In this document: positions 1 through 64,000 of the stretch, one piece after another | How positions within the stretch are numbered: the stretch's first letter is position 1 | How the letters are laid out: every line of letters begins with the position of its first letter | Assembly (NCBI RefSeq): GCF_005233835.1 | Contig: NZ_SZQA01000033.1 | Location: 1-64,000 of the forward strand | Reading direction: 5' to 3' | DNA from: Herbidospora galbida | GTDB lineage: Bacteria; Actinomycetota; Actinomycetes; Streptosporangiales; Streptosporangiaceae | DNA length: 64,000 nt | The notes under the pieces: model-generated | Seen by the model: the letters and a program-made list of their open reading frames with translations, nothing else | Databases searched by the model: none | Told to the model about the DNA's origin: nothing | Program-made: the position numbers and the translations under genes

Positions 1-150
1 GCGCCGTTGATAAGTTGGCAATATTAAACGGCAGGTCAACGTGTGGTAGAAGGATCTTGACCCATTGAAAATCCATCGCCGCGACGTCGCCGCGACCAAG
101 GAATCCATCCCCATCGAACCCATCACACACCCCCGAAGGAGGGGTTGACC
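1..150. other. Upstream region of the integrase gene
   Basis: No coding region of its own is visible here. The stretch ends in a strong ribosome binding site (AAGGAGGGG, 136-144) for the integrase. A phage attachment site often lies beside an integrase gene, so one could sit here, but I see no tRNA fragment or obvious core repeat that would place it. Confidence 0.3.
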
Positions 151-1413
151 ATGGCAACTACACGGCCTCGCGCGGGCGGCAGCGTCCGCAAGGTTACCTC
201 CAAGAACGACCCCTGCCCACACGGCAAGGGCGCCAAGTGCGACTGCCGCTGGCGCGTCCAGTACGTCGACGGATCAGGCAGGCAGCGCGAGCGCAAGTTC
301 GACACCAAGGCCCAGGCCGACGCCCACCTCACCGAGGTCAACAAGGCCAAGATCACCACCGGCTCGGTGCCTGGCCACCTCACCGGCGACTCGCCCACGG
401 TCGAGCAGCTGTGCGACAAGTGGTTCGCCCACCGGGCCGACTTCACCCCGGGCACCGTCCGCAACTACCGGAGCAAGTGCCGGTGCCACATCGTGCCCTT
501 CTTCGGCGCCACAACCATGGTCTCCAAGATCACCAACGACCAGGTGGAGCAGTTCAGGGATCACCTGTATGCGGAAGAAATCTCCCCCGGCGAAGTGATC
601 ACGATCATCTCCAGCGTCCTGAAGGGAATGCTCGAATACGCCCACGAAAAGGGCTGGGTCGGCCGCAACCCCTGCATCGGGGTCCGCTTCAAGCCGGTTC
701 CCGAGAACGAGGTGTACCTTCCCACCCGTCAGAACGTGCTCGACATGGCGGAGAAGATCGATCCCTTCTACCGGCTGACCATCTTCCTCCAGGCCCTTCT
801 CGGCCTGCGGGCAGGGGAAGTCATGGGCGGCTCATGGGACTGCATCCGGGACGGCTACTTCCGCGCCTACCGGCAGCTCGACACGGCAGGGGAACTCATC
901 CCGCTCAAGGGGAAGAAGGAGGGCGAGTACCGGGACATCCCCATCCCCCCGCAGATGGCCGAGGAATTCGAGCGGCACGGACACCTGTACGGGCGGGAAG
1001 GCTGGTTCTTCCGCTCCCCGCGCAGGCCTGGGTACCCCATCGGGCGTACTGCCCACACCACGGCGTTCAACACCGCGCGCCTGATGCTCGGGTTCCACGA
1101 CGGAAGCTTCGTCCCTCAGTGCCTGCGGCATTACTTCTGCACCAACATGGTGCGGGTCACGCAGAACATTGCACTGGTCGCGGTGTGGGCTGGGCACGCG
1201 AGTGTTCAAACGACCTACGACAATTACTTCCACTACGTCGACGAGGACATCCGAATCGGCGCCGCCGCGTCCGCGCTTTTCCTCCGCCCCGACTTTATCG
1301 AGGCGGCGGAAGCCGGAAAGCCGGTAAATGACTTGGTCATTTCACCGCTGCGGGAGCCGGGAAAGAAGCCGCGAAGGCGGCATTTAGCGGGTGTGGCAGC
1401 CGGTCCGCTTTAA
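151..1413 (+). CDS. int: Tyrosine recombinase (phage integrase)
   Basis: Site-specific recombinase of about 420 residues that would integrate the element into the host chromosome. The N-terminal third carries an arm-binding-like segment and a SAM-like core-binding domain (about residues 60-170). The C-terminal catalytic domain shows the box I arginine (LLGLRAGEV), the GHASVQTT histidine motif and a tyrosine in TYDNYFHY. The box II motif, normally HxxR, reads QCLR, so the first histidine is replaced by glutamine. The ATG at 151 is chosen because AAGGAGGGG ends 6 nt upstream; an in-frame TTG at 145 is less likely. The gene converges on the excisionase-like gene and their stop codons overlap. 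The family assignment is firm; the effect of the Gln is unknown. Confidence 0.93.
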   Translation: MATTRPRAGGSVRKVTSKNDPCPHGKGAKCDCRWRVQYVDGSGRQRERKFDTKAQADAHLTEVNKAKITTGSVPGHLTGDSPTVEQLCDKWFAHRADFTPGTVRNYRSKCRCHIVPFFGATTMVSKITNDQVEQFRDHLYAEEISPGEVITIISSVLKGMLEYAHEKGWVGRNPCIGVRFKPVPENEVYLPTRQNVLDMAEKIDPFYRLTIFLQALLGLRAGEVMGGSWDCIRDGYFRAYRQLDTAGELIPLKGKKEGEYRDIPIPPQMAEEFERHGHLYGREGWFFRSPRRPGYPIGRTAHTTAFNTARLMLGFHDGSFVPQCLRHYFCTNMVRVTQNIALVAVWAGHASVQTTYDNYFHYVDEDIRIGAAASALFLRPDFIEAAEAGKPVNDLVISPLREPGKKPRRRHLAGVAAGPL

Positions 1414-1637
1414 GCGGCCTGCTGCTCCAGCCATTCGGCGAGATCGGTCGGGAAACAGCGCAGCTGGTTCCCGACCTTTGTCATGGGGATGCCGACCGTC
1501 TTCCAGTTGTTCTGGAGCCAGCGGTGCTTGACGTTGAGGTAGGTCGCCACGTCCTCAAGGGTCCACATGGGCTCGGTCAGCTCAAGCGTGCGGCGAGCGG
1601 GGCGTCCGGGCCCACGGCGCGGGGTGGCGGCGGTCAT
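1410..1637 (-). CDS. xis: Excisionase-like helix-turn-helix protein
   Basis: Small 75-residue protein with a MerR/excisionase-type winged helix: TLEDVATYLNVKHRWLQNN followed by a wing and the typical ending RCFPTDLAEWLEQQ. Such proteins bind beside att sites and steer integrase towards excision, or regulate int. It lies tail-to-tail with the integrase, overlapping it by 4 bp, which supports that role. The N-terminus is basic (RRGPGRPARR), resembling an AT-hook. The family is clear; the excision role is inferred from position. Confidence 0.75.
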   Translation of the reverse strand: MTAATPRRGPGRPARRTLELTEPMWTLEDVATYLNVKHRWLQNNWKTVGIPMTKVGNQLRCFPTDLAEWLEQQAA

Positions 1638-2035
1638 GGGCTCAACGATGCCGGGGGTGTGGCGCGGGAGGAAGAGTTTGCCAACTCAGGTACAAGTGCG
1701 ACCGATCCCTGTTTTGGTTGCACTCCTGGAGGGGTTGCGTAACTCCCGGAGTCGGGCGTAACGTTCCTGCTGCACCTCCTGCTGCGCCGCGACCCAGACG
1801 CACCCGCACCCGCGTCCAGGCCGCAACTGATCTCGGGAGGGGCCCGACAACTCCATAGCCTGCGCCCCAGAGGGGGGCGGGGAGCCTGAGCCCCTGACGG
1901 CACAGTCCCTCCTTAACGTCGTACCGGGAGAGTCGACGAGGAGATGCTCCGCCACCACGCTGACGTCCCCCTCTGTGGCACAGGCTATGGAGTTCGTCAT
2001 TTCTGAGCCCCTCCGCATGAAGACGGAGACCCCCC
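1638..2035. promoter_or_regulatory. Divergent intergenic region with twin CTCCNGGAG palindromes
   Basis: This 398-bp region between the leftward excisionase-like gene and the rightward TROVE gene has no convincing coding potential. It contains two 9-bp palindromes, CTCCTGGAG (1723-1731) and CTCCCGGAG (1743-1751), with centres 20 bp apart, which places them on the same DNA face. Each GGAG leads into a similar GCGTAAC-ending sequence. This arrangement suggests a dimeric repressor operator. No structured RNA was recognised. Confidence 0.45.
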
Positions 2036-3784
2036 ATGATCGACATTCAGCCTCGGGGCCTGTTCGAACCCAAAGTTCCCGGCGTCCTTCCGCCGCTTCC
2101 GTTCGCGCCCAAGCCGGTGATCAAGACATCGCCGGGCCCTGCCCAGCGCGGCTGGCTGTACAGCCAGGCCGTCATCATCGCCACCAGCTGCCTGCTGGGA
2201 CGCAGCTCCCTCGCCCCAGCCGGGGCCAGCCGCAACGACGGCTTCCGCAAGGTCGTGCGCCAGCTCGCCGTCCATGATCCCGAGTGGCTCACCGACCTCA
2301 TCTCCTGGCTGCGCCGGGAGAACGCATCCAAGACCGCGATCTTCGTCGCGGCGGAAATGGCGTACGCACGCCAGCGCGCCGGGCTCACCGGCCACACCGC
2401 CTACGCCGTCGCGACGGCCCTCAAGACTCCGTCAGATCCTGCGGAGCTGCTCAACCACTGGAAAGAGGTCTACGGCATGAAAACCCTGCCTCGCGCGATC
2501 ATCCGGGGGATCGCCGCCCGGCTTCCGCACCTGTACACGCAGGACGCGTTTCTGCACGACAACCCGACAGGCGGGGAGTTCACCTGGGCGGACGTCCTCA
2601 ACCTGACCCACCCTCGGGTCCGGCCGGAAGACTTCGAGGTGGGGCCGGAGATTCGCGCCCAGAGCCTGACCACCACCCAGCTCGCCGAACGTGCGGAGCT
2701 GTGGATGATCCTTCAGCAGACGCTCTTCAGGCACGTCCTCGACACCCAGTACCAGGCGAACGTCCCTACGCCCATCAGCCTGCGAACGATCTATCACTAC
2801 AGGTCGCTGATGCGCACCCCGGAGATCATCCGCGCTGCCATACTCCAGCGCCGTGGCGCCCCGAATGGGTTCGTAACGGCCGGGTTCACGCCCCAGGACA
2901 TGGCGCGCTGGCTGCCCGGCGCCTGGACGCACGCGAAGTGGGCTGCCGTCGTCGGGGGGATGACGTTGGCCGACAAGCTCGCACACCTCGCCGCCTTCGA
3001 CGAGGCCGGGCTGGAGGATGAGGTGGCCGAGGTGATCGCGGGGGAGATCTCGGACCCGGCTCTCATCGCGGCTAACCGCATCGGCCCGATGGCGGTCCTG
3101 GCCGCCGCGCGCAACGCGGGTAGCCGCTGGAAGCCCTACCTGACGACGGCCCTCGCCCAGTCCCTGAACAACGTTCCGATGCTCCCCGGCCGGACGCTGA
3201 TCTTGGTCAACATGGCCCCGGCGATGTTCCTGCCGACCGAATCCAGCTCGCGTGTCACGCGGGCCGACATGGCAGGTGCTATCGGCGCCATCTTCGGCAA
3301 GAGGTCGGAGATGGCGACCATCGTCGGACTCACCCCCCGGTCGCCGGAGATTCTCTGGCGACCGGGGGACAGCGTCGCCGACATCGTCGGCAGGTTCCTG
3401 CCTCACGGTCCGGCCGACGTCGCCGGAGCGCTGGCCGCTCATTACCGGGGCCACGACCGTGTCGTGATGGTGACCGGATCGCTCGACCACGACATGCTCT
3501 ACCGCAACCCGTTCCCGGGTAACAAGGCCTACCGGAACCCTTACGCCGGGCGCGGTGTGGAGCAGCTGCCGCCCACAGTGCCTCTGTACACCTCGCTGCT
3601 CGACCCGCAGGCGGCCATTCCGCAGCCGTCCGGCACTGACCTCGACAGGGCCGCCGACCTCAGGCGTGTGGTCTCCGTCTGGAGCGGCGACATCGGGTTC
3701 GGTCTCCCGCTCATCCTGGAGAACGCGCGCAACAGCCGGTGGCCCTGGCTGGGTCGTCACGCGCAGGAAGCGGGAGTGGCCTGA
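2036..3784 (+). CDS. TROVE domain (Ro60-like) RNA-binding protein
   Basis: A 582-residue member of the Ro60/Rsr family, ring-shaped HEAT-like RNA-binding proteins that hold Y RNAs and misfolded or damaged RNAs and can guide exonucleases. Residues about 40-370 form the alpha-helical TROVE region. The C-terminal part (about 385-560) resembles the vWA module, but the MIDAS signature DxSxS reads NMAPA (in ILVNMAPAMF), so metal binding is probably lost. The start has GGAG about 7 nt upstream. The last base of its TGA is the first base of the next ATG (TGATG). A Y RNA gene often lies nearby in other Ro operons; none is evident within 400 bp. Confidence 0.82.
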   Translation: MIDIQPRGLFEPKVPGVLPPLPFAPKPVIKTSPGPAQRGWLYSQAVIIATSCLLGRSSLAPAGASRNDGFRKVVRQLAVHDPEWLTDLISWLRRENASKTAIFVAAEMAYARQRAGLTGHTAYAVATALKTPSDPAELLNHWKEVYGMKTLPRAIIRGIAARLPHLYTQDAFLHDNPTGGEFTWADVLNLTHPRVRPEDFEVGPEIRAQSLTTTQLAERAELWMILQQTLFRHVLDTQYQANVPTPISLRTIYHYRSLMRTPEIIRAAILQRRGAPNGFVTAGFTPQDMARWLPGAWTHAKWAAVVGGMTLADKLAHLAAFDEAGLEDEVAEVIAGEISDPALIAANRIGPMAVLAAARNAGSRWKPYLTTALAQSLNNVPMLPGRTLILVNMAPAMFLPTESSSRVTRADMAGAIGAIFGKRSEMATIVGLTPRSPEILWRPGDSVADIVGRFLPHGPADVAGALAAHYRGHDRVVMVTGSLDHDMLYRNPFPGNKAYRNPYAGRGVEQLPPTVPLYTSLLDPQAAIPQPSGTDLDRAADLRRVVSVWSGDIGFGLPLILENARNSRWPWLGRHAQEAGVA

Positions 3785-4077
3785 TGGCATGGTGGGGCAA
3801 GTTACGGTGGTGGCGGAGCCCGCGCTATTCAGGCTTCTCCGTCGATCCCGAGAAGGTCCACATGCTGATGTTCGACCTGCGGAGCCTGTGGGAGCTGGAC
3901 GCGCGTGAGGACTACTTCCCCAAGCAGGATCTCCGCTACAGCTGGGATCCACGAACCCGCTGCTTCCGGGTCTACCTCACCCCGTTGCAGATCACACGGC
4001 TGAAAGCCCGTGGCTTCTGGGAGAACAAGTTCGGCCGCTACGGCAAGGATCGCAACTATCCCGCCAGCAGCGCATGA
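3784..4077 (+). CDS. Small protein translationally coupled to the TROVE gene
   Basis: A 97-residue protein of unknown function. It begins with a Trp/Arg-rich basic segment (MAWWGKLRWWRSPRY) and ends with basic, aromatic residues. The start ATG overlaps the TROVE stop (TGATG), so the two products are probably made together; an accessory or RNA-binding partner of the Ro-like protein is a reasonable inference. A strong terminator follows directly. Confidence 0.7.
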   Translation: MAWWGKLRWWRSPRYSGFSVDPEKVHMLMFDLRSLWELDAREDYFPKQDLRYSWDPRTRCFRVYLTPLQITRLKARGFWENKFGRYGKDRNYPASSA

Positions 4078-4078
4078 C

Positions 4079-4111
4079 AAAGCCCCCGCCGCTTCCCCGG
4101 CGGGGGCTTTC
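4079..4111 (+). terminator. Intrinsic terminator after the TROVE operon
   Basis: GC-rich hairpin with arms AAGCCCCCGCC and GGCGGGGGCTT and a short loop, followed by TTTCGTG. It closes the rightward TROVE pair and may also stop the leftward genes beyond it. Confidence 0.85.
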
Positions 4112-4118
4112 GTGTGTG

Positions 4119-4418
4119 TCAGGCTCGATCGCCGTCCGGCGAAGGCTCGGCCGATTTCACGTTCAATACGTCCACCAGGCCCTGAAGCGTCGACAGCTGG
4201 ACGTTGAGCTCGTCGAGCATCAACGGACTCCCATCGGCCTGATACCTGTCGTAGGCCTTCCAGGCGGCGCCGAAAGCGCCGTCGACGGCGTCGGCCAGCA
4301 AGGTGCCAGGCCAGTTACGGAAGCGGGTGTAGGCCCGCCTGCGGGTCTGGTCACGCTGGGCGTGGTTGGCCGTCACCGGCAGCCGCCGGTTGAACAGGTT
4401 GAGCAGAAAGTCGATCAC
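4119..4418 (-). CDS. Hypothetical protein
   Basis: A 99-residue protein, not recognised. It opens with a short hydrophobic segment (MIDFLLNLFN), then a basic stretch, then an amphipathic helix ending LQGLVDVLNVK. Its ATG overlaps the stop of the upstream gene by 4 bp (ATGA), indicating an operon of leftward genes. Confidence 0.6.
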   Translation of the reverse strand: MIDFLLNLFNRRLPVTANHAQRDQTRRRAYTRFRNWPGTLLADAVDGAFGAAWKAYDRYQADGSPLMLDELNVQLSTLQGLVDVLNVKSAEPSPDGDRA

Positions 4419-4714
4419 ATCAGCCCCAGCATCTGGTTGAGCTCCAGCTCGTCATCGGCGTCATGGGCCTGGCTGGCGACGACCGTTCGGGCCTGGACGG
4501 CTCGCATCAGCGCCTGTTCCTCGTCGGCCTCGCGGCCGGTCCAGCGACCGACGACGATCGCTCCCAGCCACGGCCACAGCCGGACGACAAGACTGGTTCC
4601 GACGCGGAACGGGTACTCGATCTCACGCGTCGGCGCCGTATGGAAAACAGGACTACCCTTTTCAAGCTTCAAAGTATGGGCGTAGAAGCCCGCGAATTCT
4701 TTTAATTGCGGCAC
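4415..4714 (-). CDS. Hypothetical protein with hydrophobic segment
   Basis: Not recognised. I place the start at a GTG (4714), giving 99 residues, because the longer reading to 4819 would overlap the KTSC gene by 74 bp; the ribosome binding site is weak, so this choice is uncertain. The middle segment (SLVVRLWPWLGAIVVG) could be one membrane helix. The C-terminus is acidic (DADDELELNQML). Confidence 0.5.
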   Translation of the reverse strand: MPQLKEFAGFYAHTLKLEKGSPVFHTAPTREIEYPFRVGTSLVVRLWPWLGAIVVGRWTGREADEEQALMRAVQARTVVASQAHDADDELELNQMLGLM

Positions 4715-4745
4715 AAAGACGACCCTATAAAAGAATCGTCCGTAT

Positions 4746-5285
4746 TTATGTACGCGCTGGCTTCTTCCGCATGCTCTTGTATTGCCGGTCGGGGTGCGTC
4801 GGGGCCGTTTCCTGCTCATAGGCGTAGAACGGGATCACCTCGGAGTCGAGGAATTCACCAGGCGAGTGCGTCGCCTTGAACTCCTCCCAGATCTCCGGCT
4901 CGACGTCGAAATAGACATACCGCGACCCATTGCGGAACCTCACCCGCAGCTGCCTGGTCCGCTGGTTGTAGCCAGCAGCTTTGGTCCGGGGACGCTCATG
5001 GTTGGTCGTCGCGGTCGGCTGATAAGGCAGCAGATCGATGTCGCTGCCGTCTGATGCGTCCTGGAGCTGACGACGGAGCCACGGGTCACGTGCCTCGTCC
5101 AGGTACCAGAACGGGTCGGGTCGTAGATCCCGTCGCCGACGCCTGAACGTGCGCTTCTCGGGACCGTAGTTCTTGCCGTTGTCGTAGTCCTTGTCGAGGA
5201 CCGAGCTCGCGAAGTTCTCGCCCTGGCCGGAGTCTCGACCGGCGATGTCATCCCAGGACGGTACGTTAGGGCGCTTCGGCGCCAT
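4746..5285 (-). CDS. KTSC domain protein
   Basis: A 179-residue protein whose C-terminal 65 residues match the KTSC fold: a beta-rich unit with YNQRTRQLRVRFRNGSRYVY, then DVEPEIWEEFKATHSPGEF. KTSC domains occur alone or fused in phages and are of uncertain biochemical role. The N-terminal 90 residues are charged and probably disordered ([14 protein letters not shown]). The ATG at 5285 has GGGAG 8-10 nt upstream. Confidence 0.75.
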   Translation of the reverse strand: MAPKRPNVPSWDDIAGRDSGQGENFASSVLDKDYDNGKNYGPEKRTFRRRRRDLRPDPFWYLDEARDPWLRRQLQDASDGSDIDLLPYQPTATTNHERPRTKAAGYNQRTRQLRVRFRNGSRYVYFDVEPEIWEEFKATHSPGEFLDSEVIPFYAYEQETAPTHPDRQYKSMRKKPART

Positions 5286-5379
5286 ATGTCTTCTCCCAAA
5301 GGCCAGCCGCGACCACGTTGATCGGCTAAGCTTTTCTACGAATGGCGGACATTATCCGCAGTTCTTGGTATGTCACCAT

Positions 5380-5455
5380 CCGGCCGCCCTAGTAAGCACT
5401 GAGGGCAGAAACCCGAGCCGACTTCGGCACAGTGACCGAAGGACGGGGCGGCCGG
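5380..5455 (-). ncRNA. Structured intergenic RNA candidate
   Basis: The gap upstream of the KTSC gene holds a 76-nt segment closed by a 10-bp stem (CCGGCCGCCC pairing with GGGCGGCCGG). Inside are further complementary arms, CACTG with CAGTG, and a 6-bp CTTCGG/CCGAAG hairpin on the minus strand. It could be a terminator for the preceding leftward gene or a cis-regulatory leader of the KTSC gene. Confidence 0.4.
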
Positions 5456-5463
5456 ACCAACCA

Positions 5464-5658
5464 CTAGTCGATGACCACGAGGCCGAGACGGGCCCACGAA
5501 TCGGCATCAATACCGTTCGCCCGCTGAACCTCGGCGTCTGGCAACTCGGCCGAGGTCACGGTGTTACCCACGAGATAGTCGACGTCGATAGGCTTCGGCT
5601 CCGGGGACTGAACAGTCCAGCCGAGAGAAGCCTCAGACGCGTCAATGGTGTTGTTCAC
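5464..5658 (-). CDS. Small hypothetical protein
   Basis: A 64-residue acidic protein, not recognised. It starts at a GTG with GAAGGG about 8 nt upstream. The sequence is rich in Asp/Glu (PEPKPIDVDYLVGN) and lacks membrane segments or cysteines. Confidence 0.55.
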   Translation of the reverse strand: MNNTIDASEASLGWTVQSPEPKPIDVDYLVGNTVTSAELPDAEVQRANGIDADSWARLGLVVID

Positions 5659-5716
5659 GGAATTCGCCCTTCAGGAATTCTTTATCTGAATTCCATTATT
5701 GCGGCGAATGCCGAAT

Positions 5717-5848
5717 TTATTGCTGTTGGACGGTCCAGCCCTCGTCCATTACCGGGCCCATTTCATCATGCTTCTCGCCGTGCGGGCAGTAATAGCCGGG
5801 GTAGTGGACACCTTCGTGGTTGTAGCAGGTGTCGATGGCGATGTTCAC
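5717..5848 (-). CDS. Micro-protein with Cys/His zinc-ribbon-like pattern
   Basis: A 43-residue reading frame starting at GTG (5848), with AGAGG upstream. It contains TCYNHEG and YYCPHGEKH, a C-x2-H ... C-x-H arrangement that could bind one zinc ion. Its GTG overlaps the stop of the upstream 50-residue gene (GTGTGA), so it is probably translationally coupled. Function unknown. Confidence 0.55.
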   Translation of the reverse strand: MNIAIDTCYNHEGVHYPGYYCPHGEKHDEMGPVMDEGWTVQQQ

Positions 5849-5997
5849 ACTGACACCTCTTCCCTTTGGGGGAAGCTCAACGACCGGCTCTCAGCTGCGA
5901 GTTCATGTGAATCCCGCGCCGATTGCGCCATGGACTTGCGGGCATCGGCCAGGATGGCGGACGCGGCCTCGTAGAAGGGGTCGTCGAGGAAGTTCAT
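5845..5997 (-). CDS. Small hypothetical protein
   Basis: A 50-residue alpha-helical protein (MNFLDDPFYEAASAILADAR...). It overlaps the stop of the upstream membrane protein gene by 4 bp and the start of the next micro-gene, forming a chain of coupled genes. Not recognised. Confidence 0.5.
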   Translation of the reverse strand: MNFLDDPFYEAASAILADARKSMAQSARDSHELAAESRSLSFPQREEVSV

Positions 5998-6302
5998 ATG
6001 GTGCGCCTCTTTGGTCGCGGCGGACTGTCGTTCAGAAGGTCCTCAACCGCTGTTACGACCCGGGCCAGCGTGGTGTTGTTGGTCTCCAGGACCTTGGCCA
6101 TCTGGGCGGCGAGCGGGAGGAGCTGATCGACGACGGCCCGTGCGGCATCGCGCTCTGCGACCACACGCCGATAGGCGCGTCCGGAGACGATGATCTCGAA
6201 GACGAAGGCCACGAAAATGAACGCCGCCACCGGCCCGAGGACGCGGGGGTCCGTCAGCGCGAGATCAACACTCGGCGCCGGAAGGGGGGTGGGAACGTTC
6301 AC
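5994..6302 (-). CDS. Single-pass membrane protein
   Basis: A 102-residue protein with one clear membrane helix (about residues 22-42: VLGPVAAFIFVAFVFEIIV), then a basic segment and a long amphipathic helix likely to form a coiled coil. It is the size of a small phage holin or accessory membrane protein, but it is far from the endolysin gene, so no lysis role is claimed. Confidence 0.6.
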   Translation of the reverse strand: MNVPTPLPAPSVDLALTDPRVLGPVAAFIFVAFVFEIIVSGRAYRRVVAERDAARAVVDQLLPLAAQMAKVLETNNTTLARVVTAVEDLLNDSPPRPKRRTI

Positions 6303-6486
6303 TGAGGGAAAACCGCCGATCGTTAGTTACTAATTCAACGATACGACGTGGAACGTTCTCGATATAAAGGGTGGTGGTGAGGCCTCCGCTGTAATCAACC
6401 GTGCCAGCGCACCGCACGGAGTGCTACGGATGTCGTCTGTGCCATCTGGCGCACCACCACCCATGAGGATCTTAGCGTAAAACACG

Positions 6487-6517
6487 GCACCCGCCCCGGT
6501 AACGACAGGGCGGGCGC
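6487..6517 (-). terminator. Terminator downstream of the DUF6879 gene
   Basis: On the minus strand GCGCCCGCCC pairs with GGGGCGGGTGC around a short loop, followed by a GTGTTTT tract. It lies 12 bp beyond the stop of the leftward DUF6879 gene. The rest of 6303-6528 shows no gene; ATAAAG-like AT-rich sequence near 6360 could hold the promoter of the membrane protein gene. Confidence 0.7.
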
Positions 6518-6528
6518 AGTTTGAAGCA

Positions 6529-7086
6529 CTAGAACGAGCCGCCGTATTTCTCGGCGAACGCGGGGAACGGTATGGACCGGCCAACCGCCATGTCGCGCCA
6601 GAAATTGGCCTGGACGATCCGCTCGGCGTCGTCCACGACCTCGGCCGCCTCGAACGTGCCTCCGTCTCCGTAGTGCATCATTACCAGGGTGGCTGAGTCG
6701 AAGAGCCAGTAGTCATGATGAGGCAGCCCTGTCGGCCACTCGCCGGGTGACACCGGAAGGAGCCTCACGTCTTCACCGGCCCGCACAGTGTGCGTATAGG
6801 CCCATGCGCATTCGAAGCGGACGTAGTCCGACAAGGGTTCTTCCACGACATGCACGCGGTGCAGAAGCTTCCCGGCAGCACGCGCCGGTCTGACGGTCTC
6901 TTCTATCCATCGGGCGATGCCCGGGAACTCACCGCGCTGCTGCCCGCCCAGGAAGAGATCGAATTCCGCCTTTTCGTAGGACACGTCATAGCGCTGCAAC
7001 GACTCCAAACGGTAGGCGGTGAAGCGGAAATCGGTGAAGAAGCGGTTGAACTCCGCGTCGTCGAGGGACTTGAAAGTCTGTCCCAC
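6529..7086 (-). CDS. DUF6879 family protein
   Basis: A 185-residue protein matching the actinobacterial DUF6879 pattern: FTAYRLESLQRYDV near the N-terminus, then RVHVVEEPLSDYVRFEC, an AGEDVRLLP segment and LPHHDYWLFDSATLVMMHYGDGG. Members usually sit beside helix-turn-helix repressors of the DUF5753 type and have no known activity. Here it stands alone with its own terminator. It is a typical actinomycete accessory gene and a marker of host lineage. Confidence 0.82.
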   Translation of the reverse strand: MGQTFKSLDDAEFNRFFTDFRFTAYRLESLQRYDVSYEKAEFDLFLGGQQRGEFPGIARWIEETVRPARAAGKLLHRVHVVEEPLSDYVRFECAWAYTHTVRAGEDVRLLPVSPGEWPTGLPHHDYWLFDSATLVMMHYGDGGTFEAAEVVDDAERIVQANFWRDMAVGRSIPFPAFAEKYGGSF

Positions 7087-7115
7087 TACTAACCTCCGTT
7101 AGTTAGGTTAGCTTT

Positions 7116-7781
7116 CTACACTTCTGCGGGTTCGGCTTCGGCGATCTGCCGGGTGAGCTCTACCAGCTCGTCGTCCGTCACACGGAGCGTGCGGTGCCGG
7201 AGATTCCAGATGAGGGCCCTCAACGCGCGGAAGAAGGTGACCGTCCTATCGATCTTTTCCTGCGCCTCCAGGTCCATCTCTAGTTCCTTGTTCTCGTCGA
7301 ACCTGTAGACGAGGCTGCCGAAATGCCTGACGACGAAACGGTCTGCCAGAACGTAGAAACGCTCATGAGGCAAGGAGGCGACTTGGTTACCCATGTTGAG
7401 GTCAGAGTGGGTTTCCTTGAGGTCCTCGATTTTCTGTCGCACGATTTCCCGGCCTGTGCCGTGTCCGGCATAGGAGACGATGCCGAGGAAGACTTCATCT
7501 GCCTTGTGGACGAAGATTCCCGCCTTCGTCGACTTGGGGAGGACCTCCACCAGCTTCTTGATGACGCGGCGCCGGGGCCGGGAGGTTCCGTGCCACAGAC
7601 CCCAGGTGCCAAAGGCGTTCACGACGGTGATCACGAGTCCCTTAAGGATCCCGATGACACTTCCGGCGGCGATGCCCTCAGCGAGGTCCGAGACGCTAAG
7701 AAGCACCATGACCCCTGACCAATAAAGCGCGAGGACGAACTTGGCAACGCTCATGATTAAGCGATAGGCGAGGGCTGTCAT
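7116..7781 (-). CDS. Two-helix membrane protein with cytoplasmic domain
   Basis: A 221-residue protein with two N-terminal membrane helices (about residues 10-30 and 38-60), a basic RPRRRVIKK stop-transfer segment and a soluble alpha/beta domain of about 140 residues. I do not recognise the family. It stands between the DUF6879 gene and a Cys-rich membrane protein, suggesting a small cluster of envelope-associated accessory proteins. Confidence 0.6.
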   Translation of the reverse strand: MTALAYRLIMSVAKFVLALYWSGVMVLLSVSDLAEGIAAGSVIGILKGLVITVVNAFGTWGLWHGTSRPRRRVIKKLVEVLPKSTKAGIFVHKADEVFLGIVSYAGHGTGREIVRQKIEDLKETHSDLNMGNQVASLPHERFYVLADRFVVRHFGSLVYRFDENKELEMDLEAQEKIDRTVTFFRALRALIWNLRHRTLRVTDDELVELTRQIAEAEPAEV

Positions 7782-7811
7782 CTCTGTTCTTTCATGTCCT
7801 TAGATACGACT

Positions 7812-7849
7812 AAGGCCACCAGGCGTCTGTGTGAACACCTGGTGGCCTT
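7812..7849 (-). terminator. Terminator of the Cys-rich membrane protein gene
   Basis: AAGGCCACCAGG and CCTGGTGGCCTT form a 12-bp stem, extended by GT/AC, around a short loop. It lies 5 bp past the stop of the next leftward gene and has run-out T residues on the minus strand (CCTTAGTCGT). Confidence 0.75.
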
Positions 7850-7854
7850 GGGGA

Positions 7855-8157
7855 TCACGTGCCGGATTCTACCGGTCCGTCATAGTTGGTACACCGGCAA
7901 TCGGCCAGCTGGTAACCCTTGAATCCGCCGTCTTTGAAGATCGCCTCTTCGTGCTTACCGGTGCATACCTTCTTCTTGGCGTCGTGGTAGGCGAGGGTGT
8001 GCCGACAGCTGCACCGGTTTGCAGTGGTCATCCATCGCTGCCGCTCTTTTCGAACGCCGCTATCGAAAGCGATGCCGCCGGTGATGAGCATGAGGGCGGT
8101 GATGGCCAGTCCTCCGGCGAGGCCGACGATGAGCAGGGTGTTTATGGACTGGTTCAT
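7855..8157 (-). CDS. Membrane-anchored Cys-rich protein
   Basis: A 100-residue protein with an N-terminal membrane helix (about residues 8-30, LLIVGLAGGLAITALMLIT). It is followed by a Cys/His-rich segment: CSCRHTLAYHDAKKKVC and later DCRCTNYDG. The spacing C-x-C-x2-H ... C ... C-x-C suggests a metal-binding knuckle on the cytoplasmic side. Function unknown. Confidence 0.6.
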   Translation of the reverse strand: MNQSINTLLIVGLAGGLAITALMLITGGIAFDSGVRKERQRWMTTANRCSCRHTLAYHDAKKKVCTGKHEEAIFKDGGFKGYQLADCRCTNYDGPVESGT

Positions 8158-8249
8158 GCGTCTCCTACCGTGTGCTTCCAGATCGCCAGGGCTTCCTCCC
8201 GGAGGTTCACTCCTAGACCTTCGTGGCAGCGCAAGTCGTGAACTCCACC

Positions 8250-8933
8250 TCAGCGCTCGACGGGGTCGGGAACCAGGGCGCGGGAGAGGACCGCGACCCA
8301 GTCAGGGGCTACCCAATCTGCGGGCTTGAGGACCTTACCCAGCTCGTTGCGATGCACCCGGCCGTCCGGCCAGCGCTTGCGCAGGTTGGCCTCGTGGACG
8401 GCTTCGAAGAAGACCTCATCGTGGATGCGGTACTCCCGCAGGGTCCTGTGCATCGCGGCGATCAGGGCGACGAGTGCGTAGGCCAGCTTGTTGCGCTCGA
8501 CCATCTCACCGGTAGACCCGGGCGTGGTCTTGCGGAGGAAGTCGAAGGCGTTGACCAGACGCTCGACGCAGTCGATGACGCTTCCTGGTGTGACCTCGTC
8601 GGGGTCGGGAGCGTCCAGCTGCAAGGCGATGATCGCGTAGGCGCACGTGTACTCGACGTCGACGCCCTCTTGAGCCCAGTGAGCCAGGGCGGTGCGCTGT
8701 TCCTTCTCGGCGTGCGCCAGCCCGAAGGAGCGGGACAGGTCATCAAGTGCGTCGAAGTACTCCTCGATCTCGCTGTAGATGAGTCCTTCGCAGGTGGAGA
8801 TGACCGCGTTGCGGTTGTCGGCGCCGGGTCCGGCGGTCGGCTGTTCGTAGGCGTCGATGAAGTGGCTGAGGCAGCGCAGACGCCATTGATGCTGGTCAGC
8901 AGGCATGGGGGGGACTGTGAGGACGGTAGTCAC
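8250..8933 (-). CDS. MazG-like/PRA-PH-like nucleotide pyrophosphohydrolase
   Basis: About 227 residues. The C-terminal signature EAVHEANLRKRWPDGRVHRNELGKVLKPADWVAPD is split here by eye: an EVH-x-N-L-K segment followed by G-K-V-L-K-P and a closing aromatic/Pro pair. This is the hallmark of phage all-alpha NTP pyrophosphohydrolases of the PRA-PH/MazG group, which remove unwanted nucleotides or hydrolyse phosphoribosyl-ATP-like substrates. The N-terminal half is longer than in typical 130-160 residue members. The second of two tandem GTG codons (8933) is favoured because GGAGG is 5 nt upstream. An operator-like motif lies 29-51 bp upstream. Confidence 0.65.
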   Translation of the reverse strand: MTTVLTVPPMPADQHQWRLRCLSHFIDAYEQPTAGPGADNRNAVISTCEGLIYSEIEEYFDALDDLSRSFGLAHAEKEQRTALAHWAQEGVDVEYTCAYAIIALQLDAPDPDEVTPGSVIDCVERLVNAFDFLRKTTPGSTGEMVERNKLAYALVALIAAMHRTLREYRIHDEVFFEAVHEANLRKRWPDGRVHRNELGKVLKPADWVAPDWVAVLSRALVPDPVER

Positions 8934-8961
8934 CACGCCCTCCTAACGTGAGGAGTTTCTA

Positions 8962-8984
8962 AACTAGTTCAACAACTCATCACG
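8962..8984 (-). promoter_or_regulatory. Operator-like motif, copy 1
   Basis: The plus strand reads ACTAGTT-CAAC-AACTCAT followed by CACG, an imperfect palindrome. Related copies stand at 11139-11161, 14916-14933 and 20881-20903. It lies upstream of the MazG-like gene and probably marks a common regulator's binding site or a promoter element. Confidence 0.55.
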
Positions 8985-8990
8985 ATAGCG

Positions 8991-9035
8991 GAAGAGCGCG
9001 CCCGCCGATCCATGTGATCGACTGACGCGCTCTTC
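8991..9035 (-). terminator. Terminator of the repressor/ImmA-like pair
   Basis: GAAGAGCGCG pairs with CGCGCTCTTC across a 25-nt loop that has its own ATC/GAT pairing. It lies 13 bp past the stop of the leftward ImmA-like gene. Confidence 0.65.
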
Positions 9036-9047
9036 TATAACGTTGTT

Positions 9048-9575
9048 TCAGTTGGCCGACCGGCGAGCCCTCCCGATGGGGATGACGTCGGCGGCGGGCC
9101 GGGCCGCCTCGTCGTCCAGAACTTTGTTACGCTCCAAAGGCACGTCGCCCAAAATCCGCCGGACGACGTCCAGGCCCCCATGTGCCATGAGCACCGGGGC
9201 CAGTAACTGTCCGATGATCGGCGCGAGATCGTGTGTGGAACCAGCCGTCGTCATCATGGCGATGACCTCCCGACATATCACAACCTTGGCCTGTGCAGGG
9301 TCCAGGTCTGATCGATAGAGGACGAAGTCCTGCCCCACTGACCTCACCCAGGCCCCGTCATCGCCGGAATCAACCGGAAGCTCGCAGAGCTCGTAGGGGA
9401 GAATATGTGTGGCTCGCCCACGAATTTTCGTCAGCTCGCGGGCGAAGGTGGTGAGGTCAAGAGGGATGAGTCGCCCAGCGAGGGCGTTCGGGACTGTCAC
9501 AGGCGCCTCTGGAACAAGTCGTAACAAAGAGCATCCTGAGTACCACGTCCCCCTACGGCCTGGCAAACACCTCAC
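9048..9575 (-). CDS. ImmA/IrrE-like protein with degenerate metalloprotease motif
   Basis: 175 residues. The core (about 40-110) follows the actinobacterial ImmA/IrrE pattern: FARELTKIRGRATHILPYE, then GAWVRSVGQDFVLYRSD and the helix that normally carries HExxH. Here that helix reads VICREVIAMM, so both zinc histidines are missing and protease activity is unlikely. ImmA proteins cleave a phage-type repressor encoded next door; the upstream gene is indeed an XRE repressor overlapping by 4 bp. This copy may bind the repressor without cutting it, acting as a sensor or co-regulator. A later start may trim the first 25-30 residues. Confidence 0.65.
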   Translation of the reverse strand: MRCLPGRRGTWYSGCSLLRLVPEAPVTVPNALAGRLIPLDLTTFARELTKIRGRATHILPYELCELPVDSGDDGAWVRSVGQDFVLYRSDLDPAQAKVVICREVIAMMTTAGSTHDLAPIIGQLLAPVLMAHGGLDVVRRILGDVPLERNKVLDDEAARPAADVIPIGRARRSAN

Positions 9576-10069
9576 ATAGTTTCCCCAGGAACAGGCACCA
9601 GCTCCCGATCTACGGAAAGTACATGGAGTACCTGGTCACCAGCGGAATGCTGACCGGCATGACCCCTTGTCAACATTTCGGGTGTCATCTGTTCAACCGA
9701 CATCGGCGCTGTGAGCACGAGCAGTGCGATGCTGGCCGCGCCCTCGCGGGCCGCGTCGCTCAGGGCTCGAAGCTCGTAGTACATGGCCTGGCCGGTCGCA
9801 TCGGACAGGAAGTAGGCCGCCGGGACGCCCCAGAACGTGGCCAGCTTCGCGATCGTGCCGATGGTCGGATTGTCCATCTCACCGCTCAGGATGCGGCGGA
9901 TGTTGCTCCGGGAGACTCCCGATGCCTTGGCGACGTACTGCTCGTTGTAGGCGACGCGCTTACTGGGATCCTCATGGGAGTCTGGGTCGAGAAAGATCTC
10001 GAAGCACAGCTGGAGCCGGTCTGCGAGGGATGGTGCCCCCTCAAGGTGTGTCTGGTACTCCATGAACAT
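9572..10069 (-). CDS. XRE family repressor
   Basis: 165 residues. A helix-turn-helix lies at about 38-90 (YNEQYVAKASGVSRSNIRRI, then TIGTIAKLATFWGVPAAYF), typical of Cro/C1-type repressors. The remaining C-terminal region is variable and may dimerise or contact the ImmA-like partner. The ATG at 10069 follows GAGGAGGG by 4 nt. A candidate operator palindrome lies about 100 bp upstream. This pair resembles immunity/induction switches of integrative elements. Confidence 0.85.
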   Translation of the reverse strand: MFMEYQTHLEGAPSLADRLQLCFEIFLDPDSHEDPSKRVAYNEQYVAKASGVSRSNIRRILSGEMDNPTIGTIAKLATFWGVPAAYFLSDATGQAMYYELRALSDAAREGAASIALLVLTAPMSVEQMTPEMLTRGHAGQHSAGDQVLHVLSVDRELVPVPGETM

Positions 10070-10168
10070 CTGGCCCTCCTCAAGGCAGGACCCACGGTAC
10101 TCGTCCCCGGTCGCCGAAGAACCGTGACGGTCAAGTAGACCAAACTGTGACCTAGTCGGGTAAACCAG

Positions 10169-10187
10169 ACGTCATACGTATGCGTCA
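10169..10187. promoter_or_regulatory. Palindromic operator candidate upstream of the XRE repressor
   Basis: GACG-T-CATACGTATG-CGTC is a near-perfect palindrome about 100 bp upstream of the XRE start, with the perfect 10-bp core CATACGTATG at 10173-10182. It is a plausible autoregulatory site for the repressor. Confidence 0.45.
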
Positions 10188-10256
10188 GCGCCTCTGACCG
10201 GCTGGAACGTGGCAGGCGCTCATGTTGACACCGGACATGTTGGACTGGCAGGTTTA

Positions 10257-10280
10257 GCCCGTGCCTTATATGGCACGGGC
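10257..10280. terminator. Short GC-rich hairpin
   Basis: GCCCGTGCC and GGCACGGGC form a perfect 9-bp stem around TTATAT. It lies between the XRE promoter region and the next gene's terminator. It lacks a T tract, so it may be a weak terminator or a protein-binding site. Confidence 0.4.
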
Positions 10281-10312
10281 GCGTGAGGGGGAGCAGTGGT
10301 GCTGAGCGGAAC

Positions 10313-10341
10313 AAAAAGCCCGGGGCTGGTCTGCCCCGGGC
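10313..10341 (-). terminator. Intrinsic terminator
   Basis: On the minus strand GCCCGGGGC arms surround a short loop and are followed by TTTTTG. It lies just past the stop at 10349 of the leftward hypothetical gene. Confidence 0.85.
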
Positions 10342-10348
10342 CGCGTCC

Positions 10349-10798
10349 TCAGCCTGCCAACCGCACTAATGCGCGCAGGCTGGGCGCTTCGTCGAACACG
10401 CCACGCTCCAGCTGCTCCCAATACCACTTGACCACCACGTCCGGCACAGGGCCGAACGGCTTCAACGCCCTGACGTCGTCCGAGCTGATGCGACCCGCAG
10501 AAACGCCCCAGGCGATATCGGTCCGAATTCGAGCGGCGAGACTTCGCTTTTCCCGGCCGAGCAGCTGCTCCGCGATGTCTAGCGGAACCTGGGTTACGCC
10601 CGTCTGAGTTGCCTGACTCTGATTCCAGGGCTCTTCCTTGGTTACCGGATGCCCATCGCAACTCCACCAGGCCAGCTGCACTCTGCCACCACTGTTAAGC
10701 GTGCAGAGCCACACGGGATCAAAGGGAACGCGAACACCACATATTCGCCCTGAACCAATGATGATATTGCAAAGCGGCAATAGTTTCTGAGGCGCCAT
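10349..10798 (-). CDS. Hypothetical protein
   Basis: About 149 residues from the ATG at 10798 (MAPQKLLPL); a start 4 codons upstream is possible. The N-terminal half is beta-rich with scattered Cys/Trp residues. The C-terminal half is helical with IAEQLLGREKRSLAARIRTDI and a terminal RALVRLAG. No family was recognised. It has its own terminator and lies divergently from the ParB-like gene. Confidence 0.55.
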   Translation of the reverse strand: MAPQKLLPLCNIIIGSGRICGVRVPFDPVWLCTLNSGGRVQLAWWSCDGHPVTKEEPWNQSQATQTGVTQVPLDIAEQLLGREKRSLAARIRTDIAWGVSAGRISSDDVRALKPFGPVPDVVVKWYWEQLERGVFDEAPSLRALVRLAG

Positions 10799-10810
10799 GT
10801 TGCCCTCCAA

Positions 10811-11138
10811 TAGCCAGGGCCGGGTATTCCCTGCGTTCTTCCCATTGTCCCGTATACATTACGAGACCGTCAAACACCAGGCTAAAAAGCCGAAATAACG
10901 TTGAGCCATTTTGCTCATTTCGGCTCAACCGTCTGGATGCCTCTGTGCACGTTCTGTGCAGGTTCGGCGCAGGACGGATGTGGCGGGTAGCTTACCGACG
11001 CCTTCCACTCAGGATCAACACCCGTGTGGGCAACGCCACACCCAGCCACGTTGCGAGTCTACATCTTCCCAGCTCAGGTATCTGATACGACACTGGCGCC
11101 ACGGCTACGACGCTCGCTACGGTCGAGGAAAGATTCAG
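10811..11138. promoter_or_regulatory. Divergent promoter region between hypothetical gene and ParB-like gene
   Basis: About 330 bp without a convincing gene. It contains an inverted repeat AGCCGAAAT (10886 onward) facing ATTTCGGCT, overlapping a second pair TTGAGCC/GGCTCAA. The GCCGAAAT half recurs in many intergenic regions of the right part of the window. Promoters for both flanking genes must lie here. Confidence 0.4.
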
Positions 11139-11161
11139 AACTAGTTATGAAAGTCGTCACG
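11139..11161 (+). promoter_or_regulatory. Operator-like motif, copy 2, abutting the ParB-like start
   Basis: AACTAGTT-ATGA-AAGTCGTCACG ends on the first base of the GTG start codon at 11161. It shares the left arm and the TCGTCACG right flank with copies 1 and 4. Because no Shine-Dalgarno lies between motif and start, the motif position bears on how this gene is expressed. Confidence 0.5.
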
Positions 11162-12138
11162 TGATCAGCAAGCCTTACCCGGCTCCCCAGACCATCGCCC
11201 CCACGACCTACCAGCCGAAGTTCCTCGAACCTCTCCCCGTTGGCAACGCCACGCCGATCAGTACGTTCACCTCCAAGACGCACGTCCTGGAGCTCGTCCA
11301 GATGGACGAGATCATGATCGCCCAGCTGCTGTCCCGCCAGCCGGACTTCCAGCGCCCGATCGACTGGGGCCGCGTCGCCCACTACGCCAGCCTGATCGAG
11401 AACGACCAGCTGATCGCCAGCCCCGACCTCGCCCTGTCCTTCACCACAGACGGCTACGTGCTCCAGGGCCGACACCGCCTCCTGGCCGCCGAGCGCGTCC
11501 TGCGCAAGCGCGGCTTCGGCACTGTCGCCTTCTACGTCAACTGGAACGGCAAGATCGAGCACTTCCCCTTCCTCGACCTCGGCAAGCCCCGCACCGGCCG
11601 CGACATCCTCGCCATGAGCGACGTCGAACACCCCGCCAAAGTCGCCGCCGCACTCAACGTCGTCTACAGCTTCGACTCCATGAACGCCAACCGCGAGTGG
11701 CGCAGCCTGCACGTCGACCCCTCACGCATCGACGAGGTCCTCAAGGCCTCCTACAAGGACCTGCCGCTCCACGTCACCGGCGGCTCGGAGATCGCCCGCC
11801 GCCTCGGCCTGCGCCACGCCGCCATCATCGCCGGGCTCTACATCACCAGCCGCGTCGACCAGGCCGCCGCCGTCGCCTTCGCCGAGCCCCTCGTCACCGG
11901 CGCCGGGCTCACAGTCGGCTCGCCGCAGCTGGTCTTCTCCGACTGGTCGCTGCGCCGCAAGACCACCCGCGTCCGGCTCAAGAACCTGCTGCCCGTCACC
12001 GCCCACCAGCTGCGCGCCTACATCGTGGCCTACAACGCCTCGATCACCGGCATCAAGCTGTCGGCCCAGAACTTCACCGGCGCGGCTCGCATGCCCAAGC
12101 CGATCTCGGCCGGAAAGCTGGAATCCCAGGCGGCGTAA
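11161..12138 (+). CDS. ParB-like nuclease-fold DNA-binding protein
   Basis: 325 residues. A ParB/Srx-like domain occupies about 35-120: LELVQMDEIMIAQLL, IDWGRVAHYASLIENDQL, and the characteristic LQGRHRLLAAERVL (the GxHRxxA box). The following helical region (about 150-230, ending SEIARRLGLRHAAIIAG) looks like a helix-turn-helix. Such phage ParB-like proteins may act in partition, as CTP-dependent clamps, or as regulators. No ParA is nearby, so partition is uncertain. The GTG start has no ribosome binding site; a leaderless mRNA or an internal start is possible. Confidence 0.7.
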   Translation: MISKPYPAPQTIAPTTYQPKFLEPLPVGNATPISTFTSKTHVLELVQMDEIMIAQLLSRQPDFQRPIDWGRVAHYASLIENDQLIASPDLALSFTTDGYVLQGRHRLLAAERVLRKRGFGTVAFYVNWNGKIEHFPFLDLGKPRTGRDILAMSDVEHPAKVAAALNVVYSFDSMNANREWRSLHVDPSRIDEVLKASYKDLPLHVTGGSEIARRLGLRHAAIIAGLYITSRVDQAAAVAFAEPLVTGAGLTVGSPQLVFSDWSLRRKTTRVRLKNLLPVTAHQLRAYIVAYNASITGIKLSAQNFTGAARMPKPISAGKLESQAA

Positions 12139-12282
12139 CCCGGCCGACCGCCTCGCTCGATCTGTACTGTCTGCGTCACAGGTTGTGTGGATTTCGGCGA
12201 AATCGACCTCGTTGACTCGGCCCTGGCAGCACAGAGGGCAGAGACACGAACTTTCCCCGACGTAGCTCGGATCCACTCACTG

Positions 12283-12314
12283 GAAAGCCCCTCAGTCCGG
12301 ACTGAGGGGCTTTC
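12283..12314 (+). terminator. Perfect terminator after the ParB-like gene
   Basis: GAAAGCCCCTCAGTCC and its exact complement form a 16-bp palindrome, followed by GTCATTG. It is one of several terminators in the window whose stem is followed by TTTCGTCAT or a close variant. Confidence 0.88.
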
Positions 12315-12333
12315 GTCATTGTCGGGCAATAAA

Positions 12334-12369
12334 GAAGGCCGGTGGGGCGTCAATCTCCCACCGGCCTTC
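12334..12369 (-). terminator. Terminator of the DUF397/HTH pair
   Basis: GAAGGCCGGTGGG and CCCACCGGCCTTC form a 13-bp stem with a 10-nt loop. On the minus strand it is followed by TTTATTG, so it should stop transcription from the leftward DUF397 gene; together with 12283-12314 it insulates the convergent units. Confidence 0.85.
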
Positions 12370-12421
12370 AATGCTCCCGCGAGGAGCCTGGAATGAACTT
12401 ACACCGATCCAACGCCGGGTT

Positions 12422-12646
12422 CTAGAGGTCGAACTCTCCGCCCTTGACCCCGTGGACGAACGCGTCCCACTCGCTGGGAGTGAAGACGAGGACCGGGCCG
12501 TTCTCGTCCTTGGAGTCGCGGACGCCGACCGCGTTCCCCACCGTCGCTCGCGCCACCTTCACGCACTCGCCGCCATTGTCGGCGGACTTCTGCGCCTTCC
12601 GCCATACGGCGCCGTCGAAACTCACCGGAACGCCTGCTGCTGCCAC
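12422..12646 (-). CDS. DUF397 family protein
   Basis: 74 residues with the full DUF397 signature: WRKAQKSADNGGECVKVAR, VGVRDSKDENGPVLVFTPSEWDAFVHGVKGGEFDL. DUF397 proteins are abundant in streptomycetes and relatives and almost always lie next to an HTH-DUF5753 regulator, as here with a 25-bp overlap. Some pairs act as antitoxin-like or developmental regulators. The exact role here is unknown. Confidence 0.92.
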   Translation of the reverse strand: MAAAGVPVSFDGAVWRKAQKSADNGGECVKVARATVGNAVGVRDSKDENGPVLVFTPSEWDAFVHGVKGGEFDL

Positions 12647-13461
12647 TGCTCTGCCTTCTCCCTGATGATCTTCATCGATTCGACGACGGATAGCGCGTGG
12701 CCCCGAAGGAGGTGATACCTCTCCTCAAGCTCTGCGATCTCCGCCTGTTCACGGAGGACCCGGCCTCTGCTGACCGAGTCTTCATACCCAGTTTGGGCCC
12801 CGGATCGAGTCCGTGCGAGTCCGAATGCCCCACCATAACCAACCATAGTGGTTGCGTCGGCGGGCAGGACCTGAAGGGTAATCGACCTGTGAGCAGAGTA
12901 AAGATCCACCAGGTAGGAGAGTTGTCCCGACATGACCTCAGGACCGCCGATGTGCCGGTCGAGGACGGACCAGTCCAGCACAGCGGAATAGATGGGCGCA
13001 TCGTCGCCGACAAGCAGCTGGCCGCGTCGAACACGGGCCGCGATGGCTCGCTCGATACCCTCGACCGGGGTTCGTGGACGGCCGAGGAACACCGCTCGCG
13101 CGTAGGCCGCAGTCTGAAGTAGGCCAGGGAACAGGGTCGGGGCCCATTGGGACAGAACGGATGCGGCCTGCTCCGCGTCGATCCACCCACGAAACCACTC
13201 CGGGGAGCCGGAACGCTCGACCAGCTCCCATACCGCAAGCAGCGCACCTCCCGCGTCAAGGAAGGCGTCGATCGCCTCTACAAAGGTACGTGTGGGCTGC
13301 CGTCGCGCATTCTCAAAGTGACTGACAAGCGCCCGGGTGACGTTCGCATGACTAGCCAGGTCGTCTTGCGTCTTCGTGCGACGCTGCCGCCATTTACGCA
13401 GCTCGACGCCGAAATGTGCAAGGGCACTCGCGTTTGGATCTAACTCAACGGGAGCAGGCAC
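12622..13461 (-). CDS. Helix-turn-helix regulator with DUF5753 domain
   Basis: About 279 residues from the GTG at 13461, which has CGGAG upstream; a longer reading to 13533 would run into the operator. Residues about 15-70 form an XRE helix-turn-helix (LRKWRQRRTKTQDDLASHAN, VTRALVSHFENARRQP). The rest is DUF5753 (EWFRGWIDAEQAASVLSQW, LFPGLLQTAAYAR, then RRGQLLVGDDAPIYSAVLDWSVL). The pair with DUF397 is a standard actinomycete regulatory module. A palindromic site directly upstream suggests autoregulation. Confidence 0.92.
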   Translation of the reverse strand: MPAPVELDPNASALAHFGVELRKWRQRRTKTQDDLASHANVTRALVSHFENARRQPTRTFVEAIDAFLDAGGALLAVWELVERSGSPEWFRGWIDAEQAASVLSQWAPTLFPGLLQTAAYARAVFLGRPRTPVEGIERAIAARVRRGQLLVGDDAPIYSAVLDWSVLDRHIGGPEVMSGQLSYLVDLYSAHRSITLQVLPADATTMVGYGGAFGLARTRSGAQTGYEDSVSRGRVLREQAEIAELEERYHLLRGHALSVVESMKIIREKAEQWQQQAFR

Positions 13462-13503
13462 GCTACATACACTCCGTGACGCTACGTCAGCCTCGAAACT
13501 GCG

Positions 13504-13532
13504 TGATACACCATGATACAGAAGCTGTATCA
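13504..13532. promoter_or_regulatory. TGATACA operator array
   Basis: TGATACA (13514-13520) and TGTATCA (13526-13532) form a perfect 7-bp inverted repeat with a 5-nt spacer. A third copy, GTGATACA, stands at 13503-13510. It lies about 45 bp upstream of the HTH-DUF5753 start and also upstream of the divergent gene, so it is a good candidate operator for both. Confidence 0.65.
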
Positions 13533-13676
13533 CGACCGTCGACCATGATGACCTAGCAAAGTTCGGCCGTTGGCGTGCATGCTGTTACACAACAGCAGCC
13601 CGCGAGTAGCGAATGGAGCACCAATACCGGACCCTGCTCTCCCTGTCTGGTTGGTGGCCGAAAAGGACGAAGACCT

Positions 13677-14078
13677 ATGTCAACACCGATCAAGCCCTTA
13701 CCTCCGGTAGGGACTGCCAGAGGCTTCTCGTTCCAAGAAGCCCAGGAACGCTGTGCCAGTGAGGTGAACGCTCTTCTCGTCGTACACGGCCAGAAGACGT
13801 CACTGGACGGCTCGACCCTCGTGTGGCGCATGTCGGACGGCAGGACCTTCCAGATGCTCTTCGCCCGCGACGGGATCGACTGGGCGATCTACCCACCTCA
13901 GGCGATCACCAGTCAGGGGTCCTACCCGGCCGCGCTATTCACAGGGAAGTACGGCCCCCCGAACTACCCCGGCAACCGCTTCGATCCGCATAGGGTCATT
14001 GACTTCCTGCGTAGTAAAACTTCCACTCAGGAGGTAGGTCGTTGCACCGACAAGTGCATGCGGCCGAACACCCTCTGA
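13677..14078 (+). CDS. Hypothetical protein divergent from the HTH-DUF5753 gene
   Basis: 133 residues from the ATG at 13677, which has AAGGA about 9 nt upstream. The middle shows a compact alpha/beta pattern (FSFQEAQERCASEVNALLVV, DGRTFQMLFARDGIDWAIYP). The end is basic (KCMRPNTL). Not recognised. Its divergent position and the shared operator suggest control by the neighbouring regulator. Confidence 0.6.
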   Translation: MSTPIKPLPPVGTARGFSFQEAQERCASEVNALLVVHGQKTSLDGSTLVWRMSDGRTFQMLFARDGIDWAIYPPQAITSQGSYPAALFTGKYGPPNYPGNRFDPHRVIDFLRSKTSTQEVGRCTDKCMRPNTL

Positions 14079-14383
14079 CTCCTGACGTAAAGTCAGCCAA
14101 GTCACCATAGACAGGCCCACCGTCGCGACGCCTGGTACTCCATGCCATCCTCAAGGCGTCTAGGCGGTGGGTCACTAAACGGTCCTCGGCGGTCGTATGA
14201 CCGCCTCACTTCATCACCGCATCGGCCCCCCGCCCCGTGGTTGAAGTGAATCTGCCTACCCAGCGGTCGAGCGTGGGGCTCCGATCGTCGAGGACCCACC
14301 AACTCCCCCCAATTCCACCTGGCTCCGGCGGAGATGATCTTGGTCCCTTCCGGGGCCGGAGGCAGGAAGCGAAGGGGGAGCCC

Positions 14384-14449
14384 GCCCCCGCTCGCCAGCG
14401 TGAGACCTCTCCCAAAGACGTGAGAGGCTCATCGCTGGCGAGCGGGGGC
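14384..14449. ncRNA. Long near-perfect hairpin
   Basis: GCCCCCGCTCGCCAGCG (14384-14400) pairs exactly with CGCTGGCGAGCGGGGGC (14433-14449). The stem continues through GAG/CTC and CCTCTC/GAGAGG with one or two unpaired bases, leaving a loop of roughly 10 nt. Total stem is about 26 bp. There is only a weak T-rich tail (ATTGTTCTTCC). It may be a bidirectional terminator, a small RNA or an RNase III substrate. Confidence 0.6.
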
Positions 14450-14915
14450 ATTGTTCTTCCGTACGCCGTCAGCTATCGCTTCGGTGTCGCACAATGCCGG
14501 GCCGGGCATTACTCCGGCCCCAGGGCGGGGTGTGTCGCAGATCTAACGCCAGGTCGACCCTCCCGCGTGCGCGCGGACTCCGAGGAATCGCTGTCATCCG
14601 TAGCGCGAGGGCTCTGCGCCCTCCCAGTTTGAGCCTGCCGTGTTCCGGACCCCGGCCTCGCGGCAGCTCACACCAACGGCTCCGCACGCACGCACGGCCA
14701 CACTGGTGTTCACGGGATCCAACGACTGGTCGTCTACGACTTCAGCTGCCCATCTTGCTTTCGCTCTCACTACACCCGGTGGGCAAACCGGTGGCCGGTA
14801 CTCATTCCGCCTTATCCGACGTGGCGGGCATAGCGAAGCTCACGCGTTTGCGCAGCTCAGATGATGTGTCCGGCCTTCGCCGAGATCACTTTGTTCGACG
14901 GGTTGGACTCTACTA

Positions 14916-14933
14916 CGAGTTTAACAACTCGTG
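14916..14933. promoter_or_regulatory. Operator-like motif, copy 3 (perfect palindrome)
   Basis: ACGAGTT-TAAC-AACTCGT is a perfect 7-bp inverted repeat with a 4-nt spacer. It contains the AGTTTAASAACTCGT core shared with copy 4 at 20881. No gene start lies close by. Confidence 0.55.
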
Positions 14934-15019
14934 CAAGAGTGCAACTGCCCGGAGCTAGCAACATGCACCCTGACCAGGGCATACGTCACCCACTCCGGGC
15001 AGAAATGTGTAACTGACGA

Positions 15020-15550
15020 CTAGTCGTGGTCGTACTCGTCGACCACGATGCGGTCCTTGTGGACCGTGATCTTGGCGTGGTCACCGAACAGCCGCAGCAA
15101 CGCGTGATCGAACTTGCCGCTGGTGACGGCCTCGCTCAGGGCCATGCAGTGGTCGTAGCGGGCCTCGTCCGGCCCGGAGTAGTCGCCGTAGATGTACTGG
15201 CGGGCCTGGTAGTCCCACGTCCTGGGACGCTTACCGAGGGAGTCGTTCCAGGAGACGGCGAAGTCGTCGTAGTCGACCTCGTCCTCCGGCACACCCTCTT
15301 CGTCGAGCTCGGACTTGTTCTGCTCGGTGAGGAACCACACATCCCCGGCCGAGAACTCGCAGACCTCGCCGTCGTTGAAGTAGGGCGTGTACTGCGTCCA
15401 GCCGTAGCGGAGGATCGTCGGATCGTCCTGAATCGCCTGGAACAGCGGCGCCAGCTGCTCGACCGGAAGCTGGTCGACCTTCTGGACGCTGTAGACGTAC
15501 CCCTCGATAGGGACGCCGATGAAGCTCTTCTCTGTGGTGCTGTTAGTCAC
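15020..15550 (-). CDS. Hypothetical acidic protein
   Basis: 176 residues from the GTG at 15550, which overlaps the upstream stop (GTGA). An upstream open frame is a shadow of the DUF6915 gene. The protein is acidic (SELDEEGVPEDEVDYDDF) with several Trp/Tyr-rich beta segments, and ends HKDRIVVDEYDHD. Not recognised. It is the last gene of the leftward 15-18 kb operon. Confidence 0.65.
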   Translation of the reverse strand: MTNSTTEKSFIGVPIEGYVYSVQKVDQLPVEQLAPLFQAIQDDPTILRYGWTQYTPYFNDGEVCEFSAGDVWFLTEQNKSELDEEGVPEDEVDYDDFAVSWNDSLGKRPRTWDYQARQYIYGDYSGPDEARYDHCMALSEAVTSGKFDHALLRLFGDHAKITVHKDRIVVDEYDHD

Positions 15551-15924
15551 GTGTTGCTGTCCGAAATGTTGAGCATGGATAGGGGGTATTCCTTCTTGAC
15601 GGCGCCAGACATCCACGTGTGGATCGGCATGTCTTTGATGTAGTCGGCCGGAGAAGGTAGCCAGCCGAGATCCTCGATAATGTGCTGCTCGGCGATCAAC
15701 CGGACCGGCACCTCGACCGACCCGTGGGTCCTCTCGACCGTGATCGTCACGCCGAAAATCTGCTCGGCGAGATAGCACCCGAGGGTGTGGTGATACAGCG
15801 AGCGATGCCGGACGTCGCCGATGACCGCCTTGCTGCTGTCGATGAACCTGTGAATCAGGAGGTAGTCCTCCGGCTTGCCGCCCCACCGCTTGGCACTCGA
15901 CTTAGCGTGGTAGTAGGAGTTCAC
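15547..15924 (-). CDS. DUF6915 family protein
   Basis: 125 residues from the GTG at 15924. The pattern YYHAKSSAKRWGGKPEDYL, HRFIDSSKAVIGDVRHRSLYH and RLIAEQHIIEDLGWLPSPAD, ending with IHTWMSGAVKK, matches the DUF6915 family found in phages and bacteria. The conserved histidines in GDVRHRSLYHHT and EQHIIED could bind metal. The biochemical role is unknown. Confidence 0.75.
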   Translation of the reverse strand: MNSYYHAKSSAKRWGGKPEDYLLIHRFIDSSKAVIGDVRHRSLYHHTLGCYLAEQIFGVTITVERTHGSVEVPVRLIAEQHIIEDLGWLPSPADYIKDMPIHTWMSGAVKKEYPLSMLNISDSNT

Positions 15925-15926
15925 GA

Positions 15927-16160
15927 CTACCCCAGCTCGTCCAGCAGCTGGCGCAGCAGATTGACGTCGTAAAGGAACTCGAAGTCCTTCTCGGAGTCGG
16001 CCTCGGCCGCCGCCAGCTTGATACCCAGCCAGTCCCGGACGACCTCGAAGATCTCGTTCGTCGTCTCGTACGAGCCGTCGCAGCAACCGCAGATGTAGGG
16101 CTCGGTGATGGCTTCCAGGACGATCTCCTGGACCCGAGTCTTGAGCTCAGAAGCGAGCAT
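15927..16160 (-). CDS. Small helical protein with Cys cluster
   Basis: 77 residues from the ATG at 16160, overlapping the upstream gene by 14 bp. It contains PYICGCCDGSYETTNEIFEVVRDWLG, split here by eye: a CGCC cluster followed by an amphipathic helix. The remaining C-terminus is acidic and helical. Not recognised; one metal site is possible. Confidence 0.6.
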   Translation of the reverse strand: MLASELKTRVQEIVLEAITEPYICGCCDGSYETTNEIFEVVRDWLGIKLAAAEADSEKDFEFLYDVNLLRQLLDELG

Positions 16161-16572
16161 CTTCGTCGTCCTCCGACCAGTCCTCGTCCGGCCAGATGAT
16201 GCGCGGCTTAATCTGAACCGCCTGACCATCCTTGACCATCAGGCGCCAGAGGTCACCGGGATCTTCGCCCTCGGCTTCGATGAAGCCGATGAAGCGCTGG
16301 CCCTCCGCGTGGCAGTTCAGAAGCGACTGGAGTTCCTCGACGATCCGGTAGCCCTTCATAGGCTCGGTCGTCACCGGCGCGATGGCGATGCCCCGGCGCC
16401 GGATCAACGTTCCATCGGAAGTCTCCTCGGTCGTCTCGTCGAGCACGATCTTCAGGTCGCGACCGTAACCGCGCTGGCCGGGCAGGCAGACGAACGGACT
16501 GTCCTTGATCTCGCTCCACGCCAGCGGAGGGACGATCGAGATCTCGCCGGTGTGGCGGGTGTAGTAGCCCAT
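16147..16572 (-). CDS. Conserved-looking actinobacterial/phage protein
   Basis: 141 residues. The N-terminus (MGYYTRHTGEISIVPPLAW) recalls a family common in streptomycetes and their phages, tentatively DUF6205. The middle contains PMKGYRIVEELQSLLN and FIGFIEAEGEDPGDLWRL, and the C-terminus is acidic (WPDEDWSEDDED). No activity is known. Confidence 0.6.
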   Translation of the reverse strand: MGYYTRHTGEISIVPPLAWSEIKDSPFVCLPGQRGYGRDLKIVLDETTEETSDGTLIRRRGIAIAPVTTEPMKGYRIVEELQSLLNCHAEGQRFIGFIEAEGEDPGDLWRLMVKDGQAVQIKPRIIWPDEDWSEDDEDARF

Positions 16573-16973
16573 CAGGGCCTCACCACCCCGAGGCTCTGGG
16601 CGATCTCCTTGTCGAAGACCTCCTGAAGGAGCGTGTTGGCCTTCGGGACGTACTGCGGCCAGCTGTCGTCGGTGTCGATGTTCATGTGATCGCCCTGGTG
16701 GCCGAGCTTCCGGTCACAGGTGATCCCCACGTGCTTCGTGCCCTGGTTGTCGTCGCCGCAAGGGATGTCGACGCCCGCCGCCACGAGGACCTTGACGATC
16801 GCTGGGTTGTGCCTGAAGGCCGCCAGCGACTCGTCCTCGGTGTCCCAGTCCTCATCCTGGAGATAGGCGACCAGGGGAGTGAGGACAGCCACGACGGTCT
16901 CCTCAGTGGCGAACGCGTCGTCGAGCGCCTGGGCGACGATGTCGAAAATCTGACCGCCGGTGTTCCAGCCCAT
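16572..16973 (-). CDS. Conserved hypothetical protein (MGWNTGGQIFD type)
   Basis: 133 residues. The first 70 (MGWNTGGQIFDIVAQALDDA, then LQDEDWDTEDESLAAFRHNPAIVKVL) match a short protein type frequent in actinomycete genomes and phages. The second half adds a Cys/His segment (DIPCGDDNQGTKHVGITCDRKLGHQGDH) that may bind zinc. It is transcribed with the exoribonuclease gene, with a 1-bp overlap. Confidence 0.65.
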   Translation of the reverse strand: MGWNTGGQIFDIVAQALDDAFATEETVVAVLTPLVAYLQDEDWDTEDESLAAFRHNPAIVKVLVAAGVDIPCGDDNQGTKHVGITCDRKLGHQGDHMNIDTDDSWPQYVPKANTLLQEVFDKEIAQSLGVVRP

Positions 16974-17554
16974 CAGTCAGCGCTCGGCATGCCGGACCGG
17001 ATCAACGCGAGGCGCTGCTGCTCGGCCCGCTCGTCGAGCCAGAGCTTGGTCTTCAGGTTCCACTGCGCGTCGGCCAGCGCGTGATGCTCCAGGTTGTTGT
17101 TGTCCGGCAGCACCTTGATGCCGAGATCGAACGCCTGCTGCTTGATGTCGTACAGCCACATCGGGATCTCGTCGGGCTTGTCGACCATGACGCCGAACAT
17201 CCACGCGAGTCGAACCGTGTCGAAACCGCTGTAGTAGCCGACGAGCAGCGGGTCAGGTGTGTTCTGGATGAAGCGCCTGATCTCCCAGGCGATCCGGTCG
17301 AGACCCTTGACGTCCCGGTGGTCCTGGTTGAGCCACTGGAACTCGTTCGGAGCCTCCCGCAGCGGAAGGTGAGGCACAACGTTGTGCCGGAGCCAGAGAT
17401 GCTGCCAGACGGCGATGTACGGCATCTCGGCGTTGACGGCGTAGTACGTCCGGCCGTCCTCGGCCACCAGGCCGACAGAGATGAGGTGGATGCCGCCGGT
17501 ACCGTTGTCGCGGTCCCAGGTCTCTAAGAATTCGAAGTCGATGCCTACAAGCAC
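16973..17554 (-). CDS. DEDDh-type 3'-5' exoribonuclease (Rv2179c-like)
   Basis: 193 residues. The RNase H-fold exonuclease motifs are visible: GIDFEFLE (Asp and Glu of Exo I), GYYSGFDTVRLAW (Asp of Exo II) and LEHHALADAQWN (His and Asp of Exo III, DEDDh). This resembles the actinobacterial polyadenylate-specific 3' exoribonuclease Rv2179c/AS family, which trims RNA 3' ends. In this element it could act on RNAs handled by the TROVE or RNA-repair proteins (inference). The start is a GTG whose ribosome binding site (AGGGGA) lies inside the hairpin at 17557-17606. Confidence 0.85.
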   Translation of the reverse strand: MLVGIDFEFLETWDRDNGTGGIHLISVGLVAEDGRTYYAVNAEMPYIAVWQHLWLRHNVVPHLPLREAPNEFQWLNQDHRDVKGLDRIAWEIRRFIQNTPDPLLVGYYSGFDTVRLAWMFGVMVDKPDEIPMWLYDIKQQAFDLGIKVLPDNNNLEHHALADAQWNLKTKLWLDERAEQQRLALIRSGMPSAD

Positions 17555-17556
17555 AA

Positions 17557-17606
17557 AGATCCCCTGTCGGGTGAGAACCGGTTAGGTCCCTCACGACAGG
17601 GGATCT
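17557..17606 (-). promoter_or_regulatory. Hairpin that sequesters the exoribonuclease ribosome binding site
   Basis: AGATCCCCTGTCG and CGACAGGGGATCT form a perfect 13-bp stem, extended by TGAG/CTCA around a loop. The distal arm ends 2 nt before the GTG at 17554 and contains AGGGGA 5 nt from that start. It also sits 9 bp past the preceding stop, so it could be a terminator, a translational switch, or both. Confidence 0.7.
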
Positions 17607-17614
17607 GGCGAAGA

Positions 17615-18007
17615 CTAGATCGCGGCTGCGCGTACGAGGTCGACGACCGCCCAGTGACCAAGCTCGGCCTCTCTGCGGTTCGCCCACCCGAAGGCTCCCA
17701 CAGATCTACCGTCCCTGAACACCCTGGTCTCGTAGTCGGTATCGATACCGAGCCCGATCGCCTGCATGATCGCCTTGGTCCACGCGCTCGCCACCTCTTC
17801 AACCCAGGGGTCACGCGTCGGACGCCACTTCTTCCGGAGCGATTCCGGCCGCAAGATCGTCGAGATCCATGTCTCACCGAGAGTGGTGTTGCCGACCCGC
17901 ACCGTGTCCGATATCCGGAGCGACTCCAAGAGCAACTGCTGCTGGAAAGGGGTAAAGCCGATGGAGGAGTCCATCACCCACGCCCGCATCTCGTCGATGT
18001 TGCTCAT
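17615..18007 (-). CDS. Hypothetical protein
   Basis: 130 residues. Mostly helical, with FTPFQQQLLLESLRIS near the start and a Trp-containing helix WVEEVASAWTKAIMQAIGLG. Not recognised. Its ATG overlaps the stop of the upstream micro-gene. Confidence 0.6.
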   Translation of the reverse strand: MSNIDEMRAWVMDSSIGFTPFQQQLLLESLRISDTVRVGNTTLGETWISTILRPESLRKKWRPTRDPWVEEVASAWTKAIMQAIGLGIDTDYETRVFRDGRSVGAFGWANRREAELGHWAVVDLVRAAAI

Positions 18008-18174
18008 AAAGACTCCTCGTCCATTACGGCCTTCGCCAACGGGCAGAACGACGCCGGGACCAACATACCTGCCTCGACGTCGCTACACCCACCACAGATT
18101 TCGGCTGGAACACTGTGCCTGCTCTCGCCATCTGGCCGGTAGAGGATCGGACGATGGGTGAGTGGTTCGCTCAT
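18004..18174 (-). CDS. Micro-protein with Cys motif
   Basis: 56 residues, fully overlapped at both ends by neighbouring start and stop codons (TAAATGA upstream, TTATGAGC downstream). It contains EICGGCSDVEAG and a later FCP, a C-x2-C ... C pattern. It fits the tight operon spacing and is therefore likely real. Function unknown. Confidence 0.55.
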   Translation of the reverse strand: MSEPLTHRPILYRPDGESRHSVPAEICGGCSDVEAGMLVPASFCPLAKAVMDEESL

Positions 18175-18690
18175 TTAGTCACCCCAGTCCACAACCTTCT
18201 TAGGCTTTGCTCGGAGATATTGGTTGTGCTCCTCCGACCTCAGCAGCCGATAGGACAGAAGCTCGTTCTTTCGAATCACCCGATCGATATCTGAGCCCCT
18301 GGCGCGCAGCTGCTTCTCCAGCCGGTCGATCTCCTCACCGCGCCTGCGCAGCTCTTCGTACGCAGCTTGTATGTTGGCCTGGGAACAGGACAGCGCGCTT
18401 CTGAGGAACATCACGTTCTCGATCGACACGCCGTCATCCTCGTCGCCCGGCGGCCGGAGCTCGTCGACGAGATGCTCTATGACCACCCGACCCCACAGGA
18501 TCGGTGCCACGAGCGGCCACGTCAGGGCGTACGCGGTAACCCAGGCCTGCACAGTTCGCCGCCGCTGCGCCTCAGAACCCTGAGACCACCGCCAGAAGTG
18601 CCTCACCATGGGCCGTGCGACATAGATACCACCACCGAACACGCCGGTGACGAAGCTAAACCCGATCACCATCTGTTCGACCAGGTTCAT
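18175..18690 (-). CDS. Membrane protein with coiled-coil C-terminus
   Basis: 171 residues. Two hydrophobic segments (about 8-26 IGFSFVTGVFGGGIYVA, and 48-68 AWVTAYALTWPLVAPILWG) precede a long charged coiled coil (AYEELRRRGEEIDRLEKQLR). The end is basic (RAKPKKVV). The topology suggests a membrane-tethered scaffold; no family was recognised. Confidence 0.6.
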   Translation of the reverse strand: MNLVEQMVIGFSFVTGVFGGGIYVARPMVRHFWRWSQGSEAQRRRTVQAWVTAYALTWPLVAPILWGRVVIEHLVDELRPPGDEDDGVSIENVMFLRSALSCSQANIQAAYEELRRRGEEIDRLEKQLRARGSDIDRVIRKNELLSYRLLRSEEHNQYLRAKPKKVVDWGD

Positions 18691-19388
18691 CAGGAAGCCA
18701 GGTATCTCTTGGCAGCGCTACCGTTCCTGAGGAACTTGCTCACATCAGACGGATGAATGCCCCAACGTTCAGCAGCCTCGGCCTGACTCATTCCAGAATT
18801 GACGTCGTCCGCCATAATCTCGACGTGCTCATCGTAGAACTGAAGTGCGGGAGGGATCTTCTGCGCGACGGCCTCATAGTACTTCCGATATAGCGCCAGA
18901 TTCGAGGCACGAAGAAGCGTAAGCGCCTTGGCTCGCGCGTTAGCCGACAGCTGTTGTCTCGTCCGATCCGGACGCTTCGACACGTACTCGTCGAGCTGCT
19001 CGCCGTAGAACACCTTGTAATCCTCCGGAAGAGCGTAGGCAAGCACCCGCAGCGCTAAGTTCTTTGCACGTTCGGCGGTCTTGGGAAGCAGATGTTCAGG
19101 AAGGGGCCTTCCCGACTCAATGATCTCGTAGACCGTGACCAGGACAGGGTCAGGCTTCTTGGCGTAAGGCCTCTTGGCCCTCGTTACCCAGCGCTTATCC
19201 AGCTCCCTCTGGAAATCATTCGGATACTTGTCCCTGAGAGCGGATCGCGCTTTCCAGGACGCAAGGCTGTATGAGTGTCCGGCAGCGCGGTACTTCTGAT
19301 AAAGGGCCCGATACTCGGGAAGATACTCATTGATAAGGGCAGTGAACGCCGCATGGTTGGCAGACGACTGACTGGTGTACTCGGTCAT
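18690..19388 (-). CDS. Paralogous family protein A with C-terminal HTH
   Basis: 232 residues. The N-terminal 60 residues share a pattern with the next two genes: LxxEYRALYQKYRAAGHSYSLASWKARSAL and DKYPNDF. A second, weaker copy lies near LALYRKYYEAVAQKI. The C-terminus carries a homeodomain-like helix-turn-helix (MSQAEAAERWGIHPSDVSKF). Together these suggest a DNA-binding protein of a phage-specific family. Confidence 0.65.
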   Translation of the reverse strand: MTEYTSQSSANHAAFTALINEYLPEYRALYQKYRAAGHSYSLASWKARSALRDKYPNDFQRELDKRWVTRAKRPYAKKPDPVLVTVYEIIESGRPLPEHLLPKTAERAKNLALRVLAYALPEDYKVFYGEQLDEYVSKRPDRTRQQLSANARAKALTLLRASNLALYRKYYEAVAQKIPPALQFYDEHVEIMADDVNSGMSQAEAAERWGIHPSDVSKFLRNGSAAKRYLAS

Positions 19389-19397
19389 GTGGTATAC

Positions 19398-19811
19398 CTA
19401 AACTTCTGTAGAACTCAACGCCCTGCGGCGTACGTGCTCACCCCGACCACGGAGCGGGATACCGGCCTGCACGATCACCGCGCGCACCGCGTGCTGGTTG
19501 ACGTGGCCGACACGTGCCAGCAGGGTCACGCCGTACCCAGCCTTGTACAGCAGGCGGATGGCGGCCTGCTTCGCCAGCGTCATGCCGCCCGCGTGACCTC
19601 TAGGCGGGGCGATCAGGAACTTCAGACAGTGATACTCCGCCTTATAGGCGTTGCGTAGCAGCACCATCGCCTTCTCGCTCGCCCGCACAGGCCCGCCAGG
19701 AAGCAAACGCGCCTCGTTGTAAAAACGGGAGTAATCCACCCTGTGCTTGTCGTAGAGCAGCTGCGTCGCCCGCTCCTTCGGCGTAAACGACTCATCGCGT
19801 GGCGCCGCCAT
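19398..19811 (-). CDS. Paralogous family protein B with C-terminal HTH
   Basis: 137 residues. The repeat unit reads DKHRVDYSRFYNEARLLPGG, then ASEKAMVLLRNAYKAEYHCL. The C-terminal part (LAKQAAIRLLYKAGYGVTLL, ARVGHVNQHAVRAVIVQAG) looks like a resolvase-type helix-turn-helix. It overlaps the next upstream gene by 1 bp. Function unknown; DNA binding is inferred. Confidence 0.65.
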   Translation of the reverse strand: MAAPRDESFTPKERATQLLYDKHRVDYSRFYNEARLLPGGPVRASEKAMVLLRNAYKAEYHCLKFLIAPPRGHAGGMTLAKQAAIRLLYKAGYGVTLLARVGHVNQHAVRAVIVQAGIPLRGRGEHVRRRALSSTEV

Positions 19812-20104
19812 TATTCGTCCTCACGTCCAGTCCCACGCCACGCGCGAACCTTTACCCCACGTGCCGTCGCGAATAAGCGATACATGATGATGTACTCGTC
19901 GTAGTACTTCTTCTTGAGCCCTGACAGCGCTTTCGAGTAGAGCTTGGAGTGAGACGCCTCAGGGCCGAGCTCGTTCTTCGCGTCTGTGATGAGCGCCCAG
20001 TACTCGATCTTGTGATTATTCTTGAGCGCAGTGATGGCGTCGTTCTTCGCCTGATCGTGTGGACGCATCGGGTGTTTCGCTCGCCGTTTAGTGGTAGTGC
20101 TCAT
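19811..20104 (-). CDS. Paralogous family protein C
   Basis: 97 residues from the ATG at 20104. It is essentially one repeat unit (NNHKIEYWALITDAKNELG, SKLYSKALSGLKKKYYDEYI) with a basic N-terminus (TTTKRRAKHPMRP) and no separate HTH. It probably arose with proteins A and B by tandem duplication. Confidence 0.6.
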   Translation of the reverse strand: MSTTTKRRAKHPMRPHDQAKNDAITALKNNHKIEYWALITDAKNELGPEASHSKLYSKALSGLKKKYYDEYIIMYRLFATARGVKVRAWRGTGREDE

Positions 20105-20173
20105 GACTCCCCTTGGACATGACAAATAAGCCGAACGGCACCCAGCCGTCGACTAAATGGTTTCAGTTATGGG

Positions 20174-20839
20174 CTAGCTCTGCGACCTCTCGGCGAAATC
20201 GCTCACTGCCCTTGCCAGAAGGACAGGCGGAAGGTCCTCGTCGTCGTCATAAGACGGCGCCAGCCCCAGACCAAGTCTGAGAAAGACCTCAAGCCGTTGC
20301 GCGTTCGCATCCGTCGAGATCGACTCGATCAAGAACTCGACCATGCCAATCAACGCGTCGTAGAACTCCGGCGCCTTTTCCTTCGCCTCCTTCTCGGTCT
20401 CGATCGCCGTGATCAGCCAGGCCGCGAGGTCACGGAGCTTCTCCGGGTCCTTGCCCTGCGCGATGGCCTCGATCAGCCGCAGCTCTTCAGCGAGGCCTTC
20501 CGTCGTCCGGACGACGTAATGCCACCGGTGCTTCGGAAACCCGAACGTCTTCGCAGCGGCGGTCGGCGTCATGCCGGAAGCGACCAGTCGCTTAATGGCA
20601 GGGATCTTCGCGCGGATCGGGCTCCGACCCTCGGCGACGGCCGCGTCCCACTCCTTCTTCCGCTCCTCGAAGCTGGTGATCAGCCATCGCCAGTCCTTGT
20701 GCTCGACCCCGAGCTGCGCCCAGGCCGCCTCCTTTGTGGTGCCAGATCGCACCAACTCCAGCAGTGGTTCCCACCATGAAGGGCGGCTGAGGTCGCTGAC
20801 CTTCTCAGCCGTCGTCGTGTCGTTGTCCAGGAGAGTCAT
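20174..20839 (-). CDS. Protein with two HTH-like repeats
   Basis: 221 residues. Two related segments, LELVRSGTTKEAAWAQLGV and KRLVASGMTPTAAAKTFGF, each followed by a Trp-containing helix (WRWL, HRWH), look like tandem homeodomain-type DNA-binding units. The rest is helical and acidic. It could be a regulator or small-terminase-like protein; no large terminase is nearby. Its promoter region contains operator-like motif copy 4. Confidence 0.6.
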   Translation of the reverse strand: MTLLDNDTTTAEKVSDLSRPSWWEPLLELVRSGTTKEAAWAQLGVEHKDWRWLITSFEERKKEWDAAVAEGRSPIRAKIPAIKRLVASGMTPTAAAKTFGFPKHRWHYVVRTTEGLAEELRLIEAIAQGKDPEKLRDLAAWLITAIETEKEAKEKAPEFYDALIGMVEFLIESISTDANAQRLEVFLRLGLGLAPSYDDDEDLPPVLLARAVSDFAERSQS

Positions 20840-20880
20840 ACGAGCAGGGTACCTAGGTGTGCGACCCGATGGAAAGGCAC

Positions 20881-20903
20881 AACTAGTTTAAGAACTCGTC
20901 ACG
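20881..20903 (-). promoter_or_regulatory. Operator-like motif, copy 4
   Basis: AACTAGTT-TAAG-AACTCGTCACG lies 42 bp upstream of the leftward gene at 20839. It matches copy 1 at 19 of 23 positions. The right arm AACTCGT is the reverse complement of the left arm of copy 3. Confidence 0.6.
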
Positions 20904-21360
20904 GTGAACTAGACAAACCGACCAGCGCCCTGGCATTATCACGACCTGGCAGTGCCGTCAACTTCATAATGGCATGCTCACGCGGCCTGCCGGTGCCGAA
21001 AATGACAGAGCGTGATGTATATCCATGCAGCCGCTCCCGGTGACACTGTCTCCCGGCTCACGGGGCATTTTCGCGCGGGTCACCAGGCACGGCAATGGTT
21101 GTCATTTTCATTTAAGGGTGGGGGGGTGTTATCAAATCGAAATGTCCGAGCCATTTACAAAACTGCTCGGCTGTGCATTGGGCCTGTGCGCGTGCATTAG
21201 TTGTGAGAATCAACATTCTCAAAGTTACTAGCCAGTTGGCTAGGGAGTGAGTGTTCACTCCGCTTCGCCGACACTGTTATGGTTTTGTGACTTCCCGCGT
21301 GGGGCCGTGGCCTGGCTACAGGGGCGTAGGGGCGCGGAGGTAGTTGGTACGCGTGGCGCG

Positions 21361-21436
21361 GACCGACATTCATGGCATTTATGCAGGTCGGAGCGATAAA
21401 TGTATCAAAATGCATATCATGCCATTTACATGCAAC
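21361..21436. repeat. AT-rich repeat cluster, possible origin
   Basis: CATGGCATTTATGCA (from 21371) and CATGCCATTTACATGCA (from 21418) are imperfect direct repeats. ATGGCAT and ATGCCAT are also mutually inverted, and TGCATAT and TTATGCA lie between them. Such iteron-like clusters in AT-rich DNA are typical of replication origins, but no initiator gene is adjacent. Confidence 0.3.
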
Positions 21437-21978
21437 GCCCTGACCTGGGAAAACGCCATAACGTGAGATCTCCATGATCAAATAGGCGTTACTAACCCGT
21501 TATATAACCTGTCCTGGTATGTCCTATTATCCACCCATTTTGATAACGGATTGGCTATAGACGACTACGTGAAAACCACGTAATGTTCTGGGTGTCGGGC
21601 AACACGGACCGGCACGCAGGGCAGTAAGGGTTCTTCAGAAGTCGCCCGGGTTGAGCAGAGCTCCCCACGCGATCGGACCTACTTACTGGGTGTGCGTGCG
21701 AGACGGGATGGTTCCGCCTGGGCCGAATTGTCAACGGCCGGACACAGCTTCATCGACTCTGATTGGCGCACGGGTGAGAAAGCCCTAAAGGCTGACACGA
21801 ACGCGCTAGGTGCATGACCAGACCTGTAACTGGCATGTGCGAGACGGGAACGTCGCGGGACTCTGCGAACACCAGAGATGCGGCGGGAACTAGGTACGCG
21901 TGGAATGCGGCAATCCATTGGCAACCGCAGATCGCCTAGGTACGGGCTTGGTAGTGCTTGTCGGGTACTGAGGAATGG

Positions 21979-22018
21979 CGATCACCGGACATCGGGCCGA
22001 AATTTGGCCTGGTGATCG
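21979..22018 (+). ncRNA. Two-tier hairpin with GGCC-GAAATTT-GGCC apex
   Basis: CGATCACC (21979-21986) pairs with GGTGATCG (22011-22018). After an asymmetric internal loop, GGCC pairs with GGCC around the loop GAAATTT. A nearly identical apex occurs in the tRNA-like element at 22288. It is likely part of a structured RNA or a protein-binding site. Confidence 0.45.
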
Positions 22019-22287
22019 GGTAGGCGTAAACGGTGCGCAATCAAGTCGGGTGTATAACGCTCTGGCCCATATCGCGGATTGGGGAACGGAAACCGTGAAG
22101 GTCTGTCAGTAGGACGGTCGGATGTGTAGTTGGCATCCGAACGAGGGCAGAAACCACACGAGGAACGGGAACTGACTCTTAGGAGGTCTGCGGCTTGATA
22201 GCAAGACCGTCGTCTACGAAATGACAGGATGTGGCGCTCCCGGCAGTTGTTAGGTCACACCGGAACAAACGCTTATTGCCTGTCAAC

Positions 22288-22357
22288 GCTCTGCTCTGGC
22301 AATTAGAGTAAGGCCGAATTTTGGCCGATTGGGGTTCGATTCCCTGACAGAGCGCCA
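22288..22357 (+). ncRNA. tRNA-like RNA element
   Basis: The 3' part is tRNA-like: a T-arm with TGGGG, loop TTCGATT and CCCTG, then ACAGAGC, a G and an encoded CCA. The 5' end GCTCTG pairs with CAGAGC. A D-arm-like CTCT-GGCAATT-AGAG follows directly with no linker. The anticodon-like arm is GGCC-GAATTTT-GGCC, with only 4 bp and no U33, so it cannot be a standard tRNA. It may be a decayed tRNA or a tRNA mimic; bacterial Y RNAs, partners of Ro proteins, carry tRNA-like modules. Confidence 0.45.
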
Positions 22358-22393
22358 ATTCAGGACAACTGGTTAACCGAAAGAGAGATGACC

Positions 22394-22687
22394 ATGATCA
22401 TGCACGACCGTAGGCACACGTTTGTCTACACGCCCATTCGATTCCGCCGGTTGGAGCGCCGCGCGAACGGCGTGCATATCCGCTTCACCGGCGACCGTCA
22501 CACGTGCAAGTGCGCCTACGTGTGGCTGTACCACAAGTACAGCAAGCCCAACACGGCGCGTGCTTGCACGCGAAACGGCAAGTACGCGGCTATCGCGATG
22601 TACTGGAGTGCGCGCTTCAACTGGAACGGCAAGAACACCATTCGATACAACGGCACCAGTAAGCCGCTGTGGTTAACGCACGTCTAA
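22394..22687 (+). CDS. Small basic protein, first of the rightward array
   Basis: 97 residues from the ATG at 22394; an ATG at 22388 lies too close to the AGAGAG ribosome binding site. The protein is basic and aromatic (RRHTFVYTPIRFRRLERRAN, KCAYVWLYHKY). Its C-terminus (WNGKNTIRYNGTSKPLW) resembles that of the next micro-gene (VVKFRGNGQYNYAI). Function unknown. Confidence 0.55.
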   Translation: MIMHDRRHTFVYTPIRFRRLERRANGVHIRFTGDRHTCKCAYVWLYHKYSKPNTARACTRNGKYAAIAMYWSARFNWNGKNTIRYNGTSKPLWLTHV

Positions 22688-22709
22688 CCACAACCCTAAG
22701 GAGAGAACT

Positions 22710-22862
22710 GTGAAGATCCGAATCGTCAAGTGCCCGAAGCGTACGATCAGCCACGTCATGTGGAACATGACGCCGGTGTTCCTGTGGGCCGGTCCCGAAA
22801 ACGGCTACGACGGACACGTGGTCAAGTTCCGTGGGAACGGACAGTACAACTACGCGATCTAG
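22710..22862 (+). CDS. Micro-protein
   Basis: 50 residues starting at GTG with AAGGAGAG upstream (VKIRIVKCPKRTISHVMWNM...). Basic, beta-rich, ending FRGNGQYNYAI. The start signal and codon pattern match neighbouring genes. The covarying hairpin element begins at its stop codon. Confidence 0.55.
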   Translation: MKIRIVKCPKRTISHVMWNMTPVFLWAGPENGYDGHVVKFRGNGQYNYAI

Positions 22863-22945
22863 GCCGTTGGCGATCAGGGCCGAATTCCATAAGGGGTTCG
22901 GCCTTAGGTCATCTCGGATATGTCGCATCAATAGGAGGAATCTCA
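22863..22945 (+). repeat. Intergenic hairpin element, copy A
   Basis: The segment GGCCGTTGGCGATCA, hairpin arms GGCCGAA and TTCGGCC, then TTAGGTCATCTCGGATATGTC is repeated with about three quarters identity at 23468-23552. Stem positions change in pairs between the copies, which argues for a conserved RNA structure, probably an intrinsic terminator or processing site. The next ribosome binding site (AGGAGGA) lies at its 3' edge. Confidence 0.7.
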
Positions 22946-23467
22946 ATGAAGTTCACGACGGTTGACCCACAGCCGGAGGACGACAAGATCATTCCGACGC
23001 ACCGGATCAAGCTCTACGGATACGGCTGGACGCGGTTCCGGCTGATCAGTTTCGAAGCGGACACGGATTATGGCTTCTGGTACGGCAGGGCCCGTGTACA
23101 GGCGATGAACGGCGACGTTCGGTGGATTGACTTTGGTAAGTACAACTACACGAACATCGAATCCCTGACCGAAAACGACAAGGGTGCGTTCCCGTTTCAC
23201 AAGGATGCGCCGCGCGTGGGTGGCGGATACGACAAGGCGGTTCTCGGAGGAACGACGTTCTGTCCTCGTCTCGGAGAGATGACTATTAACGCTATCGCGC
23301 ACACGGACGAAACGTGGGCGGCCGTCGTCATGCAGCCAAAGGAAGGGGACGAGTGGGTGTGTTACATGGTGAACACGAAGACGGGTGAACTGTCGAATGG
23401 CGTGTTCGGTGACATGACAAACGTGTTCGTTCGCTTTGCGGAGCGTGTGAATCCGGCCGCATTCTGA
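22946..23467 (+). CDS. Hypothetical protein
   Basis: 173 residues from the ATG at 22946, with AGGAGGA 8 nt upstream; the frame stays open upstream without a signal. It is beta-rich with many aromatic residues (YGYGWTRFRLISFEADTDYG, WYGRARVQAM). Not recognised. It lies between the two hairpin element copies and so forms its own transcription unit or cassette. Confidence 0.65.
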   Translation: MKFTTVDPQPEDDKIIPTHRIKLYGYGWTRFRLISFEADTDYGFWYGRARVQAMNGDVRWIDFGKYNYTNIESLTENDKGAFPFHKDAPRVGGGYDKAVLGGTTFCPRLGEMTINAIAHTDETWAAVVMQPKEGDEWVCYMVNTKTGELSNGVFGDMTNVFVRFAERVNPAAF

Positions 23468-23552
23468 CTAGGCCGTTGGTGATTGGGCCCGAATTCCGCC
23501 AGGGGTTCGGGCCTTAGTCATCTCGGATGTGTCATATAGCGAGAGGACAAGC
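23468..23552 (+). repeat. Intergenic hairpin element, copy B
   Basis: Copy of the element at 22863: GGCCGTTGGTGATT, hairpin arms GGGCCCGAA and TTCGGGCCT, then TTAGTCATCTCGGATGTGTC. The stem is one C-G pair longer than in copy A, a compensatory change. It leads into the next gene's GAGAGGACA start signal. Confidence 0.7.
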
Positions 23553-23771
23553 ATGGAACTCAAGTTGGGTCAAACGCTTCACCACAACGCCACGGGAGAC
23601 GCCTTGCTGTTGGCTATGGCGTTCACTAGAACGGGACGCACGGTCATCGTTCTATGCGGTGGAAGCGAGTCGGTCTGTACGTTCATCGACGACAACGGAG
23701 AAATGGACGCTGGCATATACGGCACTTTGGGGTGGACCATGGAATGGTTCGCCCGTCGTGTCACTGAGTAA
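23553..23771 (+). CDS. Small hypothetical protein
   Basis: 72 residues from the ATG at 23553 behind GAGAGGACAAGC. It is a compact beta-rich protein (MELKLGQTLHHNATGDALLL, VIVLCGGSESVCTFID). It resembles small SH3-like or DUF-type phage proteins, but no family is claimed. Confidence 0.6.
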   Translation: MELKLGQTLHHNATGDALLLAMAFTRTGRTVIVLCGGSESVCTFIDDNGEMDAGIYGTLGWTMEWFARRVTE

Positions 23772-23786
23772 GCCGTAAGGACTCGT

Positions 23787-23841
23787 CTAGGACTCGCATC
23801 GGGTCTAGCTCTAGTAGCTAGGCCCCATTGCATGGCTAGCC
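23787..23841 (+). repeat. Second hairpin-element family, copy 1
   Basis: CTAGGACTCGCATCG, then a hairpin GGGTCTAGCT/AGCTAGGCCC, then CATTGCATGGCTAG. The flanks recur at 25264-25318 around a different hairpin, so the element is modular. It is probably a terminator. Confidence 0.6.
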
Positions 23842-23877
23842 AGTCATGTGTTGGACGCCGATTTTGGAAGGTGTCGC

Positions 23878-23967
23878 ATGTACATGCAGTTCCTTAAGGT
23901 CACCAACACGCGTCGCCTGTTCTACGGCTACAGGATGACGCGCGCCACGTGGCGCAAGTACAAGTAG
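23878..23967 (+). CDS. Basic micro-protein
   Basis: 29 residues (MYMQFLKVTNTRRLFYGYRM...), strongly basic and aromatic, with GGAAGG 6-7 nt before the ATG. It fills an otherwise empty gap and shares codon style with neighbours. Short length makes this uncertain. Confidence 0.4.
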   Translation: MYMQFLKVTNTRRLFYGYRMTRATWRKYK

Positions 23968-23994
23968 CCCAACTAGTCAACTCAAGGGAGAGAC

Positions 23995-24300
23995 ATGCAG
24001 ACCACGATTCGTCAGGTCATCCGGCATAAGCGCCGTCCGCGCCGTGAGCCGTCCAAGTCGTACGTCAAGAAGACACGCATGGTCCCGATCAAGGAATGCA
24101 CGGTGAAGGACATCCGGGAACACCTGGCGAACTGTGACCGGTGCATGTCTCCCGGAAGCCTGGTCATCTTCTATCTCGACCGGGAAAAGGCCGCGATTCT
24201 CGCGAATGATGCGAGTGAGGCGCGTTACTGGGGACTCAAGGTGGACAACCAGATTGCCGCCCACCACAAGGGTTGGCTTGAGTTCCCGATCGCGGGCTGA
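23995..24300 (+). CDS. Hypothetical protein with Cys pair
   Basis: 101 residues, start behind AAGGGAGAG. Basic N-terminus (RHKRRPRREPSKSYVKKTR), then a domain with ANCDRCMSPGSLVIFYLDREK and a Trp-containing end. The C-x2-C pair alone is insufficient for a zinc finger. Function unknown. Confidence 0.6.
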   Translation: MQTTIRQVIRHKRRPRREPSKSYVKKTRMVPIKECTVKDIREHLANCDRCMSPGSLVIFYLDREKAAILANDASEARYWGLKVDNQIAAHHKGWLEFPIAG

Positions 24301-24401
24301 AAAGCCGAAACGCGCAGTGATGCGCGTCGTGTTGGGTGTGGTGCCCAATGCCTGACGACTGGTAGCCGTCAGCTCCGCGCCGAATTTCAGGAGGTAGCAG
24401 T
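24301..24401 (+). promoter_or_regulatory. Intergenic region with three consecutive small hairpins
   Basis: ACGCGCA/TGCGCGT, TTGGG/CCCAA and CTGACG/CGTCAG pair in sequence between 24310 and 24372. They are followed by GCCGAATTTCAGGAGGT, a motif almost repeated at 25338 before another start. It may be a terminator plus start-associated sequence. Confidence 0.4.
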
Positions 24402-24584
24402 ATGACGAACAAGGTCAAGAAACTCGCGCTCTTCTACATCTGGGATTGGAAGCGCCGGGGGTTCTGGCTGTGTCCCACGATTTACGCGGAAGCTATCGCT
24501 GACGCCAAACTCATGGTCGAGTTGTACGGAGACACGGAAGCCGTCAACCGTCGTCTGCGTGAAATGAAGACGTACACCATCTAA
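24402..24584 (+). CDS. Small hypothetical protein
   Basis: 60 residues with AGGAGGTAGCAGT before the ATG. Basic start (MTNKVKKLALFYIWDWKRR) and a helical end. Not recognised. Confidence 0.55.
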   Translation: MTNKVKKLALFYIWDWKRRGFWLCPTIYAEAIADAKLMVELYGDTEAVNRRLREMKTYTI

Positions 24585-24602
24585 GAGCTAGGAGATACGT
24601 AC

Positions 24603-25001
24603 ATGGGTGACCTTGAGTTGGTCATGGCTGATGTCACGCGCTCGCACCGTAGCCAGACGCCGATTTACGACGGCACGGCAAAGGTGATCGCGTCGTGGTG
24701 GTACGGAGGACACAGCCACGCTTTTACTGGCCTCAACATGTCCGGGCGTATCTACATGCCTGAACTCTTGGCGGAAATCGATGGCGCAATTGAGTACGTT
24801 CGAAAGAGCCCTGCAAATCATTGGGACGCACACAAGCGGGTCAACGATCAGGGAACGCGTAGGCACAACCTAGCGGCCTTAGAGGCCCTTAAGGTCTACG
24901 TCCAGTACCACAAGAACCGGGGGCCGCAAGAGGGATGGGGGCGCGTGTGGGTGGATGTGCTCACGCCCGAGGACGAATACAGCATCTTGGAAGGTGAATA
25001 G
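24603..25001 (+). CDS. Hypothetical protein
   Basis: 132 residues preceded by GCTAGGAG. N-terminal beta segments with WWYGGHSHAFTG, then a long helix (LLAEIDGAIEYVRKSPANHW) and a second helix (LAALEALKVYVQYHKN). Not recognised. The next gene follows after 2 bp. Confidence 0.6.
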   Translation: MGDLELVMADVTRSHRSQTPIYDGTAKVIASWWYGGHSHAFTGLNMSGRIYMPELLAEIDGAIEYVRKSPANHWDAHKRVNDQGTRRHNLAALEALKVYVQYHKNRGPQEGWGRVWVDVLTPEDEYSILEGE

Positions 25002-25003
25002 TC

Positions 25004-25261
25004 ATGTGCCGAAATGACTCGCCTATGGTGACCGTGTACATGCCGTCTAACGGTCTCTATCAGGTGGTACCAAGCCGCCTGGCCGCGATTGAAGCGCGGT
25101 ACCTACCGAACACGCTAGATGATCTCAAGGCGCACGTCCGGCGCATTCTGCGCGACGACTACGGCAACCCTGATGGCGCGATCGTCGCGCACATGGAAGG
25201 AATCGAAACAATCACTCAGTGCCTTGTCGTGCTCGCCGAATTACACGGCATGGGGAGCTAG
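25004..25261 (+). CDS. Small hypothetical protein
   Basis: 85 residues, 2 bp after the previous stop, so the genes are coupled. It contains LPNTLDDLKAHVRRILRDDY and a second helix (IETITQCLVVLAELHGMG). Not recognised. Confidence 0.55.
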   Translation: MCRNDSPMVTVYMPSNGLYQVVPSRLAAIEARYLPNTLDDLKAHVRRILRDDYGNPDGAIVAHMEGIETITQCLVVLAELHGMGS

Positions 25262-25263
25262 TC

Positions 25264-25318
25264 CTAGGACTCGCAACGCGGGCACCGGTCACGTACCGGT
25301 GTCCTATTGCGTGGCTAG
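25264..25318 (+). repeat. Second hairpin-element family, copy 2
   Basis: CTAGGACTCGCAACG, then a hairpin GGGCACCGGT/ACCGGTGTCC, then TATTGCGTGGCTAG. The flanks match the copy at 23787, while the hairpin sequence differs completely. Confidence 0.6.
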
Positions 25319-25365
25319 TACAGCACGTTAGTTAGGTGCCGAAATATCAGGAGGTCCCGCTAGGC

Positions 25366-25644
25366 ATGGGATTCCAGTACAGCAGTCACATCGCGGCTCT
25401 GGGGGCTCTGCGAACGCTGGCAGACAAAGAGGGGCTTTGGAGTCATCGCGACTTCAGAAGTTCCGGCCCGCAACTGTTGATCGGTGAGCCGGAAACCGGG
25501 AAGTACATCCGCGTGTTCTGCTTCCGCAACAACTACAAGGTGTTCATCCCCGGTGCGCCGGATGACGCACAGGGGATCGTATTCCGGGAAGAGCCGCAGG
25601 AAGTGTTAGACGCACTTCCCGCACTACTCAAGAATGTGACATAA
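25366..25644 (+). CDS. Hypothetical protein
   Basis: 92 residues from the ATG at 25366, which has AGGAGGT upstream; a GTG at 25336 would place that site inside the gene. It contains SHIAALGALRTLADKEGLW and a beta-rich end (YIRVFCFRNNYKVFIPG). Not recognised. Confidence 0.6.
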   Translation: MGFQYSSHIAALGALRTLADKEGLWSHRDFRSSGPQLLIGEPETGKYIRVFCFRNNYKVFIPGAPDDAQGIVFREEPQEVLDALPALLKNVT

Positions 25645-25645
25645 C

Positions 25646-25768
25646 ATGATGGCCGATGAAGACGTAGACGTCGATTTCGAAATCCCGTGGTACGTAGACG
25701 ACGAATTCGATCCCGACCACTGCACGGAACACGGTCACAGTATCGACCTGTGCCGCCATCTCGACTGA
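25646..25768 (+). CDS. Acidic micro-protein with Cys/His motif
   Basis: 40 residues, very acidic (MADEDVDVDFEIPWYVDDEF), ending HCTEHGHSIDLCRHLD, a C-x2-H-x-H ... C-x-H pattern. The ATG lies 1 bp after the preceding stop; no strong ribosome binding site is seen, consistent with coupling. DNA-mimic-like acidity is notable but unproven. Confidence 0.5.
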   Translation: MMADEDVDVDFEIPWYVDDEFDPDHCTEHGHSIDLCRHLD

Positions 25769-25778
25769 TCATCTGATC

Positions 25779-25820
25779 AAGGCCGCACACGTACCACTTC
25801 TCCGGAACGTGTGCGGTCTT
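25779..25820 (+). terminator. Intrinsic terminator
   Basis: GACCGCACACGT-type arms (AGGCCGCACACGT and ACGTGTGCGGTCTT) form a stem of about 12 bp with a 13-nt loop, followed by TCTTATTCATG. Confidence 0.75.
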
Positions 25821-25864
25821 ATTCATGTGATCCCCAACCATCTAGCCGAAAGGCCGAATTCACC

Positions 25865-26320
25865 ATGCACGAATTCAGCGAGTACCCCAAAAAGGCAGCC
25901 AACGGTAGGGACATGTATTGGGCGTGTTGCGTCTCGACCATTGGCCCGACTTGCGGTCACAAGGCCTTGCCGCAGGATGACTCCATGACGCTCTACCCGC
26001 GTACCGAGCCTCTCAACGTCAACATGCCTAAGACGTACTTCGGTCGCAAGCCTGAAGATCTCACCCATGGTCTGGGGTGGGTGCGTGCCTGCCCGATTTA
26101 TCAGGTGCCGAGTTCTCCCGGCTCTACGCGCCCGGAAGTCGGTGAATACGCATTCTCCTGCTACGTGGTCGAAACGTTCGGCAACGACATGGTGAAAGTG
26201 CGGTTCGACTGGGACGGAGTGCCCGGCCAGCGTGAACAGATCGTCTACCCTCACGAAATTCACGCTCCCAAGTGTCAGTGCCGCGCCTGTAAGACCGACC
26301 ACATTTACAACGTCGACTAG
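25865..26320 (+). CDS. Hypothetical protein with terminal Cys cluster
   Basis: 151 residues from the ATG at 25865 (MHEFSEYPKKAANGRDMYWA). It has scattered Cys residues (WACCVSTIGPTCGH) and a C-terminal CQCRACKTDH cluster likely to bind zinc together with nearby histidines. The middle is beta-rich. Not recognised. Confidence 0.6.
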   Translation: MHEFSEYPKKAANGRDMYWACCVSTIGPTCGHKALPQDDSMTLYPRTEPLNVNMPKTYFGRKPEDLTHGLGWVRACPIYQVPSSPGSTRPEVGEYAFSCYVVETFGNDMVKVRFDWDGVPGQREQIVYPHEIHAPKCQCRACKTDHIYNVD

Positions 26321-26350
26321 ACCCAAATCCATCGAAACGGAGAGCGCGTC

Positions 26351-27001
26351 ATGATGTTTAATCTCGAAGAGGAGACGGGCTACCGCTGCGCGGTGGACGG
26401 TCGCGACTTCTACACGGAAGAGATGAGGCTCTTACTCAAGGTCAGGTTCCGAATTTCGGTGCCCCTGAAGAACCCCGAGATGTTCGACTACCTGAATGGT
26501 ACGGTGTTCCTCTGCGGGCCGTGCCGTCGTGATTTCGAGCACATCATCGCGCCTCACATCATCAAAGAACGGGAGCACACCTGTCGTGAGCCTGAAGGCG
26601 AACAGGCCAACGAGTGTGAAGCGAACGGGCACCAGGAATACACCGAATATGAGGTGTTGTGGATCGAGGTGTGCGAGTTCGACACTGACGTCAACGGCAA
26701 TCCCAAGTCCATCTATGAGGTCGCGGCAGAGGACATGACGCGTGACTGCGGGTGGCCTCTCACGGACGGATACGACTGGTTCTCTTGGGAGCCCTACCAG
26801 GAATACCGAACCAGCGCCGACACCTGTTACACGCAAGACAAGGCGTTCTTGCGCGGTCAGTGGCCTGATGGTGATCACTACGAGGCTCACGGCCGAATCC
26901 GCGACGTGTTCGACCGCTGGGAGACCAAACGGCGTACCGAGTGGGACGACTACCAGGCGCGCACCGCTGCCCATCAGGCTCGGATGAAGACCAACGCGTA
27001 A
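26351..27001 (+). CDS. Hypothetical protein with zinc-ribbon-like N-terminus
   Basis: 216 residues. The N-terminal domain shows YRCAVDGRDF ... FLCGPCRRDFEHI ... HTC, suggesting one or two metal sites in an HNH-like or zinc-ribbon arrangement. The C-terminal half is Trp- and acid-rich (YDWFSWEPYQEYR) and ends in a helix. No nuclease motif is certain. Confidence 0.6.
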   Translation: MMFNLEEETGYRCAVDGRDFYTEEMRLLLKVRFRISVPLKNPEMFDYLNGTVFLCGPCRRDFEHIIAPHIIKEREHTCREPEGEQANECEANGHQEYTEYEVLWIEVCEFDTDVNGNPKSIYEVAAEDMTRDCGWPLTDGYDWFSWEPYQEYRTSADTCYTQDKAFLRGQWPDGDHYEAHGRIRDVFDRWETKRRTEWDDYQARTAAHQARMKTNA

Positions 27002-27011
27002 CGCTGGACGT

Positions 27012-27039
27012 GGGGCCTGAGATTCGGGGATCAGGCCCT
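27012..27039 (+). terminator. Hairpin terminator candidate
   Basis: GGGGCCTGA and TCAGGCCCT pair around a 10-nt loop just after the preceding gene. No strong T tract is present. Confidence 0.5.
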
Positions 27040-27093
27040 AGCGTCGAACGGACGCGTTAACCTACAAGGCTGCCTACACACCAAAGGATGATC

Positions 27094-27522
27094 ATGACTG
27101 AGACTCGACCGCACCACTGGCACATCGCGCATGGCCTGGCGGGCTACGGACCGGACGGCGCGGACGGCTACAACACCGCTACGGAGATCAGCGGGTCTGG
27201 TGGTCTCGCCGACCAGATCAGCGACGAACTCGACCGAGACGCCGAATCGGCTCACGGTCTGATCAGGACTGAAGGTGAGGCGGGCAACTTCAAAGAGGCC
27301 TTCGAGGCGTGGGAGCTTCACGACAAGCTGACTACGCTGTCCCTCAACTTCAGCATCAGGCGAGAGGACGCGCCTCTCTACAAGGATGATAAGCCGCTGT
27401 GGGAGAGGACCGTTCTCCGGCTGGTGGCCGAAAACTTCCCGCTGGACGTGTCGGACAACTCGCGGATGTACGTGTGGGAGTGCACGGAGCCGGAATGCGA
27501 GCATCTCACCGACGACGAATAA
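27094..27522 (+). CDS. Hypothetical protein
   Basis: 142 residues from the ATG at 27094; an ATG at 27088 directly abuts the AAAGG site. It begins MTETRPHHWHIAHGLAGYGP and has a long acidic helix region, then ends YVWECTEPECEHLTDDE with a Cys/His pair. Not recognised. Confidence 0.6.
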   Translation: MTETRPHHWHIAHGLAGYGPDGADGYNTATEISGSGGLADQISDELDRDAESAHGLIRTEGEAGNFKEAFEAWELHDKLTTLSLNFSIRREDAPLYKDDKPLWERTVLRLVAENFPLDVSDNSRMYVWECTEPECEHLTDDE

Positions 27523-27594
27523 GCTTCCCCGCCGAAATCTCGGGCCCTGGCGAAATCGCTAGGGCCTTTGTCATACATAGGAATAGGAACGCGG

Positions 27595-27732
27595 ATGTCA
27601 AGCTACACACCCACCACATGTCCTCAGTCAGGTTGTGGGCAGCAGGGAACATTCCTGTCGAACTACGGAACCGGCAATGAGGCCCTGTACATGTGTCCGA
27701 ACAACCACCAGTGGACTGCCAAGAAGAAGTAA
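27595..27732 (+). CDS. Zinc-ribbon micro-protein
   Basis: 45 residues: TTCPQSGCGQQGTFLSN and YMCPNNHQWTAKKK, a C-x4-C ... C-x3-H arrangement typical of a single zinc ribbon. AGGAAC lies 5-10 nt before the ATG. Preceded by a hairpin with a GGGCCTTTGTCAT tail. Confidence 0.6.
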   Translation: MSSYTPTTCPQSGCGQQGTFLSNYGTGNEALYMCPNNHQWTAKKK

Positions 27733-27751
27733 CCCACCAGAAAGGTAGAAC

Positions 27752-28075
27752 ATGAACACCGAGCGATTCACGCCGGAATACTTCAAGCCGCGCGTTGCCA
27801 AAGGCGTCGACAAGCTCGACGAGAAGAACCCCGGATGGTTCCACGATGTCAATCCGGACCTGTTAGAGATGGACTCCGCCGACGCCTGTATCCTCGGCCT
27901 GCTCTACGGCTGGTACTTCAGTGGGCTCCGAGCCTTGTCTGTCACGGACGGTACAGAATTCGGCTACAACATCGACTTCGAAGAGTCCGACTGCGATGAG
28001 GTCCGGTCGGAGGCCTGGCACACGCTTCTAGTCCTCTGGCTGGACGTCATCGATGAGAAGAGGAAGGCATCATGA
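27752..28075 (+). CDS. Hypothetical protein
   Basis: 107 residues with AAAGGTAGA before the ATG. Helical and acidic (CILGLLYGWYFSGLRAL, WHTLLVLWLDVIDEKRK). Its stop overlaps the next start by 4 bp (ATGA). Not recognised. Confidence 0.6.
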   Translation: MNTERFTPEYFKPRVAKGVDKLDEKNPGWFHDVNPDLLEMDSADACILGLLYGWYFSGLRALSVTDGTEFGYNIDFEESDCDEVRSEAWHTLLVLWLDVIDEKRKAS

Positions 28076-28347
28076 CCACCGTGACCGATGGTTGGCGCGT
28101 CGGCGACGTCGTCAGGCTCCCGGCCGATCAGACCGTGTGGGAAGTCGATAGCGTCTACCGGCGTCAGGGTGAGGTGGTCGAACTGATCCTAGGCCGCTCG
28201 GATGCAAACACCACGGATGATGGTGCCCGGTGGGCTCGCGGAACCGTGAGGGCTGTGTCTCCGGATCGCGTCACACGGGTCAAGCACTGGTACGAGCGCA
28301 CGCTCTACGGCTTGGATGAAGAGTCCCGTTGGGGCGAGCCTGCCTAG
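28072..28347 (+). CDS. Hypothetical protein (SH3-like beta barrel)
   Basis: 91 residues with WRVGDVVRLPADQTVWEVDS and VELILGRSD, a pattern typical of small SH3-like barrels. Translationally coupled to the previous gene. Function unknown. Confidence 0.55.
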   Translation: MTTVTDGWRVGDVVRLPADQTVWEVDSVYRRQGEVVELILGRSDANTTDDGARWARGTVRAVSPDRVTRVKHWYERTLYGLDEESRWGEPA

Positions 28348-28378
28348 CTTCTGCCAAATCTCCTAGACAAGGACACTC

Positions 28379-28789
28379 ATGGACACGGGATTACTTCTCT
28401 GGCGCGTAACTCTGCAATGGCAGAAGAAGATTACGGCTGCTCTTAAGCCCTTGGGCCTGACCCACGTGCAGTTTGCTCTTATGAGTGAGCTGGAGCGCGT
28501 GAGGTCCGAAGACGGGCAGGTCAACCAGAAGCAGCTAGCCAGGCGAGCACGCACAGACGAGATGATGACCGGGCAGGTCCTGCGGGTTCTCGAAACGCGG
28601 GGGCTGGTCATCCGGTGGCGCGCTGAGAGCAACCGGCAAAGCATTCTGGTTAGGCTGACGGACCTTGGGCACGAGCGCCTGACCACGGCTACACCTGTCG
28701 TCAAGGCCGTCGATGACACGTTCTTCGGGGCTGCCGAGCCGGACCTGAGAGACCTCTTTACCCTGCTGGGTGAGAGCGAGACTGCCTAG
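28379..28789 (+). CDS. MarR family transcriptional regulator
   Basis: 136 residues with the winged-helix MarR pattern: LKPLGLTHVQFALMSELERV, then VNQKQLARRARTDEMMTGQV, recognition helix and VLRVLETRGLVIRW, wing (ILVRLTDLGHERL). MarR dimers bind palindromes and respond to small ligands. It lies inside the rightward array, so it may control nearby genes or host functions. Confidence 0.88.
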   Translation: MDTGLLLWRVTLQWQKKITAALKPLGLTHVQFALMSELERVRSEDGQVNQKQLARRARTDEMMTGQVLRVLETRGLVIRWRAESNRQSILVRLTDLGHERLTTATPVVKAVDDTFFGAAEPDLRDLFTLLGESETA

Positions 28790-28803
28790 CCTGGCCCGAA
28801 AAT

Positions 28804-28825
28804 CGGCCCCCTGTCGTAGGGCCCC
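28804..28825 (+). terminator. Hairpin after the MarR gene
   Basis: GGCCCCCT and AGGGCCCC pair imperfectly around GTCGT. It is preceded by CCCGAAAATC, a variant of the recurrent GCCGAAATT motif, and followed by the GAGAGGACA start signal of the next gene. Confidence 0.45.
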
Positions 28826-28867
28826 ACTACCCTGCACCTGATACATAGAGCGAGAGGACACACCGGC

Positions 28868-29140
28868 ATGGGTGCCGAGATTGCCGAACCCCCAGACGGC
28901 TTCAAGGTCGGGGACATCCTGATTCTCTTCCGGACTGGTCCCGGGGATGACGGGGACTACGCGAGCCCCGCCACGACCCGTCACGCGATCATGGCTGCTC
29001 TCAGCAAGGCTGGCCTACGACCTTCTGAGGGGTCATTGCGTGACCATGAGGACATCATGGCGTTCCGGGAGCGTGGAACTCTCCTTGAGCCCATGATCCT
29101 CACCCTAGGCCGTAGCGGCTGGAACCCGCCCGGCCGCTAG
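28868..29140 (+). CDS. Hypothetical protein
   Basis: 90 residues. FKVGDILILFRTGPGDDGDY near the start and helices ATTRHAIMAALSKAGLRP. Not recognised. Start signal GAGAGGACACACCGGC. Confidence 0.55.
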   Translation: MGAEIAEPPDGFKVGDILILFRTGPGDDGDYASPATTRHAIMAALSKAGLRPSEGSLRDHEDIMAFRERGTLLEPMILTLGRSGWNPPGR

Positions 29141-29166
29141 CCCGACCAACACCGAGAGGACACGAT

Positions 29167-29631
29167 ATGAAGACTCTGCGTGAGCGCATCACCGACGACG
29201 GTATCCACATCATCTTCGAGAACCCGGACGGCACCGGCGACGACCTGTCAGAGCTCGTCGCCGAGCCCACGCCAACCAGCGGTGCCAAGTGGAAGGTCTG
29301 CCTCAAGCATCACAATCACGGCGGCCTGCTCTGGGTCGACTTCGGTAACTCGATCGCCGCCGGTCTCGACCAGCCCGACGTCAATGAGGTGGTGTTGGGG
29401 CTGGTCGGCAACGCGATCCCCTTCCTCAACAGCGAGCCGTTCCCGGAGTGGGGACGGAATTACTACGGCCTGTCGGTCCGCGACTTCGAGGACAGTGTGT
29501 CCCTGTGGAACTTCGTGGAGAGGGCGTACACCTCCTACGTGGAGAACGAGGAGAAGACGCGCGAACTGATGGAGTGGTTGGGGCCTGACCGGCTGCGAAC
29601 GTACGCCTTCGAGACCGAATTCGACGTCTGA
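29167..29631 (+). CDS. Hypothetical protein
   Basis: 154 residues, preceded by GAGAGGACACGAT. Beta-rich N-terminal half (KVCLKHHNHGGLLWVDFGNS) and helical C-terminus (YVENEEKTRELMEWLGPD). Not recognised. Confidence 0.6.
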   Translation: MKTLRERITDDGIHIIFENPDGTGDDLSELVAEPTPTSGAKWKVCLKHHNHGGLLWVDFGNSIAAGLDQPDVNEVVLGLVGNAIPFLNSEPFPEWGRNYYGLSVRDFEDSVSLWNFVERAYTSYVENEEKTRELMEWLGPDRLRTYAFETEFDV

Positions 29632-29660
29632 GAAGACCAACGACTGAACGGCCTGTACCC

Positions 29661-29691
29661 GACTACCCCTCACGTCAGGTGGTGGGTAGTC
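29661..29691 (+). terminator. Hairpin terminator candidate
   Basis: GACTACCC and GGGTAGTC form a perfect 8-bp stem with a 15-nt loop between two rightward genes. Confidence 0.55.
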
Positions 29692-29742
29692 CGTAGAGGT
29701 TTCAGCCGGAACCCATTCCCGCCGATTTCTGAGAGGCTACAT

Positions 29743-29913
29743 ATGCAGTTCGATATCAACTTTCAAGTGGATAGTAACGGCAGCGGTCCCGGTGAGGCTG
29801 CCTATTCGAAAGACGAGGTGTTCGCCGCGCTCAAAGACGTGCTGTTCTCGACACCCATCCCGATGAATGACGGCGGCGTTCTGATCATCACCCGTATCAG
29901 TCCGATCAACTAG
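29743..29913 (+). CDS. Small hypothetical protein
   Basis: 56 residues (MQFDINFQVDSNGSGPGEAA...VLIITRISPIN), a beta-alpha-beta-like small fold. GAGAGGCTACAT precedes the ATG. Not recognised. Confidence 0.55.
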   Translation: MQFDINFQVDSNGSGPGEAAYSKDEVFAALKDVLFSTPIPMNDGGVLIITRISPIN

Positions 29914-29924
29914 GAGACCAAGCA

Positions 29925-30173
29925 ATGGAACGTAAGCCCAGTGAGACCATGCGGATTCTCACGATCGACACACTTGAGCGCCTGAACCTCAGCAGTGCGG
30001 GCAACCCCCGATTCAAGGTGACGTTCACCAACGGGGAATCGGCGCAGACGCAGAGTGACGCCTCCGTCAACTACGGAATCGAGAACTCCGAATATCGGGG
30101 CGTCCCTCTTAAGGTCACGTTCTCGCCCAACGGTCGCATCACATACATCGAAGTGGCGAAGTCGCAGCCCTGA
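29925..30173 (+). CDS. Small hypothetical protein
   Basis: 82 residues, all-beta by pattern (PRFKVTFTNGESAQTQSDAS, PLKVTFSPNGRITYIEVA). It begins 11 bp after the previous stop with TAGGAGACCAAGCA. Not recognised. Confidence 0.55.
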   Translation: MERKPSETMRILTIDTLERLNLSSAGNPRFKVTFTNGESAQTQSDASVNYGIENSEYRGVPLKVTFSPNGRITYIEVAKSQP

Positions 30174-30211
30174 CTGTACGACATATCAGGCTGCGACAAA
30201 GGTAGGCGCAC

Positions 30212-30868
30212 ATGTCAATCGTCAGACGCGGATACGTCCGCCCGTTCGAAGTCACATATAGGCTCGCGGACGGCACGCGGAGAATGCGGGGCTTCGATTC
30301 GCGAGAGGAGGCTGACAAATGGGCGGACGAGTGCAACAGGCTCGATCCCGGTAGCCTCGTACGTGAGGAATTCGCCGTGGAGAACACGGAAGACGGTGCC
30401 ATCTCCGTGCACATCCCAAGGGTTAACGTGAGCGTGCAGACGGCCAAACGTGTTGAGGCCGCAATCAATCGCATACTCAACACTCAGGTCATGCACGTTG
30501 CGTATCACTCTGGGACGGACAACGGGAACGACGAAGAGCTCTACCAGATCATTTTAGAGATGTTCGACAACGAAGAGTGGTTACGCGAGTCGTACACTGA
30601 CGATCCCCGTCTGCCTGAGTCGGATAACATCACCCTCACGTTGTTTTCTGTGGTTCGTGACGACGTTGAGTTCTGGGTACTCGTCAGCGAAAACCCGGAA
30701 AGTTTCGTCCTGTACCAGTACCCCGACCATGGGGCCGCGATCACTGACTATGAGCAGAGCGTTCGCAACCTCGTCGTGGTCGGTGCTGTGCTGGAAGCCG
30801 ATTTCGAGGTCCCCGGGTTCGAGTACAAGAGTTCCGAGGGTGGTTACTTCCGGTACAACACCCTCTGA
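30212..30868 (+). CDS. Hypothetical protein
   Basis: 218 residues. The first 50 residues (YVRPFEVTYRLADGTRRMRG, SREEADKWADEC) look like a small arm-type domain. The rest is acidic and beta-rich with WVLVSENPESFVLYQYPDHG. A GC-rich hairpin follows. Not recognised. Confidence 0.6.
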   Translation: MSIVRRGYVRPFEVTYRLADGTRRMRGFDSREEADKWADECNRLDPGSLVREEFAVENTEDGAISVHIPRVNVSVQTAKRVEAAINRILNTQVMHVAYHSGTDNGNDEELYQIILEMFDNEEWLRESYTDDPRLPESDNITLTLFSVVRDDVEFWVLVSENPESFVLYQYPDHGAAITDYEQSVRNLVVVGAVLEADFEVPGFEYKSSEGGYFRYNTL

Positions 30869-30896
30869 ATTCTGACCCACACTGATCACTGCGTTC

Positions 30897-30926
30897 GCCT
30901 CCCCTCCTATCGGGGGTAGGGGAGGC
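30897..30926 (+). terminator. GC-rich terminator hairpin
   Basis: GCCTCCCCTCC and GGGGAGGC-ending arm (30897-30926) form a stem of about 9 bp around a G-rich loop. A GGGCCGAAATTC motif lies 30 bp downstream, before the next start. Confidence 0.65.
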
Positions 30927-30985
30927 TTGCGGAGAGGTTTAGCAGGGCCATACTCCGGGCCGAAATTCACAGACAAGGAATCAAT

Positions 30986-31555
30986 ATGACTGAGAGCACC
31001 ACGCCGCGCCTGCACATCAAGGTCACGGACACTCAGGACCGGTACATCGGGGAGAACTGGTTCGACGCGACCGACTATTACGCCGTAGACGAAGGGCTTG
31101 AAGAGATCGTCAGTGAAGCGAGTGACGTCCTCACGTACAAGACGGAGATCATCGGCTCCGAGGGGTTCGGCTGGTTCGCTGACAAGCTCTCCGGCCTGTC
31201 GGTCGAGAAGGCATGCGGCATCGGCTACCTGATCGAAGAGAAGGGGCTCGACGTCGTCACCGAGTGGCACAAGCTTCGTGGCCCCATCGAGTACTTCCCC
31301 GCCGACGCGATCGACGCGGAGCGGAAGTTCGACGCCGAATACCAGGGAGAGTTCAGCTCCGCTGGCGCGTTCGCCAAGGACTACGTTCCCCAGCAGCACG
31401 CCGAAATGTTTGAGACGGTGCCGAGAAACATCGTCGAGAACATCAACTGGGAGGGTGTGGCCGAGAGTCTGCACGGCCATTACGGCGTCACGGTGGTAAG
31501 CAGGGGTCCTGGTCAGTGGGACGGCGTCGTGGTCTTCCGTCTGGAGAACGAGTAA
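30986..31555 (+). CDS. ArdA-like antirestriction protein candidate
   Basis: 189 residues, acidic. The C-terminal third follows the ArdA pattern: YQGEFSSAGAFAKDYV, a helical segment, then NINWEGVAESLHGHYGVTVV and a final VVVFRLENE. ArdA proteins mimic B-form DNA and inhibit type I restriction enzymes. The N-terminal domain is more divergent but has the expected acidic helices (VDEGLEEIVSEASDVL). Two further ArdA-like genes lie 3.5-4.6 kb downstream. I consider the fold likely and the activity inferred. Confidence 0.6.
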   Translation: MTESTTPRLHIKVTDTQDRYIGENWFDATDYYAVDEGLEEIVSEASDVLTYKTEIIGSEGFGWFADKLSGLSVEKACGIGYLIEEKGLDVVTEWHKLRGPIEYFPADAIDAERKFDAEYQGEFSSAGAFAKDYVPQQHAEMFETVPRNIVENINWEGVAESLHGHYGVTVVSRGPGQWDGVVVFRLENE

Positions 31556-31557
31556 CC

Positions 31558-31872
31558 ATGACTCTGATCAAGTTCGGGTCGTGGAACAACGACCCCGACG
31601 TACACAAACAGCACATCACCCTCATGGGCGAGCGCATCGCAATCATCACGCTTGAGCGCGGTGCCAACGACATCTGGGGTATGCGGCTGCTGGGTGCCAT
31701 CAGGGAGGGGTCTGGTGGAGAGCGGGACAAGATCGGCCCGCCGGTGGGGTTCCCTGCCGATTACGACGTCGACACCGTTCGGAGCGCGGCCATGGCCACT
31801 GCCGCCGCGCTGCTCTCCGACTGGTTGAAGGGGCAGGTCCTAGAGGGGCTGGAAGAGGCGAAGCGGTCATGA
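31558..31872 (+). CDS. Hypothetical protein
   Basis: 104 residues, starting 2 bp after the ArdA-like stop. N-terminal beta segments and a C-terminal helix (RSAAMATAAALLSDWLKG). Overlaps the next gene by 4 bp. Coupled expression with the ArdA-like gene is likely. Confidence 0.6.
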   Translation: MTLIKFGSWNNDPDVHKQHITLMGERIAIITLERGANDIWGMRLLGAIREGSGGERDKIGPPVGFPADYDVDTVRSAAMATAAALLSDWLKGQVLEGLEEAKRS

Positions 31873-32141
31873 CGGCACCGACTCCCGAACCCGGCGAGCT
31901 GAGAGACGACATCGGGCAAGCACAGGTCGTCCATGTGCTCTCACCTCCTGAGCGTATCCCTATCAACGAGGACGGAGCCCCGGCTGTCGGCCTGCCTGTG
32001 ATGCTCTACGAGCCGAACTACGCCAACCCCGGTGCCGGGCCGATAAAGCGTCAGGTGGTTCTGATGCTCCCCTGGGATGAGGCGAGTCGCCTCGTCATCG
32101 ATATCACACGGCTGATCGTGGAGGATTCGAGTGGCGTCTAG
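31869..32141 (+). CDS. Hypothetical protein
   Basis: 90 residues with an ATGA overlap upstream. Proline-rich N-terminus, then VVLMLPWDEASRLVIDITRL. The 3' end overlaps a small downstream frame. Not recognised. Confidence 0.55.
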   Translation: MTAPTPEPGELRDDIGQAQVVHVLSPPERIPINEDGAPAVGLPVMLYEPNYANPGAGPIKRQVVLMLPWDEASRLVIDITRLIVEDSSGV

Positions 32142-32244
32142 ATCTCAGGCGATGTTACTTGATCTGATCGAGAGGATCATCCGGGACATCCTCCGTAGTC
32201 GTCAGCGCCGAAATTCCCGACAGAAAAGGAGAGGAGACTCATGA
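32131..32244 (+). CDS. Basic micro-protein
   Basis: 37 residues starting at GTG, with GGAGG 6 nt upstream inside the previous gene. The protein is strongly basic (LLDLIERIIRDILRSRQRRN, SRQKRRGDS). Its stop overlaps the next ATG (ATGA), which supports translation. Part of its 3' end is the GCCGAAATTC motif read as codons, so overlap of gene and signal is notable. Confidence 0.45.
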   Translation: MASRSQAMLLDLIERIIRDILRSRQRRNSRQKRRGDS

Positions 32245-32606
32245 ACAGCGTTGAGTTCGAATCTGGTGATGTCGCGAGGTTCTATCTGGGAACGGAGGAG
32301 ATTCGCTACACCTTCGTCTCTGACGGGGCGGCCGGAACGATCACCGCCAAGTCCGCGTTCTTCGGCGAGCCCAAAAAGATGGCCGTCATGCTTCAGCTCT
32401 CGGACAACACTGAAATTGGCGACTGGGGAATTATGGGGGTCGTCCTCTGTGACGGGCACCAACTCACGGCGCGGCCTCATTTCAACGCGGCCGACAAATA
32501 CCCGCTCGACGGCGTCGACAACGAAGAGGCGCGTGCGAGCATTTCGCGCCTCTTCTCCGAAATCGCATGGCATTACTACGAGATCACGAACTGGAGAAGG
32601 AGCTAG
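32241..32606 (+). CDS. Hypothetical protein
   Basis: 121 residues, preceded by AAAAGGAGAGGAG. Beta-rich with IRYTFVSDGAAGTITAK and a C-terminal helix (ASISRLFSEIAWHYYEITNW). Not recognised. Confidence 0.6.
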   Translation: MNSVEFESGDVARFYLGTEEIRYTFVSDGAAGTITAKSAFFGEPKKMAVMLQLSDNTEIGDWGIMGVVLCDGHQLTARPHFNAADKYPLDGVDNEEARASISRLFSEIAWHYYEITNWRRS

Positions 32607-32607
32607 C

Positions 32608-32901
32608 ATGATCGACGAGAGGGAGATTCTTGAGGCCCTTCGCGCGACTGACGAGCGACTGGTGGCGGAGCAGGATCTCACACCCGTTCAGCTGATCCTT
32701 CGGGACAGGCCTGAGACGGGTGTCACCGTTCTTCGCCGGGCCTACGAGATGGGCGGCGACATCCTTAACGCGTGGGATGTCCTGGCGTCGGCTCTGACCA
32801 TTCAGAAGAGCGTGGAAGCGGTTCTCGAACACCTCGGCCACGACCTCGGAATGACGATCCTCAGGAAGGTCGCTGAGCTCAAGTACAACGCCAAGCTCTA
32901 A
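32608..32901 (+). CDS. Hypothetical protein
   Basis: 97 residues from the ATG at 32608 with AAGGAGCTAGC upstream. All-helical (EILEALRATDERLVAEQDLT, LNAWDVLASALTIQKSVEAV). Not recognised. Confidence 0.6.
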   Translation: MIDEREILEALRATDERLVAEQDLTPVQLILRDRPETGVTVLRRAYEMGGDILNAWDVLASALTIQKSVEAVLEHLGHDLGMTILRKVAELKYNAKL

Positions 32902-32931
32902 CGTCGGACCAACATCAAAGAGGAATAACCC

Positions 32932-33495
32932 ATGTCAGCGCCGGAGAGATATTTCATCGACTTCGCCACATCGGAAATGGCGTCATGGATCGCCAGCATG
33001 CCGGAACTGGCGGACGTACCTGCCGCCACCGTCGCTGGGTGGCGCGTGACCATGTACAGCGCTGCCCTCGACGTCCTCAAGGAACTGGACAACGAGCACG
33101 ACGGCTTCTACGACGGCACCAGCATCTGGGTTAGCGGTGACGAGTTCACCGTGCATGCCCTCACTGAGACCGTCGACCTGTTAGAGCGGGTTCTCTACGA
33201 CCTCGCTGTGAGGGCGAAGAGTCGCATTTTCCAATTCGGCTCCGATTATCTGGCGCTGCACCCGGAAGACGCCCAGGCCGGGGAGAAAGAAGACGACCCG
33301 TTCGACACGCTTCTGAGCGCGGAGCTGATGCGGATCGAAGGAATCGCAGAGGCCATGGAACTGGTCCTCGGCTTCGACGACAAGGGGCGTCCCTCCCGAG
33401 CGGTCCGGGTCAAAGACCTGATCAATACGTCTGAAGTGACCGCGCTCAAGGAGAGGGTCAACGCCCGAGCAGGCCGACCGATCTTCGACATCTGA
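32932..33495 (+). CDS. Hypothetical helical protein
   Basis: 187 residues with AGAGGAATAACCC before the ATG. Long helices with LDVLKELDNEHDGFYDG and LTETVDLLERVLYDLAVRAK. A low-confidence resemblance to MazG-type all-alpha proteins exists but catalytic Glu/Asp motifs are not evident. Confidence 0.55.
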   Translation: MSAPERYFIDFATSEMASWIASMPELADVPAATVAGWRVTMYSAALDVLKELDNEHDGFYDGTSIWVSGDEFTVHALTETVDLLERVLYDLAVRAKSRIFQFGSDYLALHPEDAQAGEKEDDPFDTLLSAELMRIEGIAEAMELVLGFDDKGRPSRAVRVKDLINTSEVTALKERVNARAGRPIFDI

Positions 33496-33554
33496 CCTGG
33501 GTCATCGTCCCTTTGAGGGGTGTACCACCAACAGACCCGTAGATGGAGAAACAC

Positions 33555-33863
33555 ATGGACATAAGAGACGAGAAGACACTCATCCCGGTCGCCGAGCTTC
33601 TCGCGAAGTGGGCCGTCGCCGATGCTGACGGTCCGGTGGCTCGGCTGACGAGGCTGTACGAGAACACCGAAGAGACGGCGACCTTTCGGACCATCCTCAT
33701 GAACGCCTCGGTCGAGGTGGGCGGCGCGATCTCGGAGGCCGCCTACGACCTGATGTTCAGTACCGACCCCGCCGACGACGAGAGCTGTTCGGTCCGGCGC
33801 GGCTGGGTCGTCAACTCGGCGATCAACCGGGTATCCGAGTCGCACTCATGGATTCGCCCCTGA
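33555..33863 (+). CDS. Hypothetical protein
   Basis: 102 residues from the ATG at 33555 (GGAG 6 nt upstream). Helical with LIPVAELLAKWAVADADGPV and MNASVEVGGAISEAAYDLMF. Not recognised. Followed by a hairpin. Confidence 0.55.
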   Translation: MDIRDEKTLIPVAELLAKWAVADADGPVARLTRLYENTEETATFRTILMNASVEVGGAISEAAYDLMFSTDPADDESCSVRRGWVVNSAINRVSESHSWIRP

Positions 33864-33876
33864 TTCGCTGCGCACT

Positions 33877-33913
33877 CTCTCACCTCCCGGCTTCGGGGAC
33901 GGAAGGTGAGGGA
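33877..33913 (+). terminator. Hairpin terminator candidate
   Basis: TCTCTCACCT pairs with AGGTGAGGGA with an inner CCCGG/CCGG-type mini-stem. A GGGGCCGAAATTCGGAGAGGAC start-associated stretch follows within 60 bp (quoted here as separate motifs GCCGAAATTC and GAGAGGAC). Confidence 0.5.
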
Positions 33914-33981
33914 CTCGCTGGAATCAGTCCAGCACAGTTGTAGGGGCCGAAATTCGGAGAGGACATGAGGAAGAGAGACGC

Positions 33982-34647
33982 ATGAGTAAGAGCATCGAGA
34001 TTGGCACCGTTCACATCACCGAGAAGTACGAGGAGAGGGAACGGGCGTTCCAGACGGCATCCTGGTGGCGTGACAACGACGTGGCGCCGCAGTCGGTGGC
34101 ATTGATGGGTGAGTTCTCCGGCGGCCAGCTCATCGACTGGTGGTACACGCTGGACACGGTGATCACGGCCGATTATTTCGCATCGTCCGGGTTCGGTATC
34201 ACGCTGGACTACGACACCGCACAGAACGCGGGCAAGCCCAACAAGATCACGCACCGCACGTACTGCTACATCCTGGCCGAGCTGCTCGCGGTGAAGAAGG
34301 GTGAGCTCAAGCACGGGTTCATCGTGCTCGACCCGAACCTGAAATTCCGGATCAGTACCTTCGAGGGCTCAGGGCATCGCATGTCCCGGCTACACAACCC
34401 GGTCTGCATGGACTGTGCCGCGCCGATCCGTATCGCGACCGAGTACGAGCGCTGGGCCGGAGTCGACCGTCTGAAGAACCCACATGCGTTCCCGGCGCGT
34501 GAGTACATGCACGTCACCGACACGGACGGTGAGCCACACAACGGTCGGCCGACGAAAGAGAGCTGGCTCGACTACACCATCCCCAACGTCCAGTACCGGC
34601 TGCACCTCGTCGAGGACGGGGCCGAAATCAAGGAGAACCAGGCATGA
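33982..34647 (+). CDS. Hypothetical protein with Cys pair
   Basis: 221 residues behind AAGAGAGACGC. Contains LHNPVCMDCAAPIRIATEYE, a C-x2-C pair, and several Trp/Tyr-rich segments (WWRDNDVAPQSVALMG). No family was recognised. The 3' end overlaps the next gene by 4 bp. Confidence 0.6.
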   Translation: MSKSIEIGTVHITEKYEERERAFQTASWWRDNDVAPQSVALMGEFSGGQLIDWWYTLDTVITADYFASSGFGITLDYDTAQNAGKPNKITHRTYCYILAELLAVKKGELKHGFIVLDPNLKFRISTFEGSGHRMSRLHNPVCMDCAAPIRIATEYERWAGVDRLKNPHAFPAREYMHVTDTDGEPHNGRPTKESWLDYTIPNVQYRLHLVEDGAEIKENQA

Positions 34648-34979
34648 CCGAGTACACGCCCTACGGCTGGGTCATCACCGAGGACCTGATCACCAATGGC
34701 GAGTACAACGGGGTGATGGGGCCGCGCACGATGGACCCCGAACTTGAGGCGCGTCTTGAAGCCGGAGAGGGCACGGAGTTCCGTCTGCTCGACGACGACG
34801 GCGAGCACTACGCCACTGGCCGGATCATCGGCCCGGCCGACCCCGACTGGGGGAAGAAGGCGAAGGAGTACGAGATGGTCGAATGGGAGTTCGCTCCGCT
34901 CCACGAGTTCGGCGCGAGGAACTGGGGCTGCACCGACGTGCAGTACAAGAACGACGCCGGTGAGTGGAAGAACCTGTAG
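34644..34979 (+). CDS. Acidic hypothetical protein
   Basis: 111 residues, acidic (EARLEAGEGTEFRLLDDDGE), with Trp-rich C-terminus. Start overlaps the previous stop (ATGA) and lies behind AAGGAGAACCAGGC. It directly precedes two ArdA-like genes. Not recognised. Confidence 0.6.
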   Translation: MTEYTPYGWVITEDLITNGEYNGVMGPRTMDPELEARLEAGEGTEFRLLDDDGEHYATGRIIGPADPDWGKKAKEYEMVEWEFAPLHEFGARNWGCTDVQYKNDAGEWKNL

Positions 34980-35027
34980 GACCGTAACGAGAAGCGCAAC
35001 AAGTTAACCAATTAAGGAGACAATCAC

Positions 35028-35561
35028 ATGGACTTCGAGATCACCCTCATCGACCTCAACCCCGAAGGCAACGTCGACCACGTGTTCAACCTGCTCGACG
35101 ACGACCTGATGAACGACGTCAACGCCGCCTTCGGTGACGAGGGCAGCAACGAGGACGCGAAGGAGGGCGTGCATTTCAAAGTCGGCCCGGTCAACGGGAT
35201 GGAGCCGCTGTACGACGAGGGCGAGGTGCCTGATGCCTCCTTCGCCGAGATTCTTCGCGCCGCGCGGCTGGCCGCGCAGGCTAAGGACGAGTCCTGGGAG
35301 GGGTTCCTCGCCTGGGTCGACGACACGGGCGGCGGTCTTCGGTTCTACCCTGACGACGACGAGGCGCTGAAGACCTTCCGGAAGCAGTTCCGGGGCGAGT
35401 ACGAGGACCTGGAAGAGTACGCGAAGGAGTGGGCCGAGGACCAGGGCGCTCCCGAGGCGATGTTCGGCTACATGGACTGGGACGGCTTCGGCGTGTGGCT
35501 CGCGACGGACTACAACGTCATCGACCTGCCGAGCGGTAACATCGCGATCTTCACGAAGTAG
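35028..35561 (+). CDS. ArdA-like antirestriction protein candidate
   Basis: 177 residues, net charge strongly negative (LLDDDLMNDVNAAFGDEGSN). The C-terminal signature is clear: FRGEYEDLEEYAKEWAED followed by YMDWDGFGVWLATDYNVIDL and IAIF, matching the ArdA C-terminal domain. AAGGAGACAATCAC precedes the ATG. ArdA mimics DNA to block type I restriction. It is paralogous to the next gene. Confidence 0.65.
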   Translation: MDFEITLIDLNPEGNVDHVFNLLDDDLMNDVNAAFGDEGSNEDAKEGVHFKVGPVNGMEPLYDEGEVPDASFAEILRAARLAAQAKDESWEGFLAWVDDTGGGLRFYPDDDEALKTFRKQFRGEYEDLEEYAKEWAEDQGAPEAMFGYMDWDGFGVWLATDYNVIDLPSGNIAIFTK

Positions 35562-35579
35562 ATCAGCTCCGCCCGAATT

Positions 35580-35613
35580 TTCAGGCTCGGCACACACGGT
35601 GTCGGGCCTTCGT
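35580..35613 (+). terminator. Hairpin between the ArdA-like genes
   Basis: GGCTCGGCAC and GTGTCGGGCCTT pair around ACACG and are followed by CGTCATGTC. The GCCT-T-N-GTCAT tail matches the hairpins at 22863, 23468 and 27560. Confidence 0.55.
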
Positions 35614-35630
35614 CATGTCTGGAGGTACTT

Positions 35631-36167
35631 ATGGACTTCGATCCTTATATCACTCTCGTCAGCCTGGACGGCTGGGCGAGTACGCGGATGCGCCTGCTGG
35701 ATTGGGACGACGAGCGCGCCAAAGAGATCAGGCTGCTGTTCGGCGAGAACGCCAAACAGGGGAGCCACTTCAACATCGAAAGCATCGATGGGATGGAGCC
35801 GCTCTGGCACCCAGTCGGAGACACCTACAGGGATCTGGAGCTGCGTCACATCGTAGTGATCGCTCGGCGAGCGAGGCTGTGCAAATCACCACAGGCGTTC
35901 CTTGCGTGGATCAAGCTGATCCGGTCCGACCTCATCGGGAAAGAAGGCCTTTCCTTCGATGCGGTCACGTCGTACTTCCAGGCGTCCTTCCGAGGCGAGT
36001 TCGCCAGCCTGGCCGGATACGCGCGACAGTGGGCTGACGGTCAGCGGTGGCATCCCTACGTGCGCCTGCACATCGACTGGGACGGGCTCGGCCGGTCGCT
36101 CACAGAGGATGCCGTGGTCGCTGAGCTCCCGAACGGCAAGATCGCGGTACTCACGTACAACACCTGA
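35631..36167 (+). CDS. ArdA-like protein, paralogue
   Basis: 178 residues. It shares start (MDFDPYITLVSLDGWAS), middle (GSHFNIESIDGMEPLW matching GVHFKVGPVNGMEPLY) and C-terminus (FRGEFASLAGYARQWAD, HIDWDGLGRSLTEDAVVAEL) with the preceding gene. It is less acidic, with several Arg residues, so it may have diverged in target. A hairpin with GTCAT tail separates the two. Confidence 0.62.
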   Translation: MDFDPYITLVSLDGWASTRMRLLDWDDERAKEIRLLFGENAKQGSHFNIESIDGMEPLWHPVGDTYRDLELRHIVVIARRARLCKSPQAFLAWIKLIRSDLIGKEGLSFDAVTSYFQASFRGEFASLAGYARQWADGQRWHPYVRLHIDWDGLGRSLTEDAVVAELPNGKIAVLTYNT

Positions 36168-36350
36168 TCACCACGGCGAGCGGAAGGTCACCGGCGACGG
36201 CGGGATCACCGCTCAGGGAGGATCCGACCAGCATCGGTCGGGCGCAGGCCAGTACGGGCTGTGTCCGGCCGTTTTTGTTTGGCCCCTCACGACGGCTCTC
36301 CACAGCGGGTGGGTGAGCTATACCTACACGAGTAAGAAAGGAGCCTACTC

Positions 36351-36731
36351 ATGGGGACTGCGATCTTGGTCAAACGGAAGCCTGTTCGCATCAACTACTC
36401 GGTGAACACTACGGTGTATGAACGTGCGATTGAGCTGGCCGCCACGATGAACCTGACGGTGCCTCAGGTGCTCACACACCTCATCCCTCAGGTGCTGGCG
36501 CGGCCGGAGCCGCAGTGGCGGCCGACGCTGGCGGTTCTGCGGATGCATGGCCCGCAGAACCGTCAAGAGTTCGCGAACGTGCCTGAGGACCTTCTCAAGG
36601 ACGGAGAGGAGAATTTCCTGCCGGGCGCCGAAACTCCGCTAGAGCGTGGACGGCTGGCGGCGATGGTACTGAACTACTACGTGGCTGGGGTGATCACGCT
36701 CAACGTCAAGGTGGAGCTCAATGAACCGTGA
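36351..36731 (+). CDS. Hypothetical protein, possible ribbon-helix-helix
   Basis: 126 residues. The N-terminus (KRKPVRINYSVNTTVYERAI, ELAATMNLTVPQVLTHLIPQ) has a strand followed by two helices, as in ribbon-helix-helix DNA-binding proteins. The 183 bp upstream have only weak hairpins and probably the promoter. AAAGGAGCCTACTC precedes the ATG. Overlaps the next gene by 11 bp. Confidence 0.55.
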   Translation: MGTAILVKRKPVRINYSVNTTVYERAIELAATMNLTVPQVLTHLIPQVLARPEPQWRPTLAVLRMHGPQNRQEFANVPEDLLKDGEENFLPGAETPLERGRLAAMVLNYYVAGVITLNVKVELNEP

Positions 36732-37383
36732 AGACGTCCTTCGCCGAATTCGAGCAGCCCTAGATCAGGCTAACCACCGGAGTACACCGCGCGGTCAGGC
36801 CATCTCGGCGCTGGCGGTGGCGACGAAGCTAGCACAGCGCCTCGGTCTCGACGATCCCCGCCAGGCCGTGGTCGACGTCGCCTGGTACGAGATCAGCACA
36901 CGCGGCCAGCATCACCCCGAACGCGGCGAGGCTCTGTGGGAGGTCAGTGAGACTCTCGGCTGCCGTGCCGTGCTACATGGTCACCGGCGCCGGGATCGAC
37001 CGGCGCACCTGGAGCTGATCGGCCAGCCGCCGACGCTGGAATGGCTGTGTGATCGACTGCTTCCCTCGGTCTCCTTTCAGATGGAGATGCGCTTGATGGA
37101 GGAGCTTCTCCAGCGTCGTGGACAATCCCGTACCGACCGTACCGATTTTGTACGAGGATGGTATGGCGGCTGGGGGAGCGAGGTCGCCGAAGTGCTCCGG
37201 CTACGGGGCAGGGCTCGCGAAGTGACCGAGCTTGTCGACGCCGAATTTCGCAGGCGCCACCCACAGCTGCACCCCAACAGAACGATCTATTTCTCCCCCC
37301 AAGGGCATGCCCTCGGCCGACAGGCCGGTCAGGTGGTGGACCTCGGGGATCGAGTTCTCATAGAAGGCGACAACAGTGAGTGA
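36721..37383 (+). CDS. DUF2786-like protein
   Basis: 220 residues. The start (MNREDVLRRIRAALDQANHR, QAISALAVATKLAQRLGL) follows the DUF2786 pattern of a helical pair. The C-terminal part has DFVRGWYGGWGSEVAEVLRL and FSPQGHALGRQAGQ, typical of the domain that follows DUF2786 in mobile elements. Function unknown. Confidence 0.62.
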   Translation: MNREDVLRRIRAALDQANHRSTPRGQAISALAVATKLAQRLGLDDPRQAVVDVAWYEISTRGQHHPERGEALWEVSETLGCRAVLHGHRRRDRPAHLELIGQPPTLEWLCDRLLPSVSFQMEMRLMEELLQRRGQSRTDRTDFVRGWYGGWGSEVAEVLRLRGRAREVTELVDAEFRRRHPQLHPNRTIYFSPQGHALGRQAGQVVDLGDRVLIEGDNSE

Positions 37384-37780
37384 ATCGGAGCGGGAAAGGC
37401 CCGACGAATACAGGACGCCGATTGATGAGTTCATCGACAAAGCTCGTCGCGCTCAAGGGTTGAGCTGGAACGAACTCGTCGAAAAAGCAAGGATGACAAA
37501 ATCGGGCTTGATGTCCGTCCGCAATGGCGATACTCGATCCATTAGGCCGAAGACCTCTACTGGGCTCGACGATGCACTCGGCCTGCCGCGCGGAACAATC
37601 GAAAAGGTCTTTAAGGGAGACACTGCTATCGACATGAGTCCGAAGATCCTTACCGTACACTCCTCTGCGCGCATCAGCCCCGAAATGGCAATGCAGCTTC
37701 TAGAGCTCGCCAACAAGCACGGTCACGCTCTGATCATCAAGGACAACGCCAACACTGAGGAAGAGGGTCGAAATGAGTGA
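37376..37780 (+). CDS. XRE-type helix-turn-helix protein
   Basis: 134 residues from a GTG inside the previous gene. The HTH (FIDKARRAQGLSWNELVEKA, RMTKSGLMSVRNGDTRSI) is followed by LDDALGLPRGTIEKVFKGD, then a short tail. It may be an early-region repressor. Overlaps neighbours at both ends. Confidence 0.8.
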   Translation: MSESERERPDEYRTPIDEFIDKARRAQGLSWNELVEKARMTKSGLMSVRNGDTRSIRPKTSTGLDDALGLPRGTIEKVFKGDTAIDMSPKILTVHSSARISPEMAMQLLELANKHGHALIIKDNANTEEEGRNE

Positions 37781-38060
37781 CGAGAAGAAGAAGTACACCA
37801 CGGTCGCCGGATCCGAATTCGACATGGCGTTCACGGTGGTGGTCCGCGTCAGGCAGACGGACGTGACGGGAGTCGACCGTCCGCATTACGAGATCGCGCA
37901 AGCGGCCCTGAATCACTTCAAGCACGCCCGGACCCTTCAGGTCGCGGCCCGCGCCGGAGAGAACATGCACCACGCCGGTTTCTACGAGATCGAGACGGTC
38001 GCGGTCCGCGCGGTTCAATTCCTTGATCTTCGGCGCGAGCTCCGAGAGGACGGGATGTAA
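37773..38060 (+). CDS. Hypothetical protein
   Basis: 95 residues with an 8-bp overlap upstream. Lys-rich start, then a strand-helix-strand-like pattern (FDMAFTVVVRVRQTDVTG, HYEIAQAALNHFKHARTLQV). Not recognised. Confidence 0.58.
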   Translation: MSDEKKKYTTVAGSEFDMAFTVVVRVRQTDVTGVDRPHYEIAQAALNHFKHARTLQVAARAGENMHHAGFYEIETVAVRAVQFLDLRRELREDGM

Positions 38061-38064
38061 TTAC

Positions 38065-38418
38065 ATGGGTAAGGACCTGAGAAAGGACGCCGACGACTAC
38101 GCCCACGACTTCGTCGCGATCCTGAAGGAACGTATTCCCATTCTTCGTAGCGACGGTGGCTTGGCTCGGACCCTTCGCGATGCGGTGGAGAAGCACTACC
38201 TCGATCCCAACCCTGATCCTGACGCCATTATCGCCCTTCCCGAAGGCGGGTACGGCGTGTGGCAGGTAAGGACATTGCTGGAGGACGACGATAAACGACG
38301 TCTGAAAGTACTGGCTCAGGACTCAGAGGGCTGGCCGGTGCGACATGCTGACGAGCGCTACCTCAACGACGAGCTCGCGTATCTATGGAGCAAGATCCGA
38401 TCGGACGATCCGACGTGA
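38065..38418 (+). CDS. Hypothetical protein
   Basis: 117 residues from the ATG at 38065, four bases after the previous stop. Helical start (DADDYAHDFVAILKERIPIL), then PEGGYGVWQVRTLLEDDDKR. Not recognised. Overlaps the next gene (GTGA). Confidence 0.58.
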   Translation: MGKDLRKDADDYAHDFVAILKERIPILRSDGGLARTLRDAVEKHYLDPNPDPDAIIALPEGGYGVWQVRTLLEDDDKRRLKVLAQDSEGWPVRHADERYLNDELAYLWSKIRSDDPT

Positions 38419-38594
38419 GTACCCACGACAAGTGCAAGACGATCGCTGAGAATCCTGAAGGCGGCTATCTGATCTGTTATAAATCGCCTCACCCGAATAA
38501 CCCTGAGCACTATGATCCGAGCGAGGAAAAGCGGTGGACCGACGCCGAGATTCCCCCACTCGTCAAGAAGACAAAGAGACTGAGGAATCGATGA
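38415..38594 (+). CDS. Small hypothetical protein
   Basis: 59 residues from the GTG at 38415, which overlaps the previous stop. VSTHDKCKTIAENPEGGYLI and a basic end (KKTKRLRNR). Overlaps the next ATG by 4 bp. Confidence 0.5.
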   Translation: MSTHDKCKTIAENPEGGYLICYKSPHPNNPEHYDPSEEKRWTDAEIPPLVKKTKRLRNR

Positions 38595-39064
38595 CCGATG
38601 ATCTGAGCCCTGGCTCCCACGCTTTGGCTGAAATTCTCAGCACCATGCCGGACAGCAGCGTTGAGGATGGACACGAGTACGTGTTCGTCTACAAGAAGAG
38701 AGGCCATGACCGGCTGCAACTCCTGGAGTCCGGCGAGAGCGGAGCTCAAGCTGTTTGGGCCCGTAAGGGCCGTAAGGGCCAGGGGCTCATTCTCCGGCGC
38801 CGCAAAACCATCGCCACGGTGTACGGGGAGTGGGAGACCGCTCCCCTAAACGATCTCGGGGAGATCGCCGACGACGAGGCCGCCGACAGGGTCGAGCTGT
38901 TCCTCCAACGACGAGCGGAGATGTCCGAGAGCGGTGCCCTCGACAAGAACCTCATCCACTCCCTCGACGGAAAGCCGGGCGACGACACGATATACGAGCT
39001 GACCATGGAAGATCTGTGGACGCTCGTGAATCGGAGCCGAGGAAATTGGGAGGTGTCTGAATGA
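38591..39064 (+). CDS. Hypothetical protein
   Basis: 157 residues from an ATGA overlap. Contains a beta segment (YVFVYKKRGHDRLQLLESGE) and a basic loop (RKGRKGQGLILRRRKT), then an acidic helical half. Not recognised. Confidence 0.58.
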   Translation: MTDDLSPGSHALAEILSTMPDSSVEDGHEYVFVYKKRGHDRLQLLESGESGAQAVWARKGRKGQGLILRRRKTIATVYGEWETAPLNDLGEIADDEAADRVELFLQRRAEMSESGALDKNLIHSLDGKPGDDTIYELTMEDLWTLVNRSRGNWEVSE

Positions 39065-39189
39065 TTGGCTGCAAATGCGGCGCCCGAACCTACAAGGGCC
39101 ACCTGAAGAAGTGCGCTGATGGTTACCCGGACCACGTCTACAAGGGAACCGATGTGTTTCGCATCAAGTTCGAGTACAAGGAGGACTAA
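39061..39189 (+). CDS. Zinc-ribbon-like micro-protein
   Basis: 42 residues: MIGCKCGARTYKGHLKKCAD, a C-x-C ... H-x3-C knuckle, then YPDHVYKGTDVFRIKFEYKED. It overlaps the previous gene by 4 bp (ATGA). Likely a single zinc-binding module. Confidence 0.6.
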   Translation: MIGCKCGARTYKGHLKKCADGYPDHVYKGTDVFRIKFEYKED

Positions 39190-39193
39190 CCAA

Positions 39194-39670
39194 TTGACTG
39201 AGTGGATCAACGTCAGGGTCGTAACAGACAACAGTGTGGACTCGACGCACAGCTTCGAGCTCGACGTGCATCAGCGCCTCGTCGTTCATCGTGGAGGCAA
39301 ACTGCTGTTCACCATCCACGGCGCCATGCAGCAGCCGATCGTCCCGTTACGGCAGGACGAGAACGCCGGAGAATTCCGCACGATGGAGACCTTGTACCTG
39401 GTCAACCTCGTCACGGCGTTCGCCCTCGGCCTGTGGCGGGAAGAGCTCCAGGCCGCCAAGGCAGAACGGCCTGCCGACGTCAAGCCGACTCTGCTCGCGC
39501 AGGATGTGGTGGACAACCTGGAGCTTCGGCTGATGGAGGTCGCTGAGAAGTCTCAGGACATCGAAGAGGTTCGGCTGGCTTCCCGGATCCTGCCTCTGCT
39601 GGCGCCGAAAACCCGGCTCTACTGGCCCGCCGTCGCCGACGCGTTGGTCACCAACCTCAAGGAGAACTGA
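39194..39670 (+). CDS. Hypothetical protein with TTG start
   Basis: 158 residues. The TTG at 39194 is chosen because AAGGAGG stands 9 nt upstream and no ATG/GTG fits. N-terminal beta sandwich-like half (INVRVVTDNSVDSTHSFELD), then helices (VVDNLELRLMEVAEKSQDIE). Not recognised. Confidence 0.55.
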   Translation: MTEWINVRVVTDNSVDSTHSFELDVHQRLVVHRGGKLLFTIHGAMQQPIVPLRQDENAGEFRTMETLYLVNLVTAFALGLWREELQAAKAERPADVKPTLLAQDVVDNLELRLMEVAEKSQDIEEVRLASRILPLLAPKTRLYWPAVADALVTNLKEN

Positions 39671-39671
39671 C

Positions 39672-40037
39672 ATGCATCACAATCACGCCAGCTTCCCTCG
39701 CGACGACAAAGAGCCACTGATCATGCGGACCACCGACAAGGTCTGTGAGGTGCTCACCTGGTACAAGCTCGTCGAGGATTACGTCGAGACCATGAACGAC
39801 ATCTACGACGGCGTACGCGATGAGCACGACGTCCCTCGGTGGACGTACATGGCGCTGTTCCCCGGACCCGACGTCCTGCCGATTCTGTGCACCTTCGAGG
39901 GGCGCGAGCCGGTCGGCGACCACCCGGTCGGCACCCGGGACTTCTATCTGATGGGTCTGGTCGGCGGCCAGCACAAGGAGATGGCCGACCCGAACGGCAA
40001 GCCCATCATGTTCAGCTACATTCCCGCTGACGTCTGA
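39672..40037 (+). CDS. Hypothetical protein
   Basis: 121 residues, starting 1 bp after the previous stop with AAGGAGAACTGAC overlapping it. His-rich N-terminus (MHHNHASFPRDDKEPL), then TWYKLVEDYVETMNDIYDGV. Not recognised. Followed by a perfect hairpin. Confidence 0.58.
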   Translation: MHHNHASFPRDDKEPLIMRTTDKVCEVLTWYKLVEDYVETMNDIYDGVRDEHDVPRWTYMALFPGPDVLPILCTFEGREPVGDHPVGTRDFYLMGLVGGQHKEMADPNGKPIMFSYIPADV

Positions 40038-40050
40038 TCGCCTGTACCAC

Positions 40051-40072
40051 TCCCGGGGCTTCGGTCCCGGGA
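40051..40072 (+). terminator. Hairpin terminator candidate
   Basis: TCCCGGG and CCCGGGA form a 7-bp stem around GCTTCGGT between two rightward transcription units. Confidence 0.55.
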
Positions 40073-40113
40073 CACAGTAGAGGGATTCAGCCGGAATTTC
40101 GAAGGGAGGCATT

Positions 40114-41184
40114 GTGCGTGATTTAGCGCTGGCAGCTGCCGAAGCGCGGCATGAACTGATTGTGCAGTACGGCTCCAGAGATGGCGTCTTGGACATGATG
40201 TCTCAGACGGGGGAATTCGTCACCAAGGGTGGCAAGGTCTACATCATGCGGGAGGCGTACGAGGCTGCCGAAAGGCTGGCGAAGGCTTATCTCCAGCATT
40301 TGTCGCTGGCTCAGCTGGTAGTCATCGATGATGACGTGTGCCAGCTTCTTGATCTGGCTGCGGGATCTATGCCCGATCAAGTACTGAACAGGCAGATGCC
40401 ACTCTTCCCGTACGGGTTCGCCTGGTTCGCTGATCCGCTGATCGGGCGCGACATCATCGTCATGGACGTCGAGAAGGAGGTTCCTGTTCGAGGAACAATC
40501 CCCCTTGAGGCGATGTCCTGGTCTTACATCAACGGTGATCACCTGATTACCGCCGCGACCGACTGTGGCCCTTCCATGGTGCTCACGACCTATGCGAGAA
40601 GGTCGGCCGTTGAGGCGATTCTGGATTCGGTTCCTGGCGCGAATACTCCGGTTGATGAGTACGCGGATGGTCTTCAGAGCGTGTCCACAACCGTCTGGTC
40701 GTTCGGTACGCCGACCGGGACTGCGTTCGGGAAGCGTCTTTCTGAGCTAAGCCACAATTTGACTATCGAGGAGCTGAGGGAGTCCGACATGGCCTTCACT
40801 CAGCGCCTGGCAGCAGCCATCTGGGCGCTTGGAAAGCAGCCGATCACCAGCACTGAAGAGGAAGTGCTGCCGCGTCACATGCGACGGCGGGCAGCACGAA
40901 TCGGCGTGACGGAATCCGAACGCCCCGTACAGATTCTCAAGCTTCGACAAAAGATGCCTGCGAAGGGTCCACGAACAGAGGGCAAACGCCACGTCGACTG
41001 GAAATCGCGCTGGCCGGTCAGCCTGCACTGGCGCAAACCGCGCGAAAACCAGAAGATTCAGGAGCCGACACTGATCTGGCCTTACATCAAGGGGCCGGAG
41101 GGTCTACCCATCAAGGGCTCTAGAAGGACTTTCGTACTGGACAACCCAGACGGCCTGACATTAGAAGATCTCAACGCAGAATGA
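40114..41184 (+). CDS. Actinobacterial mobile-element protein with WPV-HWR-YIKGP motif
   Basis: 356 residues from a GTG with GGGAGG upstream. The C-terminal 70 residues contain RWPVSLHWRKPRENQ, then LIWPYIKGPEGLPI, a signature frequent in proteins from actinobacterial phages and integrative elements whose function is not established. The N-terminal 250 residues are helical with a central aromatic segment (FPYGFAWFADPLIGRDIIVM). It is the first of a three-gene overlapping operon just before the second recombinase. Confidence 0.6.
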   Translation: MRDLALAAAEARHELIVQYGSRDGVLDMMSQTGEFVTKGGKVYIMREAYEAAERLAKAYLQHLSLAQLVVIDDDVCQLLDLAAGSMPDQVLNRQMPLFPYGFAWFADPLIGRDIIVMDVEKEVPVRGTIPLEAMSWSYINGDHLITAATDCGPSMVLTTYARRSAVEAILDSVPGANTPVDEYADGLQSVSTTVWSFGTPTGTAFGKRLSELSHNLTIEELRESDMAFTQRLAAAIWALGKQPITSTEEEVLPRHMRRRAARIGVTESERPVQILKLRQKMPAKGPRTEGKRHVDWKSRWPVSLHWRKPRENQKIQEPTLIWPYIKGPEGLPIKGSRRTFVLDNPDGLTLEDLNAE

Positions 41185-41969
41185 GTAGAAAGGTAGTTTC
41201 GGTGACCGATCCGAAAGATAATCCGACCCACGATAAGGACGTCGTCGTCCCCGTGGTCATGTCCAGCCGGGACTTCGAACTCCTGACCATGCAGTCCACA
41301 CTGTGGGCGACGAGTTACGAGGACACGTGGGCTGATCAGATCGAAGATGGTCGCTTCGAGGTCGTGATGGCTGAGGGGGAGGAGCCGCAGGCGCATTGGG
41401 AGACGGCCTTCTGGGTCGAGAACAACTGGGCCAATGTGCTGCTCGCCAAGTCGTGGCTGGCAGCCAACGGGTACGGCTATGAGGTCCTGGGGGACCTCAG
41501 GGATATCGACGAGGGGCATGCGCCGTTCGTCATCCTGTCGGACTTTGTGCCGGAGATCTGGCGCGAGGACCTGGCAAAGGTCAAGTCGGATCCGGTGCAA
41601 CAGTTCAAGGTCACCTACGTTCTCATCGACGGCCGAGAGAAAGCTCATGGAGTTCGCCGCCAGACCATCGAGGCCAAGGAATCGAAAGTCCCCTCGACGT
41701 TCTGGGATCAGTCGGACGAAACTCCAAACTCGGCTCGGCTCGTGGCGTGGCAGCCGGTCACGGACGGTGCTTTCCCTAGCGACCAGGATGTCTTCCAGAT
41801 CGCCTTCTCCTTCAAACAGGGCGGTCAGTTCGCGTGCGGGCATCCGAAGGTGAGTCATCTGTGGATGCTCGGCGACAATCCTGACGACGCCCTGGGAGCC
41901 TTCTGGCAGAAGGTGCGTACGGATCCGGCGCATGTCGAGATCCATGAGGTTTCTCGTGTCGGCGCCTAG
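41181..41969 (+). CDS. Hypothetical protein
   Basis: 262 residues, coupled by an ATGA overlap. Contains WVENNWANVLLAKSWLAANG, which may form part of a mixed alpha/beta domain, and a Trp-containing C-terminus (VSHLWMLGDNPDDALGAFWQ). Not recognised. Confidence 0.58.
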   Translation: MSRKVVSVTDPKDNPTHDKDVVVPVVMSSRDFELLTMQSTLWATSYEDTWADQIEDGRFEVVMAEGEEPQAHWETAFWVENNWANVLLAKSWLAANGYGYEVLGDLRDIDEGHAPFVILSDFVPEIWREDLAKVKSDPVQQFKVTYVLIDGREKAHGVRRQTIEAKESKVPSTFWDQSDETPNSARLVAWQPVTDGAFPSDQDVFQIAFSFKQGGQFACGHPKVSHLWMLGDNPDDALGAFWQKVRTDPAHVEIHEVSRVGA

Positions 41970-42387
41970 TGCGCGGCAAGCGCCGAAGACTGCTGATGAC
42001 GTACGCCGGGTGCTGAACCAGCTTGTCGAGGATGCGCCGGAACGGACGGACTTCCGGCCGCCTGGCGCCTTGAGTGCTCGCTACGTAGACAACTCACGGC
42101 CTCACTCATTAGTGGGGCGCATCCTCCATTCGCTGGGTGTCTCGATCTCGACTCTGCGGCAGCTCGACCGCGAGCGAGAGGGCAACGACGTGACGCTGGT
42201 GGAGTCGAGGCACGCGATCAAGAACCACTTCACGCGGAGCGCCTGGCTGCTGCTGGTGCATCTCCAGCGGCTCAGCGACCAGGGCCTCAGGTGGGTCAAC
42301 ATCAAGGACGAGGCGCTCCAGCAGTTACCTGCCTCGGTCGGCGCCTCGACCATCGCGATCACGAGGCCGTGGCTGGTCGAGCCGTAG
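41944..42387 (+). CDS. Hypothetical helical protein
   Basis: 147 residues from the ATG at 41944, within the end of the previous gene; a start at 41932 is equally open. Helical with VRRVLNQLVEDAPERTDFRP, LVGRILHSLGVSISTLRQLD and SAWLLLVHLQRLSDQGLRWV. Possibly DNA-binding. Ends before a perfect terminator. Confidence 0.55.
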   Translation: MRFLVSAPSARQAPKTADDVRRVLNQLVEDAPERTDFRPPGALSARYVDNSRPHSLVGRILHSLGVSISTLRQLDREREGNDVTLVESRHAIKNHFTRSAWLLLVHLQRLSDQGLRWVNIKDEALQQLPASVGASTIAITRPWLVEP

Positions 42388-42414
42388 CAATCGTGATCTA
42401 AGGGACATACCCTG

Positions 42415-42455
42415 AGCGCCCCCTGACCATATATGGTCAGGGGGCGCTTGGTTTT
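42415..42455 (+). terminator. Strong intrinsic terminator ending the rightward array
   Basis: AGCGCCCCCTGACCAT and ATGGTCAGGGGGCGCT form a perfect stem of 16 bp (plus AT) followed by TGGTTTTT. It insulates the recombinase gene from the long rightward array. Confidence 0.93.
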
Positions 42456-42479
42456 TCACAGATGCTGAGGAGGCTTCTG

Positions 42480-43466
42480 ATGAGCGACCTTGCCGTTGTG
42501 ACGGAACCCGGGATCAGGATCACCGCGAGTCCGGCGCGGCTGTACCTCGCCAACCTGAACACCTACCAGTCCAGGCGGACCATGGAGGGGTGTCTTGAGG
42601 CGCTGGTGCGGATCTTCTCCGATGGCCAGCCGGTCGTGTACACGATCGATGACTTCCCGTGGGCTGATCTGGGTTACCAGGAGACCACGGCGGTGCGGGC
42701 TCGTCTGATCGAGCTCGGCCTGAGTCCCTCGACGGTGAACAAGTACCTGTCGGCACTGAGAGGAGTTTTGAAACAAGTCACGCTTCTCAATCCGAAGTCG
42801 CCTCAGGTCGCGGTGATCTCGGCGGCCCGTGAGGTCAAGAGCCTCCCGGTCAAGAAGCTCCCGGTCGGCCGTTACGTGCCGGTCGAGGAGATGGCGCTGC
42901 TGCTGGGGTCGTTCCTCGCTGAAAAGCGCCGGAAGGCTGTGCGAGATCTCGCTCTGGTCTCTCTGCTGTACGCGACAGGGGCGCGAGCAGCCGAGGGCGC
43001 CGGTATCGAGCTCGACGACTACGACCCTGCGACCGGCCACTTGCTGATTAATGGCAAGGGCGGCAAGGAGCGTGAGGTTCGTCTCCATCCGACCGCTATG
43101 GAGTACGTCGGCACGTGGCTGGAATTGCGCGGGGACATGCCTGGGGCATTGTTCCCGCAGGTGACCTACCACGGTGCCGTGGAGCTCTCCAGAGGCCGCG
43201 CTTTGGCATTCACGGGTCAGACGACCTGGGATATCGTGTCGAAGCGCAGCAGGCGTCTGGGCATCTACATGACGCCTCACGATATTCGGCGGACGCGGAT
43301 CAGCGACTTGTTCTTCCAGGGGGTTGACCCGGCGCTGATTATGAAGATCGTCGGTCACGACGACTTCAAGACGCTGATGGGTTACGACATGAGGCCGTTC
43401 GAAGCGGCGGCCGAGGCGATGGCGCAGCAGATCTGGGTCACGCCGATTCTGCCGATCGCGGCTTAG
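42480..43466 (+). CDS. Tyrosine recombinase, catalytically complete
   Basis: 328 residues from the ATG at 42480 with GAGGAGGC 5 nt upstream. All active-site motifs are present: YATGARAAEGAG (Arg), GKGGKEREVRL (Lys of the beta-hairpin), MTPHDIRRTR (HxxR), KIVGHDDFKT (His) and MGYDMRP (Tyr nucleophile). The SAM-like N-terminal domain spans about 25-110. It resembles XerC/D-type or integron-like recombinases more than the arm-binding integrase at 151. It may resolve multimers, drive a second integration module or belong to a nested element. Confidence 0.92.
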   Translation: MSDLAVVTEPGIRITASPARLYLANLNTYQSRRTMEGCLEALVRIFSDGQPVVYTIDDFPWADLGYQETTAVRARLIELGLSPSTVNKYLSALRGVLKQVTLLNPKSPQVAVISAAREVKSLPVKKLPVGRYVPVEEMALLLGSFLAEKRRKAVRDLALVSLLYATGARAAEGAGIELDDYDPATGHLLINGKGGKEREVRLHPTAMEYVGTWLELRGDMPGALFPQVTYHGAVELSRGRALAFTGQTTWDIVSKRSRRLGIYMTPHDIRRTRISDLFFQGVDPALIMKIVGHDDFKTLMGYDMRPFEAAAEAMAQQIWVTPILPIAA

Positions 43467-43473
43467 GGGAGAA

Positions 43474-43626
43474 GTGGACAAGGAAGAAGGTGAGCCAGCC
43501 GTGGAACCGGATGATGAAGTCCACGGCTGTGGCCCGCAAGGCTGTCCAGAGTGCTACCGCAAATGGGAAGCATCCATCTACACGAAACGTGCAGTAAAGG
43601 AAAGCAGTACAGATGAAGGCTGTTAA
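43474..43626 (+). CDS. Cys-rich micro-protein
   Basis: 50 residues from a GTG behind GGGGAGAA, 7 bp after the recombinase. Contains HGCGPQGCPECYRKWE, a C-x4-C-x2-C pattern with a nearby His, likely zinc-binding. It may be coexpressed with the recombinase. Confidence 0.5.
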   Translation: MDKEEGEPAVEPDDEVHGCGPQGCPECYRKWEASIYTKRAVKESSTDEGC

Positions 43627-43650
43627 GGCGGCTTTAGCGATCTGAGACGC

Positions 43651-43705
43651 AAAAAGGCCCACTGTCTGACCCTTGTTTCGGCAAGGACGGACAGTGGGCC
43701 TTTTT
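43651..43705. terminator. Bidirectional terminator between convergent units
   Basis: AAAAAGGCCCACTGTC and GACAGTGGGCCTTTTT form a 16-bp stem with T tracts on both strands; an inner CCTTG/CAAGG pairing occupies the loop. It stops the rightward recombinase unit and the leftward operon that follows. Confidence 0.93.
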
Positions 43706-43733
43706 GTGTTTCGGAGTCTTTCCGCGCGGAATT

Positions 43734-45197
43734 TCAGGCGGCGTATTTGATATCCTCGCCGACCACTTCGCCGTCGACGATACCGAGCTGTGCGGCCACG
43801 TCCTCGTCGCGGACGGGTTCGATCGCGCGGGTGGCGGCGGCGGCCTTCTCGCCGAACATACGGCTGAAGTAGCCTGCCTCGGCCGTGGCGCTCGGCATAT
43901 CGCCCTCGATGGTGATCTTGAAGGTGCTGCGGGCCTTGAGCATTCGCTGGAGCCGGTCGATCTCCGCGCTCACGTTCGGGTCGGGGTATCCGCCACCTGC
44001 GACTTCTTCGGTGAATCGGCCGTAGAGGACACGCTGGGTCTGTATTTCGATAAGGACGTCCTGGATCCGCGTGAGCTGTTCCTTGGTGCGCGCCGACACC
44101 GGGAGGTCGAAAGCGCATGTGCTGTCCGGCTCGTACTCGGGGCACTTCTCGCGCAGGAAGCAGGTGTCGCACTGGCGTTGCGATTCCGCTCGGTTGGAGA
44201 TGAGCGGAAGCGGCTGGAAGGTCTTGTTGCCGTCCTCGTCGAATGTCGAGATTTCCCGTGTTTCGACGCCGATTCCGGGGAGCAGACGGGTCTTCTCGCG
44301 ACGCTTGAGAGCGACGACATTTCCGTGTTCCGGCGCCGTCGTATCAAACGACTCAGAGGCGTTTTCCGTGTTAGCGCGTTGCGGGCTTTTCGGGGGTGTA
44401 TTTGATACACCGTTGATGCTGTTCATGTATTGGGTCCAGCTCCAGATGGAGAGCTTGAGGACCTCGGTCGTGTCGTCGGCGTTGATGAGCTCTGGGTCGA
44501 GGCCGAGGTCGAGGAAGAGGGCGCGATGGCGGGTTCGGGCCTGGTCCTTGTACTTGCGGGGGTAGCGCTTCAACTCTCCGGCGGCCCACACGATCGTGTC
44601 TCCGTACTGGCTGGGGCTTAGCCAGCTGGTCGAGGAGATCGACGACCAGGGGAGCGCGGCGATCGTCGTCGGCTTGGTCATGGCCAGGCCGTGAAGCTGT
44701 GTGTGGGCGGCGAGGGTGCGCAGCCTGTGCGTGATGTCCTGGCCATTGACGACCGTCGCGGTGACGCCGACACGCTGATGCTGCTCGGCGAGCTCGTAGA
44801 GCTTGTCCAGGCCGTCTTCGGGATGCCACACCGGCATGAACCGGTCCCCGGCGATCTGACGGAGGTTGGCGCTGGTTTGAGGCACGGAAGGAACGTCGAA
44901 ATCGACGACGATCTGTAGGTCGCCGACGTTCTTGGTGACGAAGTCGGTGTAGCCGATGGCGAGGTCGAGGACCTGCTGCTCGGTGTAGGCGTCGGGGTTC
45001 TTCCGGATGGTGTAGCCGCCGGAGTCGAGCAGGACCATGGTTTCGGCCGAGTATTTGTCAGCAACCAGCCAGGGCTTCTTGAAGGTGACGCGGCGGGCCA
45101 GGCCGAGGTAGCTGAGCGCCTGGTGGCGCACTCCCTGGTCAGTCAAGAGAGTGCGCCACGCGTTGAGTTCGGTGCCGCTGTAGTACAGGTCGGTCAC
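43734..45197 (-). CDS. tRNA-guanine transglycosylase-like protein fused to a Cys4 domain
   Basis: 487 residues from the GTG at 45197, overlapping the upstream stop. Residues 1-265 have TGT-like features: YSAETMVLLDSGGYTIRK (compare the DSGGFQ motif), LQIVVDFDVPS, and LHGLAMTKPTTIAALPW with SISSTSWLSPSQYG. TGT enzymes swap guanine for a 7-deazaguanine; phage and DpdA relatives act on DNA. Residues about 330-487 contain CDTCFLREKCPEYEPDSTC, a C-x2-C-x5-C-x8-C site for zinc or an Fe-S cluster, then a helical domain. No 7-deazaguanine biosynthesis genes are in the window, so a host precursor would be needed. Fold likely, substrate unknown. Confidence 0.55.
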   Translation of the reverse strand: MTDLYYSGTELNAWRTLLTDQGVRHQALSYLGLARRVTFKKPWLVADKYSAETMVLLDSGGYTIRKNPDAYTEQQVLDLAIGYTDFVTKNVGDLQIVVDFDVPSVPQTSANLRQIAGDRFMPVWHPEDGLDKLYELAEQHQRVGVTATVVNGQDITHRLRTLAAHTQLHGLAMTKPTTIAALPWSSISSTSWLSPSQYGDTIVWAAGELKRYPRKYKDQARTRHRALFLDLGLDPELINADDTTEVLKLSIWSWTQYMNSINGVSNTPPKSPQRANTENASESFDTTAPEHGNVVALKRREKTRLLPGIGVETREISTFDEDGNKTFQPLPLISNRAESQRQCDTCFLREKCPEYEPDSTCAFDLPVSARTKEQLTRIQDVLIEIQTQRVLYGRFTEEVAGGGYPDPNVSAEIDRLQRMLKARSTFKITIEGDMPSATAEAGYFSRMFGEKAAAATRAIEPVRDEDVAAQLGIVDGEVVGEDIKYAA

Positions 45198-46486
45198 GGA
45201 GTAGTGCCTCGGCGCTGCTTGATCCGGGCCGAATCTTCCTCGCGGGTCGGGATGCGCTCGCCTGGCAGACGGTCCATGCTGCGCTGGGCGACGGAGCGCT
45301 TGTCCCAAGACGCCCGCGCGGAAACGTGTTCGTGGTTCTCTGACGCGGGGACGTAGACGCCACGTGGCGAGTCGGTGGCTCGGGGGAGTGGACGGATGTT
45401 CCCTGCACGTCCCTGTGGCGCAGGCGCCGGGCTGGCGCTCTTCGCGGCAGCAGGCTGATTGACCTGTGGTGCCTGTACAGCTGCTGGGGTGGCGGCTGGC
45501 GCGGCCGAGGCGGCGACAGGCGGAGGCGAGGCGGACGGCGCGGCCTTGGCGACCGAGGGCTTCCGCTGGGCCCGCGCAGGTGCGGCCTTGGTCGTCGCTG
45601 GTGCGGCTGGCGGAGTGGCTGCGGGCGTATCGGTGTAGTTGGAGGGGTCGGTGAGGAAGGCCATCGCGCCCGCGATACCACTTGCTGGTGGGGTTTTCTT
45701 GGGTGTTCTGGCTGGTGTGGGGGCTGGTGCGGCTGTCTGAGGAACGGAGGCTGGCGTGGCGACATTGCCCGCACGAGCTCGGCTGGCTGGCGCCTTGGGG
45801 GCGGCGGCCGGTGGGTTGTACGGCTGGCCGTATGGCGAGTCGTACCAGTCGGGGAGGTGGGCGCCCGGCTTGGGTACGCTCATGCCGGAGTCGACCCGAT
45901 CCCAGTGGTGCCTAATCTTCTGCCGGTTGGCTTCGTCCGCCAGGCGCATGCTCTGCTGGTGTGTGTCGACCTCTCGCTGACGATCCTGGTTGTCCCAGGC
46001 CGTCAGGTTGCTCCGGCGGTAGTTCTCGCCGACGACCTTTCCTCGCGCGGCGCCTTCCTCTTTGGCGTACGCCGCCTTACCGGCGGCCGAGGCCGCGTCG
46101 TCGCCGATCCGCTTCTTGGCCGCCTCGTCGACATCGGACATGTCTCTGTGTAGAGCCAGCTTCACCTTCGAGGCCCTGGTGGCTTCGTTGATACGCTCGT
46201 CAGTCCGGGCTACCGCCTCTCGGCGGTTGGCGTTGTAGCGGGAGTCGTTGCGGTAGTCGGTGATGGCCTTCTGGCGGTCGTGCCGGGCGATCTCCTTACC
46301 GAGCTGTGTATCGGTGGCAACCTTGTGGCGGCGGTCCCACTCGGCGTTGCGCCGTTCGAACTCGGTGTTCCGCTGGCGGTTCTGAATGGTGGTGTCGACG
46401 ACGCGGGCCAACACGTCGAACATGCCGGTGCGGCTGCCGCTGCTTTGGTTGATCGCGGCAGAGATATTGCTGAACTGGATACTCAC
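45194..46486 (-). CDS. Large low-complexity protein with coiled-coil N-terminus
   Basis: 430 residues from the GTG at 46486. Residues 1-170 are charged helices (TIQNRQRNTEFERRNAEWDR, KEIARHDRQKAITDYRND), likely coiled coil. Residues 200-370 are Ala/Pro-rich and disordered. The end is basic. It could be a scaffold or DNA-binding linker protein. It overlaps both neighbours by 4 bp, so it belongs to the TGT-like operon. Confidence 0.6.
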   Translation of the reverse strand: MSIQFSNISAAINQSSGSRTGMFDVLARVVDTTIQNRQRNTEFERRNAEWDRRHKVATDTQLGKEIARHDRQKAITDYRNDSRYNANRREAVARTDERINEATRASKVKLALHRDMSDVDEAAKKRIGDDAASAAGKAAYAKEEGAARGKVVGENYRRSNLTAWDNQDRQREVDTHQQSMRLADEANRQKIRHHWDRVDSGMSVPKPGAHLPDWYDSPYGQPYNPPAAAPKAPASRARAGNVATPASVPQTAAPAPTPARTPKKTPPASGIAGAMAFLTDPSNYTDTPAATPPAAPATTKAAPARAQRKPSVAKAAPSASPPPVAASAAPAATPAAVQAPQVNQPAAAKSASPAPAPQGRAGNIRPLPRATDSPRGVYVPASENHEHVSARASWDKRSVAQRSMDRLPGERIPTREEDSARIKQRRGTTP

Positions 46487-46938
46487 GAGTCCTCGATCTC
46501 GTCTGGCAAATGGGCAAGCGCACGGTCGTGATCGGCTTCGATCGCCGCGACGAGCTCGGCCCACTGAGGTGCTGGGGGGAGGGGTGTGTAGGCGCGGGGG
46601 TTGATCCACAGCAGGTGGGATTGGCCGATGCTGAACAGCGGATGGGCCAAGCTGGGATCCCCGATGACGACGAGGTCGAGGGCTCCGGTAGCGCGCAAGG
46701 TGCGGATCTGCTGAAGCCGGTCAATGTCCGGCGTGGGGTTGTAGGTGACGTTCGCGTGGCGGTGGAAGCCTTCACGAGTCAGCCAACTAGTCGTGAAACT
46801 CTTGTCGTGGTCGGCAAGGATGGTGACCCGGTAGTTGTTGACGAGGGCGTTGTAGAGGGCCTTGCCGTCGTCGTCGGGCAAGCCAGTGAGGGTGTCCCGG
46901 AGGATGCCGTCGAGGACGAGCGCGATGTGTCGGCTCAT
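46483..46938 (-). CDS. HAD-like small protein
   Basis: 151 residues from the ATG at 46938. The N-terminus (MSRHIALVLDGILRDTLTG) recalls a HAD phosphatase loop with LVLDG in place of DxDGT, so the second Asp is lost. NNYRVTILADHDKSFTTSWL and LDLVVIGDPSLAHPLFSIGQ fit Rossmann-like strands. Activity is doubtful; a degenerate HAD fold is the best guess. Confidence 0.5.
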   Translation of the reverse strand: MSRHIALVLDGILRDTLTGLPDDDGKALYNALVNNYRVTILADHDKSFTTSWLTREGFHRHANVTYNPTPDIDRLQQIRTLRATGALDLVVIGDPSLAHPLFSIGQSHLLWINPRAYTPLPPAPQWAELVAAIEADHDRALAHLPDEIEDS

Positions 46939-47918
46939 GTGGTTGCTCCGTGTGTGAGTTGGGCCGAAATCCGTGAAGCGGCGGCGTCCGGGAGGATGTG
47001 GCCGTAGACGTTGCGCTGGTACATGGCGTTCGCGTCGGCGCCGATTTTGGTGATCTTCTGGAGTGCGCCGACGACGCCGTTGGCCTTGTGGCTCTGCCAC
47101 CTGTAGTTGTGCCAGTCGCCGTAGCCCTGGCCGCCCTCGGCGAAGGCGTTGCGGCGGCCGAGATGGATACCCTCGTACAGGCTCTCGGCCTGGGCGACGG
47201 CGAGCTTGGCGATCGACAAGGCGTTGGTCCAGGCGCCGGAGCCGGGGACGGCTCGGCTGGCCTGAGTCGCGGCAGTGTTGTAGCGGTCGACGACGTCCTG
47301 GGCGAAGCGCTGCTCGCGGACGATCTGGGATCGCCAGTCGGCCGGGTAGAGCTTGGCCGGGTCGTGCGGCAACTTCGGCGGCCGAACGGTCCAGGTGTCA
47401 GAGATCAGGTCGTACGCGGCGTACGGGTGGATTGTTCGGATGTCAGTGGAGTTCTGGTTGAGGTAGTAAGTGACCTCGTAGGATTGGCCGTGGAAACGCG
47501 TCAGCGCGGTTTGCGGCCACAGGTGGTCGCGCAGCTCGGTGTTGATCACCGTGGCGATGTCGGCGTTGTCCATGTCGCTGAAGACCGGATTGAGCTTGCG
47601 CAGCTGAACCCAATCGGCGCCGAGCAGAACGTCGAGGTCACCGTTTCCACGGCTGGCCGACCATTGGTAGGTGATACCCGAACCGGCCAACCAGCAGCGA
47701 GCCCAGGAATGAGGGGCGTGCCAGCGGGTTGCCATGAAGGCGAAGAGAGTGCTAACCAGGTGTACCCGGACGTCACCCTTGAGCCTGTCACCGTTGAAGA
47801 GGTGAGGGTCAAGAGTTTTCTCAGGGGCCGAGAAATAGCCGGAAGCTCCCGTTTCGATTCGAATGGGGTCGTGCCCCATCGACTTGCGGAGATAGAAATT
47901 CGCGGCGCTTTCTGGCAT
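46935..47918 (-). CDS. Nucleotidyltransferase-like protein
   Basis: 327 residues, first gene of the leftward operon. The segment GSGITYQWSASRGNGDLDVLLGADW resembles the GS...DxD core of polymerase-beta-type nucleotidyltransferases (quoted in parts: GSGITYQW and GDLDVLLG). The C-terminal half is helical with WTNALSIAKLAVAQAESLYE. It may modify a nucleotide, RNA or protein together with the downstream TGT-like protein. Confidence 0.55.
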   Translation of the reverse strand: MPESAANFYLRKSMGHDPIRIETGASGYFSAPEKTLDPHLFNGDRLKGDVRVHLVSTLFAFMATRWHAPHSWARCWLAGSGITYQWSASRGNGDLDVLLGADWVQLRKLNPVFSDMDNADIATVINTELRDHLWPQTALTRFHGQSYEVTYYLNQNSTDIRTIHPYAAYDLISDTWTVRPPKLPHDPAKLYPADWRSQIVREQRFAQDVVDRYNTAATQASRAVPGSGAWTNALSIAKLAVAQAESLYEGIHLGRRNAFAEGGQGYGDWHNYRWQSHKANGVVGALQKITKIGADANAMYQRNVYGHILPDAAASRISAQLTHGATT

Positions 47919-47991
47919 AACTCCAGAATATCGTCGCTGTGATCAGTAATCAGAATGCTAGTGAATCAGCACCGGAAAGGGCTGTCAATAG

Positions 47992-48300
47992 ATGCTCACG
48001 ACCACCGTTATCGTCGCGCTAGTCGTCCTCTGGACCTCGATTGCGTTTTGGCACGCACACCTGAGCCTCGTGGATTCGAAGAAGCTACAAGCCGCAGACC
48101 CGTTAACTCTCTGCGATACCTGCCGAAAGCATCGACGGGACACATACCCCCTTACCAAGATGTCGCCGACATTCGTCGCCCTATGGTTTTATCTCACGAG
48201 CATCTTCGTATGGTGGGTCGATGCGGTCCCTAGGGCCATCGAATACATGCGAGGAATACCGCAACACTCATGTGGTCGTAGCAGGAGGAGGAGCTCATGA
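47992..48300 (+). CDS. Membrane protein with Cys pair
   Basis: 102 residues. One membrane helix at 3-22 (TTVIVALVVLWTSIAFW), a CDTCRKHRRDTYPL segment and a second hydrophobic stretch (FVALWFYLTSIFVWWV). Possibly a redox or zinc-binding membrane protein. The stop overlaps the next ATG. Confidence 0.55.
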   Translation: MLTTTVIVALVVLWTSIAFWHAHLSLVDSKKLQAADPLTLCDTCRKHRRDTYPLTKMSPTFVALWFYLTSIFVWWVDAVPRAIEYMRGIPQHSCGRSRRRSS

Positions 48301-48575
48301 AGATCAAACAGCGTAAGACCAAGCACCCTGCCGCCTATGACCTCGTCACTGAGGATGGGGATGTCTGGTACTGCTTTCAATTCGCCTACGAAGGTCTGAT
48401 CAATCGTGGTGACCGGAAGGACGTTCCCACCTGGTACTGGGATCACCGCCGTGAGATCGATCTGTATGACTTCTGGCATCTCATGCGTCCTGATGGCAAG
48501 TGGGAGAAGTCTTTCACGCACCTCTCCAAGGCGAAGCAGTACCTGGCCGAAAAACTAGGAGGACAAGCGAAGTGA
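48297..48575 (+). CDS. Hypothetical protein
   Basis: 92 residues with AGGAGGAG before the ATG. Rich in Trp/Tyr and Lys (EDGDVWYCFQFAYEGLINRG, PTWYWDHRREIDLYDFWHLM). Not recognised. Coupled to both neighbours. Confidence 0.6.
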   Translation: MKIKQRKTKHPAAYDLVTEDGDVWYCFQFAYEGLINRGDRKDVPTWYWDHRREIDLYDFWHLMRPDGKWEKSFTHLSKAKQYLAEKLGGQAK

Positions 48576-49303
48576 CCACCGAAAAGCGAGCAGAAGAGAT
48601 TGGTAAGGTCCTCGCCGCCCACATCGAAAAGCTGTCGGCGGACCCGATGCAGCTGCTTTCGAAGCAGGATGCCCTCAGGAGGGTAGCCCGGAGGTACAAG
48701 GCGAGGATGCACGAAGTGGAGACCCCTCTCTACGACGCCGTCTACTACGGGCACCTGGTCATGCTTCAAAGTGCGGTGCAGGGGCGCCATCTCTCACGCC
48801 TCCGCCGCCACCCAAAGCCGGAAATCCATCGATTCCAGTGGGACGGCTTGGTGGACGACGAAAACGACGCTCCAAAAAACGCTGACTTCATCCTGGATAG
48901 CACCGGGTACATTCATCGGGGAAAGGAGACCCGACTAACTTATGATCTTCCAGACGGGCATGTTCATGCCGACGAAGACTCCGTGTGGGTCACCACTCCC
49001 GCAAGGTTCCAAGAGATCCTTCAGGCTCTCCGTGAGATGGGCTGGGATCGATCGGTCCGTCAGGGTGCTGAGCGGCTTACTCGCAATGCCTTGATCGAAG
49101 CCCTCAGCGACGACATCGATCAGATTGCCGGACTGCTGTGGCTGGCGGGCATCAAGAATCCGGGGTCGGTGTGGGTATGGGCCAACGAAAAGGGAGTTCA
49201 GGTGGATCTCAGCACGAAGGGTGAAGAGCAGATTCGCGCTCTCGCCGAGATCCTGCGTAAGGCCGGAATTCCGACCGACACCAACTGGCGTAAGTTCGTC
49301 TAG
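48572..49303 (+). CDS. Hypothetical protein
   Basis: 243 residues from a GTG overlapping the previous stop (GTGA), with AGGAGG upstream. N-terminal helices (EIGKVLAAHIEKLSADPMQL), then a basic segment (LSRLRRHPKPEIHRF) and a C-terminal alpha/beta part (SVWVWANEKGVQVDLSTKGE). Not recognised. Confidence 0.6.
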   Translation: MTTEKRAEEIGKVLAAHIEKLSADPMQLLSKQDALRRVARRYKARMHEVETPLYDAVYYGHLVMLQSAVQGRHLSRLRRHPKPEIHRFQWDGLVDDENDAPKNADFILDSTGYIHRGKETRLTYDLPDGHVHADEDSVWVTTPARFQEILQALREMGWDRSVRQGAERLTRNALIEALSDDIDQIAGLLWLAGIKNPGSVWVWANEKGVQVDLSTKGEEQIRALAEILRKAGIPTDTNWRKFV

Positions 49304-49359
49304 GAGGCCCGACATGGATGGGTTGGAACTTCCGCCGCTTGAAGGAAAGGAGAATCGAA

Positions 49360-49647
49360 ATGGATTTCACGGATCTTGAAACATCTCTCCAGATGGAGAA
49401 GGTCAAGTACACCAAGGAAGAACTCAGGGACGGCACTCAGCTCACGGTGCCCGCGCGAGACGACGTGGACATCATCATCACGGCGTACGACCGGCACGCA
49501 GAGGAAGGGCTGAAGTACCACATCGCCTGCTTCTGGGACGGCGGGGTGGAAGCGGTACCAGTAGCGATCATGAGCAATGTGAAGATGCTGGCCCGCTACG
49601 TGAGCAGCCTGATCGACGACGACACCCTCGACCACTGGATGGACTAG
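49360..49647 (+). CDS. Hypothetical protein
   Basis: 95 residues from the ATG at 49360 behind AAAGGAGAATCGA. An in-frame ATG at 49318 also lies after an AGGAGG, and a 21-codon frame from 49314 overlaps it, so a short leader peptide is possible. The protein has VDIIITAYDRHAEEGLKYHI and a helical end. Not recognised. Confidence 0.55.
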   Translation: MDFTDLETSLQMEKVKYTKEELRDGTQLTVPARDDVDIIITAYDRHAEEGLKYHIACFWDGGVEAVPVAIMSNVKMLARYVSSLIDDDTLDHWMD

Positions 49648-49649
49648 CC

Positions 49650-49952
49650 ATGGAAACTGACTACAAACCCGGCGACGAGCCGATTCCCATCGGCTCTGTC
49701 GTCGAGTACTTCGGCAGTCCAAGCCCTGGTCGATATCGGGTCGACGACCACGCCGACCCGGCCAAGCATCCCTTCCCTCAAGTCTTCAGGGAAACGGACA
49801 TGGACAAGGCCTATCCGGACAGGACTGCCTACCATCTGTGGCCAGTTGGAGTACCACACAAGATAGGTAATCGACACCGCTCGGTTAGCTGGGTGCGGCG
49901 CACGTCCTTCACCGTGATCTCACGGCCGACAAAAAGCAGCAGCACTTCTTGA
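49650..49952 (+). CDS. Hypothetical protein
   Basis: 100 residues, 2 bp after the previous stop. PIGSVVEYFGSPSPGRYRVD suggests a small beta barrel; the last 25 residues are basic and Ser/Thr-rich. Ends just before a strong terminator. Confidence 0.55.
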   Translation: METDYKPGDEPIPIGSVVEYFGSPSPGRYRVDDHADPAKHPFPQVFRETDMDKAYPDRTAYHLWPVGVPHKIGNRHRSVSWVRRTSFTVISRPTKSSSTS

Positions 49953-49957
49953 GATGT

Positions 49958-50000
49958 AAAAGCCCCCTCTCCAGCCAATTGGCTGGAGAGGGGGCTTTTT
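49958..50000. terminator. Bidirectional terminator before the tRNA array
   Basis: AAAAGCCCCCTCTCCAGCC and its exact complement form a 19-bp stem around AATT with T tracts at both ends. It stops the rightward operon and the leftward tRNA transcript. Confidence 0.93.
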
Positions 50001-50094
50001 GTGTTTCTGGCGTACGGCGCCAACGCAGTGATCGCCATCGTGCTGTACCTTTTGTCCGGCTCAAGGGACAGAAAGGTGAGTCGAACTATACAGT

Positions 50095-50167
50095 ACCGAC
50101 GCAGGGACTTGAACCCTGAACCTCCCGATTTTGAGTCGGGCACCTCTGCCAGTTGGGCTACGTCGGC
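50095..50167 (-). tRNA. tRNA-Leu(CAA), without class II arm
   Basis: Acceptor GCCGACG pairs with CGTCGGT; anticodon arm CCCGA-CTCAAAA-TCGGG gives CAA (UUG codons); T-arm CAGGG-TTCAAGT-CCCTG. The variable region has only 5 nt, whereas bacterial leucine tRNAs have a long arm. No CCA is encoded. Confidence 0.85.
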
Positions 50168-50171
50168 CGGG

Positions 50172-50243
50172 CTCCCCATGGAGGGTTCGAACCTCCATTA
50201 CCAGAGCCAAAATCTGGCGTCCTGCCGATTGGACGAACGGGGA
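50172..50243 (-). tRNA. tRNA-Gln(TTG)
   Basis: Acceptor TCCCCGT/ATGGGGA, D-arm GTCC/GGAC, anticodon arm CCAGA-TTTTGGC-TCTGG (TTG), T-arm GGAGG-TTCGAAC-CTCC. The tRNA would decode CAA, rare in GC-rich hosts. Confidence 0.88.
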
Positions 50244-50247
50244 ATGG

Positions 50248-50320
50248 CTGACCATCCTGGACTCGAACCAGGGATGGGCGGATTAACAGTCCGCTGCTCT
50301 GCCAGCTGAGCTAATGGTCA
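50248..50320 (-). tRNA. tRNA-Asn(GTT)
   Basis: Acceptor TGACCAT/ATGGTCA, D-arm GCTC/GAGC, anticodon arm GCGGA-CTGTTAA-TCCGC (GTT), T-arm CCTGG-TTCGAGT-CCAGG. A complete cloverleaf. Confidence 0.93.
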
Positions 50321-50325
50321 TTGCG

Positions 50326-50399
50326 TGCCGGTGCGAGGACTCGAACCCCGACTGGCCCGATCCTAAGTCAGGTGCCTCTTCCAATTGGGCTACACCGGC
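50326..50399 (-). tRNA. tRNA-Leu(TAG), without class II arm
   Basis: Acceptor GCCGGTG/CACCGGC, anticodon arm CCTGA-CTTAGGA-TCGGG (TAG, CUA codons), T-arm TTCGAGT. As with the CAA tRNA, the variable region is short. It shares the GCCCAAYTGG D-region with that tRNA. Confidence 0.85.
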
Positions 50400-50400
50400 G

Positions 50401-50475
50401 TGCCGACACAGGGACTCGAACCCCGGACCCGCGCGATTAAAAGTCGGCTGCTCTAACCAGCTGAGCTATGTCGGC
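50401..50475 (-). tRNA. tRNA-Lys(TTT)
   Basis: Acceptor GCCGACA/TGTCGGC, D-arm GCTC/GAGC, anticodon loop CTTTTAA (TTT). The outer two pairs of the anticodon stem are mismatched (GCCGA against TCGCG). T-arm CGGGG-TTCGAGT-CCCTG. Confidence 0.85.
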
Positions 50476-50593
50476 AAATTTTGTGGCGCAGAAACCTATT
50501 GAGAATGCTTCCCCTCAGGGGGCCTCGACACGATTTCTACCTACTGCGCATCAGTTAAAGGTGTCATAAGCCTACTCAAGTAAGTCGAACACG

Positions 50594-50665
50594 TACCGAC
50601 GCGGGGATTCGAACCCCGATTTTCCTGACCCCATGCCAGGCGCCTCTACCATTGGGCACATCGGA
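50594..50665 (-). tRNA. tRNA-Pro(TGG), atypical anticodon loop
   Basis: Acceptor CCGATG/CGTCGG, anticodon arm CCTGG-CATGGGG-TCAGG (TGG at the canonical position), T-arm CGGGG-TTCGAAT-CCCCG. Position 33 is A instead of U, and the first acceptor pair is mismatched, so function or identity could differ. Confidence 0.75.
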
Positions 50666-50666
50666 G

Positions 50667-50742
50667 TACCGCCAGCGGGAATCGAACCCGCGCCTTCGAG
50701 ATTGAAAGTCTCGCGACCCTAACCAACAGAGTCCATGGCGGC
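50667..50742 (-). tRNA. tRNA-Glu(TTC)
   Basis: Acceptor GCCGCCA/TGGCGGT, anticodon arm CGAGA-CTTTCAA-TCTCG (TTC), T-arm GCGGG-TTCGATT-CCCGC. A well-formed cloverleaf. Confidence 0.92.
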
Positions 50743-50743
50743 T

Positions 50744-50819
50744 TGGAGCCGTAGGGGGGATTCGAACCCCCAACATGCTGCTTGGAAGGCAGCCACTCTA
50801 CCAATTGAGTTACTACAGC
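50744..50819 (-). tRNA. tRNA-Gly(TCC) with encoded CCA
   Basis: Acceptor GCTGTAG/CTACGGC, anticodon arm GCTGC-CTTCCAA-GCAGC (TCC), T-arm GGGGG-TTCGAAT-CCCCC. The 3' end TCCA includes the encoded CCA. Confidence 0.92.
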
Positions 50820-50820
50820 T

Positions 50821-50897
50821 TGGAGCCGGGACGGGGATTTGAACCCCGAACCTGCCGCTTACAAGGCGGCTGCTCTATCCAGTTGAGCTATCCCGGC
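50821..50897 (-). tRNA. tRNA-Thr(TGT) with encoded CCA
   Basis: Acceptor GCCGGGA/TCCCGGC, D-arm GCTC/GAGC, anticodon arm GCCGC-CTTGTAA-GCGGC (TGT), T-arm CGGGG-TTCAAAT-CCCCG; the sequence ends TCCA. Confidence 0.93.
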
Positions 50898-50898
50898 G

Positions 50899-50971
50899 TG
50901 CCAACGCGAGGAATCGAACCTCGGACCTGTCCCTTTTCAGGGGACCGCTCTTCCATCTGAGCTACGATGAC
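50899..50971 (-). tRNA. tRNA-Phe(GAA)
   Basis: Anticodon arm GTCCC-CTGAAAA-GGGAC (GAA), T-arm CGAGG-TTCGATT-CCTCG. The acceptor GTCATCG/CGTTGGC has one T-T mismatch. Confidence 0.88.
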
Positions 50972-50972
50972 G

Positions 50973-51045
50973 CACTAGCGACGGGACTTGAACCCTCATC
51001 AATCTCATCGACAATGAGCCTCCCAGCCAATTGGGCGACGCTAGC
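50973..51045 (-). tRNA. tRNA-Asp(GTC)
   Basis: Acceptor GCTAGCG/CGCTAGT, anticodon loop TTGTCGA (GTC) in a stem with GCTCA/TGAGA. The T-arm (GAGGG-TTCAAGT-CCCGT) has a mismatch. Overall a tRNA, with some degeneracy. Confidence 0.8.
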
Positions 51046-51046
51046 T

Positions 51047-51124
51047 TGGTTGCGGGTGCCGGATTTGAACCGGCGATCCCGGACTTATGAGGCCCGTGAG
51101 GACTCCGAACTCCTCTAACCCGCA
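51047..51124 (-). tRNA. tRNA-Met(CAT) with encoded CCA
   Basis: Acceptor TGCGGGT/ACCCGCA followed by A-CCA, anticodon arm CGGGC-CTCATAA-GTCCG (CAT), T-arm GCCGG-TTCAAAT-CCGGC. The paired first acceptor position argues against an initiator; elongator Met or a lysidine-modified Ile2 are both possible. Confidence 0.88.
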
Positions 51125-51125
51125 G

Positions 51126-51197
51126 TGTGAACGAGCGGAATCGAACCGCCTCAAAGGGAGTCACATTCCCTTGTGCTAACCATTACACCACATTCAC
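51126..51197 (-). tRNA. tRNA-His(GTG)
   Basis: Acceptor GTGAATG/CGTTCAC with a G just before the 5' end, anticodon arm AGGGA-ATGTGAC-TCCCT (GTG), T-arm GCGG-TTCGATT-CCGC. Confidence 0.88.
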
Positions 51198-51201
51198 CAT
51201 G

Positions 51202-51275
51202 GATAGTCGGCGGGATTCGAACCCGCGTTTCCGCTTTTGCAGAGCGGCGTTCTTGGCCTCTGAACTAGCGACTAC
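51202..51275 (-). tRNA. tRNA-Cys(GCA)
   Basis: Acceptor GTAGTCG/CGACTAT, anticodon arm CCGCT-CTGCAAA-AGCGG (GCA), T-arm GCGGG-TTCGAAT-CCCGC. It is the first tRNA of the leftward array. Confidence 0.9.
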
Positions 51276-51334
51276 GTAAAACTTAGCAGGCGTCGATCAT
51301 CCGACGCATCTGATTTACGGCGAGGTATCGATAC

Positions 51335-51667
51335 CTAGTCGACGACGTACCAGTCCTCTTCCAGGAGGTCGGTCTGGGAGACGACCCAGGGGACGAACGA
51401 ACCGTCCGCCGTCCGCATCATGAGGTAGGACCTGAAGACACAGACGGTGCCCTCGGCGAGGCCTGTGGCCTCGGCCGTGTTCTTGTTGATGGCGATGCCG
51501 TCCGGGTAGCCGTTCTGGTGGACGATGAACATGTTCACGCCGTTCCAGCCCTCGCGGGCCAGCTTCTCGCCGTCCTTGAGGTACTGAAGAGCTTCGCTGA
51601 AGGTCAGCTGGATTCGATCGTCGCAGCCGCAGGAGCAGGCTTCTTGGATCCACTCGTCGTCTTCCAT
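51335..51667 (-). CDS. tad2: Tad2-like (DUF2829) Thoeris anti-defence protein
   Basis: 110 residues. From residue 22 the sequence follows DUF2829: FSEALQYLKDGEKLAREGWN, MFIVHQNGYPDGIAINK and YLMMRTADGSFVPWVVSQTD, then LLEEDWYVV. Tad2 proteins sequester the cyclic ADP-ribose signal of Thoeris defence and are phage-encoded. The first 20 residues are an extra segment with three Cys residues (EACSCGCDD) not usual for the family. It lies just beyond the tRNA array. Confidence 0.85.
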   Translation of the reverse strand: MEDDEWIQEACSCGCDDRIQLTFSEALQYLKDGEKLAREGWNGVNMFIVHQNGYPDGIAINKNTAEATGLAEGTVCVFRSYLMMRTADGSFVPWVVSQTDLLEEDWYVVD

Positions 51668-52005
51668 CAGGAGCCCCTCAGGCCGGTCGCGGCGAGGATC
51701 TGGGCGTTGCGCTGCTGCTCGGCGGCGGCCTGGGCGGCGCGGATCATGATCGCATGGGTTGTCATGGCGATCTCCTGGGCTTGGATCCGGCCGATGCCGA
51801 TGTGCATGGAGGACAGGACCTCTTCTGGGGTGACGTCGCGCTCGGTGATGATGGCGTTGGAGTCGAGCAGGCGCCGGTCGGAAGTGGTGACGGCGTGACC
51901 GTCGTGGTCGATGTAGGTGACGTAGGCGGTTCTGGCGACGACGGGACCGTGGTCGCCGGTGCCGAGGTCGCTCTGACCGAGGTCAGTTGCGCCGGAGGCG
52001 TTCAA
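51667..52005 (-). CDS. Hypothetical protein
   Basis: 112 residues overlapping the Tad2 start by one base (TGATG). N-terminal beta segment (ARTAYVTYIDHDGHAVTTSD), then a helix (MTTHAIMIRAAQAAAEQQRN). Not recognised. Translational coupling with Tad2 is likely. Confidence 0.6.
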   Translation of the reverse strand: MNASGATDLGQSDLGTGDHGPVVARTAYVTYIDHDGHAVTTSDRRLLDSNAIITERDVTPEEVLSSMHIGIGRIQAQEIAMTTHAIMIRAAQAAAEQQRNAQILAATGLRGS

Positions 52006-52015
52006 GTTCGTGTTC

Positions 52016-52537
52016 CTAGTTGGTGTAGTCGTATGTGCCAGCTGCGGCGCGTTGGCGCTGCATGACGATCGAGTGGTAGGGGCAGAAATCGCACAGGAAG
52101 GTGTTGGAGACTGGCCGGGTCGATAGCCCGGCTTCCTTGCGCAATTCCTTGGTGTCGGGGATGAGCTTCTTGCGGTCGGATCGGTAATCGCCGCAGTTCT
52201 TTGTCCGGCCGTGGTATTTCCAGCAGGAGTGGGCGTCGGCCGAGAATGTGTTGCGGGTGTCGTAGAACTTCGTGCCGAGTCCGTCGCTACCGCCCGCTGC
52301 CATTACCTTGTTGGCCTCGTCGAGAATGGCCTTGCGGTAGGTGGGGTTTTCCCACTCGCTCTTGGCGATGATCCCGAGCGGCAGGGCGGCGATGTGTGTC
52401 TGTCCGCTCTCGGTGGTGTGCCGGGAGGAGATCAGGTATTCGAGTGTGGTGTCGTATTCGGCGGGACCGTCGTAAAAGGGGAGTTCATCGACGGTCCCGC
52501 AGGTGCCACAGAAAAGAAGCCGGATTTTCTCGCTCAT
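52016..52537 (-). CDS. Cys-rich conserved phage protein
   Basis: 173 residues with FCGTCGTVDELPFYDGP at the start, HSCWKYHGRTKNCGDYR in the middle and FLCDFCPYHSIV near the end. Six cysteines and several histidines could form two zinc sites or an Fe-S cluster. It overlaps the endolysin stop/start by 4 bp. Similar Cys-rich proteins occur in actinophages, but no function is known to me. Confidence 0.6.
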   Translation of the reverse strand: MSEKIRLLFCGTCGTVDELPFYDGPAEYDTTLEYLISSRHTTESGQTHIAALPLGIIAKSEWENPTYRKAILDEANKVMAAGGSDGLGTKFYDTRNTFSADAHSCWKYHGRTKNCGDYRSDRKKLIPDTKELRKEAGLSTRPVSNTFLCDFCPYHSIVMQRQRAAAGTYDYTN

Positions 52538-53343
52538 AGGGTGAGAGCCGCCCAGGTGATGATTCCGGCTTCGCCGTCCGCGACGATTCCGGCCTTCGTC
52601 TGGAAGTCGATGACGGCCTGCTTGGTCTTGGCTCCGTAGATGCCGTCGACGGTGAGCTTGGCTCCGGCGGTGTTCAGCAGCTGCTGGAGCTGCTTGATCT
52701 TGAGCTGGTCGTCGGGGTTGGTGCCGGAGTGGTTGCGCGGGTCGTCGGACTTGATGCCGAACCAGTGGTCGGGCGCCAGCGGGAACTTCGGCCGGGTGCT
52801 GCCGGGCTTGGTCGGCTTGGATGGCGTGGTCGGTGCCGGGGTCGCCTTGGTGGCCCAGCGTGGGTAGCCGAAGCCGACGAAGACGTTGTCGTACCTGGCG
52901 CAGACGGTGACCTTGTTGGAGATGTTGCCGTCAATGGTGACGACGCGGCCTTGCTTGTCGCGGCCGAGGACGACGCCGACGTGGTCGACTCCCGCGACGG
53001 TGTCGGTGCGCTGGTAGTCGACGAAGGCGATGCTGCCCCGGGTGGCGGTGTTGCCGAGGCGGCCGTTGCTGGCGAACCATCGGGCGTGGGATGGCGTCCA
53101 GGCGAAGCAGCCGACCTGTGCGAGCGCGGCTTCGGCGGCGTCCAGGCCGCCCTTCTTGCGTCCGGCTTCCCAGGCGGCCCAGCCGGTGAACACGTCGCAC
53201 CAGGCGGCCTTGTCGAATCCGCTGTCCTTGACGCGGTCGCCGTACCAGATGCCGTAGGTGCTGGCGCCGTTCTTTTCGCCCTTGCCTTCTTGTGAGAGAA
53301 GGACGGCGATGTATTCCTCGGCGGTGATGATCAGGTCGCTCAC
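52534..53343 (-). CDS. Endolysin: CHAP-type peptidase/amidase with peptidoglycan-binding domain
   Basis: 269 residues. Residues 1-160 fit a CHAP-like cysteine peptidase: KAAWCDVFTGWAAWEAG (catalytic Cys), VDHVGVVLGRD (catalytic His) and FVGFGYPRW. A Pro/Thr-rich linker (about 165-185) precedes a PG_binding_1 domain (KIKQLQQLLNTAGAKLTVDG, YGAKTKQAVIDFQTKAG). It would cleave host peptidoglycan at lysis. The start is a GTG overlapping the upstream micro-gene stop. No holin is certain nearby. Confidence 0.9.
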   Translation of the reverse strand: MSDLIITAEEYIAVLLSQEGKGEKNGASTYGIWYGDRVKDSGFDKAAWCDVFTGWAAWEAGRKKGGLDAAEAALAQVGCFAWTPSHARWFASNGRLGNTATRGSIAFVDYQRTDTVAGVDHVGVVLGRDKQGRVVTIDGNISNKVTVCARYDNVFVGFGYPRWATKATPAPTTPSKPTKPGSTRPKFPLAPDHWFGIKSDDPRNHSGTNPDDQLKIKQLQQLLNTAGAKLTVDGIYGAKTKQAVIDFQTKAGIVADGEAGIITWAALTL

Positions 53344-53456
53344 CGGATCTCCTCGAACTCCGGGAGCTCTACGAGCTCGACCTCGGCGAGGCTGGCGGGC
53401 TGCGGACCGTCTTCGGGGCGGATGGCTCCGCCTACGGGTGGGGTGGGGTAGCTCAC
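53340..53456 (-). CDS. Acidic micro-protein upstream of the endolysin
   Basis: 38 residues from a GTG behind AGGAC. Pro-rich start (VSYPTPPVGGAIRPEDGP), acidic end (AEVELVELPEFEEIR). Its stop overlaps the endolysin GTG (GTGA), implying translational coupling. Confidence 0.5.
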   Translation of the reverse strand: MSYPTPPVGGAIRPEDGPQPASLAEVELVELPEFEEIR

Positions 53457-53474
53457 GTGCGAAGTCCTGATGGG

Positions 53475-53630
53475 TTAGCGGAGGGATTCGGCGCGGCGGG
53501 CGGCGCGGAATTCGGGCGCGGTGGGGGCCGAGACGTTTCCGCCGCGATCTGGGGTGTCTGTGCGGACGCCCTTTTCGGTCATTCCCTTGCGGAGGTCCGC
53601 GTTCATTGACCGTGGGGCTGGTAGAGCCAT
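53475..53630 (-). CDS. Small basic protein
   Basis: 51 residues from the ATG at 53630 with GGAG upstream. Basic and Ala/Pro-rich (MALPAPRSMNADLRKGMTEK, FRAARRAESLR). Not recognised. Confidence 0.5.
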   Translation of the reverse strand: MALPAPRSMNADLRKGMTEKGVRTDTPDRGGNVSAPTAPEFRAARRAESLR

Positions 53631-53643
53631 GGGGGGTCTCCTG

Positions 53644-54147
53644 TTAGCGCCAGGAAGGCAGTAGCTTGCGTGCCTGCCCGGCTGCGATATTGAGGGGTTC
53701 GCTCGATCGGACGCCGTATTTGACGGCGAGGTCGGTGAGCTCTTCAGGGGACATGTCGATGTTCTTGCCGTCATTCACCAGACGTTCGGCCGGAATTCCC
53801 TTGGGCGCGAAGCGCTTCCCTTGGGCTTGGAGCCGAAGTGAGGTCTGCGGGTTGAAATCTTCAGGCCATGAATAGTCCTCGGATGGGACTCGTTCGCCGA
53901 CGTGGACTCCACGCTGGTAGCTGCGCTTGTTGAGGCTTTGCTTGACCGCGTTGAGCAGCCGGTCTTCGCGCCGCGATCGGACGGTGCCGAGATATCCGTC
54001 TGGGTATTCGGCGTATGGCGCCGCGTTTCCTGTGCGGCGGGCGTCCAGTTGGTTTCGCCACGGCACGACCGGGACATTGGGGGAGCTGCCGATCGTGCCG
54101 GGCTGGCCTTGGGGGGCGTTGTAGGACCAGTCGCTGTATCCGGGCAT
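53644..54147 (-). CDS. Conserved-looking phage protein
   Basis: 167 residues. Disordered N-terminus (MPGYSDWSYNAPQGQPGTIG), basic centre, then a helical end (SPEELTDLAVKYGVRSSEPL). Its position between small proteins near the endolysin suggests a virion- or assembly-related role, but nothing specific is seen. Confidence 0.55.
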   Translation of the reverse strand: MPGYSDWSYNAPQGQPGTIGSSPNVPVVPWRNQLDARRTGNAAPYAEYPDGYLGTVRSRREDRLLNAVKQSLNKRSYQRGVHVGERVPSEDYSWPEDFNPQTSLRLQAQGKRFAPKGIPAERLVNDGKNIDMSPEELTDLAVKYGVRSSEPLNIAAGQARKLLPSWR

Positions 54148-54153
54148 GACGTC

Positions 54154-54372
54154 CTACAGGGAGACGGTGGTGGGGTTCCGTCGCGGTTCGTTGTCGACGG
54201 CGACCGGTTGGCGGTCTTGGGTTGCTCGGTTGGCCAGGGCTCCGCCGACAAAGGCTCCGTAACGGCCTGCTGTCCCTGCGCTCGCGGCGCTGGCGCCCAG
54301 CTCGGTGGCAGCGCCGCGAGCGACGGCGCTACCGGCGGCGCGGGCGGCGACGCCCAGCAGGAGGGGGAGCAT
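54154..54372 (-). CDS. Small Ala-rich protein
   Basis: 72 residues from the ATG at 54372, overlapping the upstream stop (TAATG). Ala/Gly-rich hydrophobic N-terminal segment (MLPLLLGVAARAAGSAVARG) could be a membrane or signal-like helix. The C-terminus is polar. Possibly a minor virion or holin-like protein. Confidence 0.5.
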   Translation of the reverse strand: MLPLLLGVAARAAGSAVARGAATELGASAASAGTAGRYGAFVGGALANRATQDRQPVAVDNEPRRNPTTVSL

Positions 54373-54683
54373 TAGTTGCCTCCGCCGAGCCGACGCCGGG
54401 CGTCGAGGAACTCGCCGGTTCCCTTGGCGCTGGGGACGCGCCGGGTGTTGCGGAGATTGGCCGAGGCGGCTGGGTCCTCCATGGGGGCCCATCGCGAGCT
54501 CGGGGCGTAGCAGGCGCCCAGGCGCTCGTTGACGTTCCGCTTGTGGCCGCCGGTGAGGTCGACCATGGCCGAGCCCTTAGGCCCGCCCTTGGGGCGAGAG
54601 GCAGTCGAGGGCTTGCCGGAGGTGTTGGTGGCCGTCGCGTGAGCGGTGCCGACCTTCGGGAACGTGGTTGTGGTCTTGTCCAC
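54372..54683 (-). CDS. Basic hypothetical protein
   Basis: 103 residues, Thr/Ser/Lys-rich and likely disordered (TTTTFPKVGTAHATATNTSG), ending FLDARRRLGGGN. Not recognised. Confidence 0.5.
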   Translation of the reverse strand: MDKTTTTFPKVGTAHATATNTSGKPSTASRPKGGPKGSAMVDLTGGHKRNVNERLGACYAPSSRWAPMEDPAASANLRNTRRVPSAKGTGEFLDARRRLGGGN

Positions 54684-54733
54684 TGGGTTTCCTTTATTGT
54701 GGCCGGGGCCGAATTAAGTCCAGTGGCGCGTGT

Positions 54734-55015
54734 TTAGTAAAAGACTTGGAAGACGAGGCCGGTTACTTCGCCGTCGTCCATTTGGATGATGGTGAATGCC
54801 GGTCGGAAGGTGAGCGAAAGTCCTCGTGGGCCGACGTAGCCTTGTGCGATGGCCATGGCCTTGCAGGTCTGGTTGACCGCTCCGGCGCCGATGGCGCGGA
54901 TGAAGACTTCCTTGCCCTCGTAGATGGCGTGGCTGATGGCCGATGCCAGCTTTGGTGCGTCGCTTTTGCCTGAGACCTTCAAAAGCATGGTGTTTGAGGC
55001 GGTCTCGGTATCCAA
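54734..55015 (-). CDS. SpoVS family (Alba-like) protein
   Basis: 93 residues. The core matches stage V sporulation protein S: MLLKVSGKSDAPKLASAISH, then KEVFIRAIGAGAVNQTCKAM, AIAQGYVGPRGLSLTFRPAF and an acidic end. SpoVS folds like Alba nucleic-acid-binding proteins and dimerises. In a phage it could bind RNA or DNA or influence host development. The usual length is 85-90 residues. Confidence 0.88.
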   Translation of the reverse strand: MDTETASNTMLLKVSGKSDAPKLASAISHAIYEGKEVFIRAIGAGAVNQTCKAMAIAQGYVGPRGLSLTFRPAFTIIQMDDGEVTGLVFQVFY

Positions 55016-55091
55016 TGGTTCCCCTAATTACGTGTCTAGTTCCGGTAGTTTTCCGGGTTCTATTTCACGTTAAGGGAATTGCGTCCTGAGT

Positions 55092-55688
55092 TTATAATGC
55101 CGGGACCGGTATGGATGATTTCCAGTGCGCGGGGAGGTCCGTGTGCTTGGTCAGGCCCTGAATAACCTTGAATTCCTCGGGAAGATCGCTTCTTCCCCTA
55201 TGTAAGTCACAGGCCATTCGTGCCAACACGTAGGCGTCTGCCTCGTTGTCATTCTTTGTGACGAATCCCCACTTTTCCTTGCAGAACTTCATCACCTTCT
55301 TCTTGTCGGCGTTTCCCTTACCGGTCGCGTACTGTTTCAGTTCGCTTGGGCTGACGATCGTCGGATATCCGGCCTGACTGGTGTAATAGCTCAGCAGGCG
55401 CAGCCGTACGGCGGCCGATATCTCCCCGACTTCCTCGCGGCGGAAAGCCCGTCCTCGCGCATACCCTTCCATTGCGATGTGCATGACCGATGCCGGGGGG
55501 TGAATTCCACCCCAGCGGCCGAAGAGCTCGTCGAGCCATTCCTGCACGGCGATCAGGCGTCCCACACCCTTACCGAACTTGGCTGGCGGGAAGGCCTTGC
55601 GGTGGACCGCCGGAGCTTCTCCAGGTGCGTAGGCGACTACCGCGAACCCGGAGAAGCTCTGGTCGATGCCGATGTACCGGCCGATCAC
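55092..55688 (-). CDS. RuvC-like Holliday junction resolvase
   Basis: 198 residues of RNase H fold. Catalytic acidic positions are visible in YIGIDQSFSGFAVV (Asp), IAMEGYARGRAF (Glu) and NEADAYVLARMACD (Asp pair), in the order expected for RuvC. It would cut four-way junctions during replication or packaging. Its ATG overlaps the upstream kinase stop (ATGA). Confidence 0.87.
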   Translation of the reverse strand: MIGRYIGIDQSFSGFAVVAYAPGEAPAVHRKAFPPAKFGKGVGRLIAVQEWLDELFGRWGGIHPPASVMHIAMEGYARGRAFRREEVGEISAAVRLRLLSYYTSQAGYPTIVSPSELKQYATGKGNADKKKVMKFCKEKWGFVTKNDNEADAYVLARMACDLHRGRSDLPEEFKVIQGLTKHTDLPAHWKSSIPVPAL

Positions 55689-56392
55689 TGCTCTCCTGAG
55701 AGGTGCTTCCAGGCCCCTCGCTGCGCAGATGCCATCGCCGCGACCGCTCCGGGAGAGTAGTTGGTTCCCATGACCTTGGCCGCGACCTTGAGCGCGCTCT
55801 CCTTCTCGATCTGGTTGGCACGGTCGCGCCAGTGCCTCTCTGCCCGATCGACCAGTTCAGCCGCGACCTTAGGCATGCCCTCAAGGGAACACTCACTGAG
55901 GTCGATCACGATGTCGGGCACCCAGTCGGCTGCCTTCTCAGAGATGTGCTGGTTGACCGGCCCGACACCTTCGCGGATGACATGAACGGACACGACATGG
56001 GAGTGTGCGTCGACCAGGGCCTTGAGCTCGTTGGGATAGCGCAGGTCGGTGATGACGACCTTCTCCCGGTTGTTGGCGATCTTGAGGGGCTGTGTGAGCC
56101 ACACGTCCTGGTCGATGACCGTGCGTGCGCCTTCGCCGAGATCTTGGAGCAGTTTGCGGACCTCGGGGAACATGCGCTTGGCCAGGTCCCAGCCCAGCTC
56201 ATAGACCACTTCATTGAGGTGGATCGACTTGCCGTCCGCGTCCTCGATGACCCGTGGGTTCACGGCCTTGGCGAGCTCGCGAACCTGATTGGCGAAAGCG
56301 ATGCGGTGGTATCCGTGCTGGAGCTTCAGCAGGGAGGCGAGGGTGTCCTTTCCGACGCCTCCGTAGCCGTAGAGCGCGAGGACCTTGCTCAA
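55685..56392 (-). CDS. Deoxynucleoside monophosphate kinase
   Basis: 235 residues. The Walker A loop is LYGYGGVGKDTLASLL; VVITDLRYPNEL is the nucleotide-binding second motif typical of T4-like phage dNMP kinases. It phosphorylates dNMPs to dNDPs to feed DNA synthesis. The C-terminal 45 residues (SALKVAAKVMGTNYSPGAVA) are an extension. It fits with ThyX two genes upstream. Confidence 0.87.
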   Translation of the reverse strand: MSKVLALYGYGGVGKDTLASLLKLQHGYHRIAFANQVRELAKAVNPRVIEDADGKSIHLNEVVYELGWDLAKRMFPEVRKLLQDLGEGARTVIDQDVWLTQPLKIANNREKVVITDLRYPNELKALVDAHSHVVSVHVIREGVGPVNQHISEKAADWVPDIVIDLSECSLEGMPKVAAELVDRAERHWRDRANQIEKESALKVAAKVMGTNYSPGAVAAMASAQRGAWKHLSGEQ

Positions 56393-56661
56393 GCCGTGAC
56401 CTTGACGATGTTGTTCCAGCGCCGGATGGTGACGGTCTTTCCGAGCAGCTGGGGGAACTCAGGGGCGATCACCCGGAGATCGACGAGGTAGCTGTGTCGC
56501 CAGTGGGTCTGGACGATGCGGACGACCTTGCCGACGAGCTGCTCGGTGGTGTTGCCGACGCGGAAGGGGAAGACGACGGTGTCCCCCTCGGTCACGACCT
56601 TGCCGAAGATGTCGGTGAGACGAATCTCGATAGCCGGGGTGACCGTCTGAATGGTGGTCAT
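56389..56661 (-). CDS. Small beta-barrel-like protein
   Basis: 90 residues. VTEGDTVVFPFRVGNTTEQL and VGKVVRIVQTHWRHSYLVDL suggest an SH3- or OB-like barrel. It overlaps the kinase start by 4 bp. Function unknown; perhaps nucleic-acid binding. Confidence 0.58.
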   Translation of the reverse strand: MTTIQTVTPAIEIRLTDIFGKVVTEGDTVVFPFRVGNTTEQLVGKVVRIVQTHWRHSYLVDLRVIAPEFPQLLGKTVTIRRWNNIVKVTA

Positions 56662-56684
56662 TTGTTGTTCTCCGTGTAGGGGAT

Positions 56685-57863
56685 TCAGGCGGAACGACGG
56701 ATCGTGTCGTTTCCGAATGGCTGGTTGGGAAAGTCGCTGAAGCTGTTGGGGGCGACCCGGCGGAGGATTGTGAGGAGTTCTCCGGCGAGTTCCCGGATTT
56801 CCGCGTCGGCGGCGATGTGGTAGCGCTTGGTCAGCACTTCGCGCCAGGCCCGGAGATTTCCGGTGACGACCATGGAGACCGGCTGAGAATTGAGCAGGAC
56901 GCTGCGGGCGGCCTCGCGGATTTCCTTCTTGGTGAGCTTGTCGCCGTCCGCCTGCCGCGCCATGAGCGCGGTGATGATCTCCTCGTAGTCGCCGATGGAG
57001 GCCTTGTGTGCGCAGATCAGGACGTCCGTGATGGCGGGGTACTTACGCAGCAGCGGAGGGATGACCGGTTCACCTTCGTCTTGAGGGACGTAGCGCTGGC
57101 TCTCGACACTGAGTGACAGGTGCCGGTGGCGGGAGAGTTCGGCCAGGAGGCTCCGGGAGACGCCGGTGATCAGGAACGTCGCGCTGGCGTGTTCTAGAAC
57201 ACTGAAGTGTTGGTGGTCGATCACATTGCGCAGGTATCCGGCGTTGGTTGCCGTCTCCGGGTTGGGCTTCGACCAGCTCTGGTAGCACGTGCGACCGGCG
57301 TACTCGGCCAGGATGTCAGCGTCCATGTAGCCGACGTTGGTCGGGTCGTCCTGGTGGTCGAGCTTGTCGTACACCTCGGCCGAGACGAAGGTCCAGGCGA
57401 TCAGCTGCACCCGCGAGGGGGTCTCGTCGACGGTGACGGTGCTGGCCTGCGGAGGCGGAGGGAAGACGGTGTCCTCGGAGACGATCGTCAGCTTGGGCCG
57501 TGGGATGCAGCAGCCATCACAGTCGTGCTCCTGCCACTGGTCGGCGTCGCTGTACTGGTCGATGAAGTAGGCGAGGCTGTCAGGGTCGGTGTGGGCCTGG
57601 TTGTGCTGGCAGATCCGGTAGCCGAGGTAATGCCGGTCGCTCCGGAAGACCAGCGGCCACTCGATCATGTGATGGTTGGACGGGTTGTGCAGGACGCAGA
57701 TCTCTCCGGCGCCGCGAATGGTGTTTCCGCACACGAGAGCGCTGTGGGTGCGGAGGACCTTGTCGTCCCCGAGGGAGTGGTGTTCAGTCTGGCGTGCGGC
57801 GAGCTTCCGCAGTTCGTCTTCGAACTCCTGGAAGAGGTCACTGGTGGCGATCATGTTGTCCAT
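56685..57863 (-). CDS. thyX: Flavin-dependent thymidylate synthase with N-terminal Cys/His domain
   Basis: 392 residues. Residues about 150-392 are Thy[21 protein letters not shown] contains the RHRxxS...S signature that binds dUMP and FAD, and [18 protein letters not shown] is the upstream conserved helix. It makes dTMP from dUMP using methylene-THF and NADPH. The N-terminal 140 residues carry [20 protein letters not shown] and [11 protein letters not shown], a pattern seen as a separate small protein in actinophages (C-x-H-G-x-x-H-PDP ... CDGCC). Such a fusion is unusual. Confidence 0.92.
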
Positions 57864-58372
57864 CGATGTCTCCGGTTGAGGTCGGGTGTGTCAGTGCGGC
57901 GGGTGAGCTCGCGGGAGAGGTAGGCGGCCCGGCCGGAAGCCGATTTCGCGATGGGCTCGATCAACTTCCGCAGGGCGTAGCACTCGGTCTGGAGTGCGGT
58001 GGCCTCGGCTACGAGAGGGTCGTCGGCCGCTCCGGCTTTGAGCGCCGTGGCGGTCTTGCCGGTGCCCTTGACGATCGCGGCGGCGCGGCGGCGGCCGAGC
58101 TCTTCCTGAACCCACTGCTCGCGGATTTCCGCGAGGGCGAGCTGTCCGCTGGCGTACTCGCTCCAGGCGATCATTTGCTGATAAAGCGACATCAGCTCCG
58201 GGCCGTCGAGCTCGGTGACGTCGTCGGGGAGGCCGGGGAGTGATTCGGCTGGCCGGTCAGGTGGGGCGATCCCGCTCCGGCGCAGCTGGCTGACGGTCGC
58301 GTCGACGAAGTCTTCGAGTTCCGTCTTGAGGGTGGGCTTGGAGGTCAGTGACCTGCGGTGCAGGGTTCGCAT
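57851..58372 (-). CDS. Helical hypothetical protein
   Basis: 173 residues, helical throughout ([40 protein letters not shown]). The first 38 codons overlap the end of the Cas4-like gene by 116 bp, so the true start could be later. It lies between nuclease and ThyX genes in the same operon and may be a recombination accessory. Confidence 0.6.
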
Positions 58373-59309
58373 CAGGTTCGGGCCAGCAGGTGGAGAGGAA
58401 ATGGCATGAGGTACATGCCTTGGAGGTGAAGACGTGGGCGCGGTCCGGTGGCGGGGCGTCGTGGTGGATCGCGTTGAAGATCTGGGTGGCCTTGTTCAGC
58501 AGATCGTCGAGAATTAACCGGGTCGCTTTATCGAGGCGAAGGCTGAATTCCTTTGTTTGCTGATTGGCCTTGAACTCGTACAGGAAGACGATCCTGCTGA
58601 CCTCGTAGCCGAGCTGCTGTGCCATCCACAGGTAGATGGCCCCCTGCTTTACGTGTGAGGGAAGTGGCGCCTCTAGCTGCCGCCAAATCTCGTCGAGGTC
58701 TGGGATCTTCTTACCGTCCGGCCTTTCGGCCGTGTATTTCCGCACCAACGATGGTGCGTCGATCCGGATGGTCCCAAGCCCGATGCTCTTGATCTCGATC
58801 AGACAGTGTTTGCTGGGGACGAATCCGTCTGTGTGGCCTGCGATCAAATGTGAGTCTTCGGCCGATAGCGGAAGCTCCGCATACTCAAAGGTGCGGGTTT
58901 CACAGAACGGGCACCAATGGGGTTCGGGGCCGACTTCTGTGGTGACGATGCACTTACATACCAAGCAGCGCCAATGGCCGGACAATAGACCAAGCTCGGC
59001 GAGCCAACCCTGCCACTTGCTGTGGATCGAATGACCTTCGGCGAAGATGTTCTCCGTGACCCACGAGTGGACCTCCGGCGGGATTGTTTCGCCGCGTCGA
59101 ACTGCGTCGATGCGGTAGTAGGTCTGCCGGGGGCACCAGTCGTCGTGGGCCATTTCGGAGGGGTGAATGATGTCCTGGCGCCGGTCGTCGGGGAGGCTGG
59201 CCTTGTGCTGAACGTGACCGACGATCGTGCCCAGGAGAACCGTGGGCTGCTTGGTCGCGGCGGCGATCTCCGCGAGTGAGCCGGTCAGTTTAACGTTGGC
59301 CATTGCCAT
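58257..59309 (-). CDS. Cas4-like PD-(D/E)XK nuclease
   Basis: 350 residues from the ATG at 59309 (or 59303). The nuclease core reads IAGHTDGFVPSKHCLIEIKS: Asp, then ExK. A C-terminal CTSCHFLSTC and the earlier WCPRQTYY cysteine fit the Fe-S ligands of Cas4/AddB-type nucleases. An inserted Cys4 zinc knuckle (WRCLVCK ... HWCPFCETR) is also seen. Such phage enzymes resect DNA ends. The last 40 residues ([18 protein letters not shown]) are basic and overlap the next gene. Confidence 0.83.
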   Translation of the reverse strand: MAMANVKLTGSLAEIAAATKQPTVLLGTIVGHVQHKASLPDDRRQDIIHPSEMAHDDWCPRQTYYRIDAVRRGETIPPEVHSWVTENIFAEGHSIHSKWQGWLAELGLLSGHWRCLVCKCIVTTEVGPEPHWCPFCETRTFEYAELPLSAEDSHLIAGHTDGFVPSKHCLIEIKSIGLGTIRIDAPSLVRKYTAERPDGKKIPDLDEIWRQLEAPLPSHVKQGAIYLWMAQQLGYEVSRIVFLYEFKANQQTKEFSLRLDKATRLILDDLLNKATQIFNAIHHDAPPPDRAHVFTSKACTSCHFLSTCWPEPDANPAPQVTDLQAHPQDGTRRLRRRDRQPAAPERDRPT

Positions 59310-59617
59310 TCCGATCGGGGCGCCAGGTCCGGCCGGAGCCGGTATCGGTGTTTGACTTCCTGGCGCATTGCGTGTCGTTCTTCGGGGGTCTTTCCACCCC
59401 ATACGCCGTCGCTTTCGTTGTTGACGGCGGCGTATTCGAGGCATTTATCGCGGGTCGGGCAGACCACGCCGTCCCAAGTGCCGTTGCAGATGTCAACGCA
59501 GTCCTGCTCGTCGGCTGGCGTGAACCAGGGGTCACAGTCGCGTCGAGGTTCGAACTTGATGCACTTGGCTCCCCGGGCTATCCAATCGGGGGCGTGCAGG
59601 CGTAGGTGCATGACCAT
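59285..59617 (-). CDS. WhiB family Fe-S transcription regulator
   Basis: 110 residues. The WhiB turn motif is SDGVWGGKTPEERHAMR, preceded by Cys ligands in AKCIKF, DICNGTWDGVVCPTRDKC and the CLEYAAVNNE helix. The middle pair is spaced C-x8-C instead of the usual C-x2-C, while the C-x5-C that follows is normal. WhiB proteins bind a 4Fe-4S cluster and sigma factor region 4. Phage WhiB can repress host whiB genes and promote superinfection exclusion. The stop lies inside the Cas4-like gene's start region. Confidence 0.9.
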   Translation of the reverse strand: MVMHLRLHAPDWIARGAKCIKFEPRRDCDPWFTPADEQDCVDICNGTWDGVVCPTRDKCLEYAAVNNESDGVWGGKTPEERHAMRQEVKHRYRLRPDLAPRSEWQWPTLN

Positions 59618-59931
59618 TACTGAGGGTCTTCCTCCAAATCGAGTTCGGCGATGAAATCCTCTTCGGCGAGGAGGATCCAGTTGCGTCCGCCGATTTCGAT
59701 TCCGAAGAGCATCGTCCGTCCGTCGAGGAGTGCGTGCTTTTCGGCTTGGAGTAGTTCGTCTTTGGTGATGCGGTAGCTCTTGGCGCCGGTGGTTTTGTAT
59801 TCGATGCTGAACTTTTTGCTGCGGACGTCATTTTTTCTCCGCCACTGGTTCCCGCTTCCGGCGTTCACGGTGCCGCCGAAGAGCTTGGCACCGCGTTTCT
59901 CCTGTCGGCGGGAATCCTTGTAGCCACTCAT
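59617..59931 (-). CDS. Small PD-(D/E)XK Holliday junction resolvase-like protein
   Basis: 104 residues. GGTVNAGSGNQWRRKNDVRS with KFSIEYKTTGAKSYRI gives Asp and ExK catalytic positions, followed by the helix ELLQAEKHALLDGR and the closing strand NWILLAEEDF. This matches small phage Hjc/VRR-like resolvases. It complements RuvC in the same operon. Confidence 0.72.
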   Translation of the reverse strand: MSGYKDSRRQEKRGAKLFGGTVNAGSGNQWRRKNDVRSKKFSIEYKTTGAKSYRITKDELLQAEKHALLDGRTMLFGIEIGGRNWILLAEEDFIAELDLEEDPQ

Positions 59932-60107
59932 TAAGGGACGAGTGCCATGGTGTACTTCGCGGAGTGCCAGCGGCCGGAGGTGAAGACGCCGAGGAGCTCG
60001 TCCTTCTCGCCAAGAATGTGCAGGGTGCCTATGTTGACCACCTCGAACCTTTCTCCGATGAAGAGATCGTGGCTGCCACCGGGCAGGTCAACCTTGATTA
60101 CGCGCAT
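59931..60107 (-). CDS. Small beta-rich protein
   Basis: 58 residues from the ATG at 60107. RVIKVDLPGGSHDLFIGERF and LHILGEKDELLGVFTSGR suggest a compact beta sheet. Its stop is adjacent to the next gene's start. Function unknown. Confidence 0.58.
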   Translation of the reverse strand: MRVIKVDLPGGSHDLFIGERFEVVNIGTLHILGEKDELLGVFTSGRWHSAKYTMALVP

Positions 60108-60108
60108 T

Positions 60109-60693
60109 TCATGCCGCCAATGCTGTGGTGTCGTCGATGACGTGGGCGTCGGGGGTTTTGTCGAGGATGACTTTGTAGATGCGTCGGTCTGCTCGTCCGA
60201 AGATGCAGATGCCTTCCGGCTTGTCGAAACCCGGTGCCGCAACTGATCCATCACGACGCAGATTTTCAAGTGCAGAAGCCACAGCACGGTCGCTCCAGAT
60301 GCCGTCGTAGAGTTTGGGGACGACGCCCAGCTCCGGGAGAGGGCTGTCGAACTCCAGAAAGCCGAATCTATCGACATTGAAAAGCGAGAAGCGCTTGTCG
60401 CCGTTCTTGAGACCGTAGCCTCGCTGGATTCCGTTTCCCCACCATTCTCCGAAATGGTGGCCGGGGCCGAGGACTTCGATCAGGGTTTCGTAGTTCTGTT
60501 CGACCCAGCGGGCGAAGCCGTGGTTGTCGGCGTCGGGGGTGATGAGCCTCTTACGGGACTGTGCGCCTACCTGCCCGTCGTCGGTGATAATGACGGCGGC
60601 ATTTGTTCCGTCGAGCTTCTCGGTGATGCAATAGCCCTTGGGGTCGTACAGCCGGGGGGTTTTCGGCCAGGGCAAGAAGGTGATGTTGTCCAT
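60109..60693 (-). CDS. RNA ligase, Rnl2-like
   Basis: 194 residues from the ATG at 60693. The nucleotidyltransferase motif I KxDGxN reads TEKLDGTNAAV, with the adenylated lysine. KPEGICIFG (motif IV) and IYKVIL (motif V) follow. Its small size indicates a minimal catalytic core like other short phage RNA ligases. It seals 3'-OH/5'-phosphate RNA ends, the last step after kinase/phosphatase end healing. Its start overlaps the kinase stop (TAATG). Confidence 0.87.
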   Translation of the reverse strand: MDNITFLPWPKTPRLYDPKGYCITEKLDGTNAAVIITDDGQVGAQSRKRLITPDADNHGFARWVEQNYETLIEVLGPGHHFGEWWGNGIQRGYGLKNGDKRFSLFNVDRFGFLEFDSPLPELGVVPKLYDGIWSDRAVASALENLRRDGSVAAPGFDKPEGICIFGRADRRIYKVILDKTPDAHVIDDTTALAA

Positions 60694-61598
60694 TAGAAGT
60701 TTCCTTCGGCGACCTGGAAGCAGGTCAATCCGAGCGTGCGCCACATCTGAACAACTTGATCGCGGTCGTCGAATACGCCGAGGATGTTGTAGTGGTTGCG
60801 GATTTCGTTGTCGAAGATTTCGGACTTGACGATCCAATCGGTCCGGAAATCTCCGTGCTTTCGCATGTGAAGGGCGATGGGTTCGAAGTCGAGGTGCTCG
60901 ACGAGCCAGGTCCAGGTTTCGCGCTGGCAGGAGTCGTCTCGGCCGGAGACGAAGATCAGGTCGTTGCCGGTGCGGTAGAGGTCGTTGAGGACCCTGATCA
61001 CCGGCCAGTTGGGGCGGTCCTCGACGACGCGGGTCATGTCGAAGGGGCTCCGGTCGCCGCGTAGGGCCACGGTGCCGTCGATGTCGACGATGTAGGCCTG
61101 CGGCTTGGACTCGTCGGCGAGGTAGTAGTGGAGTAGGTCAGGGGCCGGTTCCCACGGCAGCTCCGGCACGGGGAGCGGGGAGCCCTTACCGCGCACGTAG
61201 CGGTCGTGGTAGTCGCGGATGGTGGGTCCGCCGACCGGATTCGGCCGGGCGGCGTCACGGGCGATGCAGACCTCAAGGGGGATGTGAGTGAGGTCGACGA
61301 TCCTGACTTCGGCCTTGTGCCGCTTGGCCAGGGCCTTGAGCTCGCGGACGGTGCGGGAGGGGAGGTTGGTGTCGTCGACGACGACGCTGACGCCGCGTCC
61401 AAGCAGGTCGGAGATGATGGCGTCGCGGAGGAAGATGACGCGGCGCTCCACGTCGCCGTGGTAGCCGGAGTGGGCCATGGCGCGGATGTCGTCGCGATTG
61501 ACGCGGGCTCGGTGCTGAACGTCTTCCGAGACCCAGCCGTGGGCCCAGGTGGACTTGCCGGAGCCTTGGATGCCTCGGAGGATAACGAGAGTGATCAT
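60693..61598 (-). CDS. Polynucleotide 5'-kinase / 3'-phosphatase
   Basis: 301 residues from the ATG at 61598 (ATGA overlap with the nucleotidyltransferase). The N-terminal kinase has Walker A RGIQGSGKSTWA and the lid arginines near VRGKGS. The C-terminal HAD phosphatase has VDIDGTVALRG (DxDGT) and FVSGRDDSC. This is the T4 Pnkp arrangement: it phosphorylates 5'-OH and removes 3'-phosphate or 2',3'-cyclic phosphate ends left by ribotoxins that cut tRNA anticodon loops. Confidence 0.93.
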   Translation of the reverse strand: MITLVILRGIQGSGKSTWAHGWVSEDVQHRARVNRDDIRAMAHSGYHGDVERRVIFLRDAIISDLLGRGVSVVVDDTNLPSRTVRELKALAKRHKAEVRIVDLTHIPLEVCIARDAARPNPVGGPTIRDYHDRYVRGKGSPLPVPELPWEPAPDLLHYYLADESKPQAYIVDIDGTVALRGDRSPFDMTRVVEDRPNWPVIRVLNDLYRTGNDLIFVSGRDDSCQRETWTWLVEHLDFEPIALHMRKHGDFRTDWIVKSEIFDNEIRNHYNILGVFDDRDQVVQMWRTLGLTCFQVAEGNF

Positions 61599-62278
61599 TC
61601 GGGCTTGAGCATTCTGGTTCGGGTGCGGATTAGCCATTGCTCTACGAGCGCGGCGTCCGGCTGTTGTGGAATGGCCGGGGTTGCGGTGTCGAAAATGTCG
61701 CGAGCGCGGGCGATGAGGTATTCCGCCTTGACGATCTGCCCACTGGCGATGTCTTCGCCGAATTGCAGGTAGTTCTCCGGGTTCTTCAGCCGGACGGGAA
61801 GAAAACCGGTGGTGTAGAGCGTGGTTCCTTGATGGACCAGGCGCATGAGGTGCCTGGCGTGTTTGGCGGTTCTCTTGCGGGTATCGGCGCTGAATGAGCC
61901 GTCACCGCGACGCTTCAGCTTGTTGAACTGCTGGACGGCGTAGCCGAGATAGGCGTCACGGACGCGTTCCGCAGAGAGGAATGCTGTGCGAATGTCAATC
62001 AGCTCTTGGCCGAGTTCGGTCTTCTCGGTGTAGAGGTCATCGGGCAGCCACATGAGTTCTTGGAGTGTGGGGTTGCCGTTGAGGGCCAGGCCGACGTATT
62101 TACGGACCTCATGGATGGTGCAGTCGAGATCTGTGGCGTTGATCGTCGCCGGAGGCGAGCTGAGGCCGAAAAACGTGCTGGGGTGTGCGGCGTAGACGCC
62201 GAGGTAGTCCAGATCGCTGTCCGGCCCTGCCAGGCCGTAGGCCGTGGAGCCGACGACACCCTTAAGCAGAATGTTCAT
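61595..62278 (-). CDS. Nucleotidyltransferase of the polymerase-beta superfamily
   Basis: 227 residues. The active site reads VVGSTAYGLAGPDSDLDYLG: GS motif and DxD. The C-terminal part is helical (KRTAKHARHLMRLVHQGTTL) as in YcgL-like predicted nucleotidyltransferases. It is locked between kinase and Rnl1-like ligase genes by 4-bp overlaps on both sides. In this setting it may add nucleotides to healed RNA ends or modify a repair partner; this is inference. Confidence 0.85.
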   Translation of the reverse strand: MNILLKGVVGSTAYGLAGPDSDLDYLGVYAAHPSTFFGLSSPPATINATDLDCTIHEVRKYVGLALNGNPTLQELMWLPDDLYTEKTELGQELIDIRTAFLSAERVRDAYLGYAVQQFNKLKRRGDGSFSADTRKRTAKHARHLMRLVHQGTTLYTTGFLPVRLKNPENYLQFGEDIASGQIVKAEYLIARARDIFDTATPAIPQQPDAALVEQWLIRTRTRMLKPE

Positions 62279-63468
62279 TCGGTGCTAGCCCACGCGCGGC
62301 TGGCAGGCGGGTAAACGGCCTTCCAGCAGTACGGGAGGAGGTTCTTGTCGTCGAGGGAGGCGAAAATCCCGGCCTTGTGCGGGTGGTCCTTGATCTCCTC
62401 GGCGATCTCGGCTCGGGTCTTTCCGGAGCCGAAGTATCCGGCCTCGACATCGTCGATTTCGTCCCAGACGGCGAACATCTGCGCTTGCAGGCTCCTGGCG
62501 GTGTCGCACAGCCAGTCGGAGAAGTCCTTCGGCATACTCTGCACGAAGATCTCCAGCCAGTTGGGGCCGGTCGCGAGAATCCCTGCTGCGCGCTTGGGGT
62601 CGATTCCGAGTTTCGATCCCCAGTGCTTGGGGTCGTGGATGATGTGCTGGCAGGAATTGACGGCCAGATACTCCCAGATGACTCGCGGATTGGTCCGGGT
62701 GACAATCCGATGTTTTGCGACGTAGTCCTGCTGCTTGATCTTCACCTGCTGATTGGAGAAGAGGTCGAGCACGACCACTCCTTCAGCGTTTTGCCGGTCG
62801 ACGAGCGCGAGGGCGTCAGCGAAGGTGTCGGCCGGAAGTGTGGCGGCTACAGGTCCGGTCCACTCGGGGATGGCTTCTTGGCTGAAGATCAGGCCGCTGA
62901 AGTTGGCGACCGCGCCGAGAAGGATCAGGTCGTCCAGCGCCCCGTAGTCGACGACGATGCGGTTCTGCGGGTAAACGATTTCCACCAGGACGGTAACCCC
63001 GTCCGGAGGCCGGAAAGTCGGGTACTTCTCCCGCAGAACCTTCGTCGCGTGGATAGCCTGGGCGGAGACGAAGCTGCCTCGGGTGGCGATGTATGTTTCG
63101 CCTTCCCAGACATAGATAACGCCTAACGAGCCGTCGAGCTTATCCGTGACACGCACAGTGTTCGCAGGATGAATGCTCGGGGCGTGCGCCTCGTTGTGGT
63201 TGAAGAACTTGGGGAAGGGCCGGGCGATAACTCGACCGGTGTTGTCGATGATGAGTCCCCTAGACGCGCGAACCGCCGGGCTCCACGCAGCGTCCTGCAC
63301 CGCCTTCTCGGTGTAGTTGAAAATGGCCAGAGGAAATTCGGGGTGGTAGCTGACTCTCACATAGCCTTGGCTGATGGCCTCGACGAGCTCGTCGAGCTTG
63401 ACGACCTTGTTCTGGTAGGTCTCCAGCAGCTCAGTGACGTGTGCGAGCTCGGTAATCTGCATGGTCAT
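62275..63468 (-). CDS. RNA ligase, T4 Rnl1-like
   Basis: 397 residues. Motif I is VTDKLDGSLGVIY; ASRGLIIDNTGRVIARPFPK precedes it, as in Rnl1. Motif IV EGVVVLD and motif V QVKIKQQDYV follow. The C-terminal 110 residues are helical, like the tRNA-recognising domain of Rnl1. It joins broken RNA, especially anticodon loops of tRNAs. With kinase/phosphatase and a second ligase it forms a complete repair cassette. Confidence 0.92.
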   Translation of the reverse strand: MTMQITELAHVTELLETYQNKVVKLDELVEAISQGYVRVSYHPEFPLAIFNYTEKAVQDAAWSPAVRASRGLIIDNTGRVIARPFPKFFNHNEAHAPSIHPANTVRVTDKLDGSLGVIYVWEGETYIATRGSFVSAQAIHATKVLREKYPTFRPPDGVTVLVEIVYPQNRIVVDYGALDDLILLGAVANFSGLIFSQEAIPEWTGPVAATLPADTFADALALVDRQNAEGVVVLDLFSNQQVKIKQQDYVAKHRIVTRTNPRVIWEYLAVNSCQHIIHDPKHWGSKLGIDPKRAAGILATGPNWLEIFVQSMPKDFSDWLCDTARSLQAQMFAVWDEIDDVEAGYFGSGKTRAEIAEEIKDHPHKAGIFASLDDKNLLPYCWKAVYPPASRAWASTE

Positions 63469-63704
63469 CGCTTGGTGCTCTTCGGGGGGCTGTAGGGGAT
63501 CGGCTTGGGGTTCGGGTAGGCGGTTCGGGGTCGAGGGGGGATGTATCGGGTGACGTTCTTACCGGGGTCCGGGATTTTGATCTCGATCTGCACCGGCCGG
63601 TTACGCCAGGTCCCCATGTTGTGTATGGCGTTGTAGGCGATCAGGCCGAAGACGATGAGAACCGCGATGACGATGGTGATTTCCATGAGCTTGATGCGGT
63701 TCAT
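63465..63704 (-). CDS. Single-pass membrane protein
   Basis: 79 residues with one N-terminal membrane helix (about 8-27, ITIVIAVLIVFGLIAYN) and a Pro/Lys-rich tail. It overlaps the Rnl1-like start by 4 bp (ATGA). Possibly a small membrane accessory or holin-like protein. Confidence 0.6.
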   Translation of the reverse strand: MNRIKLMEITIVIAVLIVFGLIAYNAIHNMGTWRNRPVQIEIKIPDPGKNVTRYIPPRPRTAYPNPKPIPYSPPKSTKR

Positions 63705-63835
63705 CAGAAGCCCAGGAACAAGCCGATGGTCTGCCCGAGAGCGAAGGCGAAGAGCCAGAGGCCTATGACGATGAAGACCGCGCCGAGCAGTTTCGGCCAG
63801 GAGATGTTGTAAAAGTCGTTGTTGTTCTTACTCAT
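63704..63835 (-). CDS. Small membrane protein
   Basis: 43 residues from the ATG at 63835: polar start (MSKNNNDFYNISWPK), then a membrane helix (LLGAVFIVIGLWLFAFALG) and short tail. It overlaps the previous gene by 1 bp and the next by 4 bp. Confidence 0.58.
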   Translation of the reverse strand: MSKNNNDFYNISWPKLLGAVFIVIGLWLFAFALGQTIGLFLGF

Positions 63836-64000
63836 GCGGCGTCTCGCAGTCGTTCGCTGTCCGGGCGGCTCGCCTCGGCGAGGATCCTTTCCCGGAGTTC
63901 TTCTTGGAGGTCGACTTCTTCGCGAAGGCTGGCCAGGAGTTCTTCCTTGCCCTTCCACTTGCGGTCGCCGTAGCTGTAGATGGAGCCGCCACGGCGGATG
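63832..64000 (-). CDS. Partial protein cut by the window edge
   Basis: The 3' end of a leftward gene, 55 codons to the stop at 63832, open to the window end. It reads IRRGGSIYSYGDRKWKGKEE and a helical, charged end (LLASLREEVDLQEELRERIL). Too little is visible to assign a function. Confidence 0.5.
   Translation of the reverse strand, partial: IRRGGSIYSYGDRKWKGKEELLASLREEVDLQEELRERILAEASRPDSERLRDAA

Follow-up and report, generated by a model that had tools for sequence, protein, structure and literature searches.

In the window, by which we mean the whole 64,000-nucleotide stretch of the Herbidospora galbida contig NZ_SZQA01000033.1 that was analysed, a minimal operon was found in which a predicted filling enzyme, an RlaP-family nucleotidyltransferase, is encoded between the genes for sealing (an Rnl1-like RNA ligase) and healing (Pnkp). 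A survey of relatives supports Rnl1, RlaP and Pnkp as a three-enzyme unit. The cassette illustrates in compact form a repair route that had been put forward before, and adds hints at how the little-known RlaP may work. On balance, it is probably a phage counter-defence unit for RNA repair which heals, then fills and then seals broken ends. The fourth gene, encoding a short Rnl2-like ligase, was read as that of a separate nick-sealing enzyme which is a neighbour in the operon by chance.

Table 1 Features of the cassette region and the tRNA array in the window
Feature	Position	Strand	Evidence
Rnl1-like ATP-dependent RNA ligase, 397 aa	62275..63468	-	PF09511, motif residues, AlphaFold2 model
RlaP-family Pol-beta nucleotidyltransferase, 227 aa	61595..62278	-	PF10127, signature residues, AlphaFold2 model
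Pnkp, N-terminal 5'-kinase and C-terminal 3'-phosphatase, 301 aa	60693..61598	-	AAA_33 and PF25109
Short Rnl2-like RNA ligase, 194 aa, without C-terminal domain	60109..60693	-	PF09414
58-aa frame inside the span first given for the cassette	59931..60107	-	No Pfam, PHROG or NCBIfam match
Holliday-junction-resolvase-like protein, DNA metabolism	59617..59931	-	phrog_2002, E 6.4e-17
14-tRNA gene array	50093..51275	-	ARAGORN; 14 matches to Rfam RF00005

The four genes are arranged head to tail on one strand in the order Rnl1-like, RlaP, Pnkp and short Rnl2-like. The Rnl1/RlaP and RlaP/Pnkp junctions are both ATGA with a 4-bp overlap, and the Pnkp/Rnl2-like junction is TAATG with one shared base; a longer Pnkp frame reaching 61637 is an upstream extension of the frame listed in Table 1. 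A tight run of four RNA-repair genes linked by 4-bp or 5-bp start/stop overlaps, as given in a preliminary description of the window, was thus recovered, with all four frames scoring above the curated Pfam cut-offs. The span proposed there (59617-63468) was kept for 60109-63468 but not for 59617-60107, where two genes have no RNA-repair match: the 58-aa frame matched nothing in Pfam, PHROG or NCBIfam, and the Holliday-junction-resolvase-like gene (phrog_2002) was assigned to DNA metabolism and excluded from the cassette. The tight run itself extends past the cassette, upstream to a 79-aa frame (63465-63704) sharing 4 bp with the beginning of the Rnl1 gene, and downstream to genes for a WhiB-like protein, a Cas4-like exonuclease and ThyX. 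The tRNA array, reported to be 9 kb off, was found about 8.8 kb away, and its 14 tRNAs on the cassette strand are possible client RNAs. No PADLOC defence-system match was obtained for the four cassette proteins or for the RlaP of the host.

The Rnl1-like protein matched PF09511 with 45.1 bits (Pfam cut-off 28.3, E 1.4e-11). Its residues K110, D112, E163, E229, K243 and K245 align with K99, D101, E159, E227, K240 and K242 of T4 Rnl1 and are invariant in a 16-sequence alignment; all except D112 were assigned to motifs I, III, IV and V of the nucleotidyltransferase core. The AlphaFold2 model (pLDDT 89.6) has a helical C-terminal part, and its top PDB match by Foldseek is T4 Rnl1 (2c5u, E 1.3e-16) over the whole chain (399 columns), with a TM of only 0.5. 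In the literature, tRNA specificity is ascribed to the C-terminal domain of T4 Rnl1. With 59.5 bits against TIGR02308, the T4 RnlA equivalog (cut-off 242.25), the window ligase is Rnl1-like but no RnlA equivalog. A structural side role is possible because the PHROGs label of the protein is RNA ligase and tail fibre attachment catalyst.

Pnkp consists of an N-terminal kinase (AAA_33, 64.4 bits, Pfam cut-off 27) and a C-terminal HAD phosphatase (PF25109, 177.3 bits, cut-off 27.6) with the catalytic residues present, and its nearest solved chains are Pnkp1 (4xrp) and T4 Pnkp (1ltq). The window resembles T4 (PseT and RnlA) in the domain order of Pnkp, in all 12 of the 12 catalytic positions of T4 Pnkp that were compared, in the Rnl1 motif residues and in the whole-chain Rnl1 fold match, at identities of 34% for Pnkp and 28% for Rnl1. 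These families and catalytic residues bear out the suggestion of a T4-type healing-and-sealing module. The bacterial Pnkp/Hen1 repair system shares the logic of a kinase-phosphatase with a ligase (PMC4411300), but the window Pnkp is below the cut-off of the bacterial Pnkp model TIGR04075 (32.2 against 750 bits).

The nucleotidyltransferase was identified as RlaP by PF10127 (92 bits, Pfam cut-off 23, E 6.5e-26). Pol-beta nucleotidyltransferases carry the signature GS...DxD and a third acid, to which G10, S11, D22, D24 and D52 of RlaP correspond; these residues are invariant in 63 sequences, but among 14 more divergent ones D52 is only nearly so. In a search with the AlphaFold2 model (pLDDT 94.1), the 16 top PDB matches were all nucleotidyltransferases, the nearest solved folds being aminoglycoside nucleotidyltransferases and HalB of the Hailong system (TM about 0.4). 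A mislabelled CCA-adding enzyme was rejected, since no such Pfam match was found and the nearest folds are different. The founding paper of the family is reportedly that of Burroughs and Aravind in 2016. RlaP has been associated with RNA ligases and predicted to restore lost nucleotides ahead of ligation (PMC7824862; also PMC6514570), so the restoration supposed in the preliminary description had been predicted in print for this family. The window protein agrees with that account in its family (PF10127), its ligase association and the role proposed, and differs from it in being contiguous with both Rnl1 and a full Pnkp. No assay of any RlaP was found in the open-licence literature searched; the addition of nucleotides to RNA ends by RlaP is a prediction.

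RlaP neighbourhoods were taken from the best 80 of 95 viral and the best 80 of 279 genome-contig relatives, which gave 131 loci after dereplication at 90% identity; the genome contigs may contain prophages. Within 3 kb of RlaP, Rnl1, an Rnl2-like ligase or Pnkp was found at at least 40 of the 131 loci and both Rnl1 and Pnkp at at least 13, the window counted, and both numbers are lower bounds because the profiles, built with the window proteins as seeds, fail to detect the PF09414-type ligases of Gordonia phages Bantam and Kudefre, which lie 0.2 kb and 2.9 kb from RlaP. With 13 triads, the homologues of the nucleotidyltransferase do not occur only outside RNA-repair loci, a distribution which the preliminary description had said would count against it. 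The gene order in the triads was Rnl1-RlaP-Pnkp in six, Rnl1-Pnkp-RlaP in four and RlaP-Rnl1-Pnkp in three. On a quick RlaP tree, in which branches are long and many forks stay open, built from 126 of the 131 rows (L018, L019, L021 and L023 were left out for partial profile coverage and L067 for RlaP matches in two frames), 12 state changes were counted for the 13 triad rows, with many weak forks and gain indistinguishable from loss.

Linkage was also examined on 45 contigs picked from the 80 viral RlaP loci after their neighbourhoods were known, mainly longer and dereplicated ones; a triad (L087) and a locus with Rnl1 on the opposite strand 7 kb off (L052) were among those omitted. Of these contigs, 10 carried Rnl1, and in 8 of them its distance from RlaP was no more than 3 kb, for which uniform placement gives a rough P of about 3.5e-8, and 29 of the 45, which may be incomplete, had neither PF09511 nor PF09414 above cut-off. 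Because RlaP is linked to Rnl1 and Pnkp more often than uniform placement gives, it belongs with their module, and the earlier proposal that the nucleotidyltransferase is tied to RNA repair is strengthened.

The commonest partner found in the 131-locus survey (best 80 of 95 viral and best 80 of 279 genome relatives) was the Pnkp 3'-phosphatase domain, in some cases lacking the kinase, and all 37 of the 37 Pnkp-phosphatase domains within 3 kb were on the same strand as RlaP. All ten kinase-less phosphatase neighbours tested match PF25109. In Actinomadura terrae, A. litoris and A. rubrisoli, RlaP and a PNKP phosphatase are encoded in one unbroken frame (Pfam was run on two of the three), and such fused proteins offer single-chain reagents for testing the chemistry. 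To the published association with RNA ligases (PMC7824862, PMC6514570), the survey adds the natural fusions and this particular tie between RlaP and the 3'-phosphatase domain of PNKP. No partner was found within 3 kb at 44 of the 56 genome-contig loci (from the best 80 of 279). Of the 45 neighbour clusters that were largest, annotated in part, the recognisable ones comprised RlaP and Rnl1 themselves, a group resembling CCA-adding enzymes, cases of lineage synteny, and frames that are antisense or overlap; no other chromosomal RlaP partner gene besides the phosphatase was recognised among them. The host has an RlaP of its own on contig C84, and the only Rnl1 and PNKP-phosphatase matches in its genome are those of the phage. 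Both the many partnerless genome loci and this host RlaP speak against a simple reading.

Named phages were inspected in 16 records, which were chosen for RlaP or Rnl1 hits, with T4 added, and not at random. A PNKP phosphatase was present in 12 of 15 RlaP-bearing named or fragment records and a ligase of either family in 10 of the 15. In T4, Klebsiella phage Miro, Arthrobacter phage Mimi and an Erwinia jumbo phage, Rnl1 and Pnkp are about 1-2 kb apart and RlaP is separated from them by about 10 kb or more, a spacing that counts against a joint unit.

It has been reported that tRNA inactivation is a common anti-phage strategy (PMC12409363). In the route which we favour, Pnkp would strip the 2',3'-cyclic or 3'-phosphate and phosphorylate the 5'-OH at breaks made by a ribonuclease of the host, for which an anticodon nuclease or similar tRNase is the likeliest candidate. 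RlaP, as a template-independent Pol-beta nucleotidyltransferase, would re-add the lost nucleotide or nucleotides at the newly dephosphorylated 3'-OH, and the Rnl1-like ligase would close the gap. We infer both that tRNA is the substrate and that RlaP acts between phosphatase and ligase. RloC excises the wobble nucleotide, and its discoverers thought that the lesion could defy phage repair. We offer more tentatively, and at somewhat less than even confidence, the further idea that RlaP is a polymerase which restores 3' ends and works chiefly in step with the PNKP 3'-phosphatase domain, present alone beside it or fused to it, so that healing, filling and sealing would beat nucleotide-excising tRNases such as RloC. 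A search of the host genome for a matching PrrC or RloC attacker gave no AAA_13 (PrrC/RloC-type) match, which says little, since such an attacker is not required in a lysogen or carrier.

A plainer T4-type repair is the strongest alternative, and we consider it unlikely. Here Pnkp and Rnl1 would suffice for simple breaks in the anticodon, and RlaP would merely travel with them as an independent enzyme, for example one acting on a host protein or on some small molecule. This reading agrees with Arthrobacter phage Seahorse, which has Rnl1 directly followed by Pnkp and no RlaP in the whole record, with two loci (L266 and L267) where the Rnl1-Pnkp pair has no RlaP in the fetched flanks, and with the 91 of 131 loci (best 80 of 95 viral and best 80 of 279 genome relatives) at which the profiles found no partner within 3 kb. 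The best PDB folds of RlaP are also mostly small-molecule nucleotidyltransferases, with MNT among the matches at low significance. However, recurrent same-strand linkage in three gene orders and the fusion of RlaP to the phosphatase are hard to square with hitch-hiking.

The RlaP-phosphatase link could also mean that the two enzymes mend tRNA acceptor ends trimmed by tRNA-tail nucleases rather than gaps in the anticodon loop, with the ligase pair serving another lesion. This fits the phosphatase without a kinase within 3 kb of RlaP at 19 of the 131 loci (best 80 of 95 and best 80 of 279; at one of them, L086, the Pnkp is complete, with its kinase half slightly beyond the 3-kb limit), a CCA-adding-enzyme-like frame that recurs as neighbour at 7 viral RlaP loci (best 80 of 95), and the window tRNAs, of which 10 of 14 have no encoded terminal CCA and 4 do. 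It is nevertheless quite improbable in our judgement, as the co-clustering of RlaP with Rnl1 and a full Pnkp indicates internal breaks, and an acceptor end trimmed by a metal-dependent nuclease carries no 3'-phosphate for the phosphatase to act on.

The heal-fill-seal route involves three of the four cassette enzymes. The short ligase matched PF09414 (49.9 bits, Pfam cut-off 27, E 5.2e-13), and its K26 and E83 align with K35 and E99 of T4 Rnl2. Compared with the 334 aa of T4 Rnl2 it is much shorter, and the T4 C-terminal domain has no counterpart in the alignment; the protein thus seems to resemble the Rnl2 core, short of a full T4-type Rnl2. In a survey of the best 80 of 132 viral relatives, the window among them, Rnl1, RlaP and Pnkp were absent from the fetched flanks, on contigs that can be short, at all 79 non-window loci. 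RlaP was present in one of 41 contigs chosen from these 79 loci after the neighbourhoods were known, mainly longer and dereplicated ones. With profiles seeded from the window, the identical four-gene run was found at no other Rnl2-like viral locus (best 80 of 132) and at no other surveyed RlaP locus. Of the neighbourhood survey suggested earlier, the three-gene linkage was therefore seen to recur but the four-gene order was not, and the broader system suggested in the preliminary description was rejected as a conserved four-enzyme unit. Minimal Rnl2-like ligases of the same small size class (190-202 aa), 52-56% identical to that of the window over the first 179 residues or so, occur in Mycobacterium phage Tucker, Seahorse and Caulobacter phage C1. 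Unlike in the window, none of Rnl1, RlaP and Pnkp is annotated within 3 kb of the short ligase gene in Tucker and C1, where this gene stands among DNA-metabolism genes, beside ThyX in Tucker and near RecD and thymidylate synthase in C1. That all four enzymes act in one pathway, the two ligases splitting gapped loops and nicked duplexes between them, is suggested by the adjacency and tight coupling of the window genes, by the presence of all four families in T4, Miro, Streptomyces phages BRock and LuckySocke, Mimi and the Erwinia jumbo phage, and by the Seahorse short ligase lying 2.8 kb from the Rnl1-Pnkp pair, but is made very improbable by the window being the sole exception among the 80 Rnl2-like loci, by the scarcity of RlaP on their contigs and by the DNA-metabolism setting in Tucker and C1.

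T4, cited in the preliminary description for its Pnkp and Rnl1, is not a phage with these two enzymes alone, since it also carries Rnl2 and RlaP, the latter as NrdC.11. The difference lies in the arrangement: the window genes are contiguous and overlapping with RlaP between Rnl1 and Pnkp, whereas in T4 a stretch of 1.4 kb with other genes separates pseT from rnlA, and the distance from pseT is about 24 kb for rnlB and about 78 kb for nrdC.11. On the tentative idea of RlaP as an end-restoring polymerase, NrdC.11 would have the same activity, and T4 would then have an unrecognised third tRNA-repair step. The survey thus yields a testable order of phosphatase, RlaP and ligase, for which T4 nrdC.11 is the test case in a model phage.

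The RNA-repair genes lie as consecutive frames on the minus strand, in the order Rnl1-like ligase, RlaP (the Pol-beta nucleotidyltransferase family PF10127), Pnkp and a short Rnl2-like ligase. The preliminary description had linked all four by short overlaps within 59617-63468. The Rnl1/RlaP and RlaP/Pnkp junctions are indeed ATGA overlaps of 4 bp each, while the Pnkp/Rnl2-like junction is TAATG with only one base in common; the span holds all four genes and also covers a 58-aa frame that matched nothing and a Holliday-junction-resolvase-like gene; no match indicated an RNA-repair identity for either. Upstream, a 79-aa frame overlaps the Rnl1 start by 4 bp, and WhiB-like, Cas4-like exonuclease and ThyX genes are found downstream. 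Since this tight gene run extends both ways, the cassette belongs to a longer operon-like block and does not stand as an isolated island. It is real and well formed, and is a good example of a kind that comparative genomics has already described. As far as checked, the exact cassette, the recurrent and specific link of RlaP to a phosphatase (with fusions), and the evidence against conserved membership of the second ligase are new here.

Genes of the RNA-repair cassette in window coordinates
Gene	Position	Strand	Support
Rnl1-like ligase	62275-63468	-	Pfam above cut-off
RlaP	61595-62278	-	Pfam above cut-off
Pnkp	60693-61598	-	Pfam above cut-off
Rnl2-like ligase, 194 aa	60109-60693	-	Pfam above cut-off

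The solved chains nearest to Pnkp are Pnkp1 4xrp (E 8.6e-34) and T4 Pnkp 1ltq (E 1.1e-27), and all 12 catalytic positions compared are kept. For the Rnl1-like ligase, sequence searches up to E 0.1 gave T4 Rnl1 as the sole solved relative (best E 3.8e-8); T4 Rnl1 is also the top match of the predicted model (pLDDT 89.6), followed by the fungal tRNA ligases Trl1. The Rnl1-like ligase and T4 Rnl1 are identical at 6 of 8 compared positions; T4 K117 and S118 are replaced by A and T, presumably because the residue numbers used for that motif are shifted. The score falls short of the T4 RnlA equivalog threshold, and the PHROGs class of the protein is RNA ligase and tail fibre attachment catalyst, the same double role with which T4 RnlA is credited.

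The second ligase had earlier been taken to suggest a broader repair system. Its sole Pfam match is PF09414, it has no C-terminal domain, and a sequence search up to E 0.1 gave no solved relative; in alignment, K26 and E83 correspond to K35 and E99 of T4 Rnl2, and the later T4 motifs did not line up. The ligase is widespread in its own right, with relatives in 219 phage records by tblastn. Among 80 viral loci of this ligase (best 80 of 132), Rnl1, RlaP or Pnkp was present in the fetched flanks of the window alone. RlaP was found in 1 of 41 chosen Rnl2-like contigs, and the four-gene order was seen at no other locus surveyed. The short ligase was therefore regarded as an adjacent gene outside the unit, and its conserved membership was rejected. 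Separate same-strand neighbour families each reached 8 of 81 Rnl2-like loci at most. The nearest exception is Seahorse, with a short ligase 2.8 kb from Rnl1-Pnkp and without RlaP.

RlaP relatives were collected from 80 viral loci (best 80 of 95), 80 genome-contig loci (best 80 of 279) and named phages. Dereplication at 90% identity left 131 loci, of which 75 are phage or viral and 56 lie on genome contigs, the latter possibly including prophages. Window proteins served as seeds for the profiles with which partners were searched in the RlaP flanks. These profiles miss the PF09414-type ligase at 0.2 kb from RlaP in Bantam and the one at 2.9 kb in Kudefre, so the neighbour counts are lower bounds. 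Any partner lay within 3 kb of RlaP in at least 28 of 75 viral and 12 of 56 genome-contig loci, and both Rnl1 and Pnkp in at least 10 of 75 (the window included) and 3 of 56, respectively. These 13 triads show three gene orders and require 12 state changes on the RlaP tree, a quick and weakly supported tree on which gain and loss are not told apart. Of 45 RlaP contigs chosen among the 80 viral loci, 10 have an Rnl1 match at any position, and in 8 of these 10 it is no more than 3 kb from RlaP (the others being L086 at 3.6 kb and L075 at 7.6 kb on the opposite strand). Under uniform placement this has P ~3.5e-8, a rough value as phage genes cluster by function.

When partners were placed by domain, the PNKP 3'-phosphatase domain lay no more than 3 kb from RlaP in 27 of 75 viral and 10 of 56 genome-contig loci, on the RlaP strand in all 37. 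No kinase domain lay within the same distance in 12 of these viral and 7 of these genome-contig loci, although one of the 12, L086, has a full Pnkp whose kinase half is just beyond 3 kb. Kinase without phosphatase was seen in 1 viral locus, probably L088, where the contig ends inside the gene. All 13 phosphatase-only neighbours scanned with Pfam (10 of the 19, plus L028, L121 and L129) matched PF25109 above cut-off. In Actinomadura terrae, litoris and rubrisoli (L121, L123, L129), RlaP and the phosphatase form a single unbroken frame, with Pfam support in L121 and L129, the two scanned. The frames on both sides of the fused gene in L121 are on the opposite strand.

With the window-seeded profiles, 91 of the 131 RlaP loci had no partner within 3 kb. 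Among the 45 chosen RlaP contigs, PF09414 was above cut-off in 9, and 29, some possibly fragments, had neither ligase family. Rnl1-Pnkp pairs without RlaP occur in Seahorse and in the flanks of L266 and L267. RlaP is present in 16 of 41 genomes, including the host's own and all 6 congeners. The host's own copy is on another contig (C84), and the only Rnl1 and PNKP-phosphatase matches of the genome are those of the phage. Taken together, these results indicate that RlaP also lives outside ligase-based repair; its chemistry cannot be revealed by neighbours alone. In four family-level relatives (G010, G012, G022, G023) RlaP matches form adjacent tandem pairs, and both frames of the pair in L269 (G012, about 5565-6892) were inspected. 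A frame resembling CCA-adding enzymes, named by sequence look without a profile, recurs beside RlaP in 7 dereplicated viral loci (L002, L069 group).

The four families were also searched in 16 records, namely T4 and others picked because they had hits to RlaP or Rnl1. All four are present in T4, Klebsiella Miro, Streptomyces BRock and LuckySocke, Arthrobacter Mimi and Erwinia pEa_SNUABM_19, T4 RlaP being NrdC.11 (43.2 bits, cut-off 23; 46.6 bits scanned as protein). Rnl1 and Pnkp are about 1-2 kb apart in T4, Miro, Mimi and the Erwinia phage, with RlaP about 10 kb away or farther; BRock and LuckySocke have RlaP no more than 0.2 kb from Pnkp, and a distant Rnl1. RlaP occurs in 15 of the 16 searched records, accompanied by the PNKP phosphatase in 12 and by a ligase of one or the other family in 10. 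No ligase matched in Satis, Ading and VanLee, where RlaP and the phosphatase are both present; KB57 has RlaP without the phosphatase, DirtyBoi and a 12-kb fragment (G001) have RlaP as sole family, and Seahorse lacks RlaP in this search. The nrdC.11 orthologues were matched to COG3541 nucleotidyltransferases already in 2006 (PMC1524935). In the open-licence papers searched, literature naming NrdC.11 did not overlap with literature on RlaP and RNA repair.

By sequence, no solved relative of RlaP was found at a meaningful E-value (best 0.24). Its model (pLDDT 94.1) combines a nucleotidyltransferase core with a helical half, and the best PDB folds were aminoglycoside nucleotidyltransferases (6un8, E 9e-6) and Hailong HalB (9dbh, 9dbj; ligand oligodeoxyadenylate or a dATP analogue), with TM 0.38-0.46. 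Against viral models, phage proteins matched best, with TM up to 0.89, and several of them carry the name nucleotidyltransferase; the weaker matches include baculovirus HE65 and proteins of giant viruses.

Host tRNases leave a 2',3'-cyclic or 3'-phosphate and a 5'-OH. In the most likely scheme, both ends would first be healed by Pnkp, as in the steps described for T4 (PMC2610378). Enzymes of the RloC type cut out the wobble nucleotide as well, a lesion which their discoverers proposed could defy phage repair (PMC2610378), and RlaP has been predicted to restore such lost nucleotides (PMC7824862). RlaP may act second, at the 3'-OH, and the Rnl1-like ligase would seal afterwards. The pairing and fusion of RlaP with the phosphatase fits nucleotide restoring, because the phosphatase makes the 3'-OH that a polymerase needs. 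The 14-tRNA array reported 9 kb from the cassette was confirmed, on the same strand, and may supply replacement tRNAs; anticodon-loop changes in tRNAs have been proposed (PMC10264068).

The array (50093-51275) runs nearly end to end with a single gap (50475-50593), and 4 of its 14 tRNAs as called end in an encoded CCA. A fifteenth tRNA, Pro(tgg), lies just beyond the window (65117-65194, +), on the strand opposite to the array, which itself already includes a Pro(tgg). A Type II hammerhead ribozyme (Rfam RF02276, 43.9 bits, gathering score 37) matched at 24303-24371 (+), in a gap between two called frames; the ends of self-cleaving RNA are of the kind mended by Pnkp and ligases. A 582-aa protein (2036-3784, +) without a Pfam match weakly matched TROVE-domain PDB chains (E 1.1e-4) and PHROG 850 'RNA-binding protein' (E 2.5e-15), and Ro/TROVE-type proteins have been named as RNA-repair platforms (PMC7824862).

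The contig carrying the cassette (C44; 110,447 bp within an 8.31-Mb bacterial genome, the window being its first 64 kb) encodes a terminase large subunit, tail sheath, DNA polymerase, integrase and an excisionase-like gene. This gene content suggests the genome of a tailed phage, which is probably temperate. An IMG/VR virus contig of equal length is 100% identical at RlaP, and no exact terminal repeats were found in the contig. By blastn, the cassette region matched 97 phage records, every one at 60-80% identity; the top listed record covers 16% and none reaches 80% coverage, records very close to the window's own genome being possibly omitted by the tool. Besides the integrase at 151-1413, a second integrase-family gene (PF00589, E 7.7e-22) is located at 42480-43466 (+). 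The protein encoded at 43734-45197 (-) is queuine tRNA-ribosyltransferase-like (phrog_887, E 5.2e-63) without a Pfam match, and is possibly a DNA-modifying relative.
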